In this document: positions 1 through 64,000 of the stretch, in pieces
How the letters are laid out: the number at the start of each line of letters is the position of its first letter
Position numbering within the stretch: the first letter of the stretch is position 1
NCBI GenBank assembly: GCA_001724995.1
Contig: MEFD01000043.1
Coordinates: 124,001-188,000, forward strand
Source: Rubrivivax sp. SCN 71-131
Lineage (GTDB): Bacteria; Pseudomonadota; Gammaproteobacteria; Burkholderiales; Burkholderiaceae_C
Direction: 5' to 3'
DNA: 64,000 bases
Notes under the pieces: model-generated
The model's database searches: none
Seen by the model: only the letters and a program-made list of their open reading frames with translations
What the model was told of the DNA's origin: nothing
Program-made: the position numbers and the translations under genes

Positions 1-1
1 A

Positions 2-673
2 CTGAACGCCTCGATCGCCGTCTACAACGAGAACCGCCAGGCCATCCGCGACCTCTACGCCTACCGCTCGGCCAAGCCCTGGCAGGCACCGACTTCCGAG
101 GTCTACCTGCTGCTGCGCGCCGGCATGGTGCTGCCGGTGGAGGAGCACACGCAGCTCGTGCGCGACTACCTCGCCGCCGCCGAGCAGGTGTCGCGGCCCA
201 AGCGCGACAACGCGCGCGTGGTCATCAACGGCAGCTTCTGCGAGCAGCCGCCGCTGGCGCTGATCAAGTCGGTCGAGATGGCCGGCTGCTACATCGTCGA
301 CGACGACTTCATGCTCGTCACGCGCTGGCTGCTGGAGGACGTGCCGACCGACGGCAAGCCGCTCGAAGAGCTCTCCAAGGCCTTCCTGCACCACAGCGCG
401 GCCACGGCCGCGAAGTACGACGCCACGCGCGAGGAGAAGGGCATGTTCTTGCTCGGGCAGGTGGAGTCCCGCGCCGCCGAAGGCGTGATCTTCGCCGCGC
501 CGTCCTTCTGCGATCCGGCGCTGCTCGAGCGGCCGATGCTGCAGGACGTGATGGCCAAGCACGGCGTGCCCTACACCGCCTTCAAGTATGCGGAGAACAC
601 CGGCCAGATGGCGCCGGTGCGCGAGCAGGCGGGGACATTCGCCGACTCGATCAAGTTGTGGAACGCCGCCTGA
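2..673 (+). CDS. bcrC: Benzoyl-CoA reductase subunit C (3' part)
   Basis: The C-terminal 223 residues of a BcrC/HgdB-family protein; the reading frame is open from base 2, so the start lies left of the window. It carries the FCEQPPLALIK and GCYIVDDDF stretches typical of the 2-hydroxyglutaryl-CoA dehydratase D-component fold. BcrB and BcrC form the catalytic half of ATP-dependent benzoyl-CoA reductase, which reduces benzoyl-CoA to cyclohexa-1,5-diene-1-carbonyl-CoA in the cytoplasm. The order C-B-A-D followed by ferredoxin matches the Thauera-type operon. The family is about 385 residues long, so roughly 40% of the protein is missing here. The subunit name rests on gene order plus family resemblance. 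Confidence 0.88.
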   Translation: MNASIAVYNENRQAIRDLYAYRSAKPWQAPTSEVYLLLRAGMVLPVEEHTQLVRDYLAAAEQVSRPKRDNARVVINGSFCEQPPLALIKSVEMAGCYIVDDDFMLVTRWLLEDVPTDGKPLEELSKAFLHHSAATAAKYDATREEKGMFLLGQVESRAAEGVIFAAPSFCDPALLERPMLQDVMAKHGVPYTAFKYAENTGQMAPVREQAGTFADSIKLWNAA

Positions 674-719
674 GCCCCGCCTCAGCCCAGACCGAGACGT
701 ACGAGACAGGAGACCGCGC

Positions 720-2045
720 ATGAACACCCCGACCGCCAAGCCGGCGCCCGCCGGCGCGAAGAAGCCCGCCGTCCAGAAAGAGGACGCGATGTGGCTGCAG
801 AAGGAGCTCATCAACAAGAACTACATGGAGCTCGCCACCGCACGCGCCAACAACCGCAAGGTATCGGCGACCTTCGTGCCCGGCAATCTCAACGAGTTGC
901 TGATGTGCTTCGACTTCGCGCGCAGCCTGCCGGAGACGAACGCGCTGCAGAACGGCATGCGCAAGAAGAGCGGCAAGTTCATCATGGACGCCGAGCGCGA
1001 CGGTCACTCCGAGGACGTCTGCACCTACGTCAAGGCCGACCTCGGCATGATGCAGGGCGGCGAGATCGGCCCGACCGGCGACCCGCTGCCCACGCCCGAC
1101 GTGCTGCTGCTGAGCTACACCGGCTGCTTCACCTTCATGAAGTGGTTCGAGCTCATCCGCCACAAGTACGGCTGCGAGACCGTGATGCTGCACGTGCCCT
1201 ACCAGGGCGAGGGCAAGATCGCGCCGAACATGCGCGACTACGTCGTGCGGCAGCTCAAGGAAGAGGTCATCCCCACGCTGGAGCGCGTCTCCGGCGTCAA
1301 GTTCGACATCGACCGCCTGCGCCAGTACATGAAGGAATCGGCCAAGGCCGAAGAGGATCTCGTCAAGGTGCTGCAGTCGGCGAAGAACCGGCCGAGCCCG
1401 ATCGACGGCTACTTCGGCGCCGTCTACTACATCGGCCCCATCTTCACCGCCTTCCGCGGCACGCCCGAGGCCAGCCAGTACTACAGCGTGCTTCGCAGCG
1501 AGATCGAGGAGCGCGTACGCCTGGGCAAGGGCCCGGTCACTCCGGACGGCGACATGGGCGAGGAGAAGTACCGCCTCATCGTCGAAGGCCCGCCGAACTG
1601 GACGCACTTCCGCGACTTCTGGAAGATGTTCTACGACGAGGGCGCGGTGGTGGTGTCGTCGACCTACGCCAAGGTCGGAGGCCTCTACGACTTCGGCTTC
1701 CGCCATGATCCTGACCACCCGCTGGAGTCCCTGGCCGAGTACTGTCTGGGCTGCTACACGAACCTGAACCTGCCCTCGCGCGTGGACATGATCTGCAAGT
1801 ACATCGAGGAGTACCAGGCCGACGGCCTGCTCATCAACTCGATCAAGAGCTGCAACAGCTTCTCCGCCGGCCAGCTGCTGATCCTGCGCGAGGTCGAGAA
1901 GCGCACCGGCAAGCCGGCGGCCTTCATCGAGACCGACCTCGTCGACCCGCGCTATTTCTCGGCGGCCAACGTGAAGAACCGGCTCGAGAGCTACTTCCAG
2001 ATGGTCAAGCAGAAGCGCACGGCCTTGCTCGCCGGTGCCCACTGA
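720..2045 (+). CDS. bcrB: Benzoyl-CoA reductase subunit B
   Basis: A 441-residue protein of the BcrB/HgdA family, the second catalytic subunit of the class I benzoyl-CoA reductase. The ATG at 720 was chosen because CAGGAGA lies 7 bases before it and because the longer open frame overlaps bcrC. Visible hallmarks are [14 protein letters not shown] near residue 140, [17 protein letters not shown] near residue 340 and [16 protein letters not shown] near residue 370. The last two hold cysteines expected to bind the catalytic [4Fe-4S] cluster. The N-terminal 20 residues are Ala/Pro/Lys-rich and look like a flexible tail. Length agrees with known BcrB (about 438). The gene lies 46 bases after bcrC and is presumably cotranscribed. 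Confidence 0.93.
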
Positions 2046-2073
2046 CAACCCGCTGCACGAGGAGAGACGAACC

Positions 2074-3405
2074 ATGCGCTGCTTCATCGGCATCGACCTC
2101 GGCTCGACGACCACCAAGGCGGTGGTCATCGACGAGAACCAGAACGTGCTCGGTCGCGGGATCACGAACTCGCGCTCCAACTACGACACCGCGGCCACGG
2201 TGGCCAAGACCGAGGCCTTGATCAACGGTCGCTTCCAGCTCTTTCGCGGGGCGCTGCAGCAAAGCGGCGCGCTCAACGGCGCGCTGGAAGACTTCCTCGG
2301 CCAGCTCGAGCGCGACTTCCGCGCCGAGCAGTACCTCGAGCAGCTGGACGACCTCGAGGCGACCTGCAACCGAAACCTCGAGAACTCCAAGTTCGAGGGG
2401 CCGGTGGCCGAGGCGCTGACCGAGGTCTTCCGTCGTCTGAAGGCCGAGGCGCCCGAGCTCTTCGCGCCCGGCGCGCGGCGCAAGAGCGACTTCTTCCGCG
2501 ACATCGCCGGCAGCCAGTACCTGGCCATCGGCGAGGAGGTGGCGAAGTCGATGGGCATGCCCTACGACTACCTGCTCAACCTCTTCGACCGCTCGATCAT
2601 TGAGGTCGAGAACCGCGTCTACGCCGACTCGGTGCGCCGCCACCTCATGTCGGCGCTGGACCGCACCTTCATCGCCCTGCCGCAGACCGCGGGCAAGCGC
2701 GATGCCGTGGCCGCGCCCATCAGGCAGGTGCTGGACACCGAGATGGTCGAGACCTACGTCGTCGGCACCGGCTACGGCCGCGCGCGGCTGCCCTTCTCCA
2801 AGGAGCACGTGCGCAGCGAGATCCTCTGCCACGGCCTGGGCGCGCACGTCATGTACCCCGGCACGGCGACGGTGCTGGACATCGGCGGCCAGGACACGAA
2901 GGCGATCCAGGTCGACCCGGCGGGCATCGTCGAGAGCTTCCAGATGAACGACCGCTGCGCGGCCGGCTGCGGGCGCTATCTCGGCTACATCGCCGACGAG
3001 ATGAACATGGGCCTGCACGAGCTCGGGCCGCTGGCCATGAAGAGCACCAAGGCCGTGCGCATCAACAGCACCTGCACGGTGTTCGCCGGCGCCGAGCTGC
3101 GCGACCGCCTGGCGCTTGGCGACAAGCGCGAGGACATCATGGCCGGGCTGCATCGCTCGATCATCCTGCGCGCGATGTCGATCCTCGCGCGCTCGGGCGG
3201 CATCCGCAACGAGTTCACCTTCACCGGTGGCGTGGCCAAGAACGAGGCCGCGGTGAAGGCGCTGCTCGAGCTCGTGAACGAGAACTACGGCGACCTCACG
3301 CTGAACATCAACCCCGACTCGATCTACACCGGGGCGCTGGGCGGCGCGACCTTCGCCTGGCGCGCGGTGGTCGAGGAAGGCAAGACGGCCGAGGCGCGCG
3401 CCTGA
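2074..3405 (+). CDS. bcrA: Benzoyl-CoA reductase subunit A (ATPase/electron activator)
   Basis: A 443-residue protein of the BcrA/BadF/HgdC ATPase family. It opens with the ASKHA phosphate-binding loop [11 protein letters not shown] at residues 5-15 and has a second nucleotide-binding segment [11 protein letters not shown] near residue 270. The motif [12 protein letters not shown] near residue 292 carries the cysteines that hold the inter-subunit [4Fe-4S] cluster with BcrD. The role is ATP-driven low-potential electron transfer from ferredoxin to BcrBC, two ATP per electron pair in the Thauera enzyme. The start at 2074 has GAGGAGAG 8-15 bases upstream. An in-frame ATG-less extension overlapping bcrB was rejected. 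Length fits the larger of the two activator subunits. Confidence 0.94.
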
Positions 3406-3445
3406 GCCCGCAGAACGCAGCAACCCGAGCAGGAGAAACCAGATC

Positions 3446-4285
3446 ATGATCACCACGATCGGCATCGACATCGGCTCCGGCGCCGTCAAGTCGGTTCTCT
3501 TTCGCACCCACGACGACGGCCGCATCGAGTGGCTGGCCAAGCGCTGCGAGCGCATCCGCCGCCGCGACCCGCTGACGCTGGCCCGCGAGGGCTATGAGGC
3601 CGTGCTCGCCGACGCCGGCATGGAGCCCAAGGACGTCGACTACGTCGCGACCACCGGCGAGGGCGAGAACGTCAAGTTCTCCACCGGCCACTTCTATTCG
3701 ATGACCACGCACGCGCGCGGCGGCGTCTATCTCGATCCGCAGGCGCGCGCCGTGGTCGACATCGGCGCGCTCAACGGTCGCGCCATCAGCATCGACGAGC
3801 GCGGCAAGGTGCTGGCCTACAAGATGACCAGCCAGTGCGCGTCGGGCTCGGGCCAGTTCCTCGAGAACATCGCGCGCTACCTCGGCGTCGCGGTCGAGGA
3901 CATCGGCGACCTCTCCAAGTCCGCCAAGGATCCCGAGAAGGTCAGCTCGATCTGCGCCGTGCTCGCCGAGACGGACGTCATCAACATGGTCAGCCGCGCC
4001 ATCTCCACGCCCGACATCCTCAAGGGCATCCACGTCTCGATGGCCTCGCGCATCGTCAAGCTGCTCAAGGTCACCGGGGTGAAGAGCGGCGTGGCCCTGC
4101 TCACCGGCGGCCTGGCGCTCGACGGCGGCCTGCTGGCGGCAATCCAGGAGGAGATGGCCAACGAGAAGGTCAACGTCGAAGTGCGCTCGCACCCCGACTC
4201 GATCTACGCCGGCGCGATCGGCGCGGCGCTCTGGGGCGCCTTCCGTCACGCCAAGCTCAACGCGCTCGAGGCGGCCACCGCCTGA
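3446..4285 (+). CDS. bcrD: Benzoyl-CoA reductase subunit D (ATPase/electron activator)
   Basis: A 279-residue BadF/BadG-family ATPase and the partner of BcrA in the activator heterodimer. The phosphate loop GIDIGSGAVKSVLF lies at residues 6-19, a second loop DIGALNGRAI at about 108-117, and the cluster-binding MTSQCASGSGQF near residue 130. A further cysteine follows in SSICAVLAETDV. It is shorter than BcrA because it lacks the BcrA insertion, as in known operons. The start follows AGGAGAAACC. The 40-base gap after bcrA has no terminator, so it belongs to the same transcript. Confidence 0.94.
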   Translation: MITTIGIDIGSGAVKSVLFRTHDDGRIEWLAKRCERIRRRDPLTLAREGYEAVLADAGMEPKDVDYVATTGEGENVKFSTGHFYSMTTHARGGVYLDPQARAVVDIGALNGRAISIDERGKVLAYKMTSQCASGSGQFLENIARYLGVAVEDIGDLSKSAKDPEKVSSICAVLAETDVINMVSRAISTPDILKGIHVSMASRIVKLLKVTGVKSGVALLTGGLALDGGLLAAIQEEMANEKVNVEVRSHPDSIYAGAIGAALWGAFRHAKLNALEAATA

Positions 4286-4367
4286 GCCCCAGGTGTCGGG
4301 GCGTGCCCTGAGCGGGCGCGGCCCCGGCCATCCGCCGGACTGCGCGTCCGATCCCAGGAGAAGAACC

Positions 4368-4613
4368 ATGGCATTGATCATCCTCGATACCTGCACCGCC
4401 TGCGACGCCTGCCGGCCCGTGTGTCCGAACGAAGCGATCAGCGCAGCGGACCCCATCTACATCATCGACCCGGACCGCTGCACCGAGTGCGTCGGTGCCG
4501 AGGATGAACCGCAGTGCAAGCTGGTCTGCCCGGCCGACTGCATCGTCCAGGATCCCGATCATGTCGAGACACCCGAGCAGTTGCAGGCCAAGTACGACGC
4601 GCTGCACGGCTGA
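4368..4613 (+). CDS. fdx: 2[4Fe-4S] ferredoxin, electron donor to benzoyl-CoA reductase
   Basis: An 81-residue ferredoxin of the Alvin type. The first cluster motif is CTACDACRPVCP at residues 9-20. The second begins CTECVGAEDEPQCKLVCP with the characteristic long insertion between the second and third cysteines, which lowers the cluster potentials. This is the ferredoxin type known to feed ATP-dependent benzoyl-CoA reductase in Thauera and to be reduced by 2-oxoglutarate:ferredoxin oxidoreductase. The start at 4368 follows CAGGAGAAGAACC. Its position between bcrD and the kor genes fits a shuttle between the two enzymes. Confidence 0.92.
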   Translation: MALIILDTCTACDACRPVCPNEAISAADPIYIIDPDRCTECVGAEDEPQCKLVCPADCIVQDPDHVETPEQLQAKYDALHG

Positions 4614-4654
4614 GTGACTGCGGCGGCCTCGCCGCGCGACCTGGAGGTAGACGC

Positions 4655-5212
4655 ATGCGGCAGATCATCATCCAGGGCCGGGGAGGGCAGGGTGCGCAGA
4701 CCGCGGGCAACCTGCTCGCCGCCGCCTTCTTCGCGCAGGGCCTGCAGGTCCAGTGCTTCGCCAGCTATGGCGGGGCGCGGCGCGGCACGCCGGTCAGTTC
4801 CTTTCTGCGCGTCGACGAGCGCCCGATCCGTGTGCGCTGCGACATCGAGCGCGCCGACGCCATCCTCTGCTTCGACGCCAGCCTGCTCGAGGGCAAGCTG
4901 CTGGCCTGTGCGAGCGAGCAGACGCTGATCGTCGTCAACTCGGCACGCGGCGCGGCGCACTTTGCCGCGGCGCTGCCCGGGCGGCGCATTCTTCCCATCG
5001 ATGGCTTGGGGCTGGCGCGCGCGCACGGGCTCGGCCGCATCGTCAACTCCGCGCTGCTCGGCGCGCTGGCGTGCACGCTGGGCGCGCCCGCCCTCGACGT
5101 CCTCGAGCGCACCCTGGTGGCGATGTCGCCGCGCCTGCACGACGAGAATATCGCCGCGGTGCAGGGCGGCTGGCACGCCGCACAGGCGCTGCTGCAGGAG
5201 GCCTCCCGATGA
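4655..5212 (+). CDS. 2-oxoacid:ferredoxin oxidoreductase, gamma subunit
   Basis: A 185-residue PorG/KorG-type protein. It starts with IIIQGRGGQGAQTAGNLLA, the glycine-rich signature of the gamma domain, followed by FASYGGARRGTPVSSFLR. The enzyme oxidises and decarboxylates 2-oxoglutarate with CoA, passing electrons to ferredoxin. In the Azoarcus evansii and Thauera enzymes the gamma and alpha parts are, as I recall, one long polypeptide; here they are separate genes with the flavoprotein gene placed between them. GGAGG lies 6-10 bases before the ATG. Its stop overlaps the next start by four bases (ATGA), suggesting translational coupling. Confidence 0.85.
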   Translation: MRQIIIQGRGGQGAQTAGNLLAAAFFAQGLQVQCFASYGGARRGTPVSSFLRVDERPIRVRCDIERADAILCFDASLLEGKLLACASEQTLIVVNSARGAAHFAAALPGRRILPIDGLGLARAHGLGRIVNSALLGALACTLGAPALDVLERTLVAMSPRLHDENIAAVQGGWHAAQALLQEASR

Positions 5213-6900
5213 ACGCGCCGCTGCCCGTACCGCCGATCTGGACCACCGGCACCACCGAGGGCATCCACACCGGCACCTGGCGTGCGGCGACGCCGCGGCA
5301 TCTGTTCGCACCCTCGCCCTGCCACCAGGCCTGCCCGGTCGGCGGTGAGATCGCGACCTGGATCGGGCAGGCGCGCAACCGCGACCTGCAGGGCGCCTGG
5401 CAGACGCTGATGCGCCACAACCCGTTCCCGGCGATTGCCGGGCGCATCTGCCACCATCCCTGCGAGAGCGCCTGCAACCGCGCCGAGTACGACGAGGCCT
5501 TGTCGATTTGCCGGCTCGAGCGCTTCATCGGCGACGCCGCGCTCGAGGCGGGCTGGATGCCGCCGCCGCCGGCGTGCGAAGCCGCCGGCCGCGTGGCCAT
5601 CGTCGGCGGCGGGCCGGCAGGCCTCTCGGCGGCCTACCAGTTGCGCCGCATGGGCTATGCGGTGACGCTGTTCGAAGCCAGCGAGGCCCTGGGCGGCGTG
5701 ATGCGCCACGGCATCCCGGCCTACCGCCTCTCGCGCCGCGTGCTCGACGGCGAGATCGCGCGCATCGTCGCGCTCGGTGTGGACGTCCGACTTAGTCATC
5801 CCGTGCAGGGCGAGCAAGCCTTCGCCGACATCGCCCGGACGCACGACGCAGTCTTCGTCGCCCTCGGTGCGCAGCAGCCCAAGCGCCTGCCGGCGCTGGC
5901 CGACGAGCACGACTGGGCCCTGGATGGCGCGAGCTATCTGGCCGCCTGCAGCCGCGGTGCCGCGCCCGCACTGGGCCCGCGCGTGGTCGTGATCGGCGGC
6001 GGCAGCGCGGCGATCGACGTCGCGCGCAGCGCACGACGCCAGGGCCACGCGGTGACGCTGCTGGCGCTGGAGAGCGAGGCGCAGATGCCGGCGCAGCGCG
6101 ACGAGGTCGTGGAGGCGCTGGAGGAGGGCATCACCCTCGTCGACGGCGCCTTGCTGCGCGCGGTGCGTCCCAACGACGCGGCCACTGCGGCGAGCCGCCT
6201 CACCCTCGAGTGCGTGCGCGTGCACTTCGAGGCCGGCAGCGAGCGCGGGCGCTTCACGCTCACCGAAGTGGCCGGCAGCGCCTTCGAGATCGCCGCCGAC
6301 GCTGTCGTCACCGCGATCGGCCAGGATCCGCGCCTGGGCGACCTGGGCGCAGCCATGCGCCGCGAAGGTGCGCTGCTGTGGACGGCCGCCGGCGGCGCCA
6401 CCAGCGATGGCAAGGTCTGGGCCGGCGGCGACCTCACGAGCATGGCGCGCTTCGTCACCGAGGCGGTCGGCATGGGCAAGCGCGCGGCGCTGGCCATCGA
6501 CCGCAGCCTGCGCGAGCGCGGCCTGGGCGCCAGCGGCCCGGCGCGGGTTCTCGACGACGACGGCGACGAGGCGGTGGTGCCGCTGTCCGCGATCAGTCTG
6601 CATTACCACCCCAAGCGGGCGCGCGCCGAATCGCCGCGGCGCGGCGCCGAGGCGCGCGTCGCCGATGAAGGGGAGGTGCAGATCGGGCTCGAACTCGCCC
6701 AGGCCCTGGCCGAGACCGTGCGCTGTTTCTCCTGCGGCACCTGCATCAACTGCGACCACTGCGTCATCTACTGCCCGGACCTGGCGATCGAGCGCGTCGG
6801 CCTGGGCTACACGGTGAACACCGACTACTGCAAGGGCTGCGGCGTGTGCGTGCGTGAATGCCCCACCGGGTCCATGGCCATGAGCGAGGACAGCAAGTGA
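5209..6900 (+). CDS. FAD/NADPH-binding iron-sulfur subunit of the Kor complex (KorC-like)
   Basis: A 563-residue flavoprotein related to the glutamate synthase small subunit. It has an N-terminal Fe-S region with CHQACP at 38-43 and CHHPCESACN at 81-90, then the FAD loop GGGPAG at 133-138 with GLSAAYQLRR, and an NAD(P) loop IGGGSAAIDVARSA near residue 263. The C-terminal 60 residues add two [4Fe-4S] motifs, CFSCGTCINCDHC and CKGCGVCVREC. Known biochemistry: A. evansii 2-oxoglutarate:NADP oxidoreductase has a large FAD subunit linking ferredoxin-level electrons to NADP. I infer the same role here. The coding region overlaps both neighbours by four bases. Confidence 0.85.
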   Translation: MNAPLPVPPIWTTGTTEGIHTGTWRAATPRHLFAPSPCHQACPVGGEIATWIGQARNRDLQGAWQTLMRHNPFPAIAGRICHHPCESACNRAEYDEALSICRLERFIGDAALEAGWMPPPPACEAAGRVAIVGGGPAGLSAAYQLRRMGYAVTLFEASEALGGVMRHGIPAYRLSRRVLDGEIARIVALGVDVRLSHPVQGEQAFADIARTHDAVFVALGAQQPKRLPALADEHDWALDGASYLAACSRGAAPALGPRVVVIGGGSAAIDVARSARRQGHAVTLLALESEAQMPAQRDEVVEALEEGITLVDGALLRAVRPNDAATAASRLTLECVRVHFEAGSERGRFTLTEVAGSAFEIAADAVVTAIGQDPRLGDLGAAMRREGALLWTAAGGATSDGKVWAGGDLTSMARFVTEAVGMGKRAALAIDRSLRERGLGASGPARVLDDDGDEAVVPLSAISLHYHPKRARAESPRRGAEARVADEGEVQIGLELAQALAETVRCFSCGTCINCDHCVIYCPDLAIERVGLGYTVNTDYCKGCGVCVRECPTGSMAMSEDSK

Positions 6901-8054
6901 AGAGCGACGCCCAGACGATGCTGCTCACCGGCAACCACGCCGTGGCCTGGGCGGCTAAGCTGGCCCGGCCCAAGGTGGTGCCGGGTTACCCGATCACGCC
7001 GCAGACCCCGGTGCTGGAGAAGATCACCGAGTTCCACGCGGCCGGGGAGTTCGACGCCGAGATCCTCACGCCCGAATCGGAGCACTCGGTGATGTCGGCC
7101 TGCATCCCGGCTTCGCTGGCCGGCGTGCGCGTCTTCACCGCCACGGCGTCGCAGGGCCTGCTGCTGATGCATGAACTGCTGCACTACGCAGCCGGCGCGC
7201 GCGCGCCGATCGTGATGGCCAACGTCAACCGTACCGTGGCCTCGCCCTGGGCCTTCTGGCCGGACCATACCGACAGCCTCGCGCAGCGCGACACCGGCTG
7301 GATCCAGTACTACGTCGAGAGCCCGCAGGAGGCGCTGGACACCGTGCTGCAGGCCTACCGCGTCGCCGAGACCGTACTGGTGCCGGCGATGGTCAACCTG
7401 GACGCCTTCTACGTCTCGCATTCGCTGGAGCCGGTGTCGGTGCCCGCGCAGGCGCTCGTCGACGCCTACCTGCCGCCGTTCTCGCCCGCGCATCGGCTCG
7501 ACACGACGAGCCCCGAGTCCTGGGGCAACGTGATTTCGCAGGACATGTTCTTCCGCCACCGACAGGCGATCGAGCAGTCGATGGCCGAGGTGCCCGAGCT
7601 CGCGGCGCAGGCCGACCGCGCCTGGGCCGAGGCGACCGGACGCAGCCACGGCATTGTCGAGCGCTACCGCTGCGACGGCGCGCAGACGGTGGTCGTGACG
7701 ATGGGCAGCATGGCCGGAACGGCGCGCGACGCGGTCGACGCCATGCGCGACGCGGGCATGGCCGTGGGGCTGGTCAAGCTGCGCCTGTTCCGACCGCTGC
7801 CGATGCAGGCGCTGCGCGCGGCGCTGGCCGGGGTGCGCGACATCGTCGTGCTCGATCGCAACCACTCGCCGGGCCTCGGCGGCGTGCTGCACCAGGAGCT
7901 GCGCGGCGCGCTCTACGGCATGCCCGATGCGCCACGCATCCACGGCTGCCTGGCCGGCGTCGGCGGCGTCAACGTTCCGCCCGAGCACGTCGCGCGCTTC
8001 GTGGGCGAGGTCCTGCAGACCGAGCCGCGGCCCGAGTCGCACTGGGTGAGGTGA
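6897..8054 (+). CDS. korA: 2-oxoglutarate:ferredoxin oxidoreductase, alpha subunit
   Basis: A 385-residue PorA/KorA-type subunit. The GTG start at 6897 overlaps the flavoprotein stop (GTGA); an upstream in-frame ATG would run 39 bases into the flavoprotein gene. Landmarks are GYPITPQTPVLEKI at about 29-42, TASQGLLLMHELL near 85 and the domain II segment VVTMGSMAGTARDAVD near 265. The alpha subunit carries the pyrimidine-binding half of the thiamine diphosphate site and the CoA-binding domain. The 2-oxoglutarate specificity is inferred from context (bcr operon); related enzymes use pyruvate or other 2-oxoacids. Confidence 0.86.
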   Translation: MKSDAQTMLLTGNHAVAWAAKLARPKVVPGYPITPQTPVLEKITEFHAAGEFDAEILTPESEHSVMSACIPASLAGVRVFTATASQGLLLMHELLHYAAGARAPIVMANVNRTVASPWAFWPDHTDSLAQRDTGWIQYYVESPQEALDTVLQAYRVAETVLVPAMVNLDAFYVSHSLEPVSVPAQALVDAYLPPFSPAHRLDTTSPESWGNVISQDMFFRHRQAIEQSMAEVPELAAQADRAWAEATGRSHGIVERYRCDGAQTVVVTMGSMAGTARDAVDAMRDAGMAVGLVKLRLFRPLPMQALRAALAGVRDIVVLDRNHSPGLGGVLHQELRGALYGMPDAPRIHGCLAGVGGVNVPPEHVARFVGEVLQTEPRPESHWVR

Positions 8055-8066
8055 GGTGAGGACACC

Positions 8067-8987
8067 ATGATCGACAACACCCTGCTGGCGGTGCCGCCGC
8101 GCGAAGACGACCTGCTCTGCTCGGGCCACGCCGCCTGCCCCGGCTGCTCCGAGCCGATCACGCTGCGCCACATCCTGGCCGTGCTCGGCCCCGACACGGT
8201 GGCCGTCGTGCCGCCCTCGTGCATGGCGATCATCGCCGGGCCGCAGCCTTTCAGCTCGATGCGCATCCCCGTCTACCAGCCCACGCTCGAAGCCAGCGCC
8301 GCGGCGGCCTCGGGCCTGCGCCGCGCGCTCGACGCGCAAGGCCGGCACGAGACCCAGGTGATCGTGCTTGCCGGCGACGGCGGCACCTACGACATCGGGC
8401 TGCAGTGCCTGTCCTCGGCGGCCGAGCGCAACGAGAACATCCTCTACTTCTGCCTCGACAACGAGGGCTACATGAACACCGGCGCGCAGAAGTCCTCGTC
8501 GACGCCGCGCTTCGCCTACACCAGCTCGACGCCCGCGGGCAAGACCACGCGCAAGAAGAACCTCACCGAGATCATGGCCGCGCACCGCGTGCCCTACGTG
8601 GCCACCGCCAGCGTCAGCTACCTCGCCGACCTGCGCCGCAAGGTCGCCAAGGCCAAGGCCATGCGCGGGCTGCGGCTGATCACGCTGCTCATCCCCTGCC
8701 TGGACGGCTGGGGCCTGGCCGACGACGGCGCCCTGGGCGCAGCACGCCTGGCGGTGCAGAGCGGCGCCTTCCCGCTGCTCGAAGTCGAGGACGGCGACCG
8801 CTGGACGCTGAACAGCGATGCGCCTTCGCGCCCGATCGCCGAGTACCTGGCGGTGCAGCGCCGCTACCGCAAGCTCTCATCCGAGGACGTGAGCGCGCTG
8901 CAGGCGGAGATCGACGAGGGCTGGTCGCGGCTGGTGCAGCGCGCCGAGGCTTCGATGCCTCCGGCGGCCGAGGCGCGCGCGGCCTAG
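8067..8987 (+). CDS. korB: 2-oxoglutarate:ferredoxin oxidoreductase, beta subunit
   Basis: A 306-residue PorB/KorB-type subunit. The CSGHAACPGCSEPITLR stretch near residue 18 supplies cysteines of the proximal [4Fe-4S] cluster. The thiamine diphosphate/Mg motif GDGGTYDIGLQCL lies near residue 108 and continues into CLDNEGYMNTGAQKS. The gene begins 12 bases after korA with GGTGAGGAC as ribosome-binding region. It is the last gene of the bcr-kor run and is followed by strong hairpins. Confidence 0.88.
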   Translation: MIDNTLLAVPPREDDLLCSGHAACPGCSEPITLRHILAVLGPDTVAVVPPSCMAIIAGPQPFSSMRIPVYQPTLEASAAAASGLRRALDAQGRHETQVIVLAGDGGTYDIGLQCLSSAAERNENILYFCLDNEGYMNTGAQKSSSTPRFAYTSSTPAGKTTRKKNLTEIMAAHRVPYVATASVSYLADLRRKVAKAKAMRGLRLITLLIPCLDGWGLADDGALGAARLAVQSGAFPLLEVEDGDRWTLNSDAPSRPIAEYLAVQRRYRKLSSEDVSALQAEIDEGWSRLVQRAEASMPPAAEARAA

Positions 8988-9005
8988 GCCCGATCGCTTC
9001 GGCCT

Positions 9006-9062
9006 GGGGCCTCGAGGCCCCCAAGGGCCGGAGCCGGCCCGGCCCGGGCGCTCGTCCGGGCC
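9006..9062. terminator. Tandem hairpins, probable bidirectional terminator
   Basis: Two inverted repeats lie between the convergent korB and crcB-like genes. One is the perfect palindrome GGGGCCTCGAGGCCCC at 9006-9021; the other is a GGCCCGG/CCGGGCC stem at 9041-9047 and 9056-9062. There is no clear T-run, so the mechanism is uncertain, but position and symmetry suit a shared terminator. Confidence 0.5.
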
Positions 9063-9072
9063 CTTGCCTTCG

Positions 9073-9603
9073 TCAGCTCCGGTGCGGAATCGCACCGAAG
9101 CCGACCCATAGCGCGAACAGGCCGACGGTGACGCTGAGCAGCACGTAGCTGCCGGCCACCATGAATTCGGCGCGGCGCAGGAGATGGAAGGTCTCGAGGC
9201 CGAACGCCGAGAGGGTGGTGAAGCCTCCGCAGATCCCCATGAACAGGAACAGGAACAGGCGGGCCTCGGGGGAGAAGAAATCCTCCTTGACGGCGAAGCC
9301 GGCCAACGCGCCGGTGACGAGGCAGCCGAGCACGTTCACGAGGAAGGTGCCGAGCGGGAATCGCCAATCGACGGTGTGATGCAGCGCCCACCCCGAAAGC
9401 AGGTAGCGGCCGACCGATCCGAGTGCGCCGCCGACGGCGACGATGGCGAAGAGCGCCGTCTTGACGTTCAAGGCCTCGACGAAGATTCCCTCGGCCAGCG
9501 CGCGACGTGCGCCCTGTGCGGCGACGGGCCCGACGTCGCGCTGCGGATCCTTGCGCAGGAGGAGCCTGACGCCCAGGTAGACGAGGTAGGCGGCAAAGGG
9601 CAT
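9073..9603 (-). CDS. crcB: LysE-remnant/CrcB chimeric membrane protein (fluoride channel domain)
   Basis: A 176-residue frame joining two unrelated families. Residues 1 to about 55 read as the middle of a LysE/RhtB exporter (AAYLVYLGVRLLL, then EALNVKTALFA). From about residue 56 it is a full CrcB/Fluc fluoride channel: VGGALGSVGRYLLSGW, FPLGTFLVNVLGC, GICGGFTTLSAFGLET, with four predicted helices. CrcB proteins are normally about 125 residues and begin just before the VGGALG segment. The fusion looks like a deletion that joined the 3' half of lysE to crcB codon 2 or 3. An in-frame TGA lies 33 bases upstream of the ATG at 9603. The CrcB part looks intact, so fluoride export may survive. No fluoride riboswitch was recognised. 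Confidence 0.75.
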   Translation of the reverse strand: MPFAAYLVYLGVRLLLRKDPQRDVGPVAAQGARRALAEGIFVEALNVKTALFAIVAVGGALGSVGRYLLSGWALHHTVDWRFPLGTFLVNVLGCLVTGALAGFAVKEDFFSPEARLFLFLFMGICGGFTTLSAFGLETFHLLRRAEFMVAGSYVLLSVTVGLFALWVGFGAIPHRS

Positions 9604-9618
9604 GGTGCTTGAAGGGCC

Positions 9619-9646
9619 GCGCTCACTTCCAGGCGCTCACTTCCAG
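9619..9646. repeat. Perfect 14-bp tandem duplication
   Basis: GCGCTCACTTCCAG occurs twice head to tail (9619-9632 and 9633-9646), at the presumed 5' breakpoint of the lysE remnant. It spans the stop codon of the decayed reading frame at 9650-9792. Probably a small replication slip or a scar of the rearrangement. Confidence 0.8.
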
Positions 9647-9649
9647 GCA

Positions 9650-9792
9650 AGGCTGCGCTTCCTGCCCGAGGACGCGCCCTCCTTGAGATACAGGTTGATG
9701 AGGTTCGCGATGTCACGGCTGTGCGCAGGCACGGCCGGCCGCTGCGAGCATCGCGAGGACGGCGATCGATTTCGGCAAGGATGTGGGCGCCA
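9650..9792 (-). pseudogene. Decayed exported-protein gene
   Basis: From the ATG at 9792 the minus strand encodes MAPTSLPKSIAVLAMLAAAG followed by RACAQP and a stop. That is a plausible signal peptide with no mature protein. Immediately after, in another frame, comes SRDIANLINLYLKEG ending in RKRSLAWK and a stop, which looks like a genuine C-terminus. The simplest reading is a gene that lost most of its interior and its frame. I do not recognise the family. Confidence 0.4.
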
Positions 9793-9822
9793 TGGTGTGG
9801 CGCGGAAGCTGCGGGACGGGAA

Positions 9823-10302
9823 TCATGCCTTCACCCGGGCCAGCAGCCCATGGATGACGAGGCCGCCGAAGACGAGCAGAAGCGTCCATTTTGCGGCCGA
9901 TGCCGACGCGGATACGGCATAGGCGAGCGGAACGCCCAAGCGCGGCGCGGCGGTGAGCCACGCATGCGAGATGTTCTCCAGCGCGTCGAACGCGGCGGCG
10001 AACGGGAGCGTCCAGGCGGCCAGGCGCCCGAGCCCTGCGCGAGAGGCCGAAAAAAGCGCCGTTCGCGTGGACAGCAGGAAGCCGAACGCGCCGTAGGCCA
10101 GGAGCAGCAGGCCGTCGACCGGTAGATGAGCCCGGTATCGGGCCAGATGATCCGGTGGCCAGACGTGAATGATCCTGGCGAAGGCTTGCGGCGTGAACGC
10201 CAGTTGCAGGGCGAGGATGCCGGGCTCGAGCGGCGCGAGATAGATCGCCAGGCCGGCCAGGAGCGCCGCGGCGCCGAGGCCGGTGAGCCAGACGGCGCTC
10301 AT
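9823..10302 (-). CDS. Small integral membrane protein, unknown function
   Basis: A 159-residue protein starting MSAVWLTGLGAAALL at 10302; a longer frame to 10458 adds an Arg-rich, non-membrane tail that looks non-coding. Four hydrophobic segments are visible: residues 5-25, a segment after the HVWPPDHLARYRAHLP loop, one around AAWTLPFAAAFDAL, and a final one at AAKWTLLLVFGGLVI. The histidine- and tryptophan-rich extracytoplasmic loop and the DALENISHAWL stretch are the most distinctive parts. I do not recognise the family. It sits among decayed genes but appears complete. Confidence 0.55.
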   Translation of the reverse strand: MSAVWLTGLGAAALLAGLAIYLAPLEPGILALQLAFTPQAFARIIHVWPPDHLARYRAHLPVDGLLLLAYGAFGFLLSTRTALFSASRAGLGRLAAWTLPFAAAFDALENISHAWLTAAPRLGVPLAYAVSASASAAKWTLLLVFGGLVIHGLLARVKA

Positions 10303-10564
10303 GGCGATGGGGCTCGTCGGCGGGGCCTGACGTGGAAGTGCGCGGCGCCGGGCCTCCGGCGAAGCGTCGGGTCGCCGTATGACGCGATCTGCTCGTCGCG
10401 GCTTGCCGACACCCGCTTCTTGATGTGGTTCATGCCGGGAATCACGTCGACTTCGCAACGCGGCTGCACGCGGCCCAGCGCGATCGCGTCTCCGGGCCTC
10501 GTCTGGATGTCCGTCCCGCCCCGGCCCTGGTCGTCGACAGCGGGCCTGCGGCCGCGGCCATCGA
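10303..10564. other. Intergenic stretch, no gene supported
   Basis: These 262 bases lie between two minus-strand genes. Open frames exist on both strands, but none has family resemblance, a credible ribosome site or coherent composition. The region may hold debris of a lost gene. Confidence 0.4.
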
Positions 10565-11656
10565 CTACACGCTCGAGCACTGGATCACCTGCAGCGGCCC
10601 TGATCCGGGCAGACGCGTCACCAGACCGGCGTCCACCAGTCTGGCCGGCGTGTAAGTGCCGCCTGCGGGTTGAACCGTCATCAGGTGCTCGACCACGGCC
10701 AGCGAGCCAGTGATGGTCAGGCTGTAGCCATTGGCGGTGCGGATGCGCGCGGTCCTTTTCTGTCCGCGCGCATTGGAGGCCTCTCCCCAGACGAAGGTGG
10801 GCATCTGCGCACGCATCTTCTCGCTGGGGCCCTTCACCGTCCTGCCGATCCGTGCCTTGATCAGCTTCTGCACCCACTGCAACCCGAGGAGCGGCCGGAC
10901 ATAGTTGGCGCGCCTCGCGCTGGCGATCATGCGGGCCGACCCCGGGATGAAGACCTGGATGTTCGGAATGCCGGTGGTGTGGTACGCGGTGGACACGTCA
11001 CCCCAGGGGATCGTCATCGCGTCCTTCTCGCCGTCACCGAAGTCGATGCGGCGCACCTCGTAAGCCAGCGGCACGGTGATGATCTTCCCATCGCGGCGTA
11101 CCTTGCCGCCCTGGGCCAGGCCCTCGACCGAGGTCTTGGCGGTGCCGGGCGAGAAACCCGAGCGTGAATCGAAGCCCAGCGCCAGATGCGTCGCATCCGG
11201 CAGCGCCTCCTTCAGTGCGGCGGCAACGCAGTCGGTGGGAATGACATCGAAGCCCACGCCGGGACACAGCACGACGCCAGCGTCCTGCGCGCGGGCATGG
11301 AGCGACTGCGCATGCTCGAACACGGCGATCTCCCCGGTGATGTCCAGATAGTGCGTGCGGGCGCGCAGGCAGGCCTCCATCATCGGGGCGGCGGTGGCGG
11401 AGAACGGGCCGGCGCAGTTCAGCACCAGCGCATGGCCCTGGATCTGCCCGGCCAGCGCCGCGGCGTCATCGAGGCCGAAAGCACGCGCCTCGAGCCCCAG
11501 GGTGCGCGCCAGCGCCTCGACGCTTTCGCGCCTGCGGCCCGCCAGCACCGGCCCGAGCCCGCGCCGCGCCGCTTCGCGGGCGATCAGTTCGCCGGTATAG
11601 CCGTTCGCGCCATAGATCATCCAGCGCATGGGCTGGGCGAGTGATCCGGTCTTCAT
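10565..11656 (-). CDS. Saccharopine dehydrogenase-like NAD(P)-binding protein
   Basis: A 363-residue protein with an N-terminal Rossmann fold (MIYGANGYTGELIAREA near residue 13). VLNCAGPFSATAAPMMEACL near residue 80 and YLDITGEIAVFEHA near 105 are hallmarks of the saccharopine dehydrogenase/trans-acting enoyl reductase family. The family reduces or oxidises varied substrates and the substrate here is unknown. The start at 11656 (MKTGSLAQPMRWM) overlaps by ATGA the end of a broken upstream frame, so it was probably the distal gene of an operon whose first gene has decayed. An internal ATG nine codons on is an alternative start. Confidence 0.7.
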   Translation of the reverse strand: MKTGSLAQPMRWMIYGANGYTGELIAREAARRGLGPVLAGRRRESVEALARTLGLEARAFGLDDAAALAGQIQGHALVLNCAGPFSATAAPMMEACLRARTHYLDITGEIAVFEHAQSLHARAQDAGVVLCPGVGFDVIPTDCVAAALKEALPDATHLALGFDSRSGFSPGTAKTSVEGLAQGGKVRRDGKIITVPLAYEVRRIDFGDGEKDAMTIPWGDVSTAYHTTGIPNIQVFIPGSARMIASARRANYVRPLLGLQWVQKLIKARIGRTVKGPSEKMRAQMPTFVWGEASNARGQKRTARIRTANGYSLTITGSLAVVEHLMTVQPAGGTYTPARLVDAGLVTRLPGSGPLQVIQCSSV

Positions 11657-11850
11657 GGTGACGATGCCTCGACATCTTCGGGCGTGAGCAGGACCGCCCT
11701 GTCGGCGAGCTTGCCCAAAGGCGCGTGCAGCAGGCCGGGGAAGCCTCCGGCGGCCTTGCGCGAAGTCGCCTCTGGCACGGCTCATCGCCTGGACGTCCTC
11801 GGCGCCATGGTAGAAGCAAGCGGTCAAGGCGACAACGTCCGGGGCAAGCT
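11655..11850 (-). pseudogene. Frameshifted remnant upstream of the saccharopine dehydrogenase-like gene
   Basis: On the minus strand one frame reads RKLAPDVVALTACFYHGAED ending near 11775. A second frame continues VPEATSRKAAGGFPGLLHAP and ends LTPEDVEASSP, with its stop overlapping the next ATG. The two pieces join well if one base is gained or lost near 11775. The ATGA junction with the downstream gene is typical of a real operon. Family not recognised, and the N-terminus is lost. Confidence 0.35.
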
Positions 11851-11905
11851 TGCGGGTCGTGCGCGTGAATCGGGCAGGCGGCGCGGCGCGCCGGAGCCGT
11901 AGGCG

Positions 11906-12166
11906 ATGTACCTGCTGGATACGAACGTCGTTTCCGAACCGCGGAAGAACAAGCCGCACGGCGCCGTGCTGGCCTGGGTGAACGCCGCGGACGTTGTGAG
12001 CCTGTTTCTCTCGGCGGTGACGATCGGCGAGATTCAGGCCGGCATCGAGATGACGCGGGAGAACGACTCCGTCAAGGCGGCCGAGATCGAACGGTGGATG
12101 GAGCAGCTTGCGGCCTCGTCCGACATACCAATGGAGTTCGCGACGCAGATTGCAACAATCAGATGA
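11906..12166 (+). pseudogene. vapC: VapC-type PIN-domain toxin, truncated
   Basis: An 86-residue frame that begins like a complete PIN-domain RNase toxin: MYLLDTNVVSE with the first catalytic Asp at residue 5, and SAVTIGEIQAGIE with the Glu at residue 42. It stops after SDIPMEFATQIATIR. Family members are about 135-140 residues and need two further acidic residues in the missing C-terminal part, so the product is probably inactive. No VapB-like antitoxin is recognisable upstream. It lies in the same eroded stretch as two other remnants. Confidence 0.65.
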
Positions 12167-12400
12167 CGAACGAGGGGTGATGGGCTCGAGTTCGCAGCAT
12201 TGACCGCAGTCCCCCTGCCGCCGATGATGTCCATACCGCTTCCTCGTGCAGGGCGCGCACGTCCGATCCACGATGGCCACTGCCGGGCGGTGCAGACATG
12301 GGGCCGGCCGCCGAGGCAAGTCCGGCGCGGCGCCGCCCGCGGGCGCCGGCTTTGCGGGACGGCGCGTGACGCGGTCGCCGCCGTCCCTTGGGAGCCTTCG

Positions 12401-12748
12401 ATGAAGATCATGCTCAAGCGCGCCTACGAAGCGCCCGCGGCATCGGACGGGATGCGCGTCCTCGTCGACCGCCTGTGGCCGCGTGGCGTGAGCAAGGACG
12501 AGGCACGCATCGACCATTGGCTCAAGGAGGTCGGCCCGCCGACCGCGCTGCGGCAGTGGTTCGGCCATGATCCGGCGCGGTGGGACGAGTTCCGCAGCCG
12601 CTATCGCAAGGAGCTCGAAGGCAGCGCGGCATGGGAGGAACTGAAGGCGCTCGCGCGGCACGGGAAGCTGACGCTGGTCTACGCCGCCAAGGACGAGCAG
12701 CACAACAACGCCGTGGTGCTCAAGCAGATGCTGCAAGAGCAGGCTTGA
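12401..12748 (+). CDS. DUF488 family protein
   Basis: A 115-residue protein with the family signature SDGMRVLVDRLWPRGVSKDE at residues 15-34 and HDPARWDEFRSRYRKEL near 55. The C-terminal TLVYAAKDEQHNNAVVLKQML completes the fold, and length is normal. The function of the family is unknown. The stop codon overlaps an in-frame TTG of the next gene and lies 2 bases before its GTG, so the two are probably cotranscribed. The 234 bases before it (12167-12400) hold nothing I can support. Confidence 0.8.
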   Translation: MKIMLKRAYEAPAASDGMRVLVDRLWPRGVSKDEARIDHWLKEVGPPTALRQWFGHDPARWDEFRSRYRKELEGSAAWEELKALARHGKLTLVYAAKDEQHNNAVVLKQMLQEQA

Positions 12749-12750
12749 GC

Positions 12751-13341
12751 GTGGCCGGCTTCGCCCAGTTGCTGCGCGAGGTGCGCGCGTGCACGGCCTG
12801 CGCGGCGCAACTGCCGCTGGCGCCGCGGCCGGTGCTGCAGATGCACCCGGCGGCACGGCTGCTGCTGGCCGCGCAGGCGCCGGGGCGACGCGTGCACGAG
12901 ACGGGCATCCCCTTCAACGACGTGAGCGGCGACCGCCTGCGGCAGTGGCTTGGCCTCTCGCGCGAGGTCTTCTACGACGCGCAGCAGGTAGCGCTGGTGC
13001 CGATGGCCTTCTGCTACCCCGGCACCGGGGCATCGGGCGACCTGCCGCCGCCGCGGCAGTGCGCGCGGCTGTGGCGTCAGCGGCTGCTGTCGCAGCTTAC
13101 CCACGTCGAGCTGACCGTCGTCATCGGCAGCCACGCGCTGGCCTATCACTACGGGTCGCGGCGTGGCCAGACGCTCACCGAGGCAGTGCGCGACTGGCAG
13201 CGCCACTGGCCGCGCATGGTCGCGCTGCCACACCCCAGTCCGCGCAACAACCGCTGGCTGGTTCGCAACCGCTGGTTCGAGGCCGAATTGCTGCCCGTCC
13301 TGCAGAAGCGCGTGGCCGAGGTGCTCGCCGGCAGCGCCTGA
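12751..13341 (+). CDS. Uracil-DNA glycosylase family protein
   Basis: A 196-residue protein of the UDG superfamily, of the kind often annotated as a uracil-DNA glycosylase-like protein. A CxxC pair in VRACTACAAQLP at the N-terminus is followed by LLLAAQAPGRRVHETGIPF with NDVSGDRLRQWLG, corresponding to motif A. LPHPSPRNNRWLVRN near residue 165 corresponds to the HPSP motif B. The start is GTG at 12751 (TTG at 12745 also possible), directly after the DUF488 gene. Likely a base-excision repair or DNA-binding role, with substrate untested. Confidence 0.78.
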   Translation: MAGFAQLLREVRACTACAAQLPLAPRPVLQMHPAARLLLAAQAPGRRVHETGIPFNDVSGDRLRQWLGLSREVFYDAQQVALVPMAFCYPGTGASGDLPPPRQCARLWRQRLLSQLTHVELTVVIGSHALAYHYGSRRGQTLTEAVRDWQRHWPRMVALPHPSPRNNRWLVRNRWFEAELLPVLQKRVAEVLAGSA

Positions 13342-13361
13342 CGCGCCCCGGCCCCTCACCG

Positions 13362-13388
13362 CGCCCCCACCTCGCGCACGCTGGGGCG
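13362..13388. terminator. Hairpin between convergent genes
   Basis: CGCCCCCA at 13362-13369 pairs with TGGGGCG at 13382-13388 with one bulge, between the glycosylase-like gene and the convergent chemoreceptor gene. No T-run. Confidence 0.35.
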
Positions 13389-13400
13389 GGCGGGGGGCGG

Positions 13401-14966
13401 CTAAGCCGCCTGCGTGCGGAAGGCGGCCATCGATTCGACCAGCTTGCCGGCCTGCGTGCGCAGGGAATCGGCCGCCGCGCTCGCCTCCTCGACGAGCGCC
13501 GCGTTCTGCTGCGTCGCCCGGTCCATGCTGGCCACGGCGTCGTTCACCTGCTCGATGCCGGTGGCCTGCTCGGTCGACGCGGTGGCGATCTCGGCCACCA
13601 TCTGCTCGACGCGGCGGATGGTCTCCACCACGCGCTGCATCGTCTCGCCGGCGGCGCCCGCCTTCGCCGTGCCGGCCTGCACCTGGTCGACCGAGGTCTG
13701 GATCAGGGCGCGGATCTGCTTGGCGGCGTCGGCGCTGCGCCCGGCGAGCGTGCGCACCTCGCTGGCAACGACCGCAAAGCCGCGACCCTGCTCGCCCGCG
13801 CGTGCCGCCTCGACGGCGGCGTTGAGCGCCAGGATGTTGGTCTGGAAGGCGATGCCGTCGATCGTGCCGATGATCTCGGCGATGCGCTTGGCCTGCTGGT
13901 CGATGCTGCCCATCGTCGCCACGACGTCGGCGACCGCGGTATTGCCTTCGTACGCCACCTGCGTCGCGCCCTCGGCGAGCTGCTTGGCGTGACGCGCGCT
14001 GTCGGCGTTGCGGCGCACCGTCGAGGTGAGCTGCTCGACCGACGCCGCCGTCTGCTGCAGCGTGCATGCCTGCTGCTCGGTGCGCGACGACAGGTCGCTG
14101 TTGCCCTGGGCGATCTCCAGCGACGCGGTGTCGATGCTGCGAGCACTGTCCCGGATGCCCTCGACGATGGTCGACAGGTTGGTCGCCACGGTCGAGAGCG
14201 CGCCCAGCATGCGGCCGGTGGCGTCGCTCGAGCGGCTGTCGGCGCGCGCCGTGAGGTCGCCCTCGGAGACCGCGTTCGCCACCTGCACCGCCTGGCGCAG
14301 CGGCTCGTTGATGGCGCGCACGACGAACCACGTCGCCGGCACCGACAGCAGCAGTGCCAGCGCCAGCGCGATCAGCAGCACCTTCGTCGCGGTGGCGGCG
14401 ATGGCCTGCGAATGCGCGAAGTCCTGCGACGTCGCGCTACGCTTGCCCACGACGATCTGCTGCAGCATCTTGTTGAGGTTGGCGTAATCGCCGTCGGCCG
14501 TGGTCATGAGGATGGCGGCGGTCGACAGGCCCGCGGACTTCATGTCCAGCGTGTCCATCGCCGCCTTCTCGTACTTGGCGAACAGCGGCAGCAGCGCCTT
14601 GAACTCGGCGCGGCCGGCGTCGTCGAGGTCGGCGTTCTTCGCCTGGGCGCCAATGACGCCGCGGATCTTCTGGAACTCTGCGGCGATCGAGGCATCGAGC
14701 TTGGCGATCGTCTCTTCCTTGAACTCCGCGCCGGCCCAGGCCAGGCTCTGGTTGACCATCGAGCTCAGCCGCTCCAGCTCGAAGGCCAGGCGCTGTGCCG
14801 CCTCGTAGGCCGGGAACCGCACCTGCTCGAGCCGCACGATGGCTTCGCGCGTCTGCGCCATGCTGGAGAGCACGACCGCGGCCACGACGGCCAGCGACAC
14901 GAGCAGGAACAGGGGTGCGAGCGCGATCTTCGTTGCCACCGAGAGGCGGCCGAGCAGCTGCGTCAT
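13401..14966 (-). CDS. Methyl-accepting chemotaxis protein
   Basis: A 521-residue transducer. It has a transmembrane helix at about residues 13-35, a periplasmic helical sensor of about 155 residues, a second transmembrane helix near residues 195-215 and a HAMP region ending [12 protein letters not shown]. The cytoplasmic coiled coil carries the invariant hairpin tip [20 protein letters not shown] near residue 365, with [15 protein letters not shown]. It would signal through CheA/CheW; ligand unknown. The C-terminus lacks an NWETF-type tether. Its gene lies 10 bases downstream of a secreted Cache-domain protein, suggesting one transcript and perhaps a joint sensor. Confidence 0.9.
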
Positions 14967-14976
14967 GACGCCTCGC

Positions 14977-15432
14977 CTAGCGGTAGATGCCGACGCCGAC
15001 GTAGCCGTCGAAGTTGGAGAGCTTCTTCACGTAGGTGGCCTTGCCCTCGGCCTTCTTGGTCTGCGGGTGCGCCCACTCGTACTCGACCCAGCCCGAGCCG
15101 CTCTTCTTCGACAAGTCGCCCATCTCCTGGATGAACGGCTTGCCGTCCTGATCCTTCAGGGCGAGCATGTTCTTGCCCACCAGCTTGTCGTTGGCGCCGT
15201 GCGCCTTCGTCATGCCGTCGTGGCCGTTGACGAACACGTACAGATCCTTCTTGTGCCAGGTGGCATTGCCCTTGTCGGTGAAATCCTTGAAGGCCTGGTC
15301 GGGGCCCACGGACTTGGCGTGGGCGACGGCGGCGTCGGCCATGGCAACCGCCTCTTCCTTGGTGCCGCGCTCCTGCGCGACTGCGGCGACGGCCACGAAG
15401 GCCAGCGACCAGACGAACGACTTCAACTTCAT
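14977..15432 (-). CDS. Secreted single-Cache-domain protein
   Basis: A 151-residue protein with a signal peptide ([20 protein letters not shown]). It is followed by one Cache domain: [20 protein letters not shown], then [38 protein letters not shown] and a terminal YVGVGIYR. This is the periplasmic ligand-binding fold usually found inside chemoreceptors, here as a free protein upstream of a chemoreceptor. It may act as a periplasmic ligand-binding partner (inference). ATG 15432 was chosen because the signal peptide starts there; the longer frame adds 48 unsupported residues. The 185 bases upstream hold its promoter region and no gene. Confidence 0.8.
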
Positions 15433-15617
15433 GACGGCTCCGACAGGGATGGAAACAACGGTTCCAGGCCTATCGGCGTCTCCGTCCGAAGCTTGAGGAT
15501 CGTCGTGTGCGCCGCCGGGGGGGCGCGTGTGAAGCTGGACACCCCGAGGGCCGCGCCGAGCATCTCGGCCGCGCACGGGCCGGCATGCCGGCGCCCGCTG
15601 CGGGCGCCGCGTCGCTC

Positions 15618-16763
15618 TCAGCCGTCGGCATCGGCGCGCACGAGGTGGTCGCGCTCGATGGCGGCGATGCGTGGGGCGCCCAGCAGGATCAGCGTGCGCT
15701 GCAGTTCGGCCGCGAGCAGGTCGAGCGCGGCGCTCGCCCCGGCCTGGCCTTGCGCGGCCATGCCGAAGACCACCGGGCGGCCGACGAAGACGCCCCTGGC
15801 GCCCAGCGCGAGGGCCTTGACGATGTCGCTGCCGCGGCGAAAGCCGCTGTCGACGAAGACCGGGATGCGGCCCGCCACGGCGTCCAGCATCGCCGGCAGC
15901 GCGCTGATGGTGGCCGGCACCGCGTCGAGCTGGCGCCCGCCGTGGTTGGAGACGATGAGGCCGTCGACCCCGCGCTGCAGCGCGCGCCGCCCGTCATCGG
16001 CATGCAGCACGCCCTTGAGCAGCAGCGGACCGTCCCACAGGCTGCGCAGCCAGGCCAGGCTCTCCCAGGTGAGTCCACGATCCATCGTGCGCGCCAGCAT
16101 CGCCGCCTGCGAAGCGGCGTTGCCGGCGGTGCCGTCCTCGGTGAGGTTGACGAAATTCGGTGCGCCGTGGCGCAGCATCGATAGCGCCCAGCGGGGGTGA
16201 CGCAGCATGTCCAGCAGCAGCGCCGGGCCGGGCCGGAAGGGCAGGGCGAAGCCGTTGCGCACGTCGCGCTCGCGCATGCCGCTGACCGCGACGTCGACGG
16301 TGAGCACGAGCGCGCCGAAGCCCGCCCGCCGGGCGCGGCGCACCATCTGCTCGGCCACGCTGCGCTCGCCCATGACGTAGAGCTGCAGCCATTGCGGCGC
16401 GGCGCCGGCAACCTCGCGCACCGCCTCCAGGCGCGAGTTGGAGGCGGTCGACAGCATGTAGGGCAGGCCGGCGGTGGCGGCAGCGCGCGCCAGCAGCAGG
16501 TCGCCGCCTGGTCGCACCAGTCCGCACAGGCCGATCGGCGCGACGCCGAAGGGTGCCGCCCAACGGGCGCCGAAGACCTCGATCGAGGTGTCGACCTGCG
16601 TCGTATCGCGCAGGCAGGTGGGCTGCAGCTGCAGCCGCTCGAGCGCCGCGGCGTTGCGCCGCAGGCAGCGCTCGTCCTCGGCGGCGCCGTCGAGGTAATC
16701 GAAGACGAAGCGCGGCAGGCGCCGACGCGCACCGGCGCGCAGGTCGGAGTAGTTCAGTTGCAT
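15618..16763 (-). CDS. FMN-dependent alpha-hydroxy acid oxidase/dehydrogenase
   Basis: A 381-residue TIM-barrel flavoenzyme of the L-lactate dehydrogenase/glycolate oxidase/mandelate dehydrogenase family. It begins with ARRRLPRFVFDYLDGAAEDE near residues 12-31. The catalytic histidine and substrate arginine lie in VSNHGGRQLDAVPATI near residue 265, followed by VFVDSGFRRGSDIVKALALG and the phosphate-binding GARGVFVGRP. The substrate is not determined; mandelate or lactate are reasonable in an aromatic degrader (inference). The product would be a 2-oxoacid, and a membrane quinone or oxygen the acceptor. It is transcribed away from the dksA-like gene. Confidence 0.85.
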   Translation of the reverse strand: MQLNYSDLRAGARRRLPRFVFDYLDGAAEDERCLRRNAAALERLQLQPTCLRDTTQVDTSIEVFGARWAAPFGVAPIGLCGLVRPGGDLLLARAAATAGLPYMLSTASNSRLEAVREVAGAAPQWLQLYVMGERSVAEQMVRRARRAGFGALVLTVDVAVSGMRERDVRNGFALPFRPGPALLLDMLRHPRWALSMLRHGAPNFVNLTEDGTAGNAASQAAMLARTMDRGLTWESLAWLRSLWDGPLLLKGVLHADDGRRALQRGVDGLIVSNHGGRQLDAVPATISALPAMLDAVAGRIPVFVDSGFRRGSDIVKALALGARGVFVGRPVVFGMAAQGQAGASAALDLLAAELQRTLILLGAPRIAAIERDHLVRADADG

Positions 16764-16821
16764 CTCGGCGAGAATCGGCTGGGAGGGCCGTGCATTGTCG
16801 TGCGGCTCCAGGAGATCGCCG

Positions 16822-17205
16822 ATGAGTTCCGACCTGACCCCCGGCCAACGATCGCTGCTCGAGACCACGCTGCGGCTGCGCCACGAGGAACTGGAGCGCC
16901 TGCTGAAGGACCAGCAGGGCGGGCTTTCGCGCGTCGAGCATGCGCGCGAGCTGCTGACCGTCGACAGCGACGACGTGAAGCACCGCGAGGCCGCGCGCGA
17001 GCTCGATCTGCAGCGCGCCGAGCGCGCGCGCAGCGAACTCAGCGAGGTTGGCGCGGCGCTCGGGCGCATGCAGGACGGCGACTACGGCCAATGCGAGGAC
17101 TGCGATGCCGGCATCGCCTACGACCGGCTGAAGATCGAGCCCTGGGCCCGCCGCTGCATCGCGTGCGAGAGCCGGCGCGAGCGCGAGGCGCAGGCCAGGC
17201 GCTGA
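16822..17205 (+). CDS. TraR/DksA-family zinc finger protein
   Basis: A 127-residue protein: an N-terminal coiled coil of about 80 residues, then the four-cysteine zinc finger CEDCDAGIAYDRL and CIACESRRERE near the C-terminus. DksA-family proteins enter the RNA polymerase secondary channel and tune initiation. The coiled-coil tip lacks an obvious DxxDxA and reads TVDSDDVKHREAARELD, so this is a DksA paralogue rather than canonical DksA. The start at 16822 follows CCAGGAGA; the longer frame to 16795 adds nine residues without support. Confidence 0.82.
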   Translation: MSSDLTPGQRSLLETTLRLRHEELERLLKDQQGGLSRVEHARELLTVDSDDVKHREAARELDLQRAERARSELSEVGAALGRMQDGDYGQCEDCDAGIAYDRLKIEPWARRCIACESRREREAQARR

Positions 17206-17221
17206 GCCGGATCGCGCGGCG

Positions 17222-17260
17222 GCGCGTGCCAGCGCCGAATCTGCCTGCGCGGGCACGCGC
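17222..17260. terminator. 9-bp perfect stem between convergent genes
   Basis: GCGCGTGCC (17222-17230) and GGCACGCGC (17252-17260) form a perfect stem between the dksA-like gene and the convergent marR gene. No T-run, so only the position and symmetry support it. Confidence 0.4.
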
Positions 17261-17277
17261 AGCGGCCCGGCACTGCG

Positions 17278-17856
17278 CTACAGCTCCAGGCTGCGCTTCA
17301 TCAGCTTGTCGAGGATGAGGTCGAGCTGGCGGTGCTCGTGCTCGTCGAGCACGGCCAGGAACCAGGCTTCGCGCCGCGCGGCCTCGGGCAGCAGGTTCTC
17401 GCAGATGCGTGCGCCTTCGGGCACGAGCGAGAGGATGACCTTGCGCCGGTCGGCCGGATCGCCGTAGGCGCGGATCAGGCCCAGGTCGACCAGTCGGCGC
17501 TGCGCGCGCGAGACGCGCGCCTTGTCCATGCTCGTGCGATCGACCACCTCGTTGAAGACGAGGTCTCCGTAGGCGTAGAGTGCCATGATGATCCGCCACT
17601 CGGTCATCTGGATGTTGAAGCGGCTCTCGAAGAGCCGGCCGATCGACTGCGACACCCGGTTGGCGACCACCGAGAGCTTGTACGGAATGAAGTCCTCGAG
17701 CTTGCCCATGGGCCCGAGATTGGCGCGCTTGACGGCCACACGGCGCGGCGCGGCGGCGGTCTCGGTGCCCGGTTTGCGACCGGCTTTGGGTGGAGTCTTG
17801 TCAGCGGGCTTGGCGGCGGCCTTGGCGGCGGCCTTGGCGGCGGTCTTGGCGGGCAT
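17278..17856 (-). CDS. MarR-family transcriptional regulator with Lys/Ala/Pro-rich tail
   Basis: A 192-residue protein. Residues 1-55 are an Ala/Lys/Pro-rich, histone H1-like tail beginning MPAKTAAKAAAKAAAK. Residues from about 60 form a MarR winged helix: MTEWRIIMALYAYGDLVFNE, then DRTSMDKARVSRAQRRLVD and GLIRAYGDPADRRKVILSLV. The gene faces the aldehyde dehydrogenase operon at 18044, and a GTTGACAAC-type site lies in the shared promoter, so it is the likely repressor of that operon. MarR proteins usually sense a small ligand, often an aromatic or acyl-CoA. The start was placed at 17856; the frame extends upstream to 17976 but without a ribosome site. Confidence 0.82.
   Translation of the reverse strand: MPAKTAAKAAAKAAAKPADKTPPKAGRKPGTETAAAPRRVAVKRANLGPMGKLEDFIPYKLSVVANRVSQSIGRLFESRFNIQMTEWRIIMALYAYGDLVFNEVVDRTSMDKARVSRAQRRLVDLGLIRAYGDPADRRKVILSLVPEGARICENLLPEAARREAWFLAVLDEHEHRQLDLILDKLMKRSLEL
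17809..17852. repeat. 12-bp tandem repeat encoding the AKAA tail
   Basis: CTTGGCGGCGGC is repeated three times in tandem (the last copy ends in T) plus a partial fourth. On the minus strand it encodes the AAKA repeats at the N-terminus of the MarR protein. Such a repeat can change copy number by slippage without breaking the frame. Confidence 0.8.
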
Positions 17857-17966
17857 GGGCTGGGGCAGTCGTCGGGGGCTTCGGCCGCGCGCAGTGTAGT
17901 GCCGCGGCTTGGCCGTACCGGGCGGGATTGTCCCGAGAGCGGCAGCGCCGCGGACGGGGATAGTAC

Positions 17967-17985
17967 TTGTTGACAACGAAACAAA
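17967..17985. promoter_or_regulatory. Probable MarR operator at the marR/ALDH divergent promoter
   Basis: GTTGACAACGAAAC lies at 17969-17982 within TTGTTGACAACGAAACAAA. GTTG-A-CAAC is an inverted repeat, and the wider TTGTT...AACAA also pairs. The same GTTG-N-CAACGAAAC string occurs at 25791-25804 in front of the ABC transporter operon. It sits about 111 bases before the marR start and 62 before the ALDH start. TTGACA at 17970-17975 could also serve as a -35 element. Confidence 0.6.
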
Positions 17986-18043
17986 TTACGCCGACCATGA
18001 GCGCTTCGGCCGACGTTCGCGCGCGCTGCGCCTTGCCCCTGCC

Positions 18044-19483
18044 ATGAGCCATCCCCCCATCCACCTCTACCTCGACGGCGCCTTCGTCGAAGGGCGTTCG
18101 ACCGCCCGCGTGCAGGTGCGCAACCCGGCCGACGGTTCGCTGCTGACGGAGTACGCGGGCGCGAGCCCCGCCGACCTGCAGGACGCGCTGGCCGCGACCG
18201 AGCGCGGCTTCGCGACCTGGTCGCGCGTGCTGGCCCTGGAGCGCTTTCGCATCATCACGCGCGCCACCGCGCTCATCCGCGAACGCGCGGCAGCGATAGC
18301 CCGTGTGCTCACGCTCGAGCAGGGCAAGCCGCTGGCGGAGTCGCTGCGCGAGGTGCAGCTGGCCGCCGACATCATCGATTTCCTGGCCGAGGAGGGCAAG
18401 CGCCTGGCCGCGCGCGGTGTGCCTCCGCGCTCGCCCGGCGTGGCCAGCCAGACGGTGATGCGCGTGCCCGTGGGGCCGGTGGCCGCGTTCACGCCCTGGA
18501 ACTTTCCGTCCAACCTGCCGGCGCGCAAGCTCGGCGGTGCGCTGGCCGCGGGCTGCAGCATCATCATCAAGCCCGACGAGCAGGTCGCCGCCACCTGCCT
18601 GGAGATGGCGCGCGCCTTCCACGACGCCGGCCTGCCCAAGGGCGTTCTCGGCGTCGTCATGGGCAACCCGGCGGAAATCTCCTCCACCCTGATCGCCAGC
18701 CCGGTGATCGCCAAGGTTTCCTTCACCGGCTCGGTGCCGGTGGGCAAGCAGCTCGGGGAGCTGGCCGCACGGCACATGAAGCGCTATACCGCCGAACTCG
18801 GCGGGCACGCGCCGGTGATCGTCTGCGCCGATGCCGACATCGCCGCCGCCGTCAAGCTCTGCGTGCAGGCCAAGTTCCGCAACGCGGGCCAGGTATGCGC
18901 CTCGCCGGTGCGCTTTCTCGTGCACCGCTCGCGGCTGGACGAGTTCCGCGCCGCCTTCGTCGCCGGCGCCCGGGCGCTGGTGCTGGGCAACGGCATGGAT
19001 GAAGGCACGCAGGTCGGCCCGCTGATCCATGAGCGGCGCCTGGCGCAGATGCAGGTGCTGGTCGACGACGCCCTCGAGCGTGGCGCCCGGTTGCTGTGCG
19101 GCGGCAAGCGGCTTGACCGTCCGGGCTGGTTCTACCCGCCGACGATCCTCGAGGGCGCGCCGGAGGATGCGCAGCTGCAGCAGGTCGAGCCCTTCGGGCC
19201 GATCGGCCTGCTGGACGGCTTCGACACGCTGGACGAGGCACTCGCCCGCGCCAACGCGCTGCCCTATGGCCTGGCCGCCTACGGTTTCACCCGGGATCTG
19301 GCGACGGCGCACCGGCTCGCGCAGGACTTGCAGGCGGGCATGGTCGGCATCAATCATTTCGGCGTCTCGCAGCCCGAGACGCCCTTTGGCGGCATCAAGG
19401 ACAGCGGCTATGGCCACGAGAGCGGCCTGGAAGGGCTGCTCGGCTGCACCGAAGTCAAACTCGTCAGCGTGGCGGTGGCATGA
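18044..19483 (+). CDS. NAD(P)-dependent aldehyde dehydrogenase (succinate-semialdehyde dehydrogenase-like)
   Basis: A 479-residue ALDH superfamily enzyme. The cofactor-binding segment is FTPWNFPSNLPARKLGGALA at about 151-170 with IKPDEQVAATC. The general-base Glu lies in YTAELGGHAPVIV near residue 252, and the catalytic Cys in NAGQVCASPVRFLVH near residue 286. The C-terminal motif is FGGIKDSGYGHESG. It most resembles succinate- or other omega-oxoacid semialdehyde dehydrogenases, which fits the aminotransferases downstream that would make such aldehydes. The ATG at 18044 follows the marR divergent promoter. Its stop overlaps the next start by four bases. Confidence 0.85.
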   Translation: MSHPPIHLYLDGAFVEGRSTARVQVRNPADGSLLTEYAGASPADLQDALAATERGFATWSRVLALERFRIITRATALIRERAAAIARVLTLEQGKPLAESLREVQLAADIIDFLAEEGKRLAARGVPPRSPGVASQTVMRVPVGPVAAFTPWNFPSNLPARKLGGALAAGCSIIIKPDEQVAATCLEMARAFHDAGLPKGVLGVVMGNPAEISSTLIASPVIAKVSFTGSVPVGKQLGELAARHMKRYTAELGGHAPVIVCADADIAAAVKLCVQAKFRNAGQVCASPVRFLVHRSRLDEFRAAFVAGARALVLGNGMDEGTQVGPLIHERRLAQMQVLVDDALERGARLLCGGKRLDRPGWFYPPTILEGAPEDAQLQQVEPFGPIGLLDGFDTLDEALARANALPYGLAAYGFTRDLATAHRLAQDLQAGMVGINHFGVSQPETPFGGIKDSGYGHESGLEGLLGCTEVKLVSVAVA

Positions 19484-20160
19484 GTATCCGTACTGCACGA
19501 CCCGAGGCGCTGCTGCTGGATTTCGGCAGCGTCATCACCGTCTCGATGTTCGAGCGCCACCGCCAGACCGAGGCCGACCTCGGCCTGCCCGCGGGAAGCC
19601 TGACCTGGCTCGGGCCGATCGCGCCGGAGACCGACGCGCTGTGGCAATCGATGCAGCGCGACGAGATCACGGAGCGCGACTACTGGGCACGGCGTGCGCG
19701 CGAGCTCGGCGAGGCCTCGGGCAACCCGGGCTGGGACATGCTGGGCATGCTCACCAGGCTGCGCCACACCGACCCCAACGCCGTGGTGCGCCCGGAGATG
19801 CGCCGGCTGATCCTGCGCGCCCGCGCCAAGGGCCTGCGCGTGGGCATCCTCAGCAACGAGCTGGAGCTCTTCAACGGCCCCGACTTCATCTCGCGCATGG
19901 ATGTGCTGCGCGACATGCACTCGATCGTCGACGCCACGCACACCCACATCCTCAAGCCCGACGCGCGCGCCTACGCGCTGGGCGTGCAGGGGCTGGGCGT
20001 GCCGGCTGAGCGCACGCTCTTCGTCGACGACCAGTTCCGCAACATCGCCGGGGCGCAGCGAGCCGGCCTGCAGACCCAGTTCTTCGACCTGCGCGACGTC
20101 GACGGCACGCTGGCCGCGATCGCCGCGCGCCTTCGAATCCCGATGGAGGACACCCCATGA
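19480..20160 (+). CDS. HAD-superfamily hydrolase
   Basis: A 226-residue HAD hydrolase. Motif I is LLLDFGSVIT with the nucleophile Asp at residue 14. The usual second Asp is Gly, as in the YihX/epoxide-hydrolase-N-terminal branch. Motif II serine is in VGILSNELELFNG, the motif III lysine in HILKPDARAY, and motif IV acidic residues in TLFVDDQFRNIAGA. Probable phosphatase or haloacid dehalogenase-like enzyme; substrate unknown. ATGA overlaps join it to both neighbours, so its role is probably tied to the operon, perhaps repair or detoxification of a phosphorylated or halogenated intermediate (inference). Confidence 0.75.
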   Translation: MSIRTARPEALLLDFGSVITVSMFERHRQTEADLGLPAGSLTWLGPIAPETDALWQSMQRDEITERDYWARRARELGEASGNPGWDMLGMLTRLRHTDPNAVVRPEMRRLILRARAKGLRVGILSNELELFNGPDFISRMDVLRDMHSIVDATHTHILKPDARAYALGVQGLGVPAERTLFVDDQFRNIAGAQRAGLQTQFFDLRDVDGTLAAIAARLRIPMEDTP

Positions 20161-21524
20161 ACCGCATGAGCAAGGAAGAACTCAAGGCGGCCAACGCCAA
20201 GTATCTTTGGCACCCGATGGCGCATCCGAAGGGCATGCGCGAGCAGCCGCCGGACATCATCGCGCGCGGCGAAGGCAGCTGGATCTGGGACATCGACGGC
20301 CACAAGATGGTCGACGGCGTCGGCGGCCTCTGGAGCGCCAACCTCGGCTTCGGCCGCCGCGAGATCCGCGACGCCATCACCGGGCAGCTCGACGAGCTGG
20401 CCTTCTACAACACCTTCCGCGGCACCACGCACCCGCGCGCGATCGAGCTCTCGACGCGCCTGGTCAAGCTGATGGAGCCCGACGGCGTGGCCGCGGTGCT
20501 GTTCGGCAACGGCGGCTCCGACGCCGTCGAGACCGCGCTGAAGATCGCGCGCCAGTACTGGAAGCTGCAGGGCCAGGCCGACCGCGTCAAGTTCATCGCG
20601 CTGCGCCAGGGCTACCACGGCGTGCACTTCGGCGGCGCCAGCGTCAACGGCAACACCAACTTCCGCCGTGCCTACGAGCCGCTGCTGCCGGGCTGCTTCC
20701 ACGTCGACACGCCCTGGGTCTACCGCAACCCCTACACCGAGGACCCCGAGCGCCTGGCCGAGATCTGCGCCGAGCTGCTGGACCGCGAGATCACGTTCCA
20801 GAGCGCCGACACCGTGGCCGCCTTCATCGCCGAGCCGGTGCAGGGAGCCGGCGGCGTCATCGTGCCGCCGGCCAACTACTGGCCGCTGATCCGCAAGGTC
20901 TGCGACAAGCACGGCGTGCTGCTCATCGCCGACGAGGTCGTCACCGGCTTCGGCCGCACCGGGAACCTCTTCGGCACGCGCATGTGGGGCGTCAAGGCCG
21001 ACCTCTGGTGCCTGGCCAAGGGCATCTCCTCGGGCTACCTGCCGTTGGGCGCGACCGCGATCGGCCAGCGCGTGGCCGAGGGCTTTTTGAAGGGCGACGC
21101 GGGCCTGGGATCGATCGGCCACGGCTACACCTACAGCGGCCACCCGGTGGCCGCCGCCGCAGGCCTGGCCACGCTCGACATCCTCGAGCGCGAGGACGTG
21201 GTCGGCAACGCCGCGCGCCAGGGCGAGCACCTGATGGCGCGGCTGCGCGACATCGCCTCGCGCTCGCGGCTGATCGGCGACGTGCGCGGCGTCGGCCTCA
21301 TGGTCTGCCTGGAGCTGGTCGCCGACCAGGGGAAGAAGACGCCGCTGCCGCGCGGCGCCAAGGAGGTGGCGGCGGTTGCGCGCAGCGCCTACCGGCGCGG
21401 CGCGATGGTGCGCACCTCGGGCTCGAACGTCATCATGTCGCCGGCGCTGACGATCAACCGCGCGGAGATCGACGTCCTTTGCGACGCGCTGGACGCCTCG
21501 TTCGCCGAAGTCGAGGGCCGCTGA
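20157..21524 (+). CDS. Class III (omega) aminotransferase, first paralogue
   Basis: A 455-residue PLP enzyme of the acetylornithine/omega-amino acid:pyruvate aminotransferase family. LWHPMAHPKGM is at the N-terminus and FGNGGSDAVETALKIARQYW near residue 118. The cofactor Asp is in LIADEVVTGFGRTG near residue 259, the Schiff-base Lys in CLAKGISSGYLPLG near residue 288, and GHGYTYSGHPVAAAA follows. These enzymes move an amino group from a terminal amine or omega-amino acid to pyruvate or 2-oxoglutarate, giving an aldehyde the upstream dehydrogenase could oxidise. The start overlaps the HAD stop (ATGA). Confidence 0.85.
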   Translation: MNRMSKEELKAANAKYLWHPMAHPKGMREQPPDIIARGEGSWIWDIDGHKMVDGVGGLWSANLGFGRREIRDAITGQLDELAFYNTFRGTTHPRAIELSTRLVKLMEPDGVAAVLFGNGGSDAVETALKIARQYWKLQGQADRVKFIALRQGYHGVHFGGASVNGNTNFRRAYEPLLPGCFHVDTPWVYRNPYTEDPERLAEICAELLDREITFQSADTVAAFIAEPVQGAGGVIVPPANYWPLIRKVCDKHGVLLIADEVVTGFGRTGNLFGTRMWGVKADLWCLAKGISSGYLPLGATAIGQRVAEGFLKGDAGLGSIGHGYTYSGHPVAAAAGLATLDILEREDVVGNAARQGEHLMARLRDIASRSRLIGDVRGVGLMVCLELVADQGKKTPLPRGAKEVAAVARSAYRRGAMVRTSGSNVIMSPALTINRAEIDVLCDALDASFAEVEGR

Positions 21525-21528
21525 CGCG

Positions 21529-22914
21529 ATGAACGCGCCGGACCCGCAGGCCCTGCACGCGGCGCTGGCGCGCGAGCAGGCGCGCTTTGCCGACACCCAT
21601 CCGCGCTCGCGCGAGTCCTTCGCCGCGGGCCAGGCGCACTACCTCTACGGCGCGCCGTCGCACTGGATGCGCCGCTGGGCCGGTGGCTTTCCGCTGGCGG
21701 TGAAGTCCGCCAGCGGGGCGCGGGTGCAGTGTGCCGACGGCCTGGACTACGTCGACTTCTGCCTCGGCGACAGCGGCGGCATGTGCGGCCACGGCCATCC
21801 GGCGATCACGCACGCCGTGGCCGAGCAGCTGGCGCACGGCGCCACGCTGATGCTGCCGACCGAGGCCGCGGCCTGGGTCGGCGAGGAGCTCACGCGCCGC
21901 TTCGGCCTGCCGTACTGGGGCTTCACGACCTCGGCCAGCGACGCCAACCGCGCCGTGATCCGTATCGCGCGCATGATCACCGGGCGGCCGAAGGTGCTGG
22001 TCTTCGACGGCTGCTACCACGGCTCGGTCGAGGAGGCGCACGTCGCGCTCGACGCGCAGGGCCGCACCGTGCTGCGCAACGGCATCCATGCCAACGCCGT
22101 CGACCACGCGCGCGTCTCCAGGGTCGTGCCCTACAACGACGTGCAGGCGCTGCGCGAGGCGCTGGCGCCGGGCGACGTCGCCTGCGTGCTCGCCGAGCCG
22201 TTCATGACGAACTTCGGCATGTTCGAGCCGCTGCCGGGCTTCCTCGACGAATTGCGCCGCGCGACGCGCGAGACCGGCACGCTGCTCGTGTACGACGAGA
22301 CGCACACCTTCTCCAGCGGCCCGGGCGGCGTCACCGGGCGCGATCACCTGGAGCCCGACTTCTTCGTCGTCGGCAAGGCCGTGGGCGGTGGCGTGCCGGT
22401 GGGTCTCTACGGCGCCAGCCAGGCGGTGGCCGAGCGCCTGTGGCAGCAGGTGCCCAAGGTCAACCCGGCCGAGGTGCGGCAGAGCGCGCACCTGGGCTTT
22501 GGCGGCACGCTGGCCGGCAGCGCGCTGCAGGTGGCCGCGGTGCGCGCCGTGCTCTCCGAGGTGCTGACGGCACCGGCCTTCGCGCACATGACGCGCCTGG
22601 CCAAGGGCCTGGCCGAGGCTTCGCGCGCGGTGATTGCCGGGCACGGCCTGCCCTGGTGCGTGGTCGACCTCGGCGCGCGCATGGAGACGATGTTCGTTCC
22701 CGACCCGCCGCGCAACGCCGCCGAGTTCCGCACGAGTCGCGATGACGTGCTGGAGGCGCTGCTGCACGTCTACTTCATGAACCGCGGCGTGCTCATCACG
22801 CCCTTTCACTGCATGCTGCTGATGTGCCCGGCGACGACCGAGGCCGACACCGCGCGCTGGCTGCAGGTGCTGCGCGAGTTCTGCGCCGAGTTCGCAGGCG
22901 ACGCGTCGCGATGA
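21529..22914 (+). CDS. Class III aminotransferase, second paralogue (GSA-aminomutase-like)
   Basis: A 461-residue PLP enzyme, distant from its neighbour. It has FCLGDSGGMCGHGHPAITHA near residue 85, CYHGSVEEAHVAL near residue 163, the cofactor Asp in LVYDETHTFSSGPGGV near 257 and the Schiff-base Lys in VVGKAVGGGVPVGLYG near 284. It groups by motif with glutamate-1-semialdehyde 2,1-aminomutase-like aminotransferases, where amine and carbonyl are vicinal. Two different aminotransferases in one operon imply two nitrogen positions in the substrate or two steps on one substrate (inference). It starts 4 bases after the previous stop. Confidence 0.82.
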   Translation: MNAPDPQALHAALAREQARFADTHPRSRESFAAGQAHYLYGAPSHWMRRWAGGFPLAVKSASGARVQCADGLDYVDFCLGDSGGMCGHGHPAITHAVAEQLAHGATLMLPTEAAAWVGEELTRRFGLPYWGFTTSASDANRAVIRIARMITGRPKVLVFDGCYHGSVEEAHVALDAQGRTVLRNGIHANAVDHARVSRVVPYNDVQALREALAPGDVACVLAEPFMTNFGMFEPLPGFLDELRRATRETGTLLVYDETHTFSSGPGGVTGRDHLEPDFFVVGKAVGGGVPVGLYGASQAVAERLWQQVPKVNPAEVRQSAHLGFGGTLAGSALQVAAVRAVLSEVLTAPAFAHMTRLAKGLAEASRAVIAGHGLPWCVVDLGARMETMFVPDPPRNAAEFRTSRDDVLEALLHVYFMNRGVLITPFHCMLLMCPATTEADTARWLQVLREFCAEFAGDASR

Positions 22915-23705
22915 GCGCCTTTCGCTTAGACGACAAGGCCGCCCTCGTCACCGGCGCCGGGCGCGGCATCGGCGCGGCGATCGCCACCCGTCTGGCCGAG
23001 GCGGGCGCGGCGGTGATGCTCGCCAACCGCTCGCTGGACGCGGCCGAGGAGGTCGCCGGCGCCCTGCGCGCACGCGGCCTGCGCGCGCAGGCGATTCCCT
23101 TTGCCGCCGACGAGGCCGGCTGCCGCGCCGCGGTGGTGAAGACGGTGGAGGCCTTCGGTGGCCTGCAGGTGCTGGTGCACAACGCGGGCGGCTGCCCCTG
23201 GGCGAGCCTGGATGCGCTCGACGCCGCCACGCTGCGGCAGACGCTGGCGCTCAACCTCGAGAGCTGCTTCTGGCTGACGCAGGCCGCGCTGCCGGCGCTG
23301 GCCGAGCGCGGCGGGCGCATCGTCGTCACCTCCTCGGTCACCGGGCCGCGCGTGGCCATGCTCGACTCGGCGCACTACGCCGCCGCCAAGGCCGGCGTCA
23401 ACGGCTTCGTCCGCGCGGCGGCACTCGAACTCGCGCCGCGGCGCATCACCGTCAACGGCGTCGAGCCCGGCTTCGTCGCCAAGGACCGCGGGCGCTTGAG
23501 CCAGCCGCAGAACAAGGCCGCGCTCGAACGCGAAATCCCGCTCGGGCATGCGGGCGCGCCCGACGACATCGCCTTTGCGGCGCTGTATCTGGCCAGCGAA
23601 GAGGCGCGCTGGGTGACCGGACAGACGATCGTCGTCGACGGCGGCATGACGCTGCCCGAATCCGGGCAGGTGATGGACGAATTGAATCAGCGAGCGCGCA
23701 AGTGA
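22911..23705 (+). CDS. SDR-family oxidoreductase, first paralogue
   Basis: A 264-residue classical short-chain dehydrogenase. The cofactor loop TGAGRGIGAAIA is at residues 14-25, HNAGG near residue 92, the catalytic Ser in VVTSSVTG near 145 and YAAAKAGVNGFVRAAALEL near 158 (YxxxK). VTGQTIVVDGGMTLPE is at the C-terminus. Where most members have PG after the catalytic region it reads GVEPGFV, close to consensus. The ATG at 22911 overlaps the aminotransferase stop. The substrate would be an alcohol/ketone intermediate of this operon. Confidence 0.82.
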   Translation: MSAFRLDDKAALVTGAGRGIGAAIATRLAEAGAAVMLANRSLDAAEEVAGALRARGLRAQAIPFAADEAGCRAAVVKTVEAFGGLQVLVHNAGGCPWASLDALDAATLRQTLALNLESCFWLTQAALPALAERGGRIVVTSSVTGPRVAMLDSAHYAAAKAGVNGFVRAAALELAPRRITVNGVEPGFVAKDRGRLSQPQNKAALEREIPLGHAGAPDDIAFAALYLASEEARWVTGQTIVVDGGMTLPESGQVMDELNQRARK

Positions 23706-24955
23706 CGCAAGTGAAGCCAGGCATCCTGATCGTCGGCACGGCCGACACCAAGGCCGACGAACTGCTCTTCATGAAGCAGTGCATCGAGGAGGGCGGTGGC
23801 AGCGCCGCGATCATGGACGTCGGCGTGCTGGGCCGGCCGCGCTTTGCGCCGGAGTTCCCGAACACCGAGGTCGCCTTCGCCGCGGGCACGACGATCGAGG
23901 CCATCGCCGCCCTCGGCGACGAGAACGCCGCGATGACGAAGATGGCCGAAGGCGCGGTGGCGCTGGCGCTGCGCCTGTACGGCCAGGGGCGCGTGCACGG
24001 GCTGCTGGCGCTGGGCGGCACCATGGGCACCGACCTCGCGCTGGACGTCACCGCGGCGCTGCCGCTGGGCATGCCGAAGTTCGTCGTCTCCACGGTCGCG
24101 TATTCGCACCTGATCCCGCCGGATCGCATCGCGCCGGACCTGATGATGATCCTCTGGGCCGGCGGGCTGTACGGGCTGAACGCGATCTGCCGCTCCATCC
24201 TGGCGCAGGCCGCCGGCGCCGTGCTCGGCGCCTGCCGCGCCGTGCAGGCCCTGCCGCAGGAGCGGCCGCTGGTGGCGATCAGCTCGCTGGGCTCCAGCAA
24301 CCTGCGGTACATGCTGCCGCTGAAGCCCGCGCTCGAGCAGCGCGGCTACGAGGTCGCCGTCTTCCACAGCACCGGCATGGGCGGGCAGGCGATCGAGGCG
24401 CTGGCGGCGCAGAAGCGCCTCGCGGCGGTGCTCGATCTGTGCCTGCAGGAAGTCGGCAACGAGGTGCACGGCTCGGTGGTCACTTCCGGGCCGCGTCGCC
24501 TGGAGACGGCCGGGGCGCTCGGCATCCCGCAGATCGTGGCCCCCGGCGCCCTGGACATGATCGACATGCAGACCTGGAAGCCGCGGCCCGAGGCCTACGG
24601 AGAGCGGCCCTACCACGCGCACAACCGCCTCATCGCCTCGGTCTCGATGACGCCCGAGGAACGCCGCCAGGCCGCACGCGTGGTCGGCGACAAGCTCGCG
24701 CGCGCCAAGGGGCCGGTGGCCTTCGTGCTGCCGCGCGGCGGCATCCAGGGCTGGGACCGCGAGGGCCAGCCGCTGCACGATCCACAGGGCCTGGCGGCCA
24801 TGCACGAGGCGCTGCGCGGCGCGGTGCGGTCGCCGGTCGAGTTCAGCGAGGTCGACGCGCACATCAACGACGCGGCCTTTGCCGACACCGTGCTCGCCAT
24901 CTTCGACCGCTGGGTCGCCGAGGGCAAGATCGCGCCGGGCAAGGAGCTCGCATGA
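23702..24955 (+). CDS. Tm-1-like ATP-binding domain protein (UPF0261)
   Basis: A 417-residue protein of the Tm-1/UPF0261 family, starting GTG at 23702 inside the previous stop. ILIVGTADTKADELLFMKQC is near residue 8, ALGGTMGTDLALDVTAALPL near 102 and the C-terminal half has VAFVLPRGGIQGWDREG near 342. The N-terminal domain binds ATP in the plant Tm-1 resistance protein; the bacterial enzymes are poorly characterised and often occur in catabolic operons beside a TIM-barrel partner. No such partner is separately encoded nearby. Function here is unknown. Confidence 0.8.
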   Translation: MTQVKPGILIVGTADTKADELLFMKQCIEEGGGSAAIMDVGVLGRPRFAPEFPNTEVAFAAGTTIEAIAALGDENAAMTKMAEGAVALALRLYGQGRVHGLLALGGTMGTDLALDVTAALPLGMPKFVVSTVAYSHLIPPDRIAPDLMMILWAGGLYGLNAICRSILAQAAGAVLGACRAVQALPQERPLVAISSLGSSNLRYMLPLKPALEQRGYEVAVFHSTGMGGQAIEALAAQKRLAAVLDLCLQEVGNEVHGSVVTSGPRRLETAGALGIPQIVAPGALDMIDMQTWKPRPEAYGERPYHAHNRLIASVSMTPEERRQAARVVGDKLARAKGPVAFVLPRGGIQGWDREGQPLHDPQGLAAMHEALRGAVRSPVEFSEVDAHINDAAFADTVLAIFDRWVAEGKIAPGKELA

Positions 24956-25017
24956 GCGTCGGCAGGCCATCCCGCCGCAGGGAACGGCTGCGCCGCACGG
25001 GCAGGGCAGGGCGATGA
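24952..25017 (+). CDS. 21-codon bridging mini-ORF
   Basis: The ATG overlaps the stop of the Tm-1-like gene (ATGA at 24952) and its own stop overlaps the ATG of the next SDR (ATGA at 25014). The 21-residue product MSVGRPSRRRERLRRTGRAGR is strongly basic. It exactly fills the only sizeable gap in a run of overlapping genes. It may exist to carry ribosomes to the SDR start rather than for its peptide. Alternatively it is chance in GC-rich DNA. Confidence 0.4.
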   Translation: MSVGRPSRRRERLRRTGRAGR

Positions 25018-25769
25018 AGCCGGCCGTGGCCCTGGTGACCGGTGCCGCCAGCGGCATCGGCTGGGCCACGGTGCAGCGCCTGGCCGCCGAGGGCATCGAG
25101 GTGCTGGCCTTCGACCGTGTCGCGGCGCCGACGGCCGCCGGCGTGCGCGCGGTGCTCGGCGACGTCACGCAGCAGGCCGACGTCGACGCCGCGATCGCCG
25201 CGGCAGGCCGGGCCGGGGCGCTGAAGATCGTCGTCAACGCCGCCGGCATCGTCGTCGAGGACGACCCGGAGCGCGTGGACGACGCGACCTGGGAGCGCGT
25301 GCTCGCCGTCAACCTCACCGGCACCATGCGCGTGTGCCGCGCCGCGATCCCGCTGCTGCGCGCGGCCGGCGGCGGCGCGATCGTCAACGTCGCCTCGGTA
25401 GCGGCCTTCAACTCGACCCCGGGCAGCGCCAGCTACGCGCCGTCGAAGGCGGCGGTCGTTGCCTACACGCGCAACATCGCCTACGTGCACGGCGCCGACG
25501 CCATCCGCGCCAACTGCCTGTGCCCGGGCTGGACGGCCACCGCCATGGCCGAGGCCGAGATGCGCCAGGCCGCCGCCGCCTCGGGGCGCAGCGCCGAGGA
25601 GGAAGCGCAGGCGCTGGCCTCGCGCCTGGCGCTGCGGCGCTTCGCGCGGCCCGAGGAGATCGCCGCCTGCATCCGCTTCCTGGCCAGCGACGAGGCTTCC
25701 TTCGTCACCGGCGCCGTGCTCGTGGCCGACGGCGGCGGGCGCGTGGCCACCGCGGCGCGCGGATTCTGA
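25014..25769 (+). CDS. SDR-family oxidoreductase, second paralogue
   Basis: A 251-residue short-chain dehydrogenase. The cofactor loop TGAASGIGWATV is at residues 9-20, NAAGIVVEDD near 76, the catalytic Ser in VNVASVAAFNS near 128 and YAPSKAAVVAYTRNIA near 142. CPGWTATAMAEAEM follows, and VTGAVLVADGGGRVA is at the C-terminus. Last gene of the first half of the cluster; 91 bases then separate it from the ABC transporter operon, with a putative operator in between. Substrate unknown. Confidence 0.82.
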   Translation: MKPAVALVTGAASGIGWATVQRLAAEGIEVLAFDRVAAPTAAGVRAVLGDVTQQADVDAAIAAAGRAGALKIVVNAAGIVVEDDPERVDDATWERVLAVNLTGTMRVCRAAIPLLRAAGGGAIVNVASVAAFNSTPGSASYAPSKAAVVAYTRNIAYVHGADAIRANCLCPGWTATAMAEAEMRQAAAASGRSAEEEAQALASRLALRRFARPEEIAACIRFLASDEASFVTGAVLVADGGGRVATAARGF

Positions 25770-25776
25770 AGTCGGC

Positions 25777-25804
25777 ATTCGGGTAATTCCGTTGCCAACG
25801 AAAC
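25777..25804. promoter_or_regulatory. Second GTTG-N-CAACGAAAC operator plus ATTCGGGTA motif
   Basis: GTTGCCAACGAAAC at 25791-25804 repeats the site at 17969-17982 with one changed base; CGTTG-C-CAACG is a perfect 11-bp palindrome. It lies 57 bases before the ABC binding-protein start, a good operator position. Five bases upstream, at 25777-25785, is ATTCGGGTA, a 9-mer also found in the padB, nfn and 61.3 kb promoters. Confidence 0.55.
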
Positions 25805-25860
25805 GATGACGGCCACTAACATGTGAGTCATTCCAACCCCGAGGCAAGAAGGAGCACGCG

Positions 25861-27165
25861 ATGACTGACCGCTGCACGACGCATGACCGTCTCGAGACCC
25901 TGACGCGGCGCCGCGTCATCGCCGCCGGTGCCGGCACCGCGGCCTCCCTTTCCTTTCCCGCGCTGGCGCAGGCGCGCGGCACGATCAAGATCGGCTACAT
26001 CACCGCGCTCTCCGGGGTGCGCGCCAATTTCGGCGAAGCCGACCAGTGGACGCTCGACAAGTTCAGGGCCGCGGTCAAGAACGGCGTCAGTGTCGGAGGC
26101 AAGACCTACAGCATCGAGGTCGTGCTCAAGGACAACCAGTCCGACCCCAACCGCTCGCAGACCGTCTCCAGCGAGGCCGTGCTGCGCGACAAGGTCGACC
26201 TCGTGCTGGTGCAGGACGGCGACGCCGCCGGCCCCGCAGGCCAGCTCTGCGACGTCCACGGCATCCCGATGATCTCGACCATGATGCCCTGGCAGGCCTT
26301 CACCTTCGGCCGCGGCTCGACGCCGGACAAGGGCTTTCCGTACTCCTTCCACTTCTTCTGGGGTGCCGACGACGTGCTGAAGAACTTCTTCGGCATCTGG
26401 AACGGCCAGAAGACGAACAAGGTGCTCGGCACCTTCTACATCGACAACCCCCCGGGGCAGGCCTTCGCCGACCCCAACACGGGGCTGCCGGGCGGGGCCA
26501 AGGGCAATGGCTACAAGGAAATCAACACCGGCTTCTTCAAGATCGCCACCAACGACTTCTCGACCCAGGTCTCGGCGATGAAGGCCGGCGGCGCGCAGAT
26601 CGTCTCGGGCTTCGCCTTCGCCAACCACTTCGCCACCTTCTGGAAGCAGGCGCAGCAGGCCGGCTTCAAGCCCGAGCTGGTGACCATGGCCGGCCCCTTC
26701 CTGTTCCCGAGCGCGGTGCAGTCGATGGGCGACGCCGGCGACGGCATGGGCACCGAGATCTGGTGGACGCCGAACTTCCCCTTCAAGTCCTCCATCACCG
26801 GGCAGAGCGCCAAGGAACTCGCCGCCGAGTGGGAGAAGTCCACCGGCAAGCAGTGGACGCAGCCCATCGGCTACGGCCACGCGCTGTGGGAGACGGCGCT
26901 GGCGGCGATCAAGGGCGCGGCCGACCCGAAGAGCCGCAAGGCGCTGCGCGACGCCATCGCCGGCATGAAGCTCGATTCGATCGTCGGCTCGATCAACTTC
27001 AAGGAAAGCCCGATCAAGAGCATCGCCGTCACGCCCATGGTCAGCGGCCAGTGGCGCAAGAGCAAGGGCGGCAAGTTCCCCTACGACCTGCTGATCACGC
27101 ACAACGGCACCGCGCCGATGATCCCGGTCGAGGCCGACTACAAGCCGATGTCGGCGCTGAAGTGA
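25861..27165 (+). CDS. ABC transporter periplasmic binding protein (branched-chain amino acid/amide type)
   Basis: A 434-residue type I periplasmic binding protein of the HAAT family. The N-terminus is a twin-arginine-like signal, LTRRRVIAAGAGTAASLSF then PALAQA, so cleavage is near residue 37. The mature domain starts TIKIGYITALSGVRANFGEA and contains KDNQSDPNRSQTVSSEAVL and VLVQDGDAAGPAGQLCDVHG. Relatives bind leucine, amides, urea, aromatic acids or short carboxylates. The ligand here is presumably the starting substrate of this cluster. GCAAGAAGGAG lies just before the ATG. Confidence 0.85.
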   Translation: MTDRCTTHDRLETLTRRRVIAAGAGTAASLSFPALAQARGTIKIGYITALSGVRANFGEADQWTLDKFRAAVKNGVSVGGKTYSIEVVLKDNQSDPNRSQTVSSEAVLRDKVDLVLVQDGDAAGPAGQLCDVHGIPMISTMMPWQAFTFGRGSTPDKGFPYSFHFFWGADDVLKNFFGIWNGQKTNKVLGTFYIDNPPGQAFADPNTGLPGGAKGNGYKEINTGFFKIATNDFSTQVSAMKAGGAQIVSGFAFANHFATFWKQAQQAGFKPELVTMAGPFLFPSAVQSMGDAGDGMGTEIWWTPNFPFKSSITGQSAKELAAEWEKSTGKQWTQPIGYGHALWETALAAIKGAADPKSRKALRDAIAGMKLDSIVGSINFKESPIKSIAVTPMVSGQWRKSKGGKFPYDLLITHNGTAPMIPVEADYKPMSALK

Positions 27166-27196
27166 AGGCCGGGTCGCCGCGTCCCGGGGTGTCGTC

Positions 27197-27913
27197 GTGC
27201 TGCAGGTGCAGGGCTTGTCGAAGAAGTACGGCGCGATCGTCGTCGCCGACGGAATCGACTTCGCGCTCGACCCGGGGCAGTGCCTGGGCGTGATCGGGCC
27301 CAACGGCGCCGGCAAGAGCTCGCTCTTCAACCTCATCACCGGCGTGGCGCGGGCCGATGCCGGCAGCGTGCGGCTGGGCGGCGTCGAGCTGCTCGGCCAG
27401 CCGCCGCACCGCCGCGCGCGCCTGGGCGTGGCGCGCGCCTTCCAGATTCCCCAGGCCTTCGGCAACCTCACGGTCTACGAGAACGTGCTCGCCGCGGCGA
27501 GCTTTGGCGCGGGCCTCTCCGGCGCGCAGGCGGCGCGCCGGGCGGTCGATGCGCTTTCGCGCTGCGGCCTGCAGGCGCGCAGCCGCGACATGGCCGGGCG
27601 CCTGCCGCTGCTGGACCGCAAGCGCCTGGAGATGGCCAAGGCGATCGCCACCGACCCCAGGCTGCTGCTGCTGGACGAGGTGGCCGGCGGCCTCACCGAG
27701 CCCGAGGTGGCGGCGCTGGCGACGCTGGTGGCCGAGCTGAAGACGCAGGTCGCGGTGATCTGGATCGAGCACATTCCGCAGGCGCTGCACGCCGTGGCCG
27801 ATCGCATCCTGGTGCTGCACTTCGGGCGCAAGCTGCTCGAGGCGCCGCCGGACGAGGCCATGGCCAGCCGCGAAGTGCGTGAAATCTACATGGGCCTGGC
27901 GGCCGAGGCATGA
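27197..27913 (+). CDS. ABC transporter ATP-binding protein, LivG-type, with atypical signature motif
   Basis: A 238-residue ATPase starting at GTG 27197. Walker A is GPNGAGKSSLFNLITG near residue 33, the Q-loop is in FQIPQAFGNLTVYEN near 82 and Walker B is LLLLDEVAGGLTE near 155. The signature that is usually LSGGQ or LSYGQQ reads LPLLDRKRLEMAKAIA, lacking the SGG core. Related LivG proteins with LxxxxRKRLE are known, so it may still work. The partner LivF has a normal LSGGQQQ, and a heterodimer with one degenerate site is possible. Confidence 0.83.
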   Translation: MLQVQGLSKKYGAIVVADGIDFALDPGQCLGVIGPNGAGKSSLFNLITGVARADAGSVRLGGVELLGQPPHRRARLGVARAFQIPQAFGNLTVYENVLAAASFGAGLSGAQAARRAVDALSRCGLQARSRDMAGRLPLLDRKRLEMAKAIATDPRLLLLDEVAGGLTEPEVAALATLVAELKTQVAVIWIEHIPQALHAVADRILVLHFGRKLLEAPPDEAMASREVREIYMGLAAEA

Positions 27914-28623
27914 TGGGCCGTCTCCTCGAGATGGATTCGCTGCAGGTCTGGTACGGCGACCTGCAGGCCTTGTACGGCGTCACGCTGCAGCTCGACGAGG
28001 GCCGTGTGCTGGCGCTCATCGGCGCCAACGGCGCGGGCAAGTCGACGCTGCTGTCGGCCGTCTGCGGCCTGCTGGAAGGGGAAGAGCGCACCCGCGGCGC
28101 GATCCGCCTTGCCGGCGCAGAGGTGCTTGGCCGCCCGGCCGAAGCGCTCGCCCACGAAGGCGTCGCGCTCGTGCCCGAGGGACGCATGCTCTTCCCCTCG
28201 CTGAGCGTCGAGGAGAACCTGCGCATGGGCATGCTCACGCGGCGTGCGGGCCACTGGACGCTGGCGCGCGTGTACGAGCTGTTTCCGGTGCTGCAGGAGT
28301 TCCGCGAGCGGCCGGCGACATCCTTGTCCGGCGGCCAGCAGCAGATGGTGTCGATCGGGCGCGCGCTGCTGTCCAACCCGCGGCTGCTGCTGTGCGACGA
28401 GATCTCGCTGGGCCTCGCTCCGGTGATCGTGCGCCAGATCTACCAGTCGCTCGAGCAGGTGCGCGCGCAGGGCATGTCCATCGTCCTCGTCGAGCAGGAT
28501 GTGCAGCGCGCCTGCCAGGCCGCCGACCACGTGTGCTGCCTGCTCAAGGGGCGCGTCACGCTGCAGGGTGCGGCCGACGCCTTCGACCACGCGCAGATCG
28601 CGCAGGCCTATTTCGGACACTGA
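27910..28623 (+). CDS. ABC transporter ATP-binding protein, LivF-type
   Basis: A 237-residue ATPase: Walker A GANGAGKSTLLSAVCG near residue 38, VPEGRMLFPSLSVEENL near 94, signature LSGGQQQMVSIGRALL near 142 and Walker B LLLCDEISLGLAPV near 162. The H-loop histidine is replaced: the usual EHD/EQD segment reads LVEQDVQRACQ, as in other LivF proteins. Coupled to the LivG gene by an ATGA overlap. Pairs with LivG to drive the importer. Confidence 0.88.
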   Translation: MMGRLLEMDSLQVWYGDLQALYGVTLQLDEGRVLALIGANGAGKSTLLSAVCGLLEGEERTRGAIRLAGAEVLGRPAEALAHEGVALVPEGRMLFPSLSVEENLRMGMLTRRAGHWTLARVYELFPVLQEFRERPATSLSGGQQQMVSIGRALLSNPRLLLCDEISLGLAPVIVRQIYQSLEQVRAQGMSIVLVEQDVQRACQAADHVCCLLKGRVTLQGAADAFDHAQIAQAYFGH

Positions 28624-28648
28624 CGAGAGCCGCGCCCGCAGAACGACC

Positions 28649-29515
28649 ATGGACTGGATCGAGACCATCATCAACGGGGTGCTGCTGGGGGCCCTGTACG
28701 GGCTGCTGGGCCTGGGCCTGGCGCTGGTTTTCGGCGTCATGCGCGTCGTCAACCTCGCGCATGGCGAGTTCATCGTCATGGCGGCCTACGCCGGCGCGCT
28801 GCTGGCGGCGCTGATGCCCGGCGTGAATCCGCTGCTGTGGGTGCTGCCGGTGGCCGTGCTGGCCTTCGGCGCGGGGTACGTGCTGCAGGCCGTGCTCGTC
28901 AACCGCACGGTGAAGAGCGGCGACCCGTTGACGCCGCTGCTGCTGACCTTCGGCCTGGCGGTGGTGCTGCGCAACCTGATGGTCGAGGTCTTCGGCACCG
29001 ATCCGCGCGCGCTCGACGGCGGCGCGTTCACCCGCGCCGGAGTCGACTTCCTCGGTCTGCGCATCGGCCTCTTCCCGCTGGCCGTGCTCGTGCTGGCGGC
29101 GGTGATGTTCGCTGCCCTGCAATGGCTGCTGGCGCGCACCGAGTGGGGCCGCATCGTGCGCGCCACCTCCGACAACGCGCGCGTCGTGCGCCTGATGGGC
29201 GTACGTCCGAACCGCGTCTACAACACCGTCATGGGCCTGGCGCTGGCCTTCGCCGCAGTCGCCGGCGTGCTGCTGGCATTGCGCTCCTCGTTCACGCCCT
29301 ACTCGGGGGTGGAGCGGCTGCTGATCGCCTTCGAGGTCGTCATCCTCGGCGGCCTGGGCTCGTTCTGGGGCGCGTTCGCGGGCGGCATTGCGCTCGGCGT
29401 GGCGCAGCTCGTCGGGCAGAAGCTGGATTCCAATGCGGCCGCGCTCTACGCGCACCTGCTCTTCTTCGTCGTCCTCGTGATCCGCCCCACGGGGCTTGCG
29501 GGGCGGTCGTCATGA
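28649..29515 (+). CDS. ABC transporter permease, LivH-type
   Basis: A 288-residue inner-membrane permease with about eight hydrophobic segments. It begins with INGVLLGALYGLLGLGLAL, then the family signature VMRVVNLAHGEFIVMAAYAG near residue 30. VRATSDNARVVRLMGVRPNR near 172 is the cytoplasmic coupling loop, and VVILGGLGSFWGAFAGGI follows near 230. It would form a heterodimer with the LivM-type protein encoded next. Confidence 0.88.
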   Translation: MDWIETIINGVLLGALYGLLGLGLALVFGVMRVVNLAHGEFIVMAAYAGALLAALMPGVNPLLWVLPVAVLAFGAGYVLQAVLVNRTVKSGDPLTPLLLTFGLAVVLRNLMVEVFGTDPRALDGGAFTRAGVDFLGLRIGLFPLAVLVLAAVMFAALQWLLARTEWGRIVRATSDNARVVRLMGVRPNRVYNTVMGLALAFAAVAGVLLALRSSFTPYSGVERLLIAFEVVILGGLGSFWGAFAGGIALGVAQLVGQKLDSNAAALYAHLLFFVVLVIRPTGLAGRSS

Positions 29516-30498
29516 GGGCGGTGGGCATCGTCCTCCTCGTGCTCTACGTCGCAGCCGCTGCGGCCGTGCCATCGGTCCTCGATCCGGGCTGGCTGAGCCT
29601 GCTCAGCGAGATCCTGCTGATGCTGGCGATGGTGCAGATGTGGAACCTGCTCGCGGGCTACACCGGACTCGTGTCGCTGGGCCACCAGGCCTTCATCGGC
29701 ATCGGCGCCTACTTCGTCTTCTACTTTTCGGACCGTCTCGAGCTGCACCCGTTCCTGTTGCTGCCTGTGGGGGGGGTGGTATGCGCGGCGGTCGCCGCGC
29801 TGCTCGCGCCGCTGCTCTTTCGCCTGCGCGACGCCTACTTCTCGATCGGCATCTGGGTCTTCGCCGAGATCGTCTACCTGCTGGCGACGAAGACACGCGA
29901 GCTCGGCTCGACCAACGGCGTGGCGCTGAAGGCGATGCGCCTGGTCGACACGGAGACCTTCGCGCGCGACAGCTTCTGGATCGCTGCGCTGCTGGCGCTG
30001 CTGGCGGTGGGCGGCGTCTACGCGCTCATCCGCTCGCGCCTGGGCCTCGGGCTGATGGCGGTGCGCGACAACGAGCTCGCCGCCACCAGCATCGGCATCG
30101 ACGTCTGGCGCAACCGCTTCGCCGCCTTCGTCATCTCGGCCTTCGGCTGCGGCATCGCCGGCGCCACCTACTTCACGGGTTCGATGTTCGTCAGCCCCGA
30201 GGCCGGTTTCGACATCAACTGGGTCGTGGCGATGATGTTCATCGTCATCATCGGGGGCATCGGCACGATCGAGGGGCCCATCATCGGCACGCTGCTCTAC
30301 TTCGGCCTGCGCGAGGGCTTTACCGCCTGGGCCGGAGTCTCGGGGAGCTGGTATCTGGTGGCCATGGGCGCCGTGGCCATCGTCGTCATGCTGGTGGCAC
30401 CGCGCGGGCTGTGGGGCTGGGTGCGCGAGCATCGGGGCTGGCAGGGCTTTTCCGAGCGCAGGCAGCCGCCGGCCATGGCCGAGGGAGGACAAGGATGA
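29512..30498 (+). CDS. ABC transporter permease, LivM-type
   Basis: A 328-residue permease with eight or nine hydrophobic segments. The family segment WNLLAGYTGLVSLGHQAFIG is near residue 44, with SIGIWVFAEIVYLLATKTR, MAVRDNELAATSIGIDVWRN (coupling loop) and MFIVIIGGIGTIEGPIIGTL further on. It overlaps the livH-type stop (ATGA) and the amidase start (ATGA). The transporter and amidase are thus translationally linked, which suggests that the imported compound is the amidase substrate or a relative. Confidence 0.88.
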   Translation: MRAVGIVLLVLYVAAAAAVPSVLDPGWLSLLSEILLMLAMVQMWNLLAGYTGLVSLGHQAFIGIGAYFVFYFSDRLELHPFLLLPVGGVVCAAVAALLAPLLFRLRDAYFSIGIWVFAEIVYLLATKTRELGSTNGVALKAMRLVDTETFARDSFWIAALLALLAVGGVYALIRSRLGLGLMAVRDNELAATSIGIDVWRNRFAAFVISAFGCGIAGATYFTGSMFVSPEAGFDINWVVAMMFIVIIGGIGTIEGPIIGTLLYFGLREGFTAWAGVSGSWYLVAMGAVAIVVMLVAPRGLWGWVREHRGWQGFSERRQPPAMAEGGQG

Positions 30499-31946
30499 AC
30501 TTCGCTGAATATGCCTCGCTGGATGGCCTGGCCCTGGCCGACCTGGTGCGCCGGGGCGAGGTCTCGGCGGCAGAGCTCGCGCGCCTTGCGCAGTCCGCCA
30601 TCGACGCCTTGAACCCGCAGATCAACGCGGTCATCGGCCGCATCGACGCCGTTGCGCCGCAGGGCGACGCGGCGGCGCCGTTCCATGGCGTGCCCTTCCT
30701 GATCAAGGATCTGGCGCTGCACGCAAAGGGCGTGCCCTGCAACATGGGCAGCCGCCTGGTCGACGGCGCGTTCGTCTCGCCGATCGACACCGATCTGATG
30801 GCGCGTTTCCGTGCCGCCGGGCTGGTCACGCTCGGGCGTACCAACACGCCGGAGTTCGGCTACTGCGCGACCACCGAGCCGCTGCTGTACGGGCCGACGC
30901 GCAATCCCTGGGACCCGACGCGCAGCTCCGGCGGCTCGAGCGGCGGCTCGGCAGCGGCGGTGGCCACGGGCATCGTGCCGCTGGCGCATGCCAACGACGG
31001 CGGCGGCTCGATCCGCATCCCCGCCGCCCTGTGCGGGCTGGTGGGCCTGAAGCCCACGCGCGGGCGCACGCCGGTCGGGCCGGAGACCGGCATGCCGCTG
31101 CATGACCTGGGCATCGAGCACGTGGTGTCGCGCACGCTGCGCGATTGCGCGGCGGCGCTCGACGCGGTCGAGGGCCCGTCGCCCGGCGATCGCTTTGCCA
31201 TCGCGCGGCCGGCAAGGCCCTACGTCGACGAGTTGCGCGCCGCGCCGCGCAAGCTGCGCATCGCGTTTCACAGCGACGGCGGTGCGCGCGCCGTGATCGA
31301 TCCGCAGTGCCGCGCGGCGGTGGAGGCGGTGGCCAGGCAGTGCGAGGCCCTGGGCCACCAGGTCGAGACGGCCAAGCCGGACTACGACGAGGCGATGTTC
31401 GACCTCGTGAACCTGCGCTACTGGACATCGTTCCTCGCCGGCGCGGTGTCCGGGGTTGGCGCCATGCTCGGCCGCACGCCCTCGCCCGACCTGCTCGAAG
31501 CGTGCGTCTGGGCTTCGTACCAGTACGGCATGTCGCTGCGCGGGGTCGACTTGGAGGAGGCCGACAGGCTGGCCAACATCGTGTGCCGCTCGGTGGCCCC
31601 GTTCTACGAGCGCTTCGACGTGCTGCTCAGCCCGGTGAGCGCGGCGCCGCCGATCGCGCTGGGGGTGATGGACTGCAACCGCAGCGATCTCGATGCGCTG
31701 GGCTGGCTGCACGAGGTCTTCCGCCATGCCCCCTTCACGGCGGTCTACAACCTCACCGGGCAGCCGGCGATGAGCCTGCCGCTGGCCACCAGCACCGAGG
31801 GCCTGCCCATCGGCGTGCAGCTGGTCGGGCGCTACGGCGGCGAGGCGACGCTCTTCAACCTGGCGGCGCAGCTCGAGCAGGCGATGCCCTGGGCCGGGCG
31901 CCGGCCGGTCATCCACGTCGCAAATCTCGATCGGAGAACGCAATGA
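30495..31946 (+). CDS. Amidase-signature hydrolase, NylA-like
   Basis: A 483-residue amidase signature enzyme. The catalytic Lys is in VPFLIKDLALHAKG near residue 72, the Ser-rich motif is SSGGSSGGSAAAVATG near 146 and the nucleophile Ser lies in NDGGGSIRIPAALCG near 171. VGLKPTRGRTPVGPETG follows. The overall pattern, including TNTPEFGYCATTEPLLYGPT, resembles the 6-aminohexanoate-cyclic-dimer hydrolase (NylA) branch, which opens cyclic amides; this is recalled resemblance, not a search. It overlaps both neighbours by four bases. Confidence 0.83.
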   Translation: MNFAEYASLDGLALADLVRRGEVSAAELARLAQSAIDALNPQINAVIGRIDAVAPQGDAAAPFHGVPFLIKDLALHAKGVPCNMGSRLVDGAFVSPIDTDLMARFRAAGLVTLGRTNTPEFGYCATTEPLLYGPTRNPWDPTRSSGGSSGGSAAAVATGIVPLAHANDGGGSIRIPAALCGLVGLKPTRGRTPVGPETGMPLHDLGIEHVVSRTLRDCAAALDAVEGPSPGDRFAIARPARPYVDELRAAPRKLRIAFHSDGGARAVIDPQCRAAVEAVARQCEALGHQVETAKPDYDEAMFDLVNLRYWTSFLAGAVSGVGAMLGRTPSPDLLEACVWASYQYGMSLRGVDLEEADRLANIVCRSVAPFYERFDVLLSPVSAAPPIALGVMDCNRSDLDALGWLHEVFRHAPFTAVYNLTGQPAMSLPLATSTEGLPIGVQLVGRYGGEATLFNLAAQLEQAMPWAGRRPVIHVANLDRRTQ

Positions 31947-33061
31947 GCACGAACAAGACGGCCTTCTTCCACGACGAGCGCACGCTGTGGCATGTGCCGG
32001 GCGGGCTGCACGCGCTGTTCCTGCCCGTGGGCGGCTGGGTGCAGCCGATGGCCGGCAGCGGCATGGCCGAGTCGCCCGACAGCAAGCGGCGCATCAAGTC
32101 GCTGATGGATGCCTCGGGCCTGACGGACAAGCTCGCCGTACGCAGCGCGCCGCTGGCCGAGGAAGACGATCTGGCGCGCGTGCATCCGCGCAGCTATCTG
32201 GACGAGTTCAAGAAGCTCAGCGATGGCGCAGGCGGCGACCTCGGCGATGTCGCGCCCTTCGGCCCGGGCAGCTACGAAATCGCCAGGCTGTCGGCGGGGC
32301 TGGCCATCGCCGCGGTCGACAGCGTCTGGCGCGGCGAGTTTGTCAATGCCTTCTCGATGTCGCGCCCGCCCGGCCACCACTGCCTGCGCGAGCACAGCAT
32401 GGGCTTTTGCCTGCTCAACAACATCGGCATCGCGATCGAGGCGGCCAAGGCACGGCACGGGATCGAGCGCATCGCGGTGATCGACTGGGACGTGCACCAC
32501 GGCAACGGCACGCAGCAGATCTTCTACGAGCGCCCCGACGTGCTGACGATCTCGCTGCACCAGGAGCATTGCTTTCCGCCGGGCTACAGCGGCGCCGAGG
32601 ATCGGGGCGCGGGTGCGGGCGAGGGCTTCAACATCAACGTGCCGCTGCAGCCCGGCGGCGGCCACGAAACCTACGTCTACGCCTTCGAGCGCATCGTGAT
32701 GCCGGCGCTCGAGCGCTTCCGTCCGCAGCTCATCATCGTCGCCAGCGGCCTGGACGCCAACGGCGTCGACCCGCTGGCGCGCATGCAGTTGCACCCGGAG
32801 TCCTTCCGCTGGATGACGCGGCAGGCGAAGGCGGCCGCGGCACGCCATGCGGCAGGCAAGCTGGTGATCGTGCACGAAGGCGGCTACTCCGAAGCCTGCG
32901 TGCCCTTCTGCGGCCTGGCCGTGATGGAGGAGTTGTCCGGCCACCGCACCGAGGTGCAGGATCCGTTCACCGACTTCTTCGGCCTGCAGCAGCCGGGGGC
33001 GCGCTTCATGTCGCTGCAGCGGGAGTTGATCGACGACATGGCGGGGTTGCACGGGCTGTAA
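31943..33061 (+). CDS. Class II histone deacetylase-like amidohydrolase
   Basis: A 372-residue arginase/deacetylase-fold zinc enzyme. SMSRPPGHHCLREHSMGFCL near residue 137 holds the catalytic His pair. VIDWDVHHGNGTQQIFYERP near 179 gives zinc ligands Asp and His, the third Asp is in VASGLDANGVDPL near 268 and VIVHEGGYSE is at about 312. Bacterial relatives deacetylate acetylpolyamines or other N-acyl amines. Together with two amidases and two aminotransferases this suggests removal of an N-acyl group from an amine intermediate (inference). The start overlaps the amidase stop. Confidence 0.84.
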   Translation: MSTNKTAFFHDERTLWHVPGGLHALFLPVGGWVQPMAGSGMAESPDSKRRIKSLMDASGLTDKLAVRSAPLAEEDDLARVHPRSYLDEFKKLSDGAGGDLGDVAPFGPGSYEIARLSAGLAIAAVDSVWRGEFVNAFSMSRPPGHHCLREHSMGFCLLNNIGIAIEAAKARHGIERIAVIDWDVHHGNGTQQIFYERPDVLTISLHQEHCFPPGYSGAEDRGAGAGEGFNINVPLQPGGGHETYVYAFERIVMPALERFRPQLIIVASGLDANGVDPLARMQLHPESFRWMTRQAKAAAARHAAGKLVIVHEGGYSEACVPFCGLAVMEELSGHRTEVQDPFTDFFGLQQPGARFMSLQRELIDDMAGLHGL

Positions 33062-33111
33062 GCGGTGCTCCCGCGGACGACCCGCAGTCCTGCATCCCAA
33101 CGGAGGCCCTC

Positions 33112-34599
33112 ATGAGCACCCCTGCGCTTCCCGTTTCGGGACGTCCCGTGCATCAATGGACCGCCGGAGAAACGCTCGCCGAGCTCACGGCGCGCCGCAT
33201 CAGCGCGGTCGAGCTGCTCGAGCACTGCCTCGCGCGCCGCGCCGCGCTGGACGCAGGCGTCAACGCCGTCGTCGCCATGGACCCGGATGCCGCCTTTCGC
33301 AGCGCGCGCGACATCGACGCGCGTCGCAGCGCGGGTGCAGCTCTGCCGCCGCTGGCCGGGCTGGCGATGACGATCAAGGACAGCTTCGAGGTCCAAGGCA
33401 TGACCGCGACCTGCGGCATCCCGGAGCTGGCCCAGCACCGCCCGGCGCAGGACGCCGATGCGGTGGCGGCGCTGCGTGCCGCCGGCGCGGTGATCTACGG
33501 CAAGACCAACTGCCCGCTGGGGGTCTCCGACCACCAGAGCTACAACCCGATCTTCGGCGTGACGCGCAACCCGTGGAACCCGCAGCGTACCGTCGGCGGC
33601 TCGTCGGGCGGCTCGGCCGCGGCGCTGGCGGCCGGTTTCAGCGCGCTCGAGCTGGGCAGCGACATCGGCGGTTCGATCCGCATACCGAGCCACTTCTGCG
33701 GCGTGTACGGCCACAAGCCGAGCTGGGGCATCGTGCCGGGGCGCGGTCACATCCCGCCGATGCCCGGCGTGGCCGTGCCGCCGATGCCGCTGCTCGTCGT
33801 CGGCCCGCTCGCGCGCAGCGCCGCTGACCTCGAGCTTGCCCTCGGCGTCCTGGCCCGGGCGGCGCCCGACGAGGCAGCGGCCTGGTCGCTGGCGCTCCCG
33901 CCGCCGCGGCACCTGTCGCTGCGCGAATTCCGCGTCGGCGTCTGGCTCGACGCCTACCCGGTGGATGCCGCCTATGCGGCGGCGATCGAGCGCTTCGCGC
34001 AGGCGCTGTCCGGCGAGGGCGCGCACGTCGAGACCCTGCACCAGGGCCCGGTCGACGCCGCGTCGTCGTGGGAGACCTACCTCGATCTGCTGTTCGGCGT
34101 CATCGGCTCGGGCGCCCCGGAGCCCGAACTCGCGGCGTACCAGGCGGCGGCGCGCCGTGCTGCCGAGGACAGCCTCGCGCAGCGCCTGGCCCGCGCCACG
34201 GTGCAGCCGCTGCGCCGTTGGTCCGAGCGCGCTGCGCAGCAGGCCGGGCTTCGTCTTCAGTGGGCGCGATTCTTCGGCGACTTCGACGTGCTGCTGTGCC
34301 CGGTGGCGATGACCTCGGCGTTCGCGCACCAGACCGACGACGGGCATGGCCCGGTACCGCAGCTCGCGCGCACGCTGCCGGTCGACGGGGCGCAGCGTCC
34401 CTACCTCGAGAATCTGATGTGGCCGGGACTGGTCTCGGTGGCGCACCTGCCGAGCACGGTGCGGCCGCTCGAGGTCGGTGCGGACGGCCTGCCGCTGGGC
34501 GTGCAGATCGTCGGCCCGTACTTGAACGACCTGACGCCGATCCGCTTTGCCGCCCTGTGCGACGAGGCCTTTGGCCGCATCCCGCCGGCGCCGGTGTGA
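33112..34599 (+). CDS. Amidase-signature hydrolase, second paralogue
   Basis: A 495-residue amidase signature enzyme. The catalytic Lys is in LAMTIKDSFEVQGM near residue 86, the Ser-rich motif is VGGSSGGSAAALAAGF near 163 and the nucleophile Ser lies in DIGGSIRIPSHFCG near 188. The segment HKPSWGIVPGRGHIPPMPG resembles aryl/acyl amidases rather than GatA. It is clearly divergent from the amidase at 30495, so the two probably act on different amide bonds. CGGAGG lies 8-13 bases before the ATG. Last gene of the cluster; 172 bases separate it from suf. Confidence 0.83.
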   Translation: MSTPALPVSGRPVHQWTAGETLAELTARRISAVELLEHCLARRAALDAGVNAVVAMDPDAAFRSARDIDARRSAGAALPPLAGLAMTIKDSFEVQGMTATCGIPELAQHRPAQDADAVAALRAAGAVIYGKTNCPLGVSDHQSYNPIFGVTRNPWNPQRTVGGSSGGSAAALAAGFSALELGSDIGGSIRIPSHFCGVYGHKPSWGIVPGRGHIPPMPGVAVPPMPLLVVGPLARSAADLELALGVLARAAPDEAAAWSLALPPPRHLSLREFRVGVWLDAYPVDAAYAAAIERFAQALSGEGAHVETLHQGPVDAASSWETYLDLLFGVIGSGAPEPELAAYQAAARRAAEDSLAQRLARATVQPLRRWSERAAQQAGLRLQWARFFGDFDVLLCPVAMTSAFAHQTDDGHGPVPQLARTLPVDGAQRPYLENLMWPGLVSVAHLPSTVRPLEVGADGLPLGVQIVGPYLNDLTPIRFAALCDEAFGRIPPAPV

Positions 34600-34713
34600 G
34601 CAAGGGCGCCGCGGGTCCGGCGCTGTCGCGGCTGCGGCTCCTCCGGTGCGCAGCGGCCCCGGCGCGTGCGGGCCGGACCGTTGGAAGGCCCCGTCGCCGG
34701 CGTAGTTTCCGCA

Positions 34714-34749
34714 AAGATGCCTTGGGAATGCATGTATTATTCGGGCACC
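34714..34749 (+). promoter_or_regulatory. suf promoter with NsrR-like operator
   Basis: Positions 34714-34736 match the NsrR consensus (AAGATGCATTT and its mirror image) at 17 of 22 defined bases: AAGATGC on the left, AATGCAT on the right with the correct spacing. TATTAT at 34735-34740 is a plausible -10 box overlapping the right edge. ATTCGGGCACC at 34739-34749 differs by one base from the ATTCGGGTACC motif of other promoters here. The sufB ATG is at 34772. The operon ends in an NsrR-type gene, which supports autoregulation. Confidence 0.55.
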
Positions 34750-34771
34750 TTTCCTCAGCGCCCGACGACCC

Positions 34772-36214
<1,443 letters not shown>

Positions 36215-36253
36215 AGCCCGGCACCCTGCCACCCCGGACCACGAGGAGATTGA

Positions 36254-37048
36254 ATGAACCAAGCCAAGAAGACCTCGCCCGAGGCCCTGTTGAGCGTGCG
36301 CGGCCTGCGCGTGGACATCGCGAGCAAGCGCATCCTGCGCTCGGTCGACTTCCACGTCGACGCCGGTGAACTGGTCGTGGTGATGGGCGCCAACGGCAGC
36401 GGCAAGAGCACGCTGGCGCTCGCGCTGGCCGGGCATCCGCGCTACGAGGTCGCCGGCAGCGCGCACCTGGACGGGCAGGACCTGCTGGCGATGCCGGTCG
36501 AGGCGCGCGCGCGCGCCGGGCTCTTCCTGTCCTTCCAGGCGCCGCCGGACATCCCCGGGGTGAAGAACAACCTCTTCATCCGCACCGCGCTGAACTCGCA
36601 GCGCGCCTCGCGCGGCGAGCCCGAGATCGATGCCTTCGACTTCCTCGGCCAGGCCAAGGGCGGCGCCAAGCGCCTGGGCCTGCCCGAGACCATGCTGAGC
36701 CGTCCGGTGAACGAGGGCTTCTCCGGCGGCGAGCGCAAGCGCAACGAGTTGCTGCAGCTCTCGCTGTTCAAGCCACGCGTGGCGCTGCTCGACGAGATCG
36801 ACTCCGGTCTGGACGTCGACGGCGTGCGCGCACTGGTCGAGCTCATCGCCGCCATGCGGGCCGAGGGCACGGCCTTCGTCGTCGTCTCGCACTACCTGCA
36901 CCTGATCGAGATGCTGCAGCCCACGCGCGTGCTGCGTCTGCACGAGGGCTGCATCGCCGAGAGCGGCGACCTCCAGCTCGCGCGCAGCATCACCGAACAG
37001 GGCTTCGCGGCGGCGGCCGCGCCGGCCGCAGCCGTCGCGGGGGCCTGA
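36254..37048 (+). CDS. sufC: Fe-S assembly ATPase SufC
   Basis: A 264-residue cytosolic ABC-type ATPase: Walker A GANGSGKSTLALALAG near residue 43, signature FSGGERKRNELLQLSL near 157 and Walker B VALLDEIDSGLDVDGV near 178. The SufC-specific segment LFLSFQAPPDIPGVKNNLF is near 94. It ends with an Ala-rich tail of about 15 residues. A GAGGAG element precedes the start, and its TGA shares one base with the sufD ATG. Confidence 0.95.
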   Translation: MNQAKKTSPEALLSVRGLRVDIASKRILRSVDFHVDAGELVVVMGANGSGKSTLALALAGHPRYEVAGSAHLDGQDLLAMPVEARARAGLFLSFQAPPDIPGVKNNLFIRTALNSQRASRGEPEIDAFDFLGQAKGGAKRLGLPETMLSRPVNEGFSGGERKRNELLQLSLFKPRVALLDEIDSGLDVDGVRALVELIAAMRAEGTAFVVVSHYLHLIEMLQPTRVLRLHEGCIAESGDLQLARSITEQGFAAAAAPAAAVAGA

Positions 37049-38298
37049 TGAACACGGCCCGCGCCGAGACGCTCGCCGCGCGAGCACAGCTGCTGGAGCA
37101 GGGCGGCTGGGAGTTCCGCCGCCTGGAGGCCTTCCGGTTCGTGCCGCCGCCGGCTGCTGCCGTGTGGCTGGGCGAAGAGCCCTGCGGCCGTTGCGACGCG
37201 CCGGCCCTGGCCGGGGCCGGCTGGACGCTGCACCCGGTCGGGGCCGCGGGTCTGGTCGATGCACGCTGGCTGGACGCGGGCGACGCGGCGCAGCGCGCCG
37301 CGCTCTTCGAGGGCCTGCCGCGGCCGGGCGACGATGCCGTGGCGCCGTTTGCCTGGGCGCATCGCGCGCTCTGTCGCCAGGGCCTGCGTCTGCGCGTGGC
37401 AGCGGCCGCCGATGCCGAGGCGCCGCCCCTCATCCTGCAGTTGCGGCACTTGCCGCGCGAGACGGTGGAGGCGCCCCTGCTCGTGGTCGAGCTCGAGCCC
37501 GGCGCGCGCTGCGTCATCGTCGAGACGCACGAGCGCGACGCGGCCGGGGCCTGTCAGCGCGACGTGGTGCAGAACCTGCAGATCCACCTGCGCCTGGCCC
37601 GTGGCGCGCGGCTGCAGCACTGGCGGCAGGCCGAGCCCGGGGCGGGCGATCGCATCGCGCACCATCTGGACGTCCACCTGGCCGCCGGTTCCCACTACGC
37701 CCAGGCCATGCTGGCCACTGGCAGCGCCTACCACCTGCAGCGGGCGCAGGTGCATTTCGACGGCGAGGATGCCACGGCGCAGCTGGGCAGCGTGCTGCTC
37801 GCCGATGGCCGGCAGCTCGACCGGCAGGTGCGCATGATCCACGCCGCAGCGCGCGGAAAGAGCACCGCGCGCGAGCTGGCGCTGGCACGCGGCAAGGCGC
37901 TGGTGGCAGCCGACCTGTACGCGCATGTGCGACCGGGCGCCGAAGATGCCGACATCCACCAGCACATGGCGGGCATCCCGACCGGCGGTGCGCCGCGGCT
38001 CGTGATGCGGCCGCAACTCGAGATCGAGCACGATGCGGTGCAGGCCGCGCACGGCACGACCTGGGGCCGCCTGCCCGACGACTCGATCTTCTTCGCGCGT
38101 CAGCGCGGCCTGGACGAGGCCACGGCGCTGTCGCTGATCCTGCAGGGTATGGCGGCCGCGGAACTGACGCGCGGCCTCGGCGACGACGCCTTGTGCGACA
38201 GCGTGGGCGCGCTGCAGGCGCTGCAGGAGGCGCTGGCACGCCATCTCGCGCCCGCCGAGGCCGCGCCAGCCGCGGCGCAGGAGCAGGGTCATGGGTGA
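37048..38298 (+). CDS. sufD: Fe-S assembly protein SufD
   Basis: A 416-residue SufB-paralogous scaffold subunit. The N-terminal third is poorly conserved. The C-terminal beta-helix has HVRPGAEDADIHQHMAG, RLVMRPQLEIEHDAVQAAHG with its conserved His, WGRLPDDSIFFARQRGLDE and ALSLILQGMAAAEL, all at family positions. SufD pairs with SufB and is needed for iron entry. It overlaps sufC by one base and sufS by eight. Confidence 0.92.
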   Translation: MNTARAETLAARAQLLEQGGWEFRRLEAFRFVPPPAAAVWLGEEPCGRCDAPALAGAGWTLHPVGAAGLVDARWLDAGDAAQRAALFEGLPRPGDDAVAPFAWAHRALCRQGLRLRVAAAADAEAPPLILQLRHLPRETVEAPLLVVELEPGARCVIVETHERDAAGACQRDVVQNLQIHLRLARGARLQHWRQAEPGAGDRIAHHLDVHLAAGSHYAQAMLATGSAYHLQRAQVHFDGEDATAQLGSVLLADGRQLDRQVRMIHAAARGKSTARELALARGKALVAADLYAHVRPGAEDADIHQHMAGIPTGGAPRLVMRPQLEIEHDAVQAAHGTTWGRLPDDSIFFARQRGLDEATALSLILQGMAAAELTRGLGDDALCDSVGALQALQEALARHLAPAEAAPAAAQEQGHG

Positions 38299-39562
38299 CC
38301 GCCTGCCCAGCGGCGACGCGATGACGAGCGCCTTCCCGGTGCTTGCCCAGCAAGTCAACGGCCACGCGCTCGCCTACCTCGACAACGGCGCGACGACGCA
38401 GATGCCGGTGCAGGTGATGGAGGCGATGCAGCGTTTCGACACGCACTCGCGCGCCAACATCCACCGCGGTGTGCACACGCTCAGCCAGCGTGCCACGGAC
38501 GCCTACGAGGCCGCGCGCGCGCGGCTGCTCGCCTACGTCGGCGGCAGCACGCAGCACGAACTCGCGTTCACCAGCGGCACCACCGAGAGCCTGAACCTCG
38601 TTGCGCAGGGACTGTCGCTGCCCGCCATGCCCTCGGGCGGCGGTGAGGGCGCACTGCTGCCGGCGTGGATCAAGCCCGGCGACGAGATCGTCACCACCGG
38701 CCTCGAGCACCACGCCAATCTCGTGCCCTGGCAACTCGCGGCGCGGCGCACCGGAGCGCGCCTGCGCGTGCTCCTGCCCGACCTCGAAGGGCGCGTCACG
38801 GCCCAGGCGCTGGCGGCGCTGCTGTCGCCGCGAACGCGCGTCTTCGCCATCACCGCCTGCGCCAACGGCAGCGGCGAGCGGCCACCCTACGAGGAACTGC
38901 TGGCCATGGCGCGCCAGGCCGGCGCGCTGACGGTGCTCGACGCGGCACAGGCGGTGTCGCACGAGGTGCCCGTGCTGTCGGCCCTGGCCTGCGATTTCAT
39001 GGCCTTCTCCGGCCACAAGATGTACGGGCCCATGGGCATCGGCGCGCTCGCGGGCCGGCGCGAGGCGCTCGAGCTTCTCGCACCGCTGCGCATGGGCGGC
39101 GACATGGTCGAGTGGGTGTCGGAGACCGATGCCGGCTTCGCCGCGGTGCCCCAGCGTCTGGAGGGCGGTACGCCCAATGTCTGCGGCGCCGTCGGGCTTG
39201 CCGCGGCCGCGGACTTCATCGACGGCGTCGGTCGCGCGGCGATCAGCGCCCATGTCGAGGCGCTGCGCGAGCATGCGGTGGCCGGGCTCTCGGCGCTGCC
39301 GGGCGTGCGCGTGCTCGCGCGCGCAACCAGGCGCACGGCGATCGCCTCCTTCGTCGCCGAGGACGTGCACCCGCACGACATCGGCACCCTGCTGGACGAA
39401 CGCGGCGTTGCCGTGCGCACGGGATGGCACTGCGCGCAGCCGCTGCTCGAGCGGCTGTGCCAGTCGCCGACGACGCGCGCCTCGTTTGCCCTCTACAACA
39501 CGCACGCCGAGGTCGAGCGCCTCGTCCAGGGCGTGGCCGCTGCACTGGACATGCTGCGATGA
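38291..39562 (+). CDS. sufS: Cysteine desulfurase SufS
   Basis: A 423-residue class V aminotransferase-fold enzyme. It has YLDNGATTQMPVQVMEAM near residue 30, RANIHRGVHTLSQRATDAYE near 54 and the PLP Lys in FMAFSGHKMYGPMGIG near 241. The persulfide-forming Cys lies at about residue 381 in VRTGWHCAQPLL. It moves sulfur from cysteine to SufU, the next gene product. GGAG precedes the ATG at 38291; an internal ATG at 38321 is an alternative start. Confidence 0.94.
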   Translation: MGDRLPSGDAMTSAFPVLAQQVNGHALAYLDNGATTQMPVQVMEAMQRFDTHSRANIHRGVHTLSQRATDAYEAARARLLAYVGGSTQHELAFTSGTTESLNLVAQGLSLPAMPSGGGEGALLPAWIKPGDEIVTTGLEHHANLVPWQLAARRTGARLRVLLPDLEGRVTAQALAALLSPRTRVFAITACANGSGERPPYEELLAMARQAGALTVLDAAQAVSHEVPVLSALACDFMAFSGHKMYGPMGIGALAGRREALELLAPLRMGGDMVEWVSETDAGFAAVPQRLEGGTPNVCGAVGLAAAADFIDGVGRAAISAHVEALREHAVAGLSALPGVRVLARATRRTAIASFVAEDVHPHDIGTLLDERGVAVRTGWHCAQPLLERLCQSPTTRASFALYNTHAEVERLVQGVAAALDMLR

Positions 39563-40092
39563 GCGGAGCCGATTTCGACCTCTATCAGCAGCTCGTGCTG
39601 GAACACAAGCGCTCGCCGCGCTGCTTCGGCACGCTGCCCGCGCCCACGCACCAGGCGCGCGGGCGCAACCCGTCCTGCGGCGACGACATCGGCGTGCAGT
39701 TGCAGGTCGAGGGCGATGTGCTGCAGGACATCCGCTTCGAGGGCCGCGGCTGCGCCATCTGCATCGCCTCGGCGTCGATGATGAGCGAGGCCGTTCGCGG
39801 CCGGAAGCTGGACGACGCCCGGGCCCTGCAGCAGCGCTTTCGCGCCGTCATCACCGGCGAGGTCGAGCCCGAGGAGGCCAACCTCGGCAAGCTCGTGAGC
39901 CTGGGGGCGGTGCGCCGCTACCCGAGCCGCATCAAGTGCGCACTGCTGGGCTGGCATGCGCTCATGCACGCGCTGCAGGACGCGGGCAACGCGTCCGCGG
40001 CGCAGGAAGACCCGGACATCGTCGTCGACCATGCCGCCAGTCCCGGCGCTGCGGTCGCGGCACCGCCCACACCCGATGGAGCATCCCGATGA
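39559..40092 (+). CDS. sufU: Sulfur transfer protein SufU
   Basis: A 177-residue IscU-like zinc protein. The ligands are visible: C40 and D42 in NPSCGDDIGV, C65 in GRGCAICIASASM and C127 in SRIKCALLGWH. The typical SufU insertion between the second and third Cys regions is present. In Bacillus, zinc-bound SufU accepts sulfur from SufS. The last 40 residues (DIVVDHAASPGAAVAAPPTP) are an extra, probably disordered tail. Overlaps sufS and sufT by four bases each. Confidence 0.9.
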   Translation: MSGADFDLYQQLVLEHKRSPRCFGTLPAPTHQARGRNPSCGDDIGVQLQVEGDVLQDIRFEGRGCAICIASASMMSEAVRGRKLDDARALQQRFRAVITGEVEPEEANLGKLVSLGAVRRYPSRIKCALLGWHALMHALQDAGNASAAQEDPDIVVDHAASPGAAVAAPPTPDGASR

Positions 40093-40637
40093 GGTTGCAG
40101 CAGGAAAAGACCACGACCACGCGCACCGTGCAGGCGCGCTGCGTTCCCAGCGGCGAGCAGATCGAGGTGCCCGCCGGCACCACGGTGACCATCACGCAGG
40201 CGCTGGGCTCGAGCTTCAGCGTCATCGCCGGCGGCCAGCTCGTGCGCATCGACGGTGCCGATGCCGATGCGATCGGCCGCGCCGTGCCGCCGCCGCCGCC
40301 CACGCTGGCCAAGGGCGCTTCGATCGAGGAGGCCAAGGAGCTCGTCTGGGAGACGCTCAAGACCTGCTACGACCCGGAGATCCCGATCGACATCGTCGAG
40401 CTCGGCCTCGTCTACCGCTGCGACCTCGAGCCGCAGGAGGACGGACGCCTCAAGGTCGAGATCGACATGACGCTGACCGCACCGGGCTGCGGCATGGGCG
40501 AGGTGATCGCCAACGAGGTTGCCGACAAGGTGCTGGCGCTGCCGGCGATCGCCCAGGTCGACGTGCAGATGGTCTTCGACCCGCCCTGGGACCGCTACCG
40601 CCTCTCCGAGGTGGCGCGCCTGGCGCTGGGCATGTAG
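40089..40637 (+). CDS. sufT: Fe-S maturation protein SufT
   Basis: A 182-residue protein. The N-terminal half is the SufT-specific domain (PAGTTVTITQALGSSFSVIA); the C-terminal half is a MIP18/DUF59 domain with TLKTCYDPEIPIDIVELGLV and MTLTAPGCGMGEVIANEVAD, including the conserved Cys. SufT helps mature [4Fe-4S] enzymes under high demand. Its coupling to sufU by ATGA fits the operon order found in many actinobacteria and some proteobacteria. Confidence 0.9.
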   Translation: MRLQQEKTTTTRTVQARCVPSGEQIEVPAGTTVTITQALGSSFSVIAGGQLVRIDGADADAIGRAVPPPPPTLAKGASIEEAKELVWETLKTCYDPEIPIDIVELGLVYRCDLEPQEDGRLKVEIDMTLTAPGCGMGEVIANEVADKVLALPAIAQVDVQMVFDPPWDRYRLSEVARLALGM

Positions 40638-40679
40638 GGCAGGGCGCTCTGAGCCGGCGATCCAGACGGAGGAGCGAGC

Positions 40680-41123
40680 ATGCGCCTGGCCGACTACACC
40701 GACTACGCCCTGCGCGTGCTGCTCTACTGCGCCCGCTGTGACGACCGCCTGGTGACGGTGGCCGAGATCGCCGAGCAGCAGGGCCTGGCGAAGAACCACG
40801 TCATGAAAATCGTCGCCGACCTCGCGCACGCCGGGCTGCTGGAGACGGTGCGCGGCCGCAGCGGCGGCGTGCGCCTGATGCGCCCGGCGCGCGAGATCCG
40901 CGTCGGCGACGTCGTGCGCCTGGGCGAGACCGACCTGCGCCTGACCGAATGCTTCGACGAGCGCAGCAACGCCTGCAAGCTGTCGCCCGAGTGCCGCCTG
41001 CGCGGCGTCTTCGCGCGCGCGCTGCACGCCTTCTTCGGCGTGCTGGACGCGATCACGCTGGCCGAGCTGGCGGGCGTGGCGACGCGTCAGACCAAGACCC
41101 CCAACGAGCCGGCGCCGGCCTGA
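40680..41123 (+). CDS. Rrf2-family regulator, NsrR type
   Basis: A 147-residue winged-helix Rrf2 protein starting MRLADYTDYALRVLLYCA, with LAKNHVMKIVADLAHAG and VRGRSGGVRLMRPAREI. Three cysteines at 91, 99 and 105 have the C-x7-C-x5-C spacing of NsrR rather than the C-x5-C-x5-C of IscR. ECFDERSNACKLSPECRL is close to NsrR of other betaproteobacteria. NsrR carries a [4Fe-4S] cluster destroyed by nitric oxide, which relieves repression. Placement at the end of suf, with an NsrR-like site at the suf promoter, suggests it controls suf. It lies 42 bases after sufT, preceded by GGAGGAG. Confidence 0.8.
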   Translation: MRLADYTDYALRVLLYCARCDDRLVTVAEIAEQQGLAKNHVMKIVADLAHAGLLETVRGRSGGVRLMRPAREIRVGDVVRLGETDLRLTECFDERSNACKLSPECRLRGVFARALHAFFGVLDAITLAELAGVATRQTKTPNEPAPA

Positions 41124-41143
41124 GGCCGGGCAGGAGCACCACG

Positions 41144-41761
41144 ATGACGATGAGCGCCGAAATGCTGCCCGCCTTCTATGCCCAGTCCCCGCGCATCCGC
41201 GTGCGCGATCCGCTGGCCACCTTCCTGGGTGCGGCCGAAGGCGGCGTGTTCGACTATGGCTACGACGACGCCGTGCGACTGGCCGGTCACTCCTGCCCGA
41301 CGGTGGCCAGCGCCTGGCTGCTGACCCGCGCCGGGCTGGCCGACCTGTACCGGGAGGAACTGCCCGAGCGCGGCGGCGTGCTCGTCGAGCTGCGCGACGC
41401 CGCCGACGCCGGTGTCACCGGGGTCGTCGCGCGCGTCGTCTCGCTGCCGACGGGGGCCGCCGGGGACGACGGCTTCAAGGGCATCGCCGGTCGCTTCGTG
41501 CGCCGCGGCCTGCTGCACTTCGAGGCGCGCATCGCCGGCGAGTTGCGTTTCACGCGCACCGACGGCGGCGGTGCAGTCGACGTCGAGGCGCACCTCGAGC
41601 GCGTGCCCGGGGATCCACAGATGCGCCAGGCGATGATGGGCGCGCTCGCCGAGGACGCCGCATCGCTCGCCGCTTTCGGGGCGATGTGGCAGGAGCGCGT
41701 GCGCCGCCTGCTGCTGGAACACGCCGACGACCCGGACGTGATCGTGGTGCGCCGCGCCTGA
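41144..41761 (+). CDS. FmdE-family protein
   Basis: A 205-residue protein with the FmdE signature GHSCPTVASAWLLTRAGL near residue 49. LPTGAAGDDGFKGIAGRFVR follows and a glycine-rich beta stretch is in the second half. FmdE domains occur with formylmethanofuran dehydrogenase but also alone in bacteria, often beside NO- or redox-related regulators; biochemical role unknown. It begins 20 bases after the NsrR-type gene and probably shares its transcript. GGCAGGAGC lies 8-16 bases before the ATG. Confidence 0.7.
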   Translation: MTMSAEMLPAFYAQSPRIRVRDPLATFLGAAEGGVFDYGYDDAVRLAGHSCPTVASAWLLTRAGLADLYREELPERGGVLVELRDAADAGVTGVVARVVSLPTGAAGDDGFKGIAGRFVRRGLLHFEARIAGELRFTRTDGGGAVDVEAHLERVPGDPQMRQAMMGALAEDAASLAAFGAMWQERVRRLLLEHADDPDVIVVRRA

Positions 41762-41781
41762 GGCCGGGCGCGACCTTGCTG

Positions 41782-41810
41782 CTGCCGTGCCCTGCCGCGG
41801 CACCCGGCAG
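41782..41810. terminator. Hairpin between convergent fmdE-like and padJ genes
   Basis: CTGCCGTGCC at 41782-41791 faces GGCACCCGGCAG ending at 41810. Inner GTGCC/GGCAC and outer CTGCCG/CGGCAG stems are separated by a small internal loop. It lies midway between convergent stops. Confidence 0.5.
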
Positions 41811-41813
41811 GCC

Positions 41814-43151
41814 TCACTCCTTGGGCTTGTTGCGCAAGTCGCGCACGCGCACGGCCTTGCCCTGAGAGCGCGGAATCGCTCCGGGCGCGAGCACGTCGAC
41901 GTGCGCGGAGATGCCGACGATGGCCTTGATGTGGTGTGCGGCGTCGGCGCCCAGCAGGGCGTACTGTTCGGTCGGCACCGAAGGGTCGGCCTCGATCTCC
42001 ATGCGCACCGTGTCGAGTACGCCCTCGCGCATCAGCACGAGCTGGTAGTGCGGTGCGATGCCCGGACGCCCGACCAGCACGGCCTCGAGCTGCGAGGGGT
42101 AGACGTTGACGCCGCGGATGATCAGCATGTCGTCGTTGCGGCCGGTGACGCGCAGGATGCGCACGTGGGTGCGTCCGCAGGAGCAGGTGTCGCGGGCCAG
42201 ACGGGTGATGTCTCGCGTGCGGTAGCGCAGCATGGGCAGCGCCTGCTTGGTGAGCGTGGTGATCACCAGCTCGCCGGGCTCGCCTTCGGGCACGCGCTTG
42301 CCGGTGTCGGGGTCGATGGTCTCGAAGATGAAATGGTCCTCCCAGCCGTGCAGGCCGCTGCGGTGCTCGCACTCGCAGGCCACACCCGGGCCCATGATCT
42401 CGGAGAGCCCGTAGATGTCGCAGGCGCGCAGGCCCAGGCGGGCTTCGATCTCCGTGCGCATGGCCTCGCTCCAGGGCTCGGCGCCGAAGACGCCCACGCC
42501 CAGCCCGCATTGGCGCAGATCCACGCCCTGCTGTTCGGCGACCTCGGCAATCGCCAGCGCGTAGGACGGCGTCGAGCACAGCACGCGCGGGCGGAAGTCG
42601 GCCATCAGCGTGACCTGGCGCTCGGTGCCGCCGCCGGACACCGGCACCACGGTCGCGCCCAGTCGCGTGGCGCCGTCGTGCGCGCCCAGGCCCCCGGTGA
42701 AGAGGCCATAGCCGTAGGCGTTGTGCACGATGTCGCCCGGGCGTGCGCCGGCCGCGAAAAGCGAGCGCGCGACGAGGTCGGCCCAGTTCGAGAGATCCGC
42801 GGCCGTGTAACCCACGACGGTGGCCTTGCCGGTGGTGCCGGAGGAGGCGTGGATGCGCGCGAGCTGGGTGCGCGGGCGTGCGAAGAGGCCGAAGGGGTAG
42901 TTGTCGCGCAGGTCGGTCTTGACCGTGAAGGGCAGCTGCTGGAGGTCGTCGAGCGAGGAGATGTCGTCGGCGCTCTTCAGGCCCGTGGCCTGCAGGCGCG
43001 GCTTGTGCCAGGGCACGTTCTCCCAGGCGTTGCGCACGGACTCGCGCAGGCGCTGCAGCTGCAGTTGCTCGAGCTTCTCGCGCGGCATCGTCTCGATGTC
43101 GGCATGCAGGTAATCGGAGGGCTTCTGGTTCTGGGCGACGGTCTCGGCCAT
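41814..43151 (-). CDS. padJ: Phenylacetate-CoA ligase (anaerobic type)
   Basis: A 445-residue adenylate-forming enzyme of the PaaK family, made for phenylacetate + CoA + ATP. The phosphate loop is IHASSGTTGKATVVGYTAAD near residue 95, with IYGLSEIMGPGVACECEH near 240. MLRYRTRDITRLARDTCSCG near 315 and GRNDDMLIIRGVNVYPSQ near 340 follow. MPREKLEQLQLQRLR at the start is typical of PaaK. Location downstream of padBCD makes the anaerobic phenylacetate role likely; an aerobic paa gene set is absent from the window. ATG 43151 was chosen over the frame start at 43223, which adds an unsupported tail. Confidence 0.88.
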   Translation of the reverse strand: MAETVAQNQKPSDYLHADIETMPREKLEQLQLQRLRESVRNAWENVPWHKPRLQATGLKSADDISSLDDLQQLPFTVKTDLRDNYPFGLFARPRTQLARIHASSGTTGKATVVGYTAADLSNWADLVARSLFAAGARPGDIVHNAYGYGLFTGGLGAHDGATRLGATVVPVSGGGTERQVTLMADFRPRVLCSTPSYALAIAEVAEQQGVDLRQCGLGVGVFGAEPWSEAMRTEIEARLGLRACDIYGLSEIMGPGVACECEHRSGLHGWEDHFIFETIDPDTGKRVPEGEPGELVITTLTKQALPMLRYRTRDITRLARDTCSCGRTHVRILRVTGRNDDMLIIRGVNVYPSQLEAVLVGRPGIAPHYQLVLMREGVLDTVRMEIEADPSVPTEQYALLGADAAHHIKAIVGISAHVDVLAPGAIPRSQGKAVRVRDLRNKPKE

Positions 43152-43279
43152 GGGGCGTCCTCGGGTCGTAGGGCGGCGTAGAGATGAATGCGTTGGAAAC
43201 GGCGGATCGGCCGCGACAGTCACCCCGGCGCGGGTCTCGTGGAGCCGAGGCGGGCGACGGTGACGGCGGGGGCGTTAAC

Positions 43280-44122
43280 TTACCTGCCGCCGCGCACGGG
43301 CAGATGCGGTAGCGCAAATCCCTGGTTGAATGCCGCGCGCGTGATGAGCATGAACTTGAAGAAGGAGCCCGCCGCAGTGGAGAGCAGGCCGGTCAGCACC
43401 TGCAGCGGCAGCTTCACCGCCGCGGGCAGCGGCGCCAGCCAGACGATGAGCACCAGCGCCAGCGGCAGCAGGCTGCCGACGACGTAACCGGGCTTGGTGC
43501 GATCGACCGCGCGCAGCGAGGCCGGCCGCTTCTGCAGCGACGCGGCGAGCCGGCTGTACCAGCCGCTGCCGGCGACGAAGCGCGCCAGCAGCAGCACGCC
43601 CAGCGCCGGCCAGGCCCAGTCCGGACCCTGCCCCCACCAGGGCGCGAGCGCCCAGTACAGGCCCGCGCCTTCGGCCAGCCCGGTGGCGATGATGAGCGGC
43701 ACGATGCGCGGTTCGCGCCAGGACGGAATGCCCTTGCTCGCCTTCAAGATGCGCCCCTGGCAGTAGAGGAAGGCGAGGGCGAAGACGGCCGCCAGCGGCT
43801 GCACCTGCGGCCACAGCAGGCTGGCCGCGCCGCTGGCCATGAGCAGCGGCGCGACCGCCGCCTCGCGCGACATCCACGAGGTGTGCGGGTGAAAGAAGAC
43901 GTTGATCGCGCGCAGCGGGCGCCCGATCTCCGCCCACACGCACAGCAGCCCGGTGCCGATCAAGGCCAGCGCCAGGAAGACGAGCACCAGGCGCAGCATG
44001 CCGTCGGCGCCCGCGAAGGTCGTGAACAGCAGCAGGCCGCAGCCCGCGCCGCCGCCCATGAAGTTGCCGGCGGCGCGCTCGTCCCAGTGCAACTGCTGCC
44101 AGGGCTTGGGACCGTAGCTCAT
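43280..44122 (-). CDS. padD: Phenylacetyl-CoA:acceptor oxidoreductase membrane subunit
   Basis: A 280-residue integral membrane protein of the DmsC/NrfD-like anchor type with about eight hydrophobic helices. WDERAAGNFMGGGAGCGLLL is near residue 13, EIGRPLRAINVFFHPHTSWM near 62 and CQGRILKASKGIPSWREPRI near 125. It would anchor the PadBC dimer on the inside of the membrane and pass electrons to quinone. The start overlaps the Fe-S subunit stop by four bases. Assignment rests on the three-gene order plus the neighbouring ligase. Confidence 0.85.
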   Translation of the reverse strand: MSYGPKPWQQLHWDERAAGNFMGGGAGCGLLLFTTFAGADGMLRLVLVFLALALIGTGLLCVWAEIGRPLRAINVFFHPHTSWMSREAAVAPLLMASGAASLLWPQVQPLAAVFALAFLYCQGRILKASKGIPSWREPRIVPLIIATGLAEGAGLYWALAPWWGQGPDWAWPALGVLLLARFVAGSGWYSRLAASLQKRPASLRAVDRTKPGYVVGSLLPLALVLIVWLAPLPAAVKLPLQVLTGLLSTAAGSFFKFMLITRAAFNQGFALPHLPVRGGR

Positions 44123-44796
44123 CGGCTGCTCTCCTTGTCGTCGTCCGCGCCGTCCTTGGCGTCCCACAGGTAATAGAAGTTCGGCTTGGTGCCGAGTTCC
44201 TCGTGCATGCGGAAGTGCTTGTTCTCGGCCAGCAGCTGCGAGACGTTGCTCTGCGGGTCCTCGACGTCGCCGAAGGCCAGCGCCTGCGCGAGGCACGAGT
44301 TGACGCAGGCCGGCGTGGCCGCCGGGTCGACGCCGGGCGTGAGGCCATTCTCGAGGCCGTAGTCGATGCGGTCGACGCAGAAGGTGCACTTGGTGGCCAC
44401 ACCGATGCGCTCCTCGTCGAAGCGCGCCTGCTCGTGCTCGCTCATCTGACCGTAGGCGAAGGTCGGCTTCTCGGTCTTGTAGCGTGCCTGGTAGGGGCAG
44501 GCCACGGCGCAGTAGGCGCAGCCGATGCACAGGTCGTAGTCGATGGTGACGATGCCGTCCGGCCGCTTCTTCGTCGCCGTGCTCGGGCAGACCTCCATGC
44601 ACGGCGGGTCTTCGCAGTGCTGGCAGCCGGTGGGCACGAAGACGCGCTGCACGTTCGGAAATTCGCCCACCTCCATGTCGAGCACGCGGCGCCACTGCAC
44701 GCCCGGCGGCGTGGCGTTGGCGTGCTTGCACGAGGCCGTACAGGTCTGGCAGCCCACGCAACGGCGCAGGTCCGCCACCATCGTCCAGCGCGTCAT
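44119..44796 (-). CDS. padC: Phenylacetyl-CoA:acceptor oxidoreductase iron-sulfur subunit
   Basis: A 225-residue DmsB-type protein with four [4Fe-4S] motifs: CVGCQTCTASCKHANATPPG at 13-32, CQHCEDPPCMEVCPSTATKK near 58, CIGCAYCAVACPYQARYK near 90, and the split CTFC with CVNSCLAQALAFGD. It wires the molybdenum subunit to the membrane subunit. Overlaps of four bases on both sides show tight coupling of padB-C-D. Confidence 0.9.
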   Translation of the reverse strand: MTRWTMVADLRRCVGCQTCTASCKHANATPPGVQWRRVLDMEVGEFPNVQRVFVPTGCQHCEDPPCMEVCPSTATKKRPDGIVTIDYDLCIGCAYCAVACPYQARYKTEKPTFAYGQMSEHEQARFDEERIGVATKCTFCVDRIDYGLENGLTPGVDPAATPACVNSCLAQALAFGDVEDPQSNVSQLLAENKHFRMHEELGTKPNFYYLWDAKDGADDDKESSR

Positions 44797-47582
44797 GCCG
44801 GCACCCTCCGGCGACCCGCAGGCGCCTTGCTCACCTTCACCCGCACGAGGTCGGCACCCGAGCCGGTGGCGTCGGTGAGGTCCAGCGACATCTCGGCCAG
44901 CGTGTTCAGGCTGGGCACGCCGAAGTCCTTGGCCACCGGCGTCGCCCAGTGGTCGAACTGGCCGACGAGCAGCAAGGTGTCGGGCCGGATGCCCTGGCGC
45001 AGTACGACCAGGCCGCGCGTGCTGCGCCGCGGCGTCGCGATGTCGACCCAGTCGCCTTCGTCGACGCCCAGCTTCTCGGCCGCGGCCGGGTTCATGACGA
45101 CGCCGTTGTGGCCGGCGACGTTGCCCGCGACCTCGCGGATCATCTGCATGGCGACGTTGCCGCCCCAGGCGTACTGCATGCTGCGCGCGGTGACGAGCCA
45201 GAACGGATAGTCGGTGGGGCTGCCGCCGGCCTTGACGACCGCCGTCTCCCACAGACCGGGGAAGTCCTTCCACGGCGGCAGCGCCTGGTACTCCTCGAGC
45301 TGCTTGTCCCACCAGTGCATGTCGTTCTCGTGCAGGCGGCGGCCGAGTTCGGCACCCACGCGCTTGAGCCGCTCCTGGTAGGGCATCTCGAAGCGCAGGC
45401 CCCGCTCGACGACGGTCGGGTAGAGGTACCACTGGTCGCGCGGGAAGGGCCGCGTCTTGAAGCCGTTCTCCTTCCACCACTCGAGGCCGAGCACCTCGGC
45501 GCCCTCGGTCAGCTCGGCGCTCGCCGCCTTGCAGGCGGCGTCCCAGATCTCGTCGCGCGTGTGCGCCACCGCAGGGTCGAGCGAGAAGTCGCCCCACTCG
45601 CCGCTCAGCTTGACGCCGCAGGTGCCGCGGTTGATCGCCGCGTTGTACTTCTCGAGCAGGCCGCAGCGCTTGGCCAGCTCGGTGCAGATGTCGCTGAAGT
45701 CGCGCGCCTGCCCGCGCGCCTGCACCGCCGGCTGGCGCAGCGCGAAGCCCTCGTGGTCCCAGAACTGCTCCTGGTACTTGGTGGCGGCCAGGCGCAGCAG
45801 CTGCAGGCCCTCGAGGTCGGTCGCGTCGGGCAGCAGGACGTCGGCGAAGTGGTTGCTTTCGTCGTGCGTGTAGGCGAAGGCGACGACGAAGGGGAAGCGC
45901 GCGATCTTGTCGGTCACGCCCTGGGTGTCCCAGAACGAGATCGCCGGGTTGGTGCGGTAGACGAACCAGACGTCCGGCGGATTCACCTTGGGCAGGCCCT
46001 TGGGCGTGTTGTCGAGGAACATCCACGAGAAGTGCGTGGGCCCGAGCGCCTGCGCCCAGGCGTTGTTGCCGGTCAGCGGCACCATCGTCTTGTAGGCGTT
46101 GCGGATGTTGGGCTGCGCCGACCACTTCTCCTTCGAGGTCGGGTTGAACGGGTAGTCCATCAGCCCGTCGACGCCAGGCTTCACGCTTTCGTGGCGCTCG
46201 GCCATCGGGCGCACCAGGCGCACCGTGGTGCCGATGGTGCCGCCAGGCACCTCGAGCGCGCCGACGAGGGTGGCCAGCAACGTGCGCGCCCAGCAGCACT
46301 CGTAGCCGCCCCAGCCGTTGTTGACGGTCTTGCCCAGCGTCACCGCCACCGGGCGGAAGGGCATGGTCTTGCCGTTGATCTCGATCGTCTGGCCGACGCA
46401 GGCGTGGTCCAGGTACTCGTTGGCGATCTGGCGCATGTCCTTGGCCGGCACGTCGCAGATGCCTTGCGCCCACTCGGGCGAGTAGGGCTTCATGTGCGCG
46501 AGCAGCTTGTCGAAGGCGGTCTCGCCGGCCAGCATGCCGTCGCCGATCACCTCCTGGTCGGCGCCGATCTCGACGGCGTCGACCTCGACCCTGGCCGACA
46601 GCGCCTCGCGGATGCCCGGGGTGTCGTGCGGCACCGCGCGCTGGCTGATCTCGTCCCACACCAGCGGCTTGTGCGTGGCGCGGTCGCGCAGGTAGTAGCC
46701 GTTGGCGCCGACGAGATACGGCGAGCTCGTGTGCCGGGTGAGGTGCGGCAGGTCGAGCTTGTCGCGCGGCGCCTCGTGCAGCATGACGTGGATCAGCGCG
46801 TAGAGGAAGGCCGGGTCGGTCTTCGGCCGGATCGGCACCCACTTCGCCGAGCAGGCTCCTGTGACCGAGAGGTGCGGCTCGACCTGCACGCGTTTCATGC
46901 CGCGGATGCGCGCGTCGGCGTGGCGCCAGATGCCGACGACGCCGCCGGCGGCCTCGATGTTGTTGCCGCAGGAGATCAGGTAGTTGCAGCTCGGCGTGTC
47001 GGGCGCGACGATGAAGGCGCGGTGCCAGAGCTCGCCGTAGAGGTGCTCCGAGTGGTAGCACTTGACGCCCTGGCCGGAGCCGAAGCCCATGTCCACCGGG
47101 CCCCAGGCGGCGAGGAAGGCCGGGAAGGTGCCCATGTAGAACTGCGGCGTGCCGCCGCCGCCGAAGCTGGCCGCCAGGCGCGGGTAGCCGGAAGCGTCGG
47201 TCAGCCCCTCGGCGCGCAGGCGGTTGAGCTGCGCGGCGATGAGGTCGAAGGCCTCGTCCCAGCTGATGGGAACGAATTGTGGATCCTCGTCGCGTCCCTT
47301 CTTCGGATTGCTGCGCTTCATCGGCGACAGGATCCGGTTCGGGTTGTAGGTCTTCTGGATCAGGCCGAAGGCCTTGACGCAGACCTTGCCACCGCCCGGG
47401 TGCACCTCGGCGGCGCAGAAGTTGGGTTCGACCTCGGTGGCGACCCCGTTCTCGACCTTCACGGTGAGCAGGTCGGGGCCGGCGACGCACTGGTAGCAGT
47501 AGGTGGGCACGCGCTGGGTGCCCTCGGGGTCGCGCGGCTTGATCACGCGCGGTGCGGTGCCGATCGGATCGGGGGCGTTCAT
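44793..47582 (-). CDS. padB: Phenylacetyl-CoA:acceptor oxidoreductase molybdopterin subunit
   Basis: A 929-residue DMSO-reductase-family catalytic subunit. It oxidises the alpha-carbon of phenylacetyl-CoA by four electrons towards phenylglyoxylate in Thauera and Azoarcus, the step leading to benzoyl-CoA. The N-terminal cluster motif is CYQCVAGPDLLTV...C...C at 29-70. Pterin-binding stretches include GYPRLAASFGGGGTPQFYMG, NYLISCGNNIEAAGGVVGIW and VPLTGNNAWAQALGPTHFSW. There is no twin-arginine signal (it starts MNAPDPIGTAPRVIKP), so the enzyme should face the cytoplasm, as fits a CoA thioester substrate. A related CoA-ester oxidising molybdoenzyme is the alternative. Confidence 0.87.
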   Translation of the reverse strand: MNAPDPIGTAPRVIKPRDPEGTQRVPTYCYQCVAGPDLLTVKVENGVATEVEPNFCAAEVHPGGGKVCVKAFGLIQKTYNPNRILSPMKRSNPKKGRDEDPQFVPISWDEAFDLIAAQLNRLRAEGLTDASGYPRLAASFGGGGTPQFYMGTFPAFLAAWGPVDMGFGSGQGVKCYHSEHLYGELWHRAFIVAPDTPSCNYLISCGNNIEAAGGVVGIWRHADARIRGMKRVQVEPHLSVTGACSAKWVPIRPKTDPAFLYALIHVMLHEAPRDKLDLPHLTRHTSSPYLVGANGYYLRDRATHKPLVWDEISQRAVPHDTPGIREALSARVEVDAVEIGADQEVIGDGMLAGETAFDKLLAHMKPYSPEWAQGICDVPAKDMRQIANEYLDHACVGQTIEINGKTMPFRPVAVTLGKTVNNGWGGYECCWARTLLATLVGALEVPGGTIGTTVRLVRPMAERHESVKPGVDGLMDYPFNPTSKEKWSAQPNIRNAYKTMVPLTGNNAWAQALGPTHFSWMFLDNTPKGLPKVNPPDVWFVYRTNPAISFWDTQGVTDKIARFPFVVAFAYTHDESNHFADVLLPDATDLEGLQLLRLAATKYQEQFWDHEGFALRQPAVQARGQARDFSDICTELAKRCGLLEKYNAAINRGTCGVKLSGEWGDFSLDPAVAHTRDEIWDAACKAASAELTEGAEVLGLEWWKENGFKTRPFPRDQWYLYPTVVERGLRFEMPYQERLKRVGAELGRRLHENDMHWWDKQLEEYQALPPWKDFPGLWETAVVKAGGSPTDYPFWLVTARSMQYAWGGNVAMQMIREVAGNVAGHNGVVMNPAAAEKLGVDEGDWVDIATPRRSTRGLVVLRQGIRPDTLLLVGQFDHWATPVAKDFGVPSLNTLAEMSLDLTDATGSGADLVRVKVSKAPAGRRRVPA

Positions 47583-47901
47583 GCCAGCCTCGCTTCGTGC
47601 CTCGTTGCGTCCCGGGATCGGGTCGTGCGCTCCCGGGCGATGGCAAGTGGGCCCGCGACGCGGGCGCCGGCCTGGGGGATCTGCTTCATCGTGCTGCGTC
47701 CTGGGGGGATGGATCGAGCGATCGTCCCGCGAGGGATCGGTCGAGGCAATACTGGAACTCTGGTACCCGAATGCAGGATATCTCTTGATTCATAGCAAAC
47801 GGACGAGCTCCGATTGGGGAAAACCCCCGGGGTTCGAAACCACGCCGGCCTCCCAGGCAAGCCGGCCGCTTCTCCCGCCGCCGCCGCCGCGCGAACTCCC
47901 C
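47583..47901. other. padB / lysR-terminal intergenic region
   Basis: A 319-base gap between the 3' end of the lysR gene and the padB start, both on the minus strand. It holds the padB promoter (see 47759-47798). About 176 bases of leader lie between the promoter motifs and the ATG; no reading frame in it resembles a protein. The base composition at 47735-47820 is visibly AT-richer than the surroundings. Confidence 0.6.
47759..47798 (-). promoter_or_regulatory. padB promoter: FNR-like box plus ATTCGGGTACCAGA motif
   Basis: Read on the minus strand, TTGCT-ATGA-ATCAA (47798-47785) matches the FNR/Dnr consensus TTGAT-N4-ATCAA at 8 of 10 positions. Twelve bases further on comes ATTCGGGTACCAGA (47772-47759). 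The same 14 bases occur at 61279-61292. If the FNR box is centred at -41.5, the TACCAG inside the motif falls near the -10 region. Consistent with anaerobic activation of padBCD. Confidence 0.55.
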
Positions 47902-48855
47902 TCAACCTGCGATCGCCGGTTCGTTGGCGGCGTCGCGCCCCCGGCCGAAGAGGCTGCGCACCTGCTCGCGCAGCCAGCGCTGCGCCGGGTCGCCGCTCAC
48001 GCTCTCGTGCCAGAGCATCATGACGTCGTAGCCGACGCCGTCGGGCAGCGCCCAGGCGCGCAGGCCGTGGCGTGCGGACTCGGCGTCGGCGAACATCTGC
48101 GGCACGATCGCCACCAGGTCGGTGCCGTGGATCAGCGCCGGCACGGCGCCGAAGTGGCGCAGGCGCACACAGCTGGTGGCGGCGAGGTCAAGCCGCTCGA
48201 GCAGGCGCTGCACGCTGCCGAGCAGGCTCTCGGTCGGCGCCGCCAGCGCCAGTGCCGCCTGCGCGAGCTGCGCGCGCTCGAGCCGTCCGGACGGAGCCGG
48301 GTGCGCGGGCTGCCAGTCCCTGTCGGTCAGTGCCACGTAGTGCTCGTGAAAGAGCAGCTCGCCGATCACGCCGCGGTGCTCGGGAACGAGCATGCCGATC
48401 GCCAGGTCGATCGCGCGCGATTCGAGCGCGGCGCTCACGCGCTCGGCGTCGACGGCCTCGTTGGTCAGGCGGCCGGCCGGCGAGAGTCGCCGCAGGCGGC
48501 GCGCCAGCGTGGGCAGGAACATCATCTCGCCGAGGTCGCTGAGCGAGAGCCGCCAGTGCACGCCGTCGGTCTCGGGGTCGAAGCTTTCGCCGCGGCACAG
48601 CGCGCTCTCCAGTTCGCGCAGGTGTGCGGCCACCAGCGGCGCGATGCGCTGCGCCAGCCGCGTCGGATGCAGGCCGCTGGGCGAGCGCACGAAAAGGGCG
48701 TCGCCGAAGCAGTGGCGCAGCCGTGCCAGCGCGTTGCTGGTGGCCGACTGCGACAGCGCCAGCTGGCAGCCCGCCTCTGTGACCGAGCCGGTGCGGTGGA
48801 TGGCGCACAGCACGCGCAGCAGGTTGAGGTCGAGCTGGCGGAAGTTCAGTGCCAT
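47902..48855 (-). CDS. LysR-family transcriptional regulator
   Basis: A 317-residue LysR protein. The N-terminal helix-turn-helix is LDLNLLRVLCAIHRTGSVTE, then GCQLALSQSATSNALARLRH and CFGDALFVRSPSGLHPT. The effector domain starts near residue 92 and contains IDLAIGMLVPEHRGVIGELL. By the DALFVRSPSGLHPT pattern it falls in the NodD/NahR-like group, which responds to aromatic compounds. It lies between padB and the nfn/aryl-CoA cluster and is divergent to the latter, so either is a plausible target. The start was set at 48855; ATG 48870 would add five residues. Confidence 0.85.
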   Translation of the reverse strand: MALNFRQLDLNLLRVLCAIHRTGSVTEAGCQLALSQSATSNALARLRHCFGDALFVRSPSGLHPTRLAQRIAPLVAAHLRELESALCRGESFDPETDGVHWRLSLSDLGEMMFLPTLARRLRRLSPAGRLTNEAVDAERVSAALESRAIDLAIGMLVPEHRGVIGELLFHEHYVALTDRDWQPAHPAPSGRLERAQLAQAALALAAPTESLLGSVQRLLERLDLAATSCVRLRHFGAVPALIHGTDLVAIVPQMFADAESARHGLRAWALPDGVGYDVMMLWHESVSGDPAQRWLREQVRSLFGRGRDAANEPAIAG

Positions 48856-49268
48856 GGCCTGGCTCTCCATTCGCCGCATCGATGCGGCGGATTCGGTCAA
48901 TCCATTGGCTCGCTGCGGCGCGGGGCACTAGATTGCGCCTCGCCCGGACACTGAGCCCTGTCACCCGCCGCAGCCGCCTCGGCCCGCCGAGATGCGCCCG
49001 CCGTGCCCGCCGTCCGCGGCGGCAGTCAGAACCTAGTCAGGTGCGCGATGCAGTGCATTGCACCAGATCAAAACCGATTCGGGTATTGCGGTACCAAATT
49101 GATGCTTTCGAGAAGGCCACTTCACCATCGGGAGACAAGGACCGTGAGACAACGCCCGCAACACCAGAACTTCGGCAACCAAGGCGCACGCCGGCCGGCA
49201 GCACCCCGGCGAGCGCGCGAGTCGCAAGTCGGGCGTCGGCCCGCGGCAGCCTGAAAGGACGGTCCGCC
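48856..49268. other. Divergent lysR / nfn-fusion promoter region
   Basis: A 413-base intergenic region between divergent genes. It contains the FNR-like box and ATTCGGGTA motif at 49058-49096. A leader of about 170 bases follows, and GAAAGGAC as the ribosome site lies just before 49269. Open frames here (for example 49003-49254) show no family features and an Arg/Pro-rich shadow composition. Near 48890, ATTCGGTCAATCCATTGG could be a lysR-side element. Confidence 0.55.
49058..49096 (+). promoter_or_regulatory. nfn-fusion promoter: FNR-like box plus ATTCGGGTA / TACC motif
   Basis: TTGCA-CCAG-ATCAA at 49058-49071 matches the FNR consensus at 8 of 10 positions. ATTCGGGTA follows at 49077-49085, and GGGTATTGCGGTACCA at 49081-49096 is an imperfect TGGTA-N6-TACC inverted repeat. 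The distance from the FNR box to the start codon (about 200 bases) is nearly the same as at padB. Suggests coordinated anaerobic expression of both units. Confidence 0.55.
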
Positions 49269-51608
49269 ATGGGCAATCGCATCGTCCGCCGCGAACAGTT
49301 CTCCGACCTGACCTTCCTCTGGGAGATCGAGGCCCCCGACGTCGCCGAGGCCGCCGAGCCCGGCCACTTCGTCATGGTGCGCCTGCACGAGGAAGGCGAG
49401 CGCATCCCCCTGACGGTGGCCGACTTCGACCGCGAGCGCGGCACGATCACCGTGGTCGTGCAGGCCCTGGGCAAGACGACCGCCGCGATGCGCGACCAGT
49501 ACGAAGAGGGCGACGAGGTGCTGGACTTCGTCGGTCCGCTCGGACTGCCGCAGCACATCGAGAAGGCCGGGCACGTGGTGCTCGTCGGCGGCGGCCTGGG
49601 CGTGGCGCCGGTCTATCCGCAGCTGCGCGCCTTCAAGGAGGCGGGCAACCGCACCACCTGCATCGTCGGCTTTCGCGACGCCTCGCGCCGCTTCTGGCTG
49701 GAAAAGCTCGCGCAGTGGGCCGATGAGCTGATCGTCTGCACCGACGACGGCAGCGCCGGGCGCCCGGGCTACGTCGACGCGGCGCTCACCGACCTGCTGC
49801 AGCGTGATCCGGCGGACCTCGTCGTGGCGATCGGCCCGATGCCGATGATGCGCGCCTGCTCCGAGGCCTCGCGGCCCTTTGGCGTGCGCACCATGGTCTC
49901 GCTGAACACCATCATGGTCGACGGCACCGGCATGTGCGGCTCGTGTCGCGTCACCGTCGGCGGCAAGGTGCAGTTCGCCTGCGTCGACGGCCCCGACTTC
50001 GACGCGCACCAGATCGATTTCGAGGAACTCATCGCGCGCCAGCGCCGCTTCAAGCAGCAGGAGGAGCAGGCCAACGCCGACCACGCACATGTCTGCAGCC
50101 TGGAGGAGCTGCTCGTCAAGCAGGGCAAGCGCACGTACAAGAAGTACGCTGCGCTGGAGCGTCACCAGGTGCCGATGCCCGAGCGCGATGCGCAGGAGCG
50201 CTCGGGCAGCTTCGACGAGGTCAACCTCGGCTACGCGCAGATCGATGCGCTGCGCGAAGCCGAGCGCTGCATCCAGTGCGCCAAGCCGACTTGCGTCGAG
50301 GGCTGCCCGGTGCGCATCGACATCCCCCGCTTCATCCGCCACCTGCTGCTGCGCGACCTGCCCTCGGCGCTGTCGGCGATCCACGACTCCAGCCCCTTCC
50401 CCTCGATCTGCGGCCGTGTCTGTCCGCAGGAGAGTCAGTGCGAGGCGCAGTGCATCCTGGTGAAGGCGAAGATGGAGCCGGTGGCCATCGGGCGCCTGGA
50501 GCGCTTCGTCGGCGACCACGCGCCGGTGCCCCAGGTGAGCCCGCCGGCCGCGCCGGGGCAGGGCGGGCGCGTGGCCATCGTCGGCTCCGGCCCCGGCGGC
50601 CTAGCGGCCGCGGCCGACCTCGTCAAACTCGGCGTCGACGTCACCGTCTTCGAGGCGCTGCACGTCGTCGGCGGCGTGCTGCGCTACGGCATTCCCTCGT
50701 TCCGCCTGCCGCGCAGCATCATCGACCGCGAGCTCCAGCAGTTGCGCGCGGCCGGCGTCAAGTTCCAGACCAACAAGGTCATCGGCAAGACCTTCCGCAT
50801 CGACCAGCTCATGGACAAGATGGGCTTCGACGCGGTGTTCATCGCCGCCGGCGCCGGTGCGCCGACCTTCCTCGGCATCCCGGGGGAATCGGCCGGTCAG
50901 GTGTTCTCCGCCAACGAGTTCCTCACGCGCGTGAACCTGATGGGCGGCGACCGCTTCCCCTATCGCGACACGCCCGTCGGCGTGGGCGAGCGCGTGGCGG
51001 TGATCGGCGCGGGCAACACCGCGATGGACTGCCTGCGTACCGCGCGCCGACTGGGTGCGCAGGTGCGCTGCGTCTACCGTCGCTCGGAGGCCGAAGCGCC
51101 GGCCCGCGTCGAGGAACTGCGCCACGCGCGCGAGGAGGGCGTGGACTTCTCCTTCCTGCACGCGCCGGTGGCGATCCTGCTGAACGAGCGCGGCGACGTG
51201 CGCGGCCTGCGCGCGCAGAAGATGATGCTCGGCGAGCCCGACGCGCGCGGCCGCCGTCAGCCGGTGCCGCTGGACGAGTTCGTCGAATGGCCCTGCGACA
51301 GCGTGATCTACGCGCTGGGCACGCAGGCCAACCCCATCGTCGGGCGCTCGACGCCGGGCCTGGAGCTGGACAAGCGCGGCTTCATCGCCGCCGACGGCCA
51401 GAGCCAGGCCACGAGCATGCGCGGCGTCTTTGCCGGCGGCGACATCGTCACCGGTGGCGCCACCGTGATCCTGGCGATGGCCGCCGGGCGCCGCGCCGCG
51501 CGTGCCATCGGCCATTGGCTGCAGCACGAGCGCGCCGAGTGGCCGCCGCAGGTGCCGCCGCCAGCGGAGTACGTCGACGCCGACGCCCACGCCACCACCC
51601 CCGCCTGA
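49269..51608 (+). CDS. Fused NfnA-NfnB-type NAD(P)H:ferredoxin oxidoreductase
   Basis: A 779-residue fusion. Residues 1 to about 280 are the NfnA/DHODH-electron-transfer-like FAD and NAD domain, with VVLVGGGLGVAPVYPQLRAF near 101 and the [2Fe-2S] motif DGTGMCGSCRVTV...C near 222. Residues from about 310 are NfnB/GltD-like: CIQCAKPTCVEGCPVRIDIP near 337, CGRVCPQESQCEAQC near 382, VAIVGSGPGGLAAAADLVKL near 436, and VAVIGAGNTAMDCLRTARRL near 577. In thermophilic and acetogenic organisms separate NfnA and NfnB bifurcate electrons between NADPH, NADH and ferredoxin. Beside the aryl-CoA genes it may help reduce ferredoxin for ring reduction (inference). Confidence 0.82.
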   Translation: MGNRIVRREQFSDLTFLWEIEAPDVAEAAEPGHFVMVRLHEEGERIPLTVADFDRERGTITVVVQALGKTTAAMRDQYEEGDEVLDFVGPLGLPQHIEKAGHVVLVGGGLGVAPVYPQLRAFKEAGNRTTCIVGFRDASRRFWLEKLAQWADELIVCTDDGSAGRPGYVDAALTDLLQRDPADLVVAIGPMPMMRACSEASRPFGVRTMVSLNTIMVDGTGMCGSCRVTVGGKVQFACVDGPDFDAHQIDFEELIARQRRFKQQEEQANADHAHVCSLEELLVKQGKRTYKKYAALERHQVPMPERDAQERSGSFDEVNLGYAQIDALREAERCIQCAKPTCVEGCPVRIDIPRFIRHLLLRDLPSALSAIHDSSPFPSICGRVCPQESQCEAQCILVKAKMEPVAIGRLERFVGDHAPVPQVSPPAAPGQGGRVAIVGSGPGGLAAAADLVKLGVDVTVFEALHVVGGVLRYGIPSFRLPRSIIDRELQQLRAAGVKFQTNKVIGKTFRIDQLMDKMGFDAVFIAAGAGAPTFLGIPGESAGQVFSANEFLTRVNLMGGDRFPYRDTPVGVGERVAVIGAGNTAMDCLRTARRLGAQVRCVYRRSEAEAPARVEELRHAREEGVDFSFLHAPVAILLNERGDVRGLRAQKMMLGEPDARGRRQPVPLDEFVEWPCDSVIYALGTQANPIVGRSTPGLELDKRGFIAADGQSQATSMRGVFAGGDIVTGGATVILAMAAGRRAARAIGHWLQHERAEWPPQVPPPAEYVDADAHATTPA

Positions 51609-51624
51609 ACGGAGCTTGCACACC

Positions 51625-53757
51625 ATGCTGTGCCCCAAGTGCCATCGTCCCCTCGCCGACGACAGCGAAGGCCCCTACATCTGCTGTGCCGGCGCGCCCA
51701 GCGAGTGGAAGTGCAGCGGCTGCGGCAAGATCAGCGAGGGCTTCGCGCTGCCCTACGGCCGCTGCCCGGAATGCGGCGGCGAACTGCAGCTCTGCGAGGG
51801 CGAGCGCGCCAGCCCGGTCGGCCAGGCGCTGCACGCGCTGCGCATGGCGTTCGAGGTCGAGCTCGGCGGGCGCGCCTTCTACCAGCGCGCCGCGGCGGCG
51901 ACGACGGATCCGGTGCTGCGTCAGCTCTTCGGCCGCTTCGCGGTGATGGAGGGCGAGCACATGGAGACGCTCTCGCGCCGCTATCACATCGACGTGCCCG
52001 ACCCCTCGCCGGACTTCCGGCTCGAGGTCGCCGCGCTCTTTGCCGATGTCGCGCACCGCCCCGAGGACCCGGAAAACCTGTTCGCCATCGCCATCGGGCT
52101 CGAGCAGCGGGCCGCCGCGTTCTTCACCGAGCATGCCCACGCCGCGCCCGAAGGCTCCCCCGAGCGCGCGCTCTTTCGCGAGCTCGCAGCCGAGGAGCGC
52201 GAGCATGCCCACACGCTGAAGACCGAGTTCGACTGCTGGCGGCAGGGGCGCGCGGGTCTCTTCGGGACGTCCGACGCCGTGCAGGCGACCTCCGCCGATG
52301 GCCTCATCAACGCCGCGGCGATGCTGCTGCAGGGGCACGATCCCGATCGCGTCGCGCTCGTCTGCGGCGAGCATCAGCTCACCCATGGCGAGCTGCGCGA
52401 CCGCGTCGCGCGTGCCGCGGCGCTGTGGCGCCAGCGCGGGCTGGCGCGCGGGCACCGCGTGGCCATCAAGCTGCCCGACGGCCTGGACTGGGTGGTCGCC
52501 TTCCTGGCCACGATCTGGGCCGGCGGCACGGCGGTGGCCGTGAACCCGAAGATCCCCGGTCCGGAATGGGAGTACATCCTCGAGGAGGCGGGCTTCACGG
52601 TGATCCTGGCCGAAACGGCGCAGGACACGCCGGCCCCCTGGCGCGAGCGCGTCGTGCTCGTCGACGAGAGCCGCCACCTCGTCTCGGCGATGGAGCCGAT
52701 CCCGCCGCGCCTGGTCGACCCGGACACGCCCGCCTTCTGGGTGCATTCCTCGGGCACCTCGGGCAAGCCCAAGGCGGTCGTGCACGGGCACCGCTTCGCG
52801 CGCGAGATCGAGCGCGTCTCGAGCGAGCGCCTGGGGATCACGGCCAATGACCGGCTCTTCGCCAGCTCGCGCCTGTTCTTCTCCTACCCGCAGACCAACA
52901 GCCTGTGGGCGGGCCTGAAGCTGGGCGCCACCATCATCCTCGATCCGCAGTGGCCCACACCCCAGGGCGTGGCCGGGATCGTGGCCGCGACGCGGCCGAC
53001 CGTGCTCTTCAGCGTGCCCTCGCTGTACCGCCTGCTGCTGGCCGAAGGACTTGCGCCGGGCATCGCGCAGGCAGGTGTGCGGCTGTGCGTGTCGGCGGGC
53101 GAAGCCCTGCCGCAAAGCCTGCGCCAGGCCTGGCGCGAGGCCACCGGCCTGTCGATGTTCGACGGCTACGGCGCCTCCGAGACGCTGGTGCTGGTGCTGA
53201 CGGCGCGCGAAGGGGACGACGGCCTGCAGCCCTCGCCGGGCGTCAGGGTGAGCGCCCTCGATCCCGACAGCGCCGCCGACGGGCGACCGACGCGCCTGCG
53301 CTTCAGGCTCGACTGCCAGGCGCTGGGTTACCTCGACCGCCCTGCCTCGCAGGCCGACAGCTTCCGCGACGGGGCCTTCTGCCCGGCCGACCTCTTCGTC
53401 GCGACCGAAGGTGGCGGCTGGCGCTTCGCCGGACGCGAAGACACGCTGCTGAAGATCAAGGGCCGCTGGGTCAACCTGAACGACGTCGAGGAGCGCCTGA
53501 GCGCAGGCGCGCAAAGCCTGATCGAAGGCGCCGCGGTCCGCATCACCGACGCCGACGGCTTCGACTCGCTGGCCTACTTCTACGTCGCGCGCGATGGCCA
53601 GCAGGAGGCGGTCGAGCGCGAACTCGCCACGCGCAGCCAGACGCTGCCCCAGTACCAGCGTCCGCGCTGGCTGCAGCCGGTCGAGAGCATTCCGCGCACG
53701 GCCACCGGCAAGCTGCTGCGGCGCAAGCTCGCCGAACTGCTCGGGGAGACCCTGTGA
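51625..53757 (+). CDS. Rubrerythrin-like domain fused to an aryl-CoA (benzoate/hydroxybenzoate-type) ligase
   Basis: One uninterrupted 710-residue frame. Residues 1-55 hold zinc-ribbon/rubredoxin-like cysteine pairs (C3/C6, C20/C21, C30/C33, C47/C50). Residues 65-205 form a ferritin-like diiron domain with likely ligands E79, E111-H112, E160 and E190 to H194 (EEREH). Residues 222-710 are an adenylate-forming ligase: VHSSGTSGKPKAVVHGHR near 373, DGYGASETLVLVLTA near 513, GREDTLLKIKGRWVNLNDVE near 609 and the catalytic Lys in TATGKLLRRKL near 696. The ligase half resembles benzoate- and 3- or 4-hydroxybenzoate-CoA ligases. The diiron half could scavenge peroxide or oxygen near an oxygen-sensitive pathway (inference). 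ATG 51625 directly follows the nfn fusion; the stop overlaps the next GTG. Confidence 0.85.
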   Translation: MLCPKCHRPLADDSEGPYICCAGAPSEWKCSGCGKISEGFALPYGRCPECGGELQLCEGERASPVGQALHALRMAFEVELGGRAFYQRAAAATTDPVLRQLFGRFAVMEGEHMETLSRRYHIDVPDPSPDFRLEVAALFADVAHRPEDPENLFAIAIGLEQRAAAFFTEHAHAAPEGSPERALFRELAAEEREHAHTLKTEFDCWRQGRAGLFGTSDAVQATSADGLINAAAMLLQGHDPDRVALVCGEHQLTHGELRDRVARAAALWRQRGLARGHRVAIKLPDGLDWVVAFLATIWAGGTAVAVNPKIPGPEWEYILEEAGFTVILAETAQDTPAPWRERVVLVDESRHLVSAMEPIPPRLVDPDTPAFWVHSSGTSGKPKAVVHGHRFAREIERVSSERLGITANDRLFASSRLFFSYPQTNSLWAGLKLGATIILDPQWPTPQGVAGIVAATRPTVLFSVPSLYRLLLAEGLAPGIAQAGVRLCVSAGEALPQSLRQAWREATGLSMFDGYGASETLVLVLTAREGDDGLQPSPGVRVSALDPDSAADGRPTRLRFRLDCQALGYLDRPASQADSFRDGAFCPADLFVATEGGGWRFAGREDTLLKIKGRWVNLNDVEERLSAGAQSLIEGAAVRITDADGFDSLAYFYVARDGQQEAVERELATRSQTLPQYQRPRWLQPVESIPRTATGKLLRRKLAELLGETL

Positions 53758-54548
53758 GTGCAGATCAGCGCCTGTCCACGCGGCGCGAGGGCGCGGCGCT
53801 CGTCGTCACCCTCGAGCGCCCGCCGGTCAACGCTGTCGACGACGGGCTGCTGGTCGAACTGGACGCGGCCATCGACCTCGCCGAAGCCGACGAAAGCGTC
53901 TGCGTGCTGCATCTGCGCAGCGCGCAGAAGGTGTTCTGCGCCGGCGCCGATCTCGATCTCATGCGCTCCAGCATCGCCACGCCGCAGGGACGCAACCGCA
54001 TGGTCGGCGTCGTGCTGGAGATGCAGCGCGTGTTCGCGCGCCTCGAGAACCTTTCCTGCGTGACGATGGCCGAGATCGGCGGCGCGGCCCTTGGCGGTGG
54101 CTTCGAGATGGCACTGGCCTGCGACTGGCGCATCGCCGCCGACGAGGCCCGCGTCGGCCTGCCCGAAGCGGGCCTGGGCCTGCTGGCCGCGGCGGGCGGC
54201 ACGCAGCGGCTCACCACCCTCGTGGGCGTGGGTGTGGCGCGGCGTCTCATCCTCGGCAGCGAGACGCTGACCGGCCAGGAAGCGCTGAGAATGGGCCTGG
54301 TGCAGTGGTCGGTGCCGCGTGCGCAACTGCCCGAAGCCGCACGCCAGCTGGCCGAGCGCTGTGGCACCCTGCCGCGCCACACGCTGGCCGAGACCAAGCG
54401 CTGCATCGCGCTGGCCGCCGCCTCGCGCGGTGACGGCTACGCCGCCGAGATCGCCGCCACCCGTAGACTGTATGACCACCCCGAGACGCGGCGCCGCGTC
54501 TCGTCCTTCCTCGACAAGAGCACATCCATCCCCAAGGAGAGAACATGA
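53754..54548 (+). CDS. Enoyl-CoA hydratase/isomerase family protein, first paralogue
   Basis: A 264-residue crotonase. The start GTG overlaps the ligase stop. The oxyanion-hole segments are FCAGADLDLMRSS near residue 63 and EIGGAALGGGFEMALACDWR near 105; LPEAGLGLLAAAGGTQRL near 142 holds the usual catalytic Glu. Position between a ligase and a BadH-like dehydrogenase suggests hydration of an alicyclic enoyl-CoA made after ring reduction (inference). Overlaps the next gene by ATGA. Confidence 0.83.
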   Translation: MSADQRLSTRREGAALVVTLERPPVNAVDDGLLVELDAAIDLAEADESVCVLHLRSAQKVFCAGADLDLMRSSIATPQGRNRMVGVVLEMQRVFARLENLSCVTMAEIGGAALGGGFEMALACDWRIAADEARVGLPEAGLGLLAAAGGTQRLTTLVGVGVARRLILGSETLTGQEALRMGLVQWSVPRAQLPEAARQLAERCGTLPRHTLAETKRCIALAAASRGDGYAAEIAATRRLYDHPETRRRVSSFLDKSTSIPKERT

Positions 54549-55291
54549 CGCTGAAGAACAAGCTCGCGGTCGTGACCGGTGCCGCATCCGGCATCGGTCG
54601 CGCCACCGCCACCGCTCTTGCCGCCGCGGGCGCGAAGGTCATCGTCGCCGACATCGCCGCCGAATCGGGCGAAAAGGCGGCCGCCGAACTGCGCGCCGCG
54701 GGGCATCAGGCCGACTACCTGGGCGTGGACATGACCGACGACGCGTCCATCGCCGCCTTCGCCGAGGCGCTGCAGAAGCGGCATGGCCCCGCCGACATCC
54801 TCGTCAACGCCGCCGGCTGGGGCCGCACCGCGCCCTTCTGGGAGGGCACCCCCGACTTCTGGAACAAGATCATCGCGCTCAACTTCGTCGGCCCGATGAC
54901 GCTGACCAAGGCGCTGCTGCCGGCGATGATGGAGCGCAATCAGGGCAAGATCATCAACGTCGCCAGCGACGCCGGCCGTGTCGGCAGCCTGGGCGAGACC
55001 GTGTACTCGGGCGCCAAGGGCGGGCTGATCGCCTTCACCAAGGCGCTGGCGCGCGAAGTCGCACGCTACAAGGTGAACGTCAACTGCGTCTGCCCGGGGC
55101 CCACCGACACGCCGCTGATGGCGGCGGTGCCCGACAAGGTCAAGGACGCGCTGACCAAGGCGATCCCGCTGCGGCGCCTGGGCCAGCCGCAGGAGGTGGC
55201 CGAGGCCATCGTCTTCTTCAGCGGGCCCGGCTCGGACTACGTCACCGGACAGGTGCTCAGCGTCAGCGGCGGCCTGACCATGGTCGGGTGA
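54545..55291 (+). CDS. SDR-family dehydrogenase, 2-hydroxycyclohexanecarboxyl-CoA dehydrogenase (BadH)-like
   Basis: A 248-residue classical SDR: TGAASGIGRATATALAAAG at 11-29, NAAGWGRTAPFWEGTPDFWN near 87, the catalytic Ser in INVASDAGRVGSLGE near 138, YSGAKGGLIAFTKALAREV near 152 and VTGQVLSVSGGLTMVG at the end. NAAGWGRTAPFW and CVCPGPTDTPLM recall BadH of Rhodopseudomonas, which oxidises 2-hydroxycyclohexane-1-carbonyl-CoA. That specific substrate is inferred from motif and neighbours only. PhaB-like acetoacetyl-CoA reductases are the alternative. Confidence 0.75.
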   Translation: MTLKNKLAVVTGAASGIGRATATALAAAGAKVIVADIAAESGEKAAAELRAAGHQADYLGVDMTDDASIAAFAEALQKRHGPADILVNAAGWGRTAPFWEGTPDFWNKIIALNFVGPMTLTKALLPAMMERNQGKIINVASDAGRVGSLGETVYSGAKGGLIAFTKALAREVARYKVNVNCVCPGPTDTPLMAAVPDKVKDALTKAIPLRRLGQPQEVAEAIVFFSGPGSDYVTGQVLSVSGGLTMVG

Positions 55292-55298
55292 GACGGCC

Positions 55299-55796
55299 AT
55301 GAGCTACACGTTGCCCGATTTCCTGGCCCACGCCATCGCACTCGAGCGCGAGGCCGCGGAGCGCTACCTCGAGCTCGCGGACATGATGGAGTCCTATCGC
55401 AACGACGAGGTATCGCAGCTCTTTCGCGACATGGTGCGCTACTCCAACCTGCACCATGACTCGATCGTCGAGCGCGCCAAGGGGATCGCGCTGCCGACGC
55501 TGCGCAGCTGGCAGTACCGCTGGCGCCAGCCGCCCGAAGTCGGCGGTGACGAGGCCTTCGACCCGGGACTCAACGCCTACGACGCGCTGCGCTATGCGCG
55601 CGAGAACGAGGTGCGCGCGCGCGACTACTACGCGCAGGCAGGCAAGGAGTCCGCCGACGCCGAGGTCAAGCGCCTGGCGGCCGAGTTCGCGACCGAGGAA
55701 GCCGAGCATGTGCAGGCCCTCGACGACTGGCTCGCGCGCACGCCGCGACCCGCGGCGACCTGGTCGCACGATCCGGACCGCGGCGCCGCCGGCTGA
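55299..55796 (+). CDS. Free-standing ferritin-like (rubrerythrin-type) protein
   Basis: A 165-residue four-helix protein. Helix 1 carries [18 protein letters not shown] near residue 13, helix 2 [19 protein letters not shown] near 43, helix 3 [20 protein letters not shown] and helix 4 [20 protein letters not shown] near 129. The carboxylate/histidine pattern suits a diiron site, although helix 2 offers a His pair instead of the standard ExxH. It lies 7 bases after the SDR gene, so the operon has two ferritin-like modules, this one and the ligase fusion. Probable peroxide/oxygen protection (inference). Confidence 0.72.
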
Positions 55797-55849
55797 GGCC
55801 GCGTGCGCATCCGCACCGAAAACCCGTTTACACCCCCAGGAGAACCACG

Positions 55850-56668
55850 ATGAAGCGACTGCAGCTCGCCGGCTATCAGGCCAAGCATTTCGGATATTCG
55901 GTCAGCGGCAAGGTGGCGACGATCCGCCTCAACCGCCCGGAGCGCAAGAATCCGCTCACCTTCGATTCCTACGGTGAGCTGCGCGACCTCTTCCGCGAGA
56001 TGAACTACGCCACCGACATCAAGGCCATCGTCTTCACCGGCGAGGGCGGCAACTTCTGCAGCGGCGGCGACGTGCACGAGATCATCGGCCCGCTGGTGAA
56101 GATGGACATGCCCGAGCTGCTCGAGTTCACGCGCATGACCGGCGACCTGGTGAAGGCCATGCGCATGTGCCCGCAGCCGATCATCGCCGCCATCGACGGC
56201 ATCTGCACCGGCGCGGGCGCGATGATCGCCTGCGGCTCCGACATGCGCCTGTCCACCGCGCGCAGCAAGCTCGCCTTCCTCTTCGTGCGCGTGGGTCTGG
56301 CCGGCGCCGACATGGGCGCATGCACCTTGCTGCCGCGCCTCATCGGCCTCTCGCGTGCCGCCGATCTCCTCTACACCGGCCGTACCGTCGGCGGCGAAGA
56401 GGCGGCGATGATGGGCTTCTACAACCGCCTCGTCGACCCCGAGCAACTGCTGGCCGAGGCGCAGGCGCTGGCGCAAAGCCTGGCCGAGGGCCCGACCTTC
56501 GGCCACGCGATGACCAAGACCATGCTGTGGCAGGAGTGGAACGCGGGCCTGGGCGAGTGCATCGAGGCGGAGGCGCAGGCCCAGGCCATCTGCATGCAGA
56601 CCAAGGACTTCGAACGCGCCTACCACGCCTTCGCCGCCAAGCAGAAGCCCGTCTTCGAAGGCAACTGA
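55850..56668 (+). CDS. Enoyl-CoA hydratase/isomerase family protein, second paralogue
   Basis: A 272-residue crotonase, clearly different from the one at 53754. [20 protein letters not shown] is near residue 22, [19 protein letters not shown] near 61, [19 protein letters not shown] near 121 and [20 protein letters not shown] near 144. The crotonase Glu at the VxxxGL position is Val/Gly here, and an Asp in GADMG may replace it, as in some isomerases or C-C hydrolases. AGGAG lies 7-11 bases before the ATG. Confidence 0.8.
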
Positions 56669-56673
56669 GCACC

Positions 56674-57876
56674 ATGCCCGCCACGCCCGCCGACCTCGCC
56701 TGGCCCTTCTTCGACGACGGCCACCGCGCCCTCGTGCCGCAGCTCGAGCGCTGGATCGCCGAGGAGCTGCCGGCGCTTCTCGAAGGCTCCGAGGGCAGCC
56801 TGGACGCCTGCTACGCCTGCGTGCAGCGTCTCGTGCGCTCGCTCGGCCGCGCGGGCCTGCTGCGGGCCTGCGTGCCGGCGGCCTACGGCGGCCTGCGCGA
56901 GAACTTCGACGTACGCAGCCTGGCGCTGGCGCGCGAGACGCTGGCGCGCGCCTCGGGCCTGGCGGACTTCGCCCTGGCCATGCAGGGCCTGGGCAGCGCG
57001 CCGGTCACGCTGTTCGGCAACGCGGCGCAGAAGGCCGCGCTGCTGCCCGGTGTGGCCGAAGGGCGCACGATCACCGCGTTTGCGCTCTCGGAGCCCGACG
57101 CCGGCTCGGATGTCGCGGCGATGAGCGCGACGGCCGAGCGCCTGCCCGGCGGCGGCTGGCGGCTCGAAGGCGTGAAGACCTGGATCTCCAACGCCGGCAT
57201 CGCCGACCACTACGTGATCTTCGCGCGCAGCGGCGAGGCGCCCGGCGCGCGCGGCATCTCGGCCTTCATGGTCGACGCCAGGACGCCGGGCCTGGACGCC
57301 AGCGAACGCATCCCGGTCATCGCGCCGCACCCGCTGGGGCTGGTCAAGCTGAACGACTGCCGCGTCGGCGACGAGGCGCTGCTCGGCGAGGCCGGGCAGG
57401 GCTTCAAGATCGCCATGGGCACGCTCGACAGCTTCCGCACCACGGTCGGTGCGGCAGCACTCGGCTTTGCCCGCCGTGCGCTCGATGAAGCGGTGCAGCG
57501 CGCGCATGCGCGGCAGATGTTCGGCAAGACGCTGGCCGACTTCCAGATGACGCAGCAGAAGGTCGGGCAGATGGCGGTGTCGATCGACGCCTCGGCGCTG
57601 ATGGTCTATCGCGCCGCCTGGGCCAAGGACGTGCAGCAGGTGCGCGTGACGCGCGAGGCCTCGATGGCCAAGCTCTACGCCACCGAGGCGGCGCAGCAGG
57701 TCATCGACGGCGCGGTGCAGCTCTTCGGCGGCCTGGGCGTCGTGCACGGCTCGGTGGTCGAGCGGCTCTACCGCGAAATCCGCGCGCTGCGCATCTACGA
57801 AGGGGCGAGCGAAGTGCTCGAGCTGATCGTCGGCGCGCGCACGCTGCAGGACGCGCAGGGGACGGCGCGGGGCTGA
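56674..57876 (+). CDS. Acyl-CoA dehydrogenase
   Basis: A 400-residue flavin-dependent acyl-CoA dehydrogenase. [20 protein letters not shown] near residue 130 and [20 protein letters not shown] near 169 are the FAD/substrate motifs. [20 protein letters not shown] is near 279 and the C-terminal [20 protein letters not shown] contains the catalytic Glu in YEGASE. The N-terminal helical region is somewhat divergent. It starts 6 bases after the hydratase stop. Likely oxidises an alicyclic or aliphatic CoA thioester of this operon, passing electrons to ETF. Confidence 0.85.
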
Positions 57877-57888
57877 AGGATATCGCAG

Positions 57889-57904
57889 GGGCCGCGCGCG
57901 GCCC
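57889..57904. terminator. Perfect 16-bp palindrome between convergent genes
   Basis: GGGCCGCGCGCGGCCC lies 12 bases after the acyl-CoA dehydrogenase stop and before the convergent GNAT gene end at 57940. A second, smaller palindrome CGGGCCCG follows directly. Suits a bidirectional terminator, though no T-run is present. Confidence 0.45.
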
Positions 57905-57939
57905 GGGCCCGGAAGGCTCGGGCGGCGGCGGCCACGCCG

Positions 57940-58956
57940 TCAGAACACGCGCCGGAACGCCAGGCGCGGTGCGTTGCGGAAGCCGCAGGAGACGAGAAAG
58001 CCCAGCAGCGCGGTCTGCCTGAGCGGCACCGAGCTCTCGACGACCTCGACGCGCAGCGCGCCCAGGTTGGCGAAGAGCTGCTGCATCAGCGCGTGGCCGA
58101 AGCCGCGCTGCGCGTAGGAGGGGTCCACGCCCAGCGTGTCGATCACCGCCACCGGCTCCGGACGGCCGAAGTTGCCCAGGTCCACGCGGGCCATCAGGTA
58201 GCCGACCACCGTGCCGTCGGCGTGCGCGCACAGCGAGGCGCGGATCGCGCGGTCGCGCTCGGCTTCGGCCAGCCGCTCGGCGAGGTCGGCCCTGCGGTCG
58301 ACGCCGAGCTGCTCGCGGTCGATGCGCACGACGGCATCCAGATCCGCCGCGGTCATCGCGCGCACGTCGGCGCCTTGCCGCGCGAAGCGTTCCTGGTCGT
58401 TGGCCTCGCCGCGTCCGAAGTCGACTTCACGGCCCGGTCCAGCGCCGGGCTCGATCGACACGGGACCGTGCCGGTCGCCGTAGAGTCGGCTCTCGCCGAC
58501 CCGGCTCTCGAGCACCAGGCTGCTCGCCAGCTCGAAGCCCATGGCCGAGAACCAGCCGAGCAAGCCACTGCGCTTCCACGACGCCACGGTGCGTGCCTCG
58601 ACCGCGCCGCGGCGCTGGCCCCAGCCCTGCAGCGCCTCGAAAAGGCGGCGGCCGACGCCCGAACGCGCGATCTCCGGACGCAGGCCCATCAGTTCGATGC
58701 GCACCGAAGCCTGGCGACGGCCGAAGTCGCCCTTCACCAGGCGCGCCATCATGTAGCCCGCAAGCTCGTTGTTGTAGACGGCGCCGAACTGCGCGTGCAG
58801 CTCGGGCTGCTGCTGCGCTGCGCGCAGTCGCCGCTCGATGTAGTCGCGCCGCGTACGGCCCTCGAACACCGCATCCATCGCAACGACCGCATTCAGGTCG
58901 GCGCTCTGCAACGGGCGGATGGTCACCTTGTCGGTATCGGCAGCAGGCAGGGGCAT
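57940..58956 (-). CDS. Tandem GNAT acetyltransferase-domain protein
   Basis: A 338-residue protein with two GNAT folds in a row. Domain 1 (about 10-160) has VTIRPLQSADLNAVVAMDAV and GLRPEIARSGVGRRLFEAL; domain 2 (about 195-338) has VRAMTAADLDAVVRIDREQL and GVDPSYAQRGFGHALMQQLF. The acetyl-CoA-binding R/Q-x-x-G-x-G/A loop reads RSGVGR and QRGFGH. Duplicated GNATs occur in small-molecule and protein acetyltransferases; target unknown. It lies downstream of the hemerythrin gene on the same strand. ATG 58956 is preceded by AAGGAGCC on the coding strand. Confidence 0.78.
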   Translation of the reverse strand: MPLPAADTDKVTIRPLQSADLNAVVAMDAVFEGRTRRDYIERRLRAAQQQPELHAQFGAVYNNELAGYMMARLVKGDFGRRQASVRIELMGLRPEIARSGVGRRLFEALQGWGQRRGAVEARTVASWKRSGLLGWFSAMGFELASSLVLESRVGESRLYGDRHGPVSIEPGAGPGREVDFGRGEANDQERFARQGADVRAMTAADLDAVVRIDREQLGVDRRADLAERLAEAERDRAIRASLCAHADGTVVGYLMARVDLGNFGRPEPVAVIDTLGVDPSYAQRGFGHALMQQLFANLGALRVEVVESSVPLRQTALLGFLVSCGFRNAPRLAFRRVF

Positions 58957-59026
58957 GGCAGCGGGCTCCTTGGGGTTGGGGGGAGATCTCGTGTCAACCG
59001 GGCGCGGCCGGCCCCGGGCCTGCGGC

Positions 59027-59506
59027 CTAGGCGCCGGAGGCGTAGGTGAAGGCGAGTTCGCGATCGGTCTCATCGTCCAGCATGTCCTCGAGCAGCGGCA
59101 GCAGCGCCATCGTTTCCTTCTGGATGTGCGCCACCTGGCGCTCGACGAGTTCCTTCGTCAGGCGCACCAGCGTCGGGCGCTGGCCGTCGCTGAGCGTGCC
59201 GGCGGCCAGCTGCTCGGCCAGCGGCAGCAGTTCGTGGGCGACCATGCGGATCGTGCCGTGCTCCTCGGCCAGCAGCGAGGCCAGCTCGCCGTCGCCGGCT
59301 TCCATCATGCGCGGGAAGAGCTCGCCTTCCTCGAAGCCGAAGTGGTGGCCGATCTCGTGCTCGAGCTGGCGCACGAGGGATGAGGCCAGACCGTCGAGCG
59401 CGGAGCTGTCACCGCTGGCCAGAGCGTTGCCCACGCGGTCCAGCAGGGCGATGCTGTTGCGATGTTCGTCGTCGAGCTGGCGCGACACCTGGCGCGTGAA
59501 GGTCAT
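59027..59506 (-). CDS. Hemerythrin-like diiron protein
   Basis: A 159-residue HHE-type hemerythrin domain. QLDDEHRNSIALLDRVGNAL starts at residue 10, then LEHEIGHHFGFEEGELFPRM near 48, LLAEEHGTIRMVAHELLPLA near 79 and VERQVAHIQKETMALLPLLE near 121. The H...HxxxE...HxxxE spacing is complete. Such proteins bind oxygen or nitric oxide or repair Fe-S clusters. Its setting beside a polytopic membrane protein and DUF2249 resembles denitrification or NO-response clusters. Confidence 0.85.
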   Translation of the reverse strand: MTFTRQVSRQLDDEHRNSIALLDRVGNALASGDSSALDGLASSLVRQLEHEIGHHFGFEEGELFPRMMEAGDGELASLLAEEHGTIRMVAHELLPLAEQLAAGTLSDGQRPTLVRLTKELVERQVAHIQKETMALLPLLEDMLDDETDRELAFTYASGA

Positions 59507-59578
59507 GGGATCGATCCTGCGGGTTGACTCTCGATGGCCCCATTGTGGCGGGGATTCCGGCGCCTTCTTTGACCCCCC

Positions 59579-60907
59579 TCATTGCGCCGGCTCGGTCATC
59601 GCCCGTGCCAGACGCCGCAGCAGCTCGGCGAAGAAGACCACAAAGGCCAGCGCGCCGAGGGTCCCGGCCAGTCCGGCCAGGCGCACGAGCACAGGCGACG
59701 AGAGCAACAGACCGGCCACCAGCAGCAGCACCGCCAGCGCGTGGGCGACGGCGTGCCAGAGCAGCGGGCGCTCCATCGTCAAGGCCGACGGCGTGGGCCC
59801 GCGCTTGAGCTTCTGGCCGGCGTGCATCGAGGCAAGAAAGGGCAGGATGCGCTGCAGCACGCCGAAGAGGAAGCTCAGCAGCCAGCCCGCAACGGCGATC
59901 AGGCCGAAGAGCGTCCCCCAGACCGTGCCCTGCCCGGCGAGCAAGGCGATCGCGCCGGCAGGCAGCGCGAGCGCCAGGCCCGCCCAGCCCGCCTGCATCA
60001 GCCGGCCGCTCGGGCCCAGGTCCTTGCGCATCGCGGTGTCGAGGATGCCGCGCATGAGCTTCAGGTGCAGCCCCAGCGCCAGTGCGCCGGCGGCCAGCGC
60101 TGCGGCGCGCAGCGGCAGCGCGGCCGCGGGGATCAGGGCCGCAGCCACGGCCAGCGCCACGGCGCACAGCGCCGCCGCTCCAGCCTGCAGCTGCTGGCGG
60201 TCGCCGGGCACGCGGCCCAGGGTGAACATCGGCAGCAGCACGAACGAGAGGCCGAAGGCGAGCAGGCCCATGAAGCCGAAGACGCCGGCGGCCAGGTGCA
60301 GCTGGCGTGCCGCGCCGTGGTCGAGGAACGGTCGGCCGATCCACAGCGCCACCAGCGCCGCCGCGCTGGCCAGCACCAGCACCAGGGCGACGACCGCGCC
60401 GAGCCCGTGCAGCACCACGCCCGCCATGCTGCCGCCGGCGCGCAGGTTCAGGCCCAGCATCACGGCGAAGACGAGCAGGACCGCGATCACCGCCGCGGCT
60501 GCGGCGGCGAGCCAATCGGGCCGCGCCATGCCCATGGCGGCTGCGAGTAGCGCCACCGCTGGCACATAGAGCCACCAGATGGCAGAGAGCAGCTTCGGCC
60601 AGCGTACCACCTGCTTCGTCGCCACCGGCAGGAGCTGCAGGCTGACGCCGATGGCACTCCCGGCAAGGGTGCCCAGGGTCACCAGGTGCAGCGCCGCCAG
60701 CGGCCAGCCCAGGCCGCCGCGCCACGCCGGCCAGTCGGGCGCCGTCAGCAGCACCACCAGCCAAGCGGCGAGATGGAACAGCGCCGCGGCGCCGAAATAG
60801 CGCAGGGGCACGGATGCCGGCAGCAGCCGGCCGGAGGCGCCCGAGAGAAAGGCGCCGCCGAGGGCGGGGCGCCTGGCCGCGGCAGGCTTGGGTGCCACGG
60901 GCTTCAT
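59579..60907 (-). CDS. Polytopic membrane protein, NnrS/heme-copper-oxidase-I-like
   Basis: A 442-residue protein with about 12 hydrophobic helices. Histidines sit in predicted helices: GWPLAALHLVTLGTLAGSAI near residue 75, VVLHGLGAVVALVLVLASAA near 180, ARQLHLAAGVFGFMGLLAFG near 215 and LLWHAVAHALAVLLLVAGLL near 390. That pattern recalls heme-binding NnrS or single-subunit oxidase-like proteins found in nitric oxide gene clusters. I cannot fix the family by eye. ATGA overlap with the DUF2249 gene means they are one unit. The frame to 61303 was shortened to the ATG at 60907. Confidence 0.6.
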   Translation of the reverse strand: MKPVAPKPAAARRPALGGAFLSGASGRLLPASVPLRYFGAAALFHLAAWLVVLLTAPDWPAWRGGLGWPLAALHLVTLGTLAGSAIGVSLQLLPVATKQVVRWPKLLSAIWWLYVPAVALLAAAMGMARPDWLAAAAAAVIAVLLVFAVMLGLNLRAGGSMAGVVLHGLGAVVALVLVLASAAALVALWIGRPFLDHGAARQLHLAAGVFGFMGLLAFGLSFVLLPMFTLGRVPGDRQQLQAGAAALCAVALAVAAALIPAAALPLRAAALAAGALALGLHLKLMRGILDTAMRKDLGPSGRLMQAGWAGLALALPAGAIALLAGQGTVWGTLFGLIAVAGWLLSFLFGVLQRILPFLASMHAGQKLKRGPTPSALTMERPLLWHAVAHALAVLLLVAGLLLSSPVLVRLAGLAGTLGALAFVVFFAELLRRLARAMTEPAQ

Positions 60908-61176
60908 GCGCGCTGCAGCCGCAGGCGCACTTCGCCCGCTTCGCCGTCCAAGGGTCGAGCCTCCCAGCCGCGCTCGGCCAGTTCGGGGTAGAGCATCACC
61001 GGATCGCGTTCCAGGCGCACGACCAGCGCCCGGCCGTCGGCGGCGTGTTCTTCCAGGTGCCGCAGGATCGTCACCATCGGCTGGGGTGGCGCGAGGCCGC
61101 GCAGGTCGAGCTGCCAGCAGCCATCGCCATCCAGGGTCGCGGGCGCGGGGGGCGTCTGGTTTGGCTTGTTCATCAT
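60904..61176 (-). CDS. DUF2249 (TusA-like) domain protein
   Basis: A 90-residue protein: QLDLRGLAPPQPMVTILRHL near residue 23, then VVRLERDPVMLYPELAERGW. This is the DUF2249 pattern, a TusA-like two-layer fold that lacks the sulfur-carrying Cys. DUF2249 genes commonly accompany hemerythrin, NO reductase and denitrification genes. ATG 61176 is the first gene of the leftward unit from the 61.2-61.3 kb divergent promoter. Confidence 0.78.
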   Translation of the reverse strand: MMNKPNQTPPAPATLDGDGCWQLDLRGLAPPQPMVTILRHLEEHAADGRALVVRLERDPVMLYPELAERGWEARPLDGEAGEVRLRLQRA

Positions 61177-61264
61177 GGCGGCTTGCAGCGTATCGCGTCG
61201 TGCGCGCGACGCCCACGCGGCGCCGCGCCAGGGCGCAGGAAATCTCCAGGAATCTCGGCTCCTT

Positions 61265-61296
61265 GTGATTTGGATCATTCTGGTACCCGAATACCA
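61265..61296. promoter_or_regulatory. Divergent promoter: FNR-like box and TGGTA-N6-TACCA operator
   Basis: GTGAT-TTGG-ATCAT at 61265-61278 is an FNR/Dnr-like dyad (TGAT-N4-ATCA perfect). Two bases on, TGGTACCCGAATACCA at 61281-61296 is a perfect TGGTA-N6-TACCA inverted repeat. It includes TCTGGTACCCGAAT (61279-61292), identical to 14 bases at the padB promoter. The region serves the DUF2249 unit to the left and the GNAT-Rrf2 unit to the right. The adjacent Rrf2 gene is a candidate for the TGGTA site. Confidence 0.6.
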
Positions 61297-61338
61297 TTGA
61301 CATGCTGGGCGTGCCCCCCCGGACCCGAAGCCCACCCC

Positions 61339-61899
61339 TTGAAAACGATCCACCCCGAACCGAGCCGATCGCGCCCGCGCGCCCGCAGGTCCGGCCCGCC
61401 CCCGGACGCCGAGCCGGTGCTGCGCGTGCGCACCGTGCGAGCGAGCGACATGCCCGCGGTGGTCGCGCTGGACGCCACCGTCACCGGGCTGCACAAGGCC
61501 GCGTACTGGCAGCGCGTGTTCAAGCGTTACGGCAATCATGGACAGGGACAGCGCCAGTTCCTGGTTGCCACGCTGGACGAGCAGGTGTGCGGCTTCGTCA
61601 TCGGCGAAGTGCGCGACTGGGAGTTCGGCGCGCCGCCCTGCGGCTGGGTGTTCGCGATCGACGTCATGCCAAGCGCGCGCCAGCTTGGCGTCGGCGCGCG
61701 CATGCTGGCCGATCTCGCCGCGCGCTTTCGCCGCGAGGGCGTGGACACGCTGCGCACGATGACCTCCAGCAGCAACTCGTTGCTGCAGTCCTTCTTCCGC
61801 AGCCAGGGCATGCGCGCCGGGCACCTGCTGCCGCTGGAGATGGATCTGGCCAGCTGGGAGCCCGATTACGGCGACGCCGCTGGGGAGCTGTTCGCGTGA
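61339..61899 (+). CDS. GNAT-family acetyltransferase
   Basis: A single GNAT domain: VLRVRTVRASDMPAVVALDA, then VCGFVIGEVRDWEFGAPPCG, FAIDVMPSARQLGVGARMLA (acetyl-CoA loop) and NSLLQSFFRSQGMRAGHLLP. The frame has no ATG start. TTG 61339 (186 residues) or GTG 61417 (160 residues, beginning at the first conserved strand) are possible, and neither has a clear ribosome site. Coupled by GTGA to the Rrf2 gene. GNATs paired with regulators sometimes acetylate a cluster enzyme such as an acyl-CoA ligase (inference). Confidence 0.72.
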   Translation: MKTIHPEPSRSRPRARRSGPPPDAEPVLRVRTVRASDMPAVVALDATVTGLHKAAYWQRVFKRYGNHGQGQRQFLVATLDEQVCGFVIGEVRDWEFGAPPCGWVFAIDVMPSARQLGVGARMLADLAARFRREGVDTLRTMTSSSNSLLQSFFRSQGMRAGHLLPLEMDLASWEPDYGDAAGELFA

Positions 61900-62405
61900 A
61901 GCTGCAGAAGAACACGCTGCTCGCGCTCTACAGCGTACTGGAGTTCGCCGCCCGGCCCGGCGAGCACATTCCGGCCAGCGAGATCGCCGAGAAGTACGGC
62001 GAATCGGCGCATCACCTGGCCAAGGTGCTGTCCGAACTGGTGCGCGCGCGCATCGTCGAGTCGGTGCGTGGCGTGGGCGGCGGCTACCGCTTCATCGGCA
62101 ACGCCAGGCGCCTCACGCTGCTCAACGTCATCGTCCTTTTCGAGGATCCGGCGCAGGAACTGCAGGCGGCGCCCGAAGCCGCCAGCGCGACCCACGATGC
62201 GCTCGCGCGCGTGCTCGCCGAGATCGACCAGATCGCCCTCGCCACGCTCGGTTCGGTGACGATCGCCACGCTGCTCAAGGACGTCGGCCGCAGCCTGCGG
62301 CCCGAGGACGCGCCGGCGGACGCGACGGCCGGCCCGGCGAGCCCGGTGCGGGCAGGCGAGGCCGGCGGCGCCGAGGACGCGGCGGCCAGCGTCGACGCGG
62401 CCTGA
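61896..62405 (+). CDS. Rrf2-family regulator without cluster-binding cysteines
   Basis: A 169-residue Rrf2 winged-helix protein starting GTG at 61896. VKLQKNTLLALYSVLEFAAR is at the N-terminus, then IAEKYGESAHHLAKVLSELV and VRGVGGGYRFIGNARRLTLL. The segment where IscR and NsrR carry three cysteines has none; there is no Cys in the whole protein. It therefore cannot use the usual cluster and may sense a small ligand or a protein partner, or respond to acetylation by the coupled GNAT (inference). The last 40 residues are Ala/Glu/Asp-rich. Confidence 0.78.
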   Translation: MKLQKNTLLALYSVLEFAARPGEHIPASEIAEKYGESAHHLAKVLSELVRARIVESVRGVGGGYRFIGNARRLTLLNVIVLFEDPAQELQAAPEAASATHDALARVLAEIDQIALATLGSVTIATLLKDVGRSLRPEDAPADATAGPASPVRAGEAGGAEDAAASVDAA

Positions 62406-62474
62406 TCCGCGGTGCGGACGCAGGCGCGCGCACCGCTTCCACCCATCGCCCATCCGCACTCGAGGACGGCTGCC

Positions 62475-62864
62475 ATGAACCTCGTCGACATCGTCGCCAT
62501 GCTGGCGGTGCTGCAGTACGTCTTCTTCGCGGTACTCGTCGGGCGCGCCCGGGAAAGGTACGGTATTCGCGCGCCGGCGGTGAGCGGCAGCGAGCACTTC
62601 GAGCGCGCTTATCGCGTGCAGATGAACACGCTCGAGCTGCTGATCGCCTTGCTGCCCGCGCTCTACGCGGCGGCTCGCTACTGGCCGGCGGTGTACGTCG
62701 CCGCCGCGGGCCTGGTGTACCTCGTCGGACGCCTCGTCTACTGGCGTGCCTACGTCAGGGCGCCGCAGAGCAGGAGTCTGGGCTTCGCGCTCAGCATCGT
62801 GCCGGTGCTCGTGCTCGTCGTCGGCGCCCTGGCGTCGGCGTTCGCCGGGCTGCGCCAGCCGTGA
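62475..62864 (+). CDS. MAPEG-family membrane protein
   Basis: A 129-residue protein with four hydrophobic helices and the MAPEG signature FERAYRVQMNTLELLIALLP at residues 39-58, where RxxxxNxxE binds glutathione in eukaryotic relatives. RLVYWRAYVRAPQSRSLGFA follows. Probable membrane glutathione S-transferase-like or peroxidase activity; substrate unknown. ATG 62475 follows GAGGACGG. Confidence 0.82.
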   Translation: MNLVDIVAMLAVLQYVFFAVLVGRARERYGIRAPAVSGSEHFERAYRVQMNTLELLIALLPALYAAARYWPAVYVAAAGLVYLVGRLVYWRAYVRAPQSRSLGFALSIVPVLVLVVGALASAFAGLRQP

Positions 62865-62942
62865 GCCGGGCGTAATCGTCAGCAGACGTTTCGGCGACGA
62901 CCGGTCCAAGCCGCAGATCGGGGTTGTCCCCGGGCGGCGCTG

Positions 62943-62954
62943 TGACCTGGGTCA
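62943..62954. promoter_or_regulatory. TGACC-TG-GGTCA inverted repeat before the radical SAM gene
   Basis: A perfect dyad resembling CRP/FNR-family sites, centred about 102 bases before the ATG at 63051. The in-frame ATG at 62955 would start directly on it, which argues for the downstream start. No second copy was noticed elsewhere. Confidence 0.4.
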
Positions 62955-63050
62955 ATGAAAGCCTTGTTCGCGAGATCCCTTGGCTTGCCCCGGGGGAGGG
63001 GGCGTCTTATGGTCCGGCCCCCTTGCAACGATCCCAGCCCTGGACATGCC

Positions 63051-64000
63051 ATGACCACGAGTTCGACCACCCTCGATCGCCAACCCCTTGCCATCGGAAC
63101 CACCGCCAGCGCCATTCCGGCCGCCACGGCCGGGCCCGTCGGCGCGGGGGATCCGATCGTCGGCAACCGGGTCGAGCTCCAGTTGCTGACCACGCTCAAG
63201 TGCAACCTCAAGTGCAGCTACTGCTCGCTGGGCGTCGGCGAAGTGCTCGGCTCGCAGACCGAGCTGAAGTACAGCATCGACCAGCTCGATCATTTCGTGC
63301 GCAGCCATCTTGCCGACAAGGAGGTCTACGTCACCTTCTACGGCGGCGAGCCGACGCTGAACCGGCCGCTGATGGAAACGGTGATGCAGCGTTGGCCCCA
63401 TTGGCGCTTCCAGTTGCAGACCAACGGCACGCTGCTGGATGACGTCGAGCCCTGGGTGCTCGCGCGGCTCTCCAACATCCTCGTCTCCGTCGACGGCGGC
63501 GAGGCCATCACCGACGGCTACCGCGGCCGCGGCATCTACCGGCAGGTGCTGAAGAACCTGCGCGCGGTGCGCCAGCTGATCGGCGGCAGCGTCACCGCGC
63601 GCGTCACCTGGAGCAACCCCGAGACCACCTTCGAGGAGATCGACGAGCTAGCGGCAGCGGACTCGCCCTTCGACTGGGTGTACTGGCAGTTCGTCGCCGA
63701 CTACCAGTACGACGCGGACTCGCTGGAGAAGCGTCGCGCGGTGCTGCGCCAGTTGGTGGCGCGCTTCTTCGAGAGCAGCGACCGGCTCTATCCGCTGATC
63801 CCGCTCATGGGCGTGGTGCGCAACAAGCTGATGCCCGGGCGCGCGCGCGAGCTCTACGCCGGTCGCACCCAGTGCCGCGTCTCCTCGCACCTGCTGAACG
63901 TGATGCCCGACGGCAGCATCTACCCCTGCCCGGACATGATGTATCAGCGCCAGATGAAGATGGGCGATGTCAAGGGCAACTGGCTGAAACCCAGCCCCTT
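63051..64000 (+). CDS. Radical SAM/SPASM-type enzyme (5' part)
   Basis: Open from ATG 63051 to the window edge, 316 complete codons. The radical SAM cluster motif CNLKCSYCSLG lies near residue 57 after VELQLLTTLK, with YVTFYGGEPTLNRPLME near 98 and LQTNGTLLDD near 124. The segment TQCRVSSHLLNVMPDG leading to SIYPCPDMMYQRQMKMGDV resembles the start of a SPASM domain with extra Fe-S cysteines. Such enzymes modify peptides or proteins. The first 33 residues are a Thr/Ala-rich leader. In-frame ATGs at 62955 and 63009 are alternatives. The C-terminus and any partner gene are outside the window. Confidence 0.8.
   Translation, partial: MTTSSTTLDRQPLAIGTTASAIPAATAGPVGAGDPIVGNRVELQLLTTLKCNLKCSYCSLGVGEVLGSQTELKYSIDQLDHFVRSHLADKEVYVTFYGGEPTLNRPLMETVMQRWPHWRFQLQTNGTLLDDVEPWVLARLSNILVSVDGGEAITDGYRGRGIYRQVLKNLRAVRQLIGGSVTARVTWSNPETTFEEIDELAAADSPFDWVYWQFVADYQYDADSLEKRRAVLRQLVARFFESSDRLYPLIPLMGVVRNKLMPGRARELYAGRTQCRVSSHLLNVMPDGSIYPCPDMMYQRQMKMGDVKGNWLKPSP

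Follow-up and report, generated by a model that had tools for sequence, protein, structure and literature searches.

In classical rubrerythrin the rubredoxin-like domain is C-terminal; in reverse rubrerythrin the ribbon comes before the four-helix domain. The protein described here has its ribbon at the N-terminus, opposite to the classical order and in common with reverse rubrerythrins and ferriperoxin-type peroxidases, from which it differs in carrying a CoA ligase and in having a predicted site of four Glu and two His that lacks the extra Glu. Ferriperoxin itself is described as a rubrerythrin-like peroxidase in which reduction of H2O2 is driven by NADPH and FNR (PMC3317640). CperHydR, an [FeFe] hydrogenase–rubrerythrin chimera reported to reduce H2O2, is also a natural fusion of a rubrerythrin part to another enzyme, except that its partner, a redox enzyme, can supply the diiron site with electrons and the ligase partner here cannot (PMC11926857).

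Two further systems are close by pathway. Rhodopseudomonas palustris is reported to depend on a fused Nfn, AadN, when it grows anaerobically on benzoate or 4-hydroxybenzoate (PMC9973337). By its description AadN is a 'pattern B' fused Nfn and resembles the NFN protein of our locus, in that NFN too is encoded beside anaerobic aromatic genes and appears to be a fused Nfn-type enzyme; neither a ferritin domain nor a ligase fusion is named in that description, as available to us (PMC9973337). Hcl2, the 4-hydroxybenzoate-CoA ligase of Aromatoleum aromaticum, has the same proposed place in the phenol pathway as our ligase (PMC10715001). A description of a rubrerythrin–CoA ligase fusion was not found in the open-access literature, among the matches listed. 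The parts are known, and as far as these literature searches go both the architecture and the switch of partner set out below are undescribed. The claim of the first-pass annotation as to the architecture stands.

A predicted diiron module and an aryl-CoA ligase in one frame

The window analysed is a stretch of 64,000 nucleotides from Rubrivivax sp. SCN 71-131, and its relevant features are listed in Table 1. Genes were called with a simple caller, except that the frame of L091 (GC 51%) was read separately. The fusion gene is a stop-free frame of 710 codons by ORF reading, with GGAG at 51611-51614, 10 bases before the ATG. Both Pfam domains score above their curated cut-offs (Rubrerythrin 38.7 bits against 22.8, AMP-binding 193.5 bits against 29.9).

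Table 1. Features of the window, in order of position
Feature	Position	Strand	Remarks
Class I benzoyl-CoA reductase genes	2..4285	+	B, A and D above cut-off
Small ferredoxin (by reading) and 2-oxoacid:acceptor oxidoreductase genes	4368..8987	+	
PaaK-like phenylacetate-CoA ligase	41814..43151	-	581.9 bits, cut-off 646.3
Molybdopterin subunit, 4Fe-4S subunit, third gene without NCBIfam match (membrane by reading)	43280..47582	-	
Fused Nfn-type NAD(P)H:ferredoxin oxidoreductase (NFN)	49269..51608	+	Matches PRK12775
Fusion gene: ribbon, ferritin-like diiron domain and aryl-CoA ligase, 710 aa	51625..53757	+	
N-terminal Cys ribbon, residues 1-56	51625..51792	+	C30, C33, C47, C50
Ferritin-like four-helix domain, residues 64-206	51814..52242	+	E79, E109/H112, E160, E191/H194
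Variable linker, residues 207-228	52243..52308	+	
Adenylate-forming aryl-CoA ligase half, residues 229-710	52309..53754	+	P-loop from 374, Lys696
Enoyl-CoA hydratase family ECH1	53754..54548	+	GTG start overlaps ligase stop
Short-chain dehydrogenase (SDR)	54545..55291	+	Best model BadH, 279.6 bits, cut-off 431.2
Second, separate ferritin-like protein RBR2	55299..55796	+	Homologue of solved 2oh3
Enoyl-CoA hydratase family ECH2	55850..56668	+	PRK08258, above cut-off
Acyl-CoA dehydrogenase	56674..57876	+	Scanned as 56686-57873

The same genome contains a second full-length fusion on another contig (C27), 65% identical over residues 1-709 and likewise stop-free. When genome contigs were scanned, 45 pattern matches came up; relatives account for 36 of them, in 36 loci spread over 32 assemblies (counted by accession prefix; four assemblies have two loci each). 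The ferritin part and the ligase share one frame in all 36 loci, and 35 of the 36 matches are stop-free; the match that is not, L020, runs from the tail of a separate module gene into an intact fusion gene behind it. Because of the second copy and the 36 further loci, a frameshift, a chimeric or otherwise faulty assembly and read-through were ruled out, and it is concluded that the fusion of a diiron module to an aryl-CoA ligase is real. The unbroken frame noted in the first-pass annotation is thus confirmed, and the stop or frameshift between the domains that it had named as fatal to its reading is not there. The same annotation would also have been refuted by a fusion that is widespread and already characterised: many relatives do carry it, but no description was found among the papers listed.

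Of the 36 fusion records, 31 are assigned to Burkholderiales or to a family or genus within that order; the other five are labelled Pseudomonadota (two), Proteobacteria, Gammaproteobacteria and Anaerolineales (one each). Ramlibacter monticola KACC 19175 is the only record that is not a MAG. The 'Anaerolineales' MAG (L019) has the same upstream peptide as the Aquabacterium locus L018; it is probably misbinned, and is counted in all tallies. Two loci are cut by contig ends (L034, L035), two lack the first part of the ribbon (L039, L042) and one has no ribbon (L033). Plasmid-borne spread was considered and dropped, as the plasmid collection gave no match at E 1e-60. A single origin of the fusion is also unsupported: two changes of the fused label are required on the tree of the module, and the separate-gene module of L071 falls among the fused rows.

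The cysteine pairs seen in the first reading of the sequence form one four-Cys ribbon, complete in 37 of 39 fusion copies; one of the two copies without the full set is cut by a contig end and the other is L033. The spacing of the cysteines is rubredoxin-like. The ribbon could not be identified as a rubredoxin, however, since its profile matched a solved rubrerythrin at E 0.05 and HypA equally well at 0.043. With the rubrerythrin match there no better than the HypA match, the ribbon metal may be either Fe or the Zn of the first-pass annotation.

The four-helix domain that follows has a ferritin-like fold and the E, ExxH, E, ExxH ligand pattern of rubrerythrin. The predicted diiron set is E79, E109xxH112, E160 and E191xxH194. 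Eight residues (E77, E79, E109, H112, E160, E190, E191 and H194) are invariant in all 39 fusion copies, which upholds the ExxH-type ligands of the first-pass annotation, and the same residues are invariant in all 36 module sequences compared (28 fused, 6 separate and 2 on Nfn). If, as we assume, E160 corresponds to Glu94 of classical rubrerythrin, then the extra Glu of that protein, Glu97, three residues past the third-helix ligand, would presumably correspond to Ala163. This alanine is invariant in 39 of 39 fusion copies, and its presence in place of the extra Glu makes peroxidase chemistry less sure. In relatives the Pfam Rubrerythrin scores straddle the cut-off of 22.8, with L039 (26.2) and L071 (28.7) above and L033 (20.8) and L103 (22.1) below. 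In the VIA listing for the module, 2oh3 differs little in Z from ferritins and bacterioferritins; a solved rubrerythrin is not among the 50 VIA entries listed, an absence that proves nothing. Judged from its sequence, the N-terminal half is likely to be a redox module.

The Nfn-type partner of the module

The model PRK12775 (NF009413), named as a putative trifunctional oxidoreductase, represents one protein of 1006 residues, an Nfn-type oxidoreductase with a C-terminal ferritin domain. Its positions 3-783 map to the NFN gene directly upstream of the fusion, together with its stop, and positions 797-1005 map to the start of the fusion; in a further comparison positions 3-768 fell on the NFN gene and 799-1005 on residues 3-212 of the fusion. 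The scores, 1363-1365 bits for the NFN gene and 284-288 bits for the fusion, both stay under the cut-off of 1895. In PRK12775 the ferritin part ends the Nfn chain, whereas here a stop separates the two and the ferritin part runs into the ligase. The genes here are closely packed, with only 16 bases between the end of the NFN gene and the start of the fusion gene. The NFN chain, scanned as 784 aa, contains DHODB_Fe-S_bind, Fer4_20 and Pyr_redox_2 domains, and scores 966 bits with PRK12778 against a cut-off of 1103.

The search for the module, at E ≤ 1e-15, took in three samples of genomes, from the order (399), the class (369) and the phylum (398), each of which includes the Rubrivivax genome. 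It was found in six other genomes of the order, one of the class and one of the phylum. (A weak match of 38.5 bits in G103, which has benzoyl-CoA reductase, was left out of the seven order carriers.) All eight of these genomes lie outside the fusion group, and all have the module tied to an Nfn-type gene, as a separate gene directly after it in six (L071-L076) and as the C-terminal part of Nfn in two (G513, G934), and in none of the eight is it on a ligase. The order Nfn–module is thus kept while the gene boundary has moved: the module parted from Nfn, if it was ever attached to it, and became part of the ligase protein. As read from these sequences, a change of fusion partner from Nfn-type oxidoreductase to ligase is shown. 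The first-pass annotation did not foresee that the module usually goes with an Nfn-type enzyme, here encoded directly upstream, nor that it has changed fusion partner.

The partnership is common in the fusion group, and not universal. A window-type Nfn of at least 70% identity is present in 21 of the 32 fusion assemblies (the matches in G1124 and G1126 are partial). Three of the 32 have only partial homologues of 54-57% identity, and eight have no Nfn match at E ≤ 1e-150 (the assembly of L036 has a piece at a contig edge). Such an Nfn was not found in 10 of the 32 assemblies, allowing that MAGs are incomplete, and in eight of these ten an hcrB-like gene lies directly before the fusion, in the place of Nfn. 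The electron donor can therefore not always be Nfn. Three fusion genomes (L021, L023, L024) have an additional, separate module right after Nfn; one of them, that of Ramlibacter monticola (L023), also has benzoyl-CoA reductase. The diiron ligands are invariant in copies with Nfn, without Nfn or with the additional separate module, and the fused module now serves the ligase-bearing protein.

In one locus, L033, a single frame of 971 residues encodes HcrB (418.7 bits, cut-off 404.55), the ferritin domain and the ligase. HcrB is a flavin-binding subunit (PF00941) and is joined exactly where the ribbon is absent, which would fit a role of the ribbon in electron entry; this is a single case, from one contig of one MAG.

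Such arrangements raise the question of whether the module is a docking device, binding Nfn and thereby placing the ligase and other pathway enzymes on the electron-supply complex, with its own chemistry secondary. The covalent module on Nfn in two genomes and its position directly behind Nfn in six are consistent with this, as are the Nfn genes in 18 of 37 fusion loci and the HcrB–ferritin–ligase protein of L033. We nevertheless regard it as improbable: ten of the 32 fusion assemblies show no such Nfn, in three fusion genomes Nfn keeps a separate module of its own, and the diiron ligands are invariant whether or not Nfn is present.

Pathway setting and likely substrate

The first-pass annotation had placed the fusion with oxygen-sensitive benzoyl-CoA metabolism, and genes for a class I benzoyl-CoA reductase do lie in the same window, with TIGR02260, TIGR02259 and TIGR02261 above cut-off; the first gene of the set (2-673, truncated at the window edge) is called C solely from its position and by reading. 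Among the 2-oxoacid oxidoreductase genes the gamma subunit is above cut-off; the others stay under the cut-offs of their nearest models, which are NAD(P)-binding, PorA/PadG and PorB/PadI. The molybdenum oxidoreductase genes on the minus strand we take to be PadBCD, phenylacetyl-CoA:acceptor oxidoreductase. Together with the PaaK-like gene, these genes of the window indicate an organism equipped for anaerobic aromatic degradation. No hcr genes adjoin the window fusion, and hcrCAB of this genome is on another contig (alpha above cut-off). The C27 copy adjoins a gene for phenylphosphate carboxylase beta (above cut-off), a MobR-like regulator, and genes matching PRK08296 and phosphoenolpyruvate synthase, which we take to be phenylphosphate synthase. 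Judged by these matches, it sits in an anaerobic phenol cluster.

Pathway markers were tallied over 37 fusion loci (the 36 plus the C27 copy), using identity thresholds and counting short contigs as misses. Genes similar to hcr occur in 19 of the 37, PaaK/PadB in 17, ECH1/SDR in 22, phenol-type markers in nine and bcr genes in three; 29 loci have one or more of the aromatic markers. The hcr genes of L013, all three, exceed the 4-hydroxybenzoyl-CoA reductase cut-offs, and hcr genes elsewhere were called by similarity to these. Five of the nine phenol-type loci have the synthase/carboxylase genes, three have only the regulator at 91-96% identity, and the ninth (L023) rests on a single, weak regulator match of 46%.

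At the level of whole genomes, 25 of the 33 with the fusion have a class I benzoyl-CoA reductase above cut-off, as do five of the eight unfused carriers; the three unfused carriers where it is absent at that level are G322, G387 and G513. In the order sample (n = 399) the module occurs in seven genomes, the reductase in 14 and both in five (Fisher p 4.9e-7, or 1.0e-5 without the Rubrivivax genome, in both cases uncorrected for kinship). In L073-L076 the separate module adjoins pyruvate:ferredoxin oxidoreductase, and the aromatic reference genes were unmatched in the flanks; two of these genomes (G329, G396) have benzoyl-CoA reductase elsewhere.

This setting bears on the suggestion that, when oxygen is low, an Nfn-fed diiron site might hydroxylate the ligase's acyl-CoA product, for which the BoxA/BoxB pair is the model. 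A diiron domain, a flavoprotein reductase and a CoA ligase do share one operon here, but the setting is dominated by reductive benzoyl-CoA genes, and in L073-L076 the module accompanies pyruvate:ferredoxin oxidoreductase with no aromatic reference genes matched in the flanks, although two of these genomes do have benzoyl-CoA reductase elsewhere. We find an oxygenase barely credible.

The ligase half belongs to the ANL adenylate-forming enzymes, having an AMP-binding domain above cut-off, the P-loop (HSSGTSGKPK, from residue 374) and the A10 Lys (K696). Both motifs are also present in 30 of 30 other aligned fusion rows, read to the end of the frame. The complete ligase with intact phosphate loop and catalytic Lys claimed earlier is therefore correct. 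The half aligns over nearly its full length with benzoate-CoA ligase (4eat, 4rlf, 2v7b) and with HbdA, but falls under both family cut-offs. Its best model is the HbdA 3-hydroxybenzoate-CoA ligase NF053567 (301.6 bits, cut-off 1000), and the benzoate-CoA ligase family TIGR02262 gives 246.2 bits (cut-off 375.25); assignment of a substrate consequently rests on the neighbours. Among seven genomes searched, the closest unfused ligase is 43-44% identical. A benzoate-CoA ligase of the conventional kind (776.9 bits, cut-off 375.25) is encoded separately in the Rubrivivax genome.

From the neighbours (hcr, the phenol genes and L033) the enzyme is most likely a hydroxybenzoate-type CoA ligase acting on 4-hydroxybenzoate or a close relative. 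The first-pass annotation had not anticipated that the neighbours point to acids of the 4-hydroxybenzoate/phenol type. A pocket-region motif differs between the two settings, being YPQ in 19 of 23 copies that adjoin ECH/SDR genes, the window copy included, and YPL in all eight phenol-linked copies. The two kinds of copy may therefore differ in substrate, and the window copy may act on an acid that is not of the 4-hydroxybenzoate type.

Selection on the two halves and a proposed role

In 12 close pairs dN/dS was 0.08-0.34 for the ferritin part and 0.09-0.27 for the ligase; the two halves are under similar purifying selection. The linker (about 20 codons) was above both halves in eight of the 12 pairs, reaching 1.7. 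Its length varies from 18 to 33 residues between the conserved W205 and N229 in 31 aligned copies. In the predicted model pLDDT is about 41 at linker residues 211-220 and the overall pTM is 0.63, so that a rigid interface between the halves is not predicted. The variable length and high dN/dS of the linker favour tethering over tight allostery.

These values also bear on whether the fusion could be an accident, in which two neighbouring operon genes ran together and the protein merely tolerates its N-terminal half as a passenger. The weakly constrained linker is what this would lead one to expect, and so is the identical order of Nfn and module in unfused genomes. It is hard to reconcile with the similar purifying selection on both halves, with diiron ligands invariant in 39 of 39 copies, or with retention of the fusion in two paralogues and in assemblies where no such Nfn was found, and we consider it quite improbable.

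The reading we prefer, with confidence about evenly balanced between acceptance and doubt, is that the protein is a hydroxybenzoate-type CoA ligase with a tethered peroxide or O2 reductase, fed by NAD(P)H or ferredoxin, for the anaerobic degradation of aromatic acids. The C-terminal half would use ATP and CoA to activate the aromatic acid, which then enters the benzoyl-CoA pathway. The four-Cys ribbon would receive electrons of NAD(P)H or ferredoxin via the Nfn-type flavoprotein, or from another donor where Nfn is absent, and would hand them to the diiron site, which would reduce H2O2 or O2. The module, elsewhere the C-terminal domain of Nfn or the next gene, would here have been joined to the ligase gene that follows. 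Enzymes after the ligase in the benzoyl-CoA pathway are oxygen-sensitive. Ligation has no redox step, so the join most likely serves to tether and co-produce a scavenger at the entry to the pathway; the tether would keep the two together and in equal amounts.

It may instead be that the diiron/ribbon module is a sensor of O2, peroxide or electron supply that turns the ligase on or off, sparing ATP while the reductive pathway cannot run. This would explain why the 36 loci and both Rubrivivax copies retain the covalent link, and why the diiron ligands are kept in the ten assemblies where no such Nfn was found and where the module serves the ligase-bearing protein itself; the oxygen sensitivity of the downstream enzymes also fits. 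A gate is less easily squared with a linker of 18-33 residues whose dN/dS exceeds both halves in eight of 12 pairs, with the lack of a predicted rigid interface (linker confidence about 41, pTM 0.63), or with the free module gene beside Nfn, which has no ligase to gate. It is possible but unlikely. In a more specific version the ligase would carry its own metal redox switch; held in the reduced state by the Nfn/ferredoxin pool, the switch would license ligation only when low-potential electrons are available for benzoyl-CoA reductase and turn it off in air. We rate this version as rather unlikely. Overall, the interpretation given in the first-pass annotation is partly supported, namely in the architecture, the benzoyl-CoA setting and the likely redox role of the N-terminal part.

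A ferritin-like module has thus been identified that occurs with an Nfn-type enzyme, which supplies electrons, as well as on a ligase, which activates carbon, and that is statistically tied to class I benzoyl-CoA reductase. For the putative PRK12775 proteins, this suggests the context in which their ferritin domain probably works. It also poses in testable form the question of how facultative aromatic degraders protect or shut the oxygen-sensitive benzoyl-CoA pathway when air arrives. In certain Burkholderiales, the fusion may help an oxygen-sensitive pathway for aromatic acids to survive contact with air.

Other arrangements of the module

In loci L073 to L076 from other genomes of the order Burkholderiales, the module (Cys ribbon plus ferritin-like diiron domain) is carried as a separate gene together with a fused Nfn-type NAD(P)H:ferredoxin oxidoreductase. 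After these two come pyruvate:ferredoxin oxidoreductase, a gene resembling dihydroorotate dehydrogenase, and a small ferredoxin-like gene that the window has too. In L020, an intact module-ligase fusion comes immediately after the end part of a separate module, the rest of which is lost at the start of the contig. L033, known from one MAG contig, has a single 971-residue frame joining a 4-hydroxybenzoyl-CoA reductase beta subunit, a ferritin domain that lacks the ribbon, and the ligase. Locus L019 is labelled Anaerolineales, yet its sequence resembles Aquabacterium, and it is probably misbinned.

Other genes of the window

The second ferritin-like protein matches 2oh3 from Magnetospirillum with an E value of 6.5e-61. 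The block of acetyltransferase-like, hemerythrin-like, membrane and small proteins follows the operon both here and in many relatives; some relatives carry it on the opposite strand.

Coordinates of features in the window and in other loci
Feature	Location	Remarks
Second ferritin-like protein	window 55299-55796	same operon as fusion; close homologue of solved structure 2oh3
Acetyltransferase-like, hemerythrin-like, membrane and small proteins	window 57940-61176	labels by reading
Separate module end and fusion	L020:6-2437	
Three-part frame	L033:4146-7058	

Acyl-pocket motif

Alignment of the fusion copies (A1) gave two versions of a motif at window residues 418-425, in the likely acyl-pocket region. 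YPQ occurs in 19 of the 23 copies adjoining enoyl-CoA hydratase and short-chain dehydrogenase genes, the window copy included, and YPL in all phenol-linked copies (8/8). The Rubrivivax genome has one copy of each version, which hints that its two fusions may act on two substrates.
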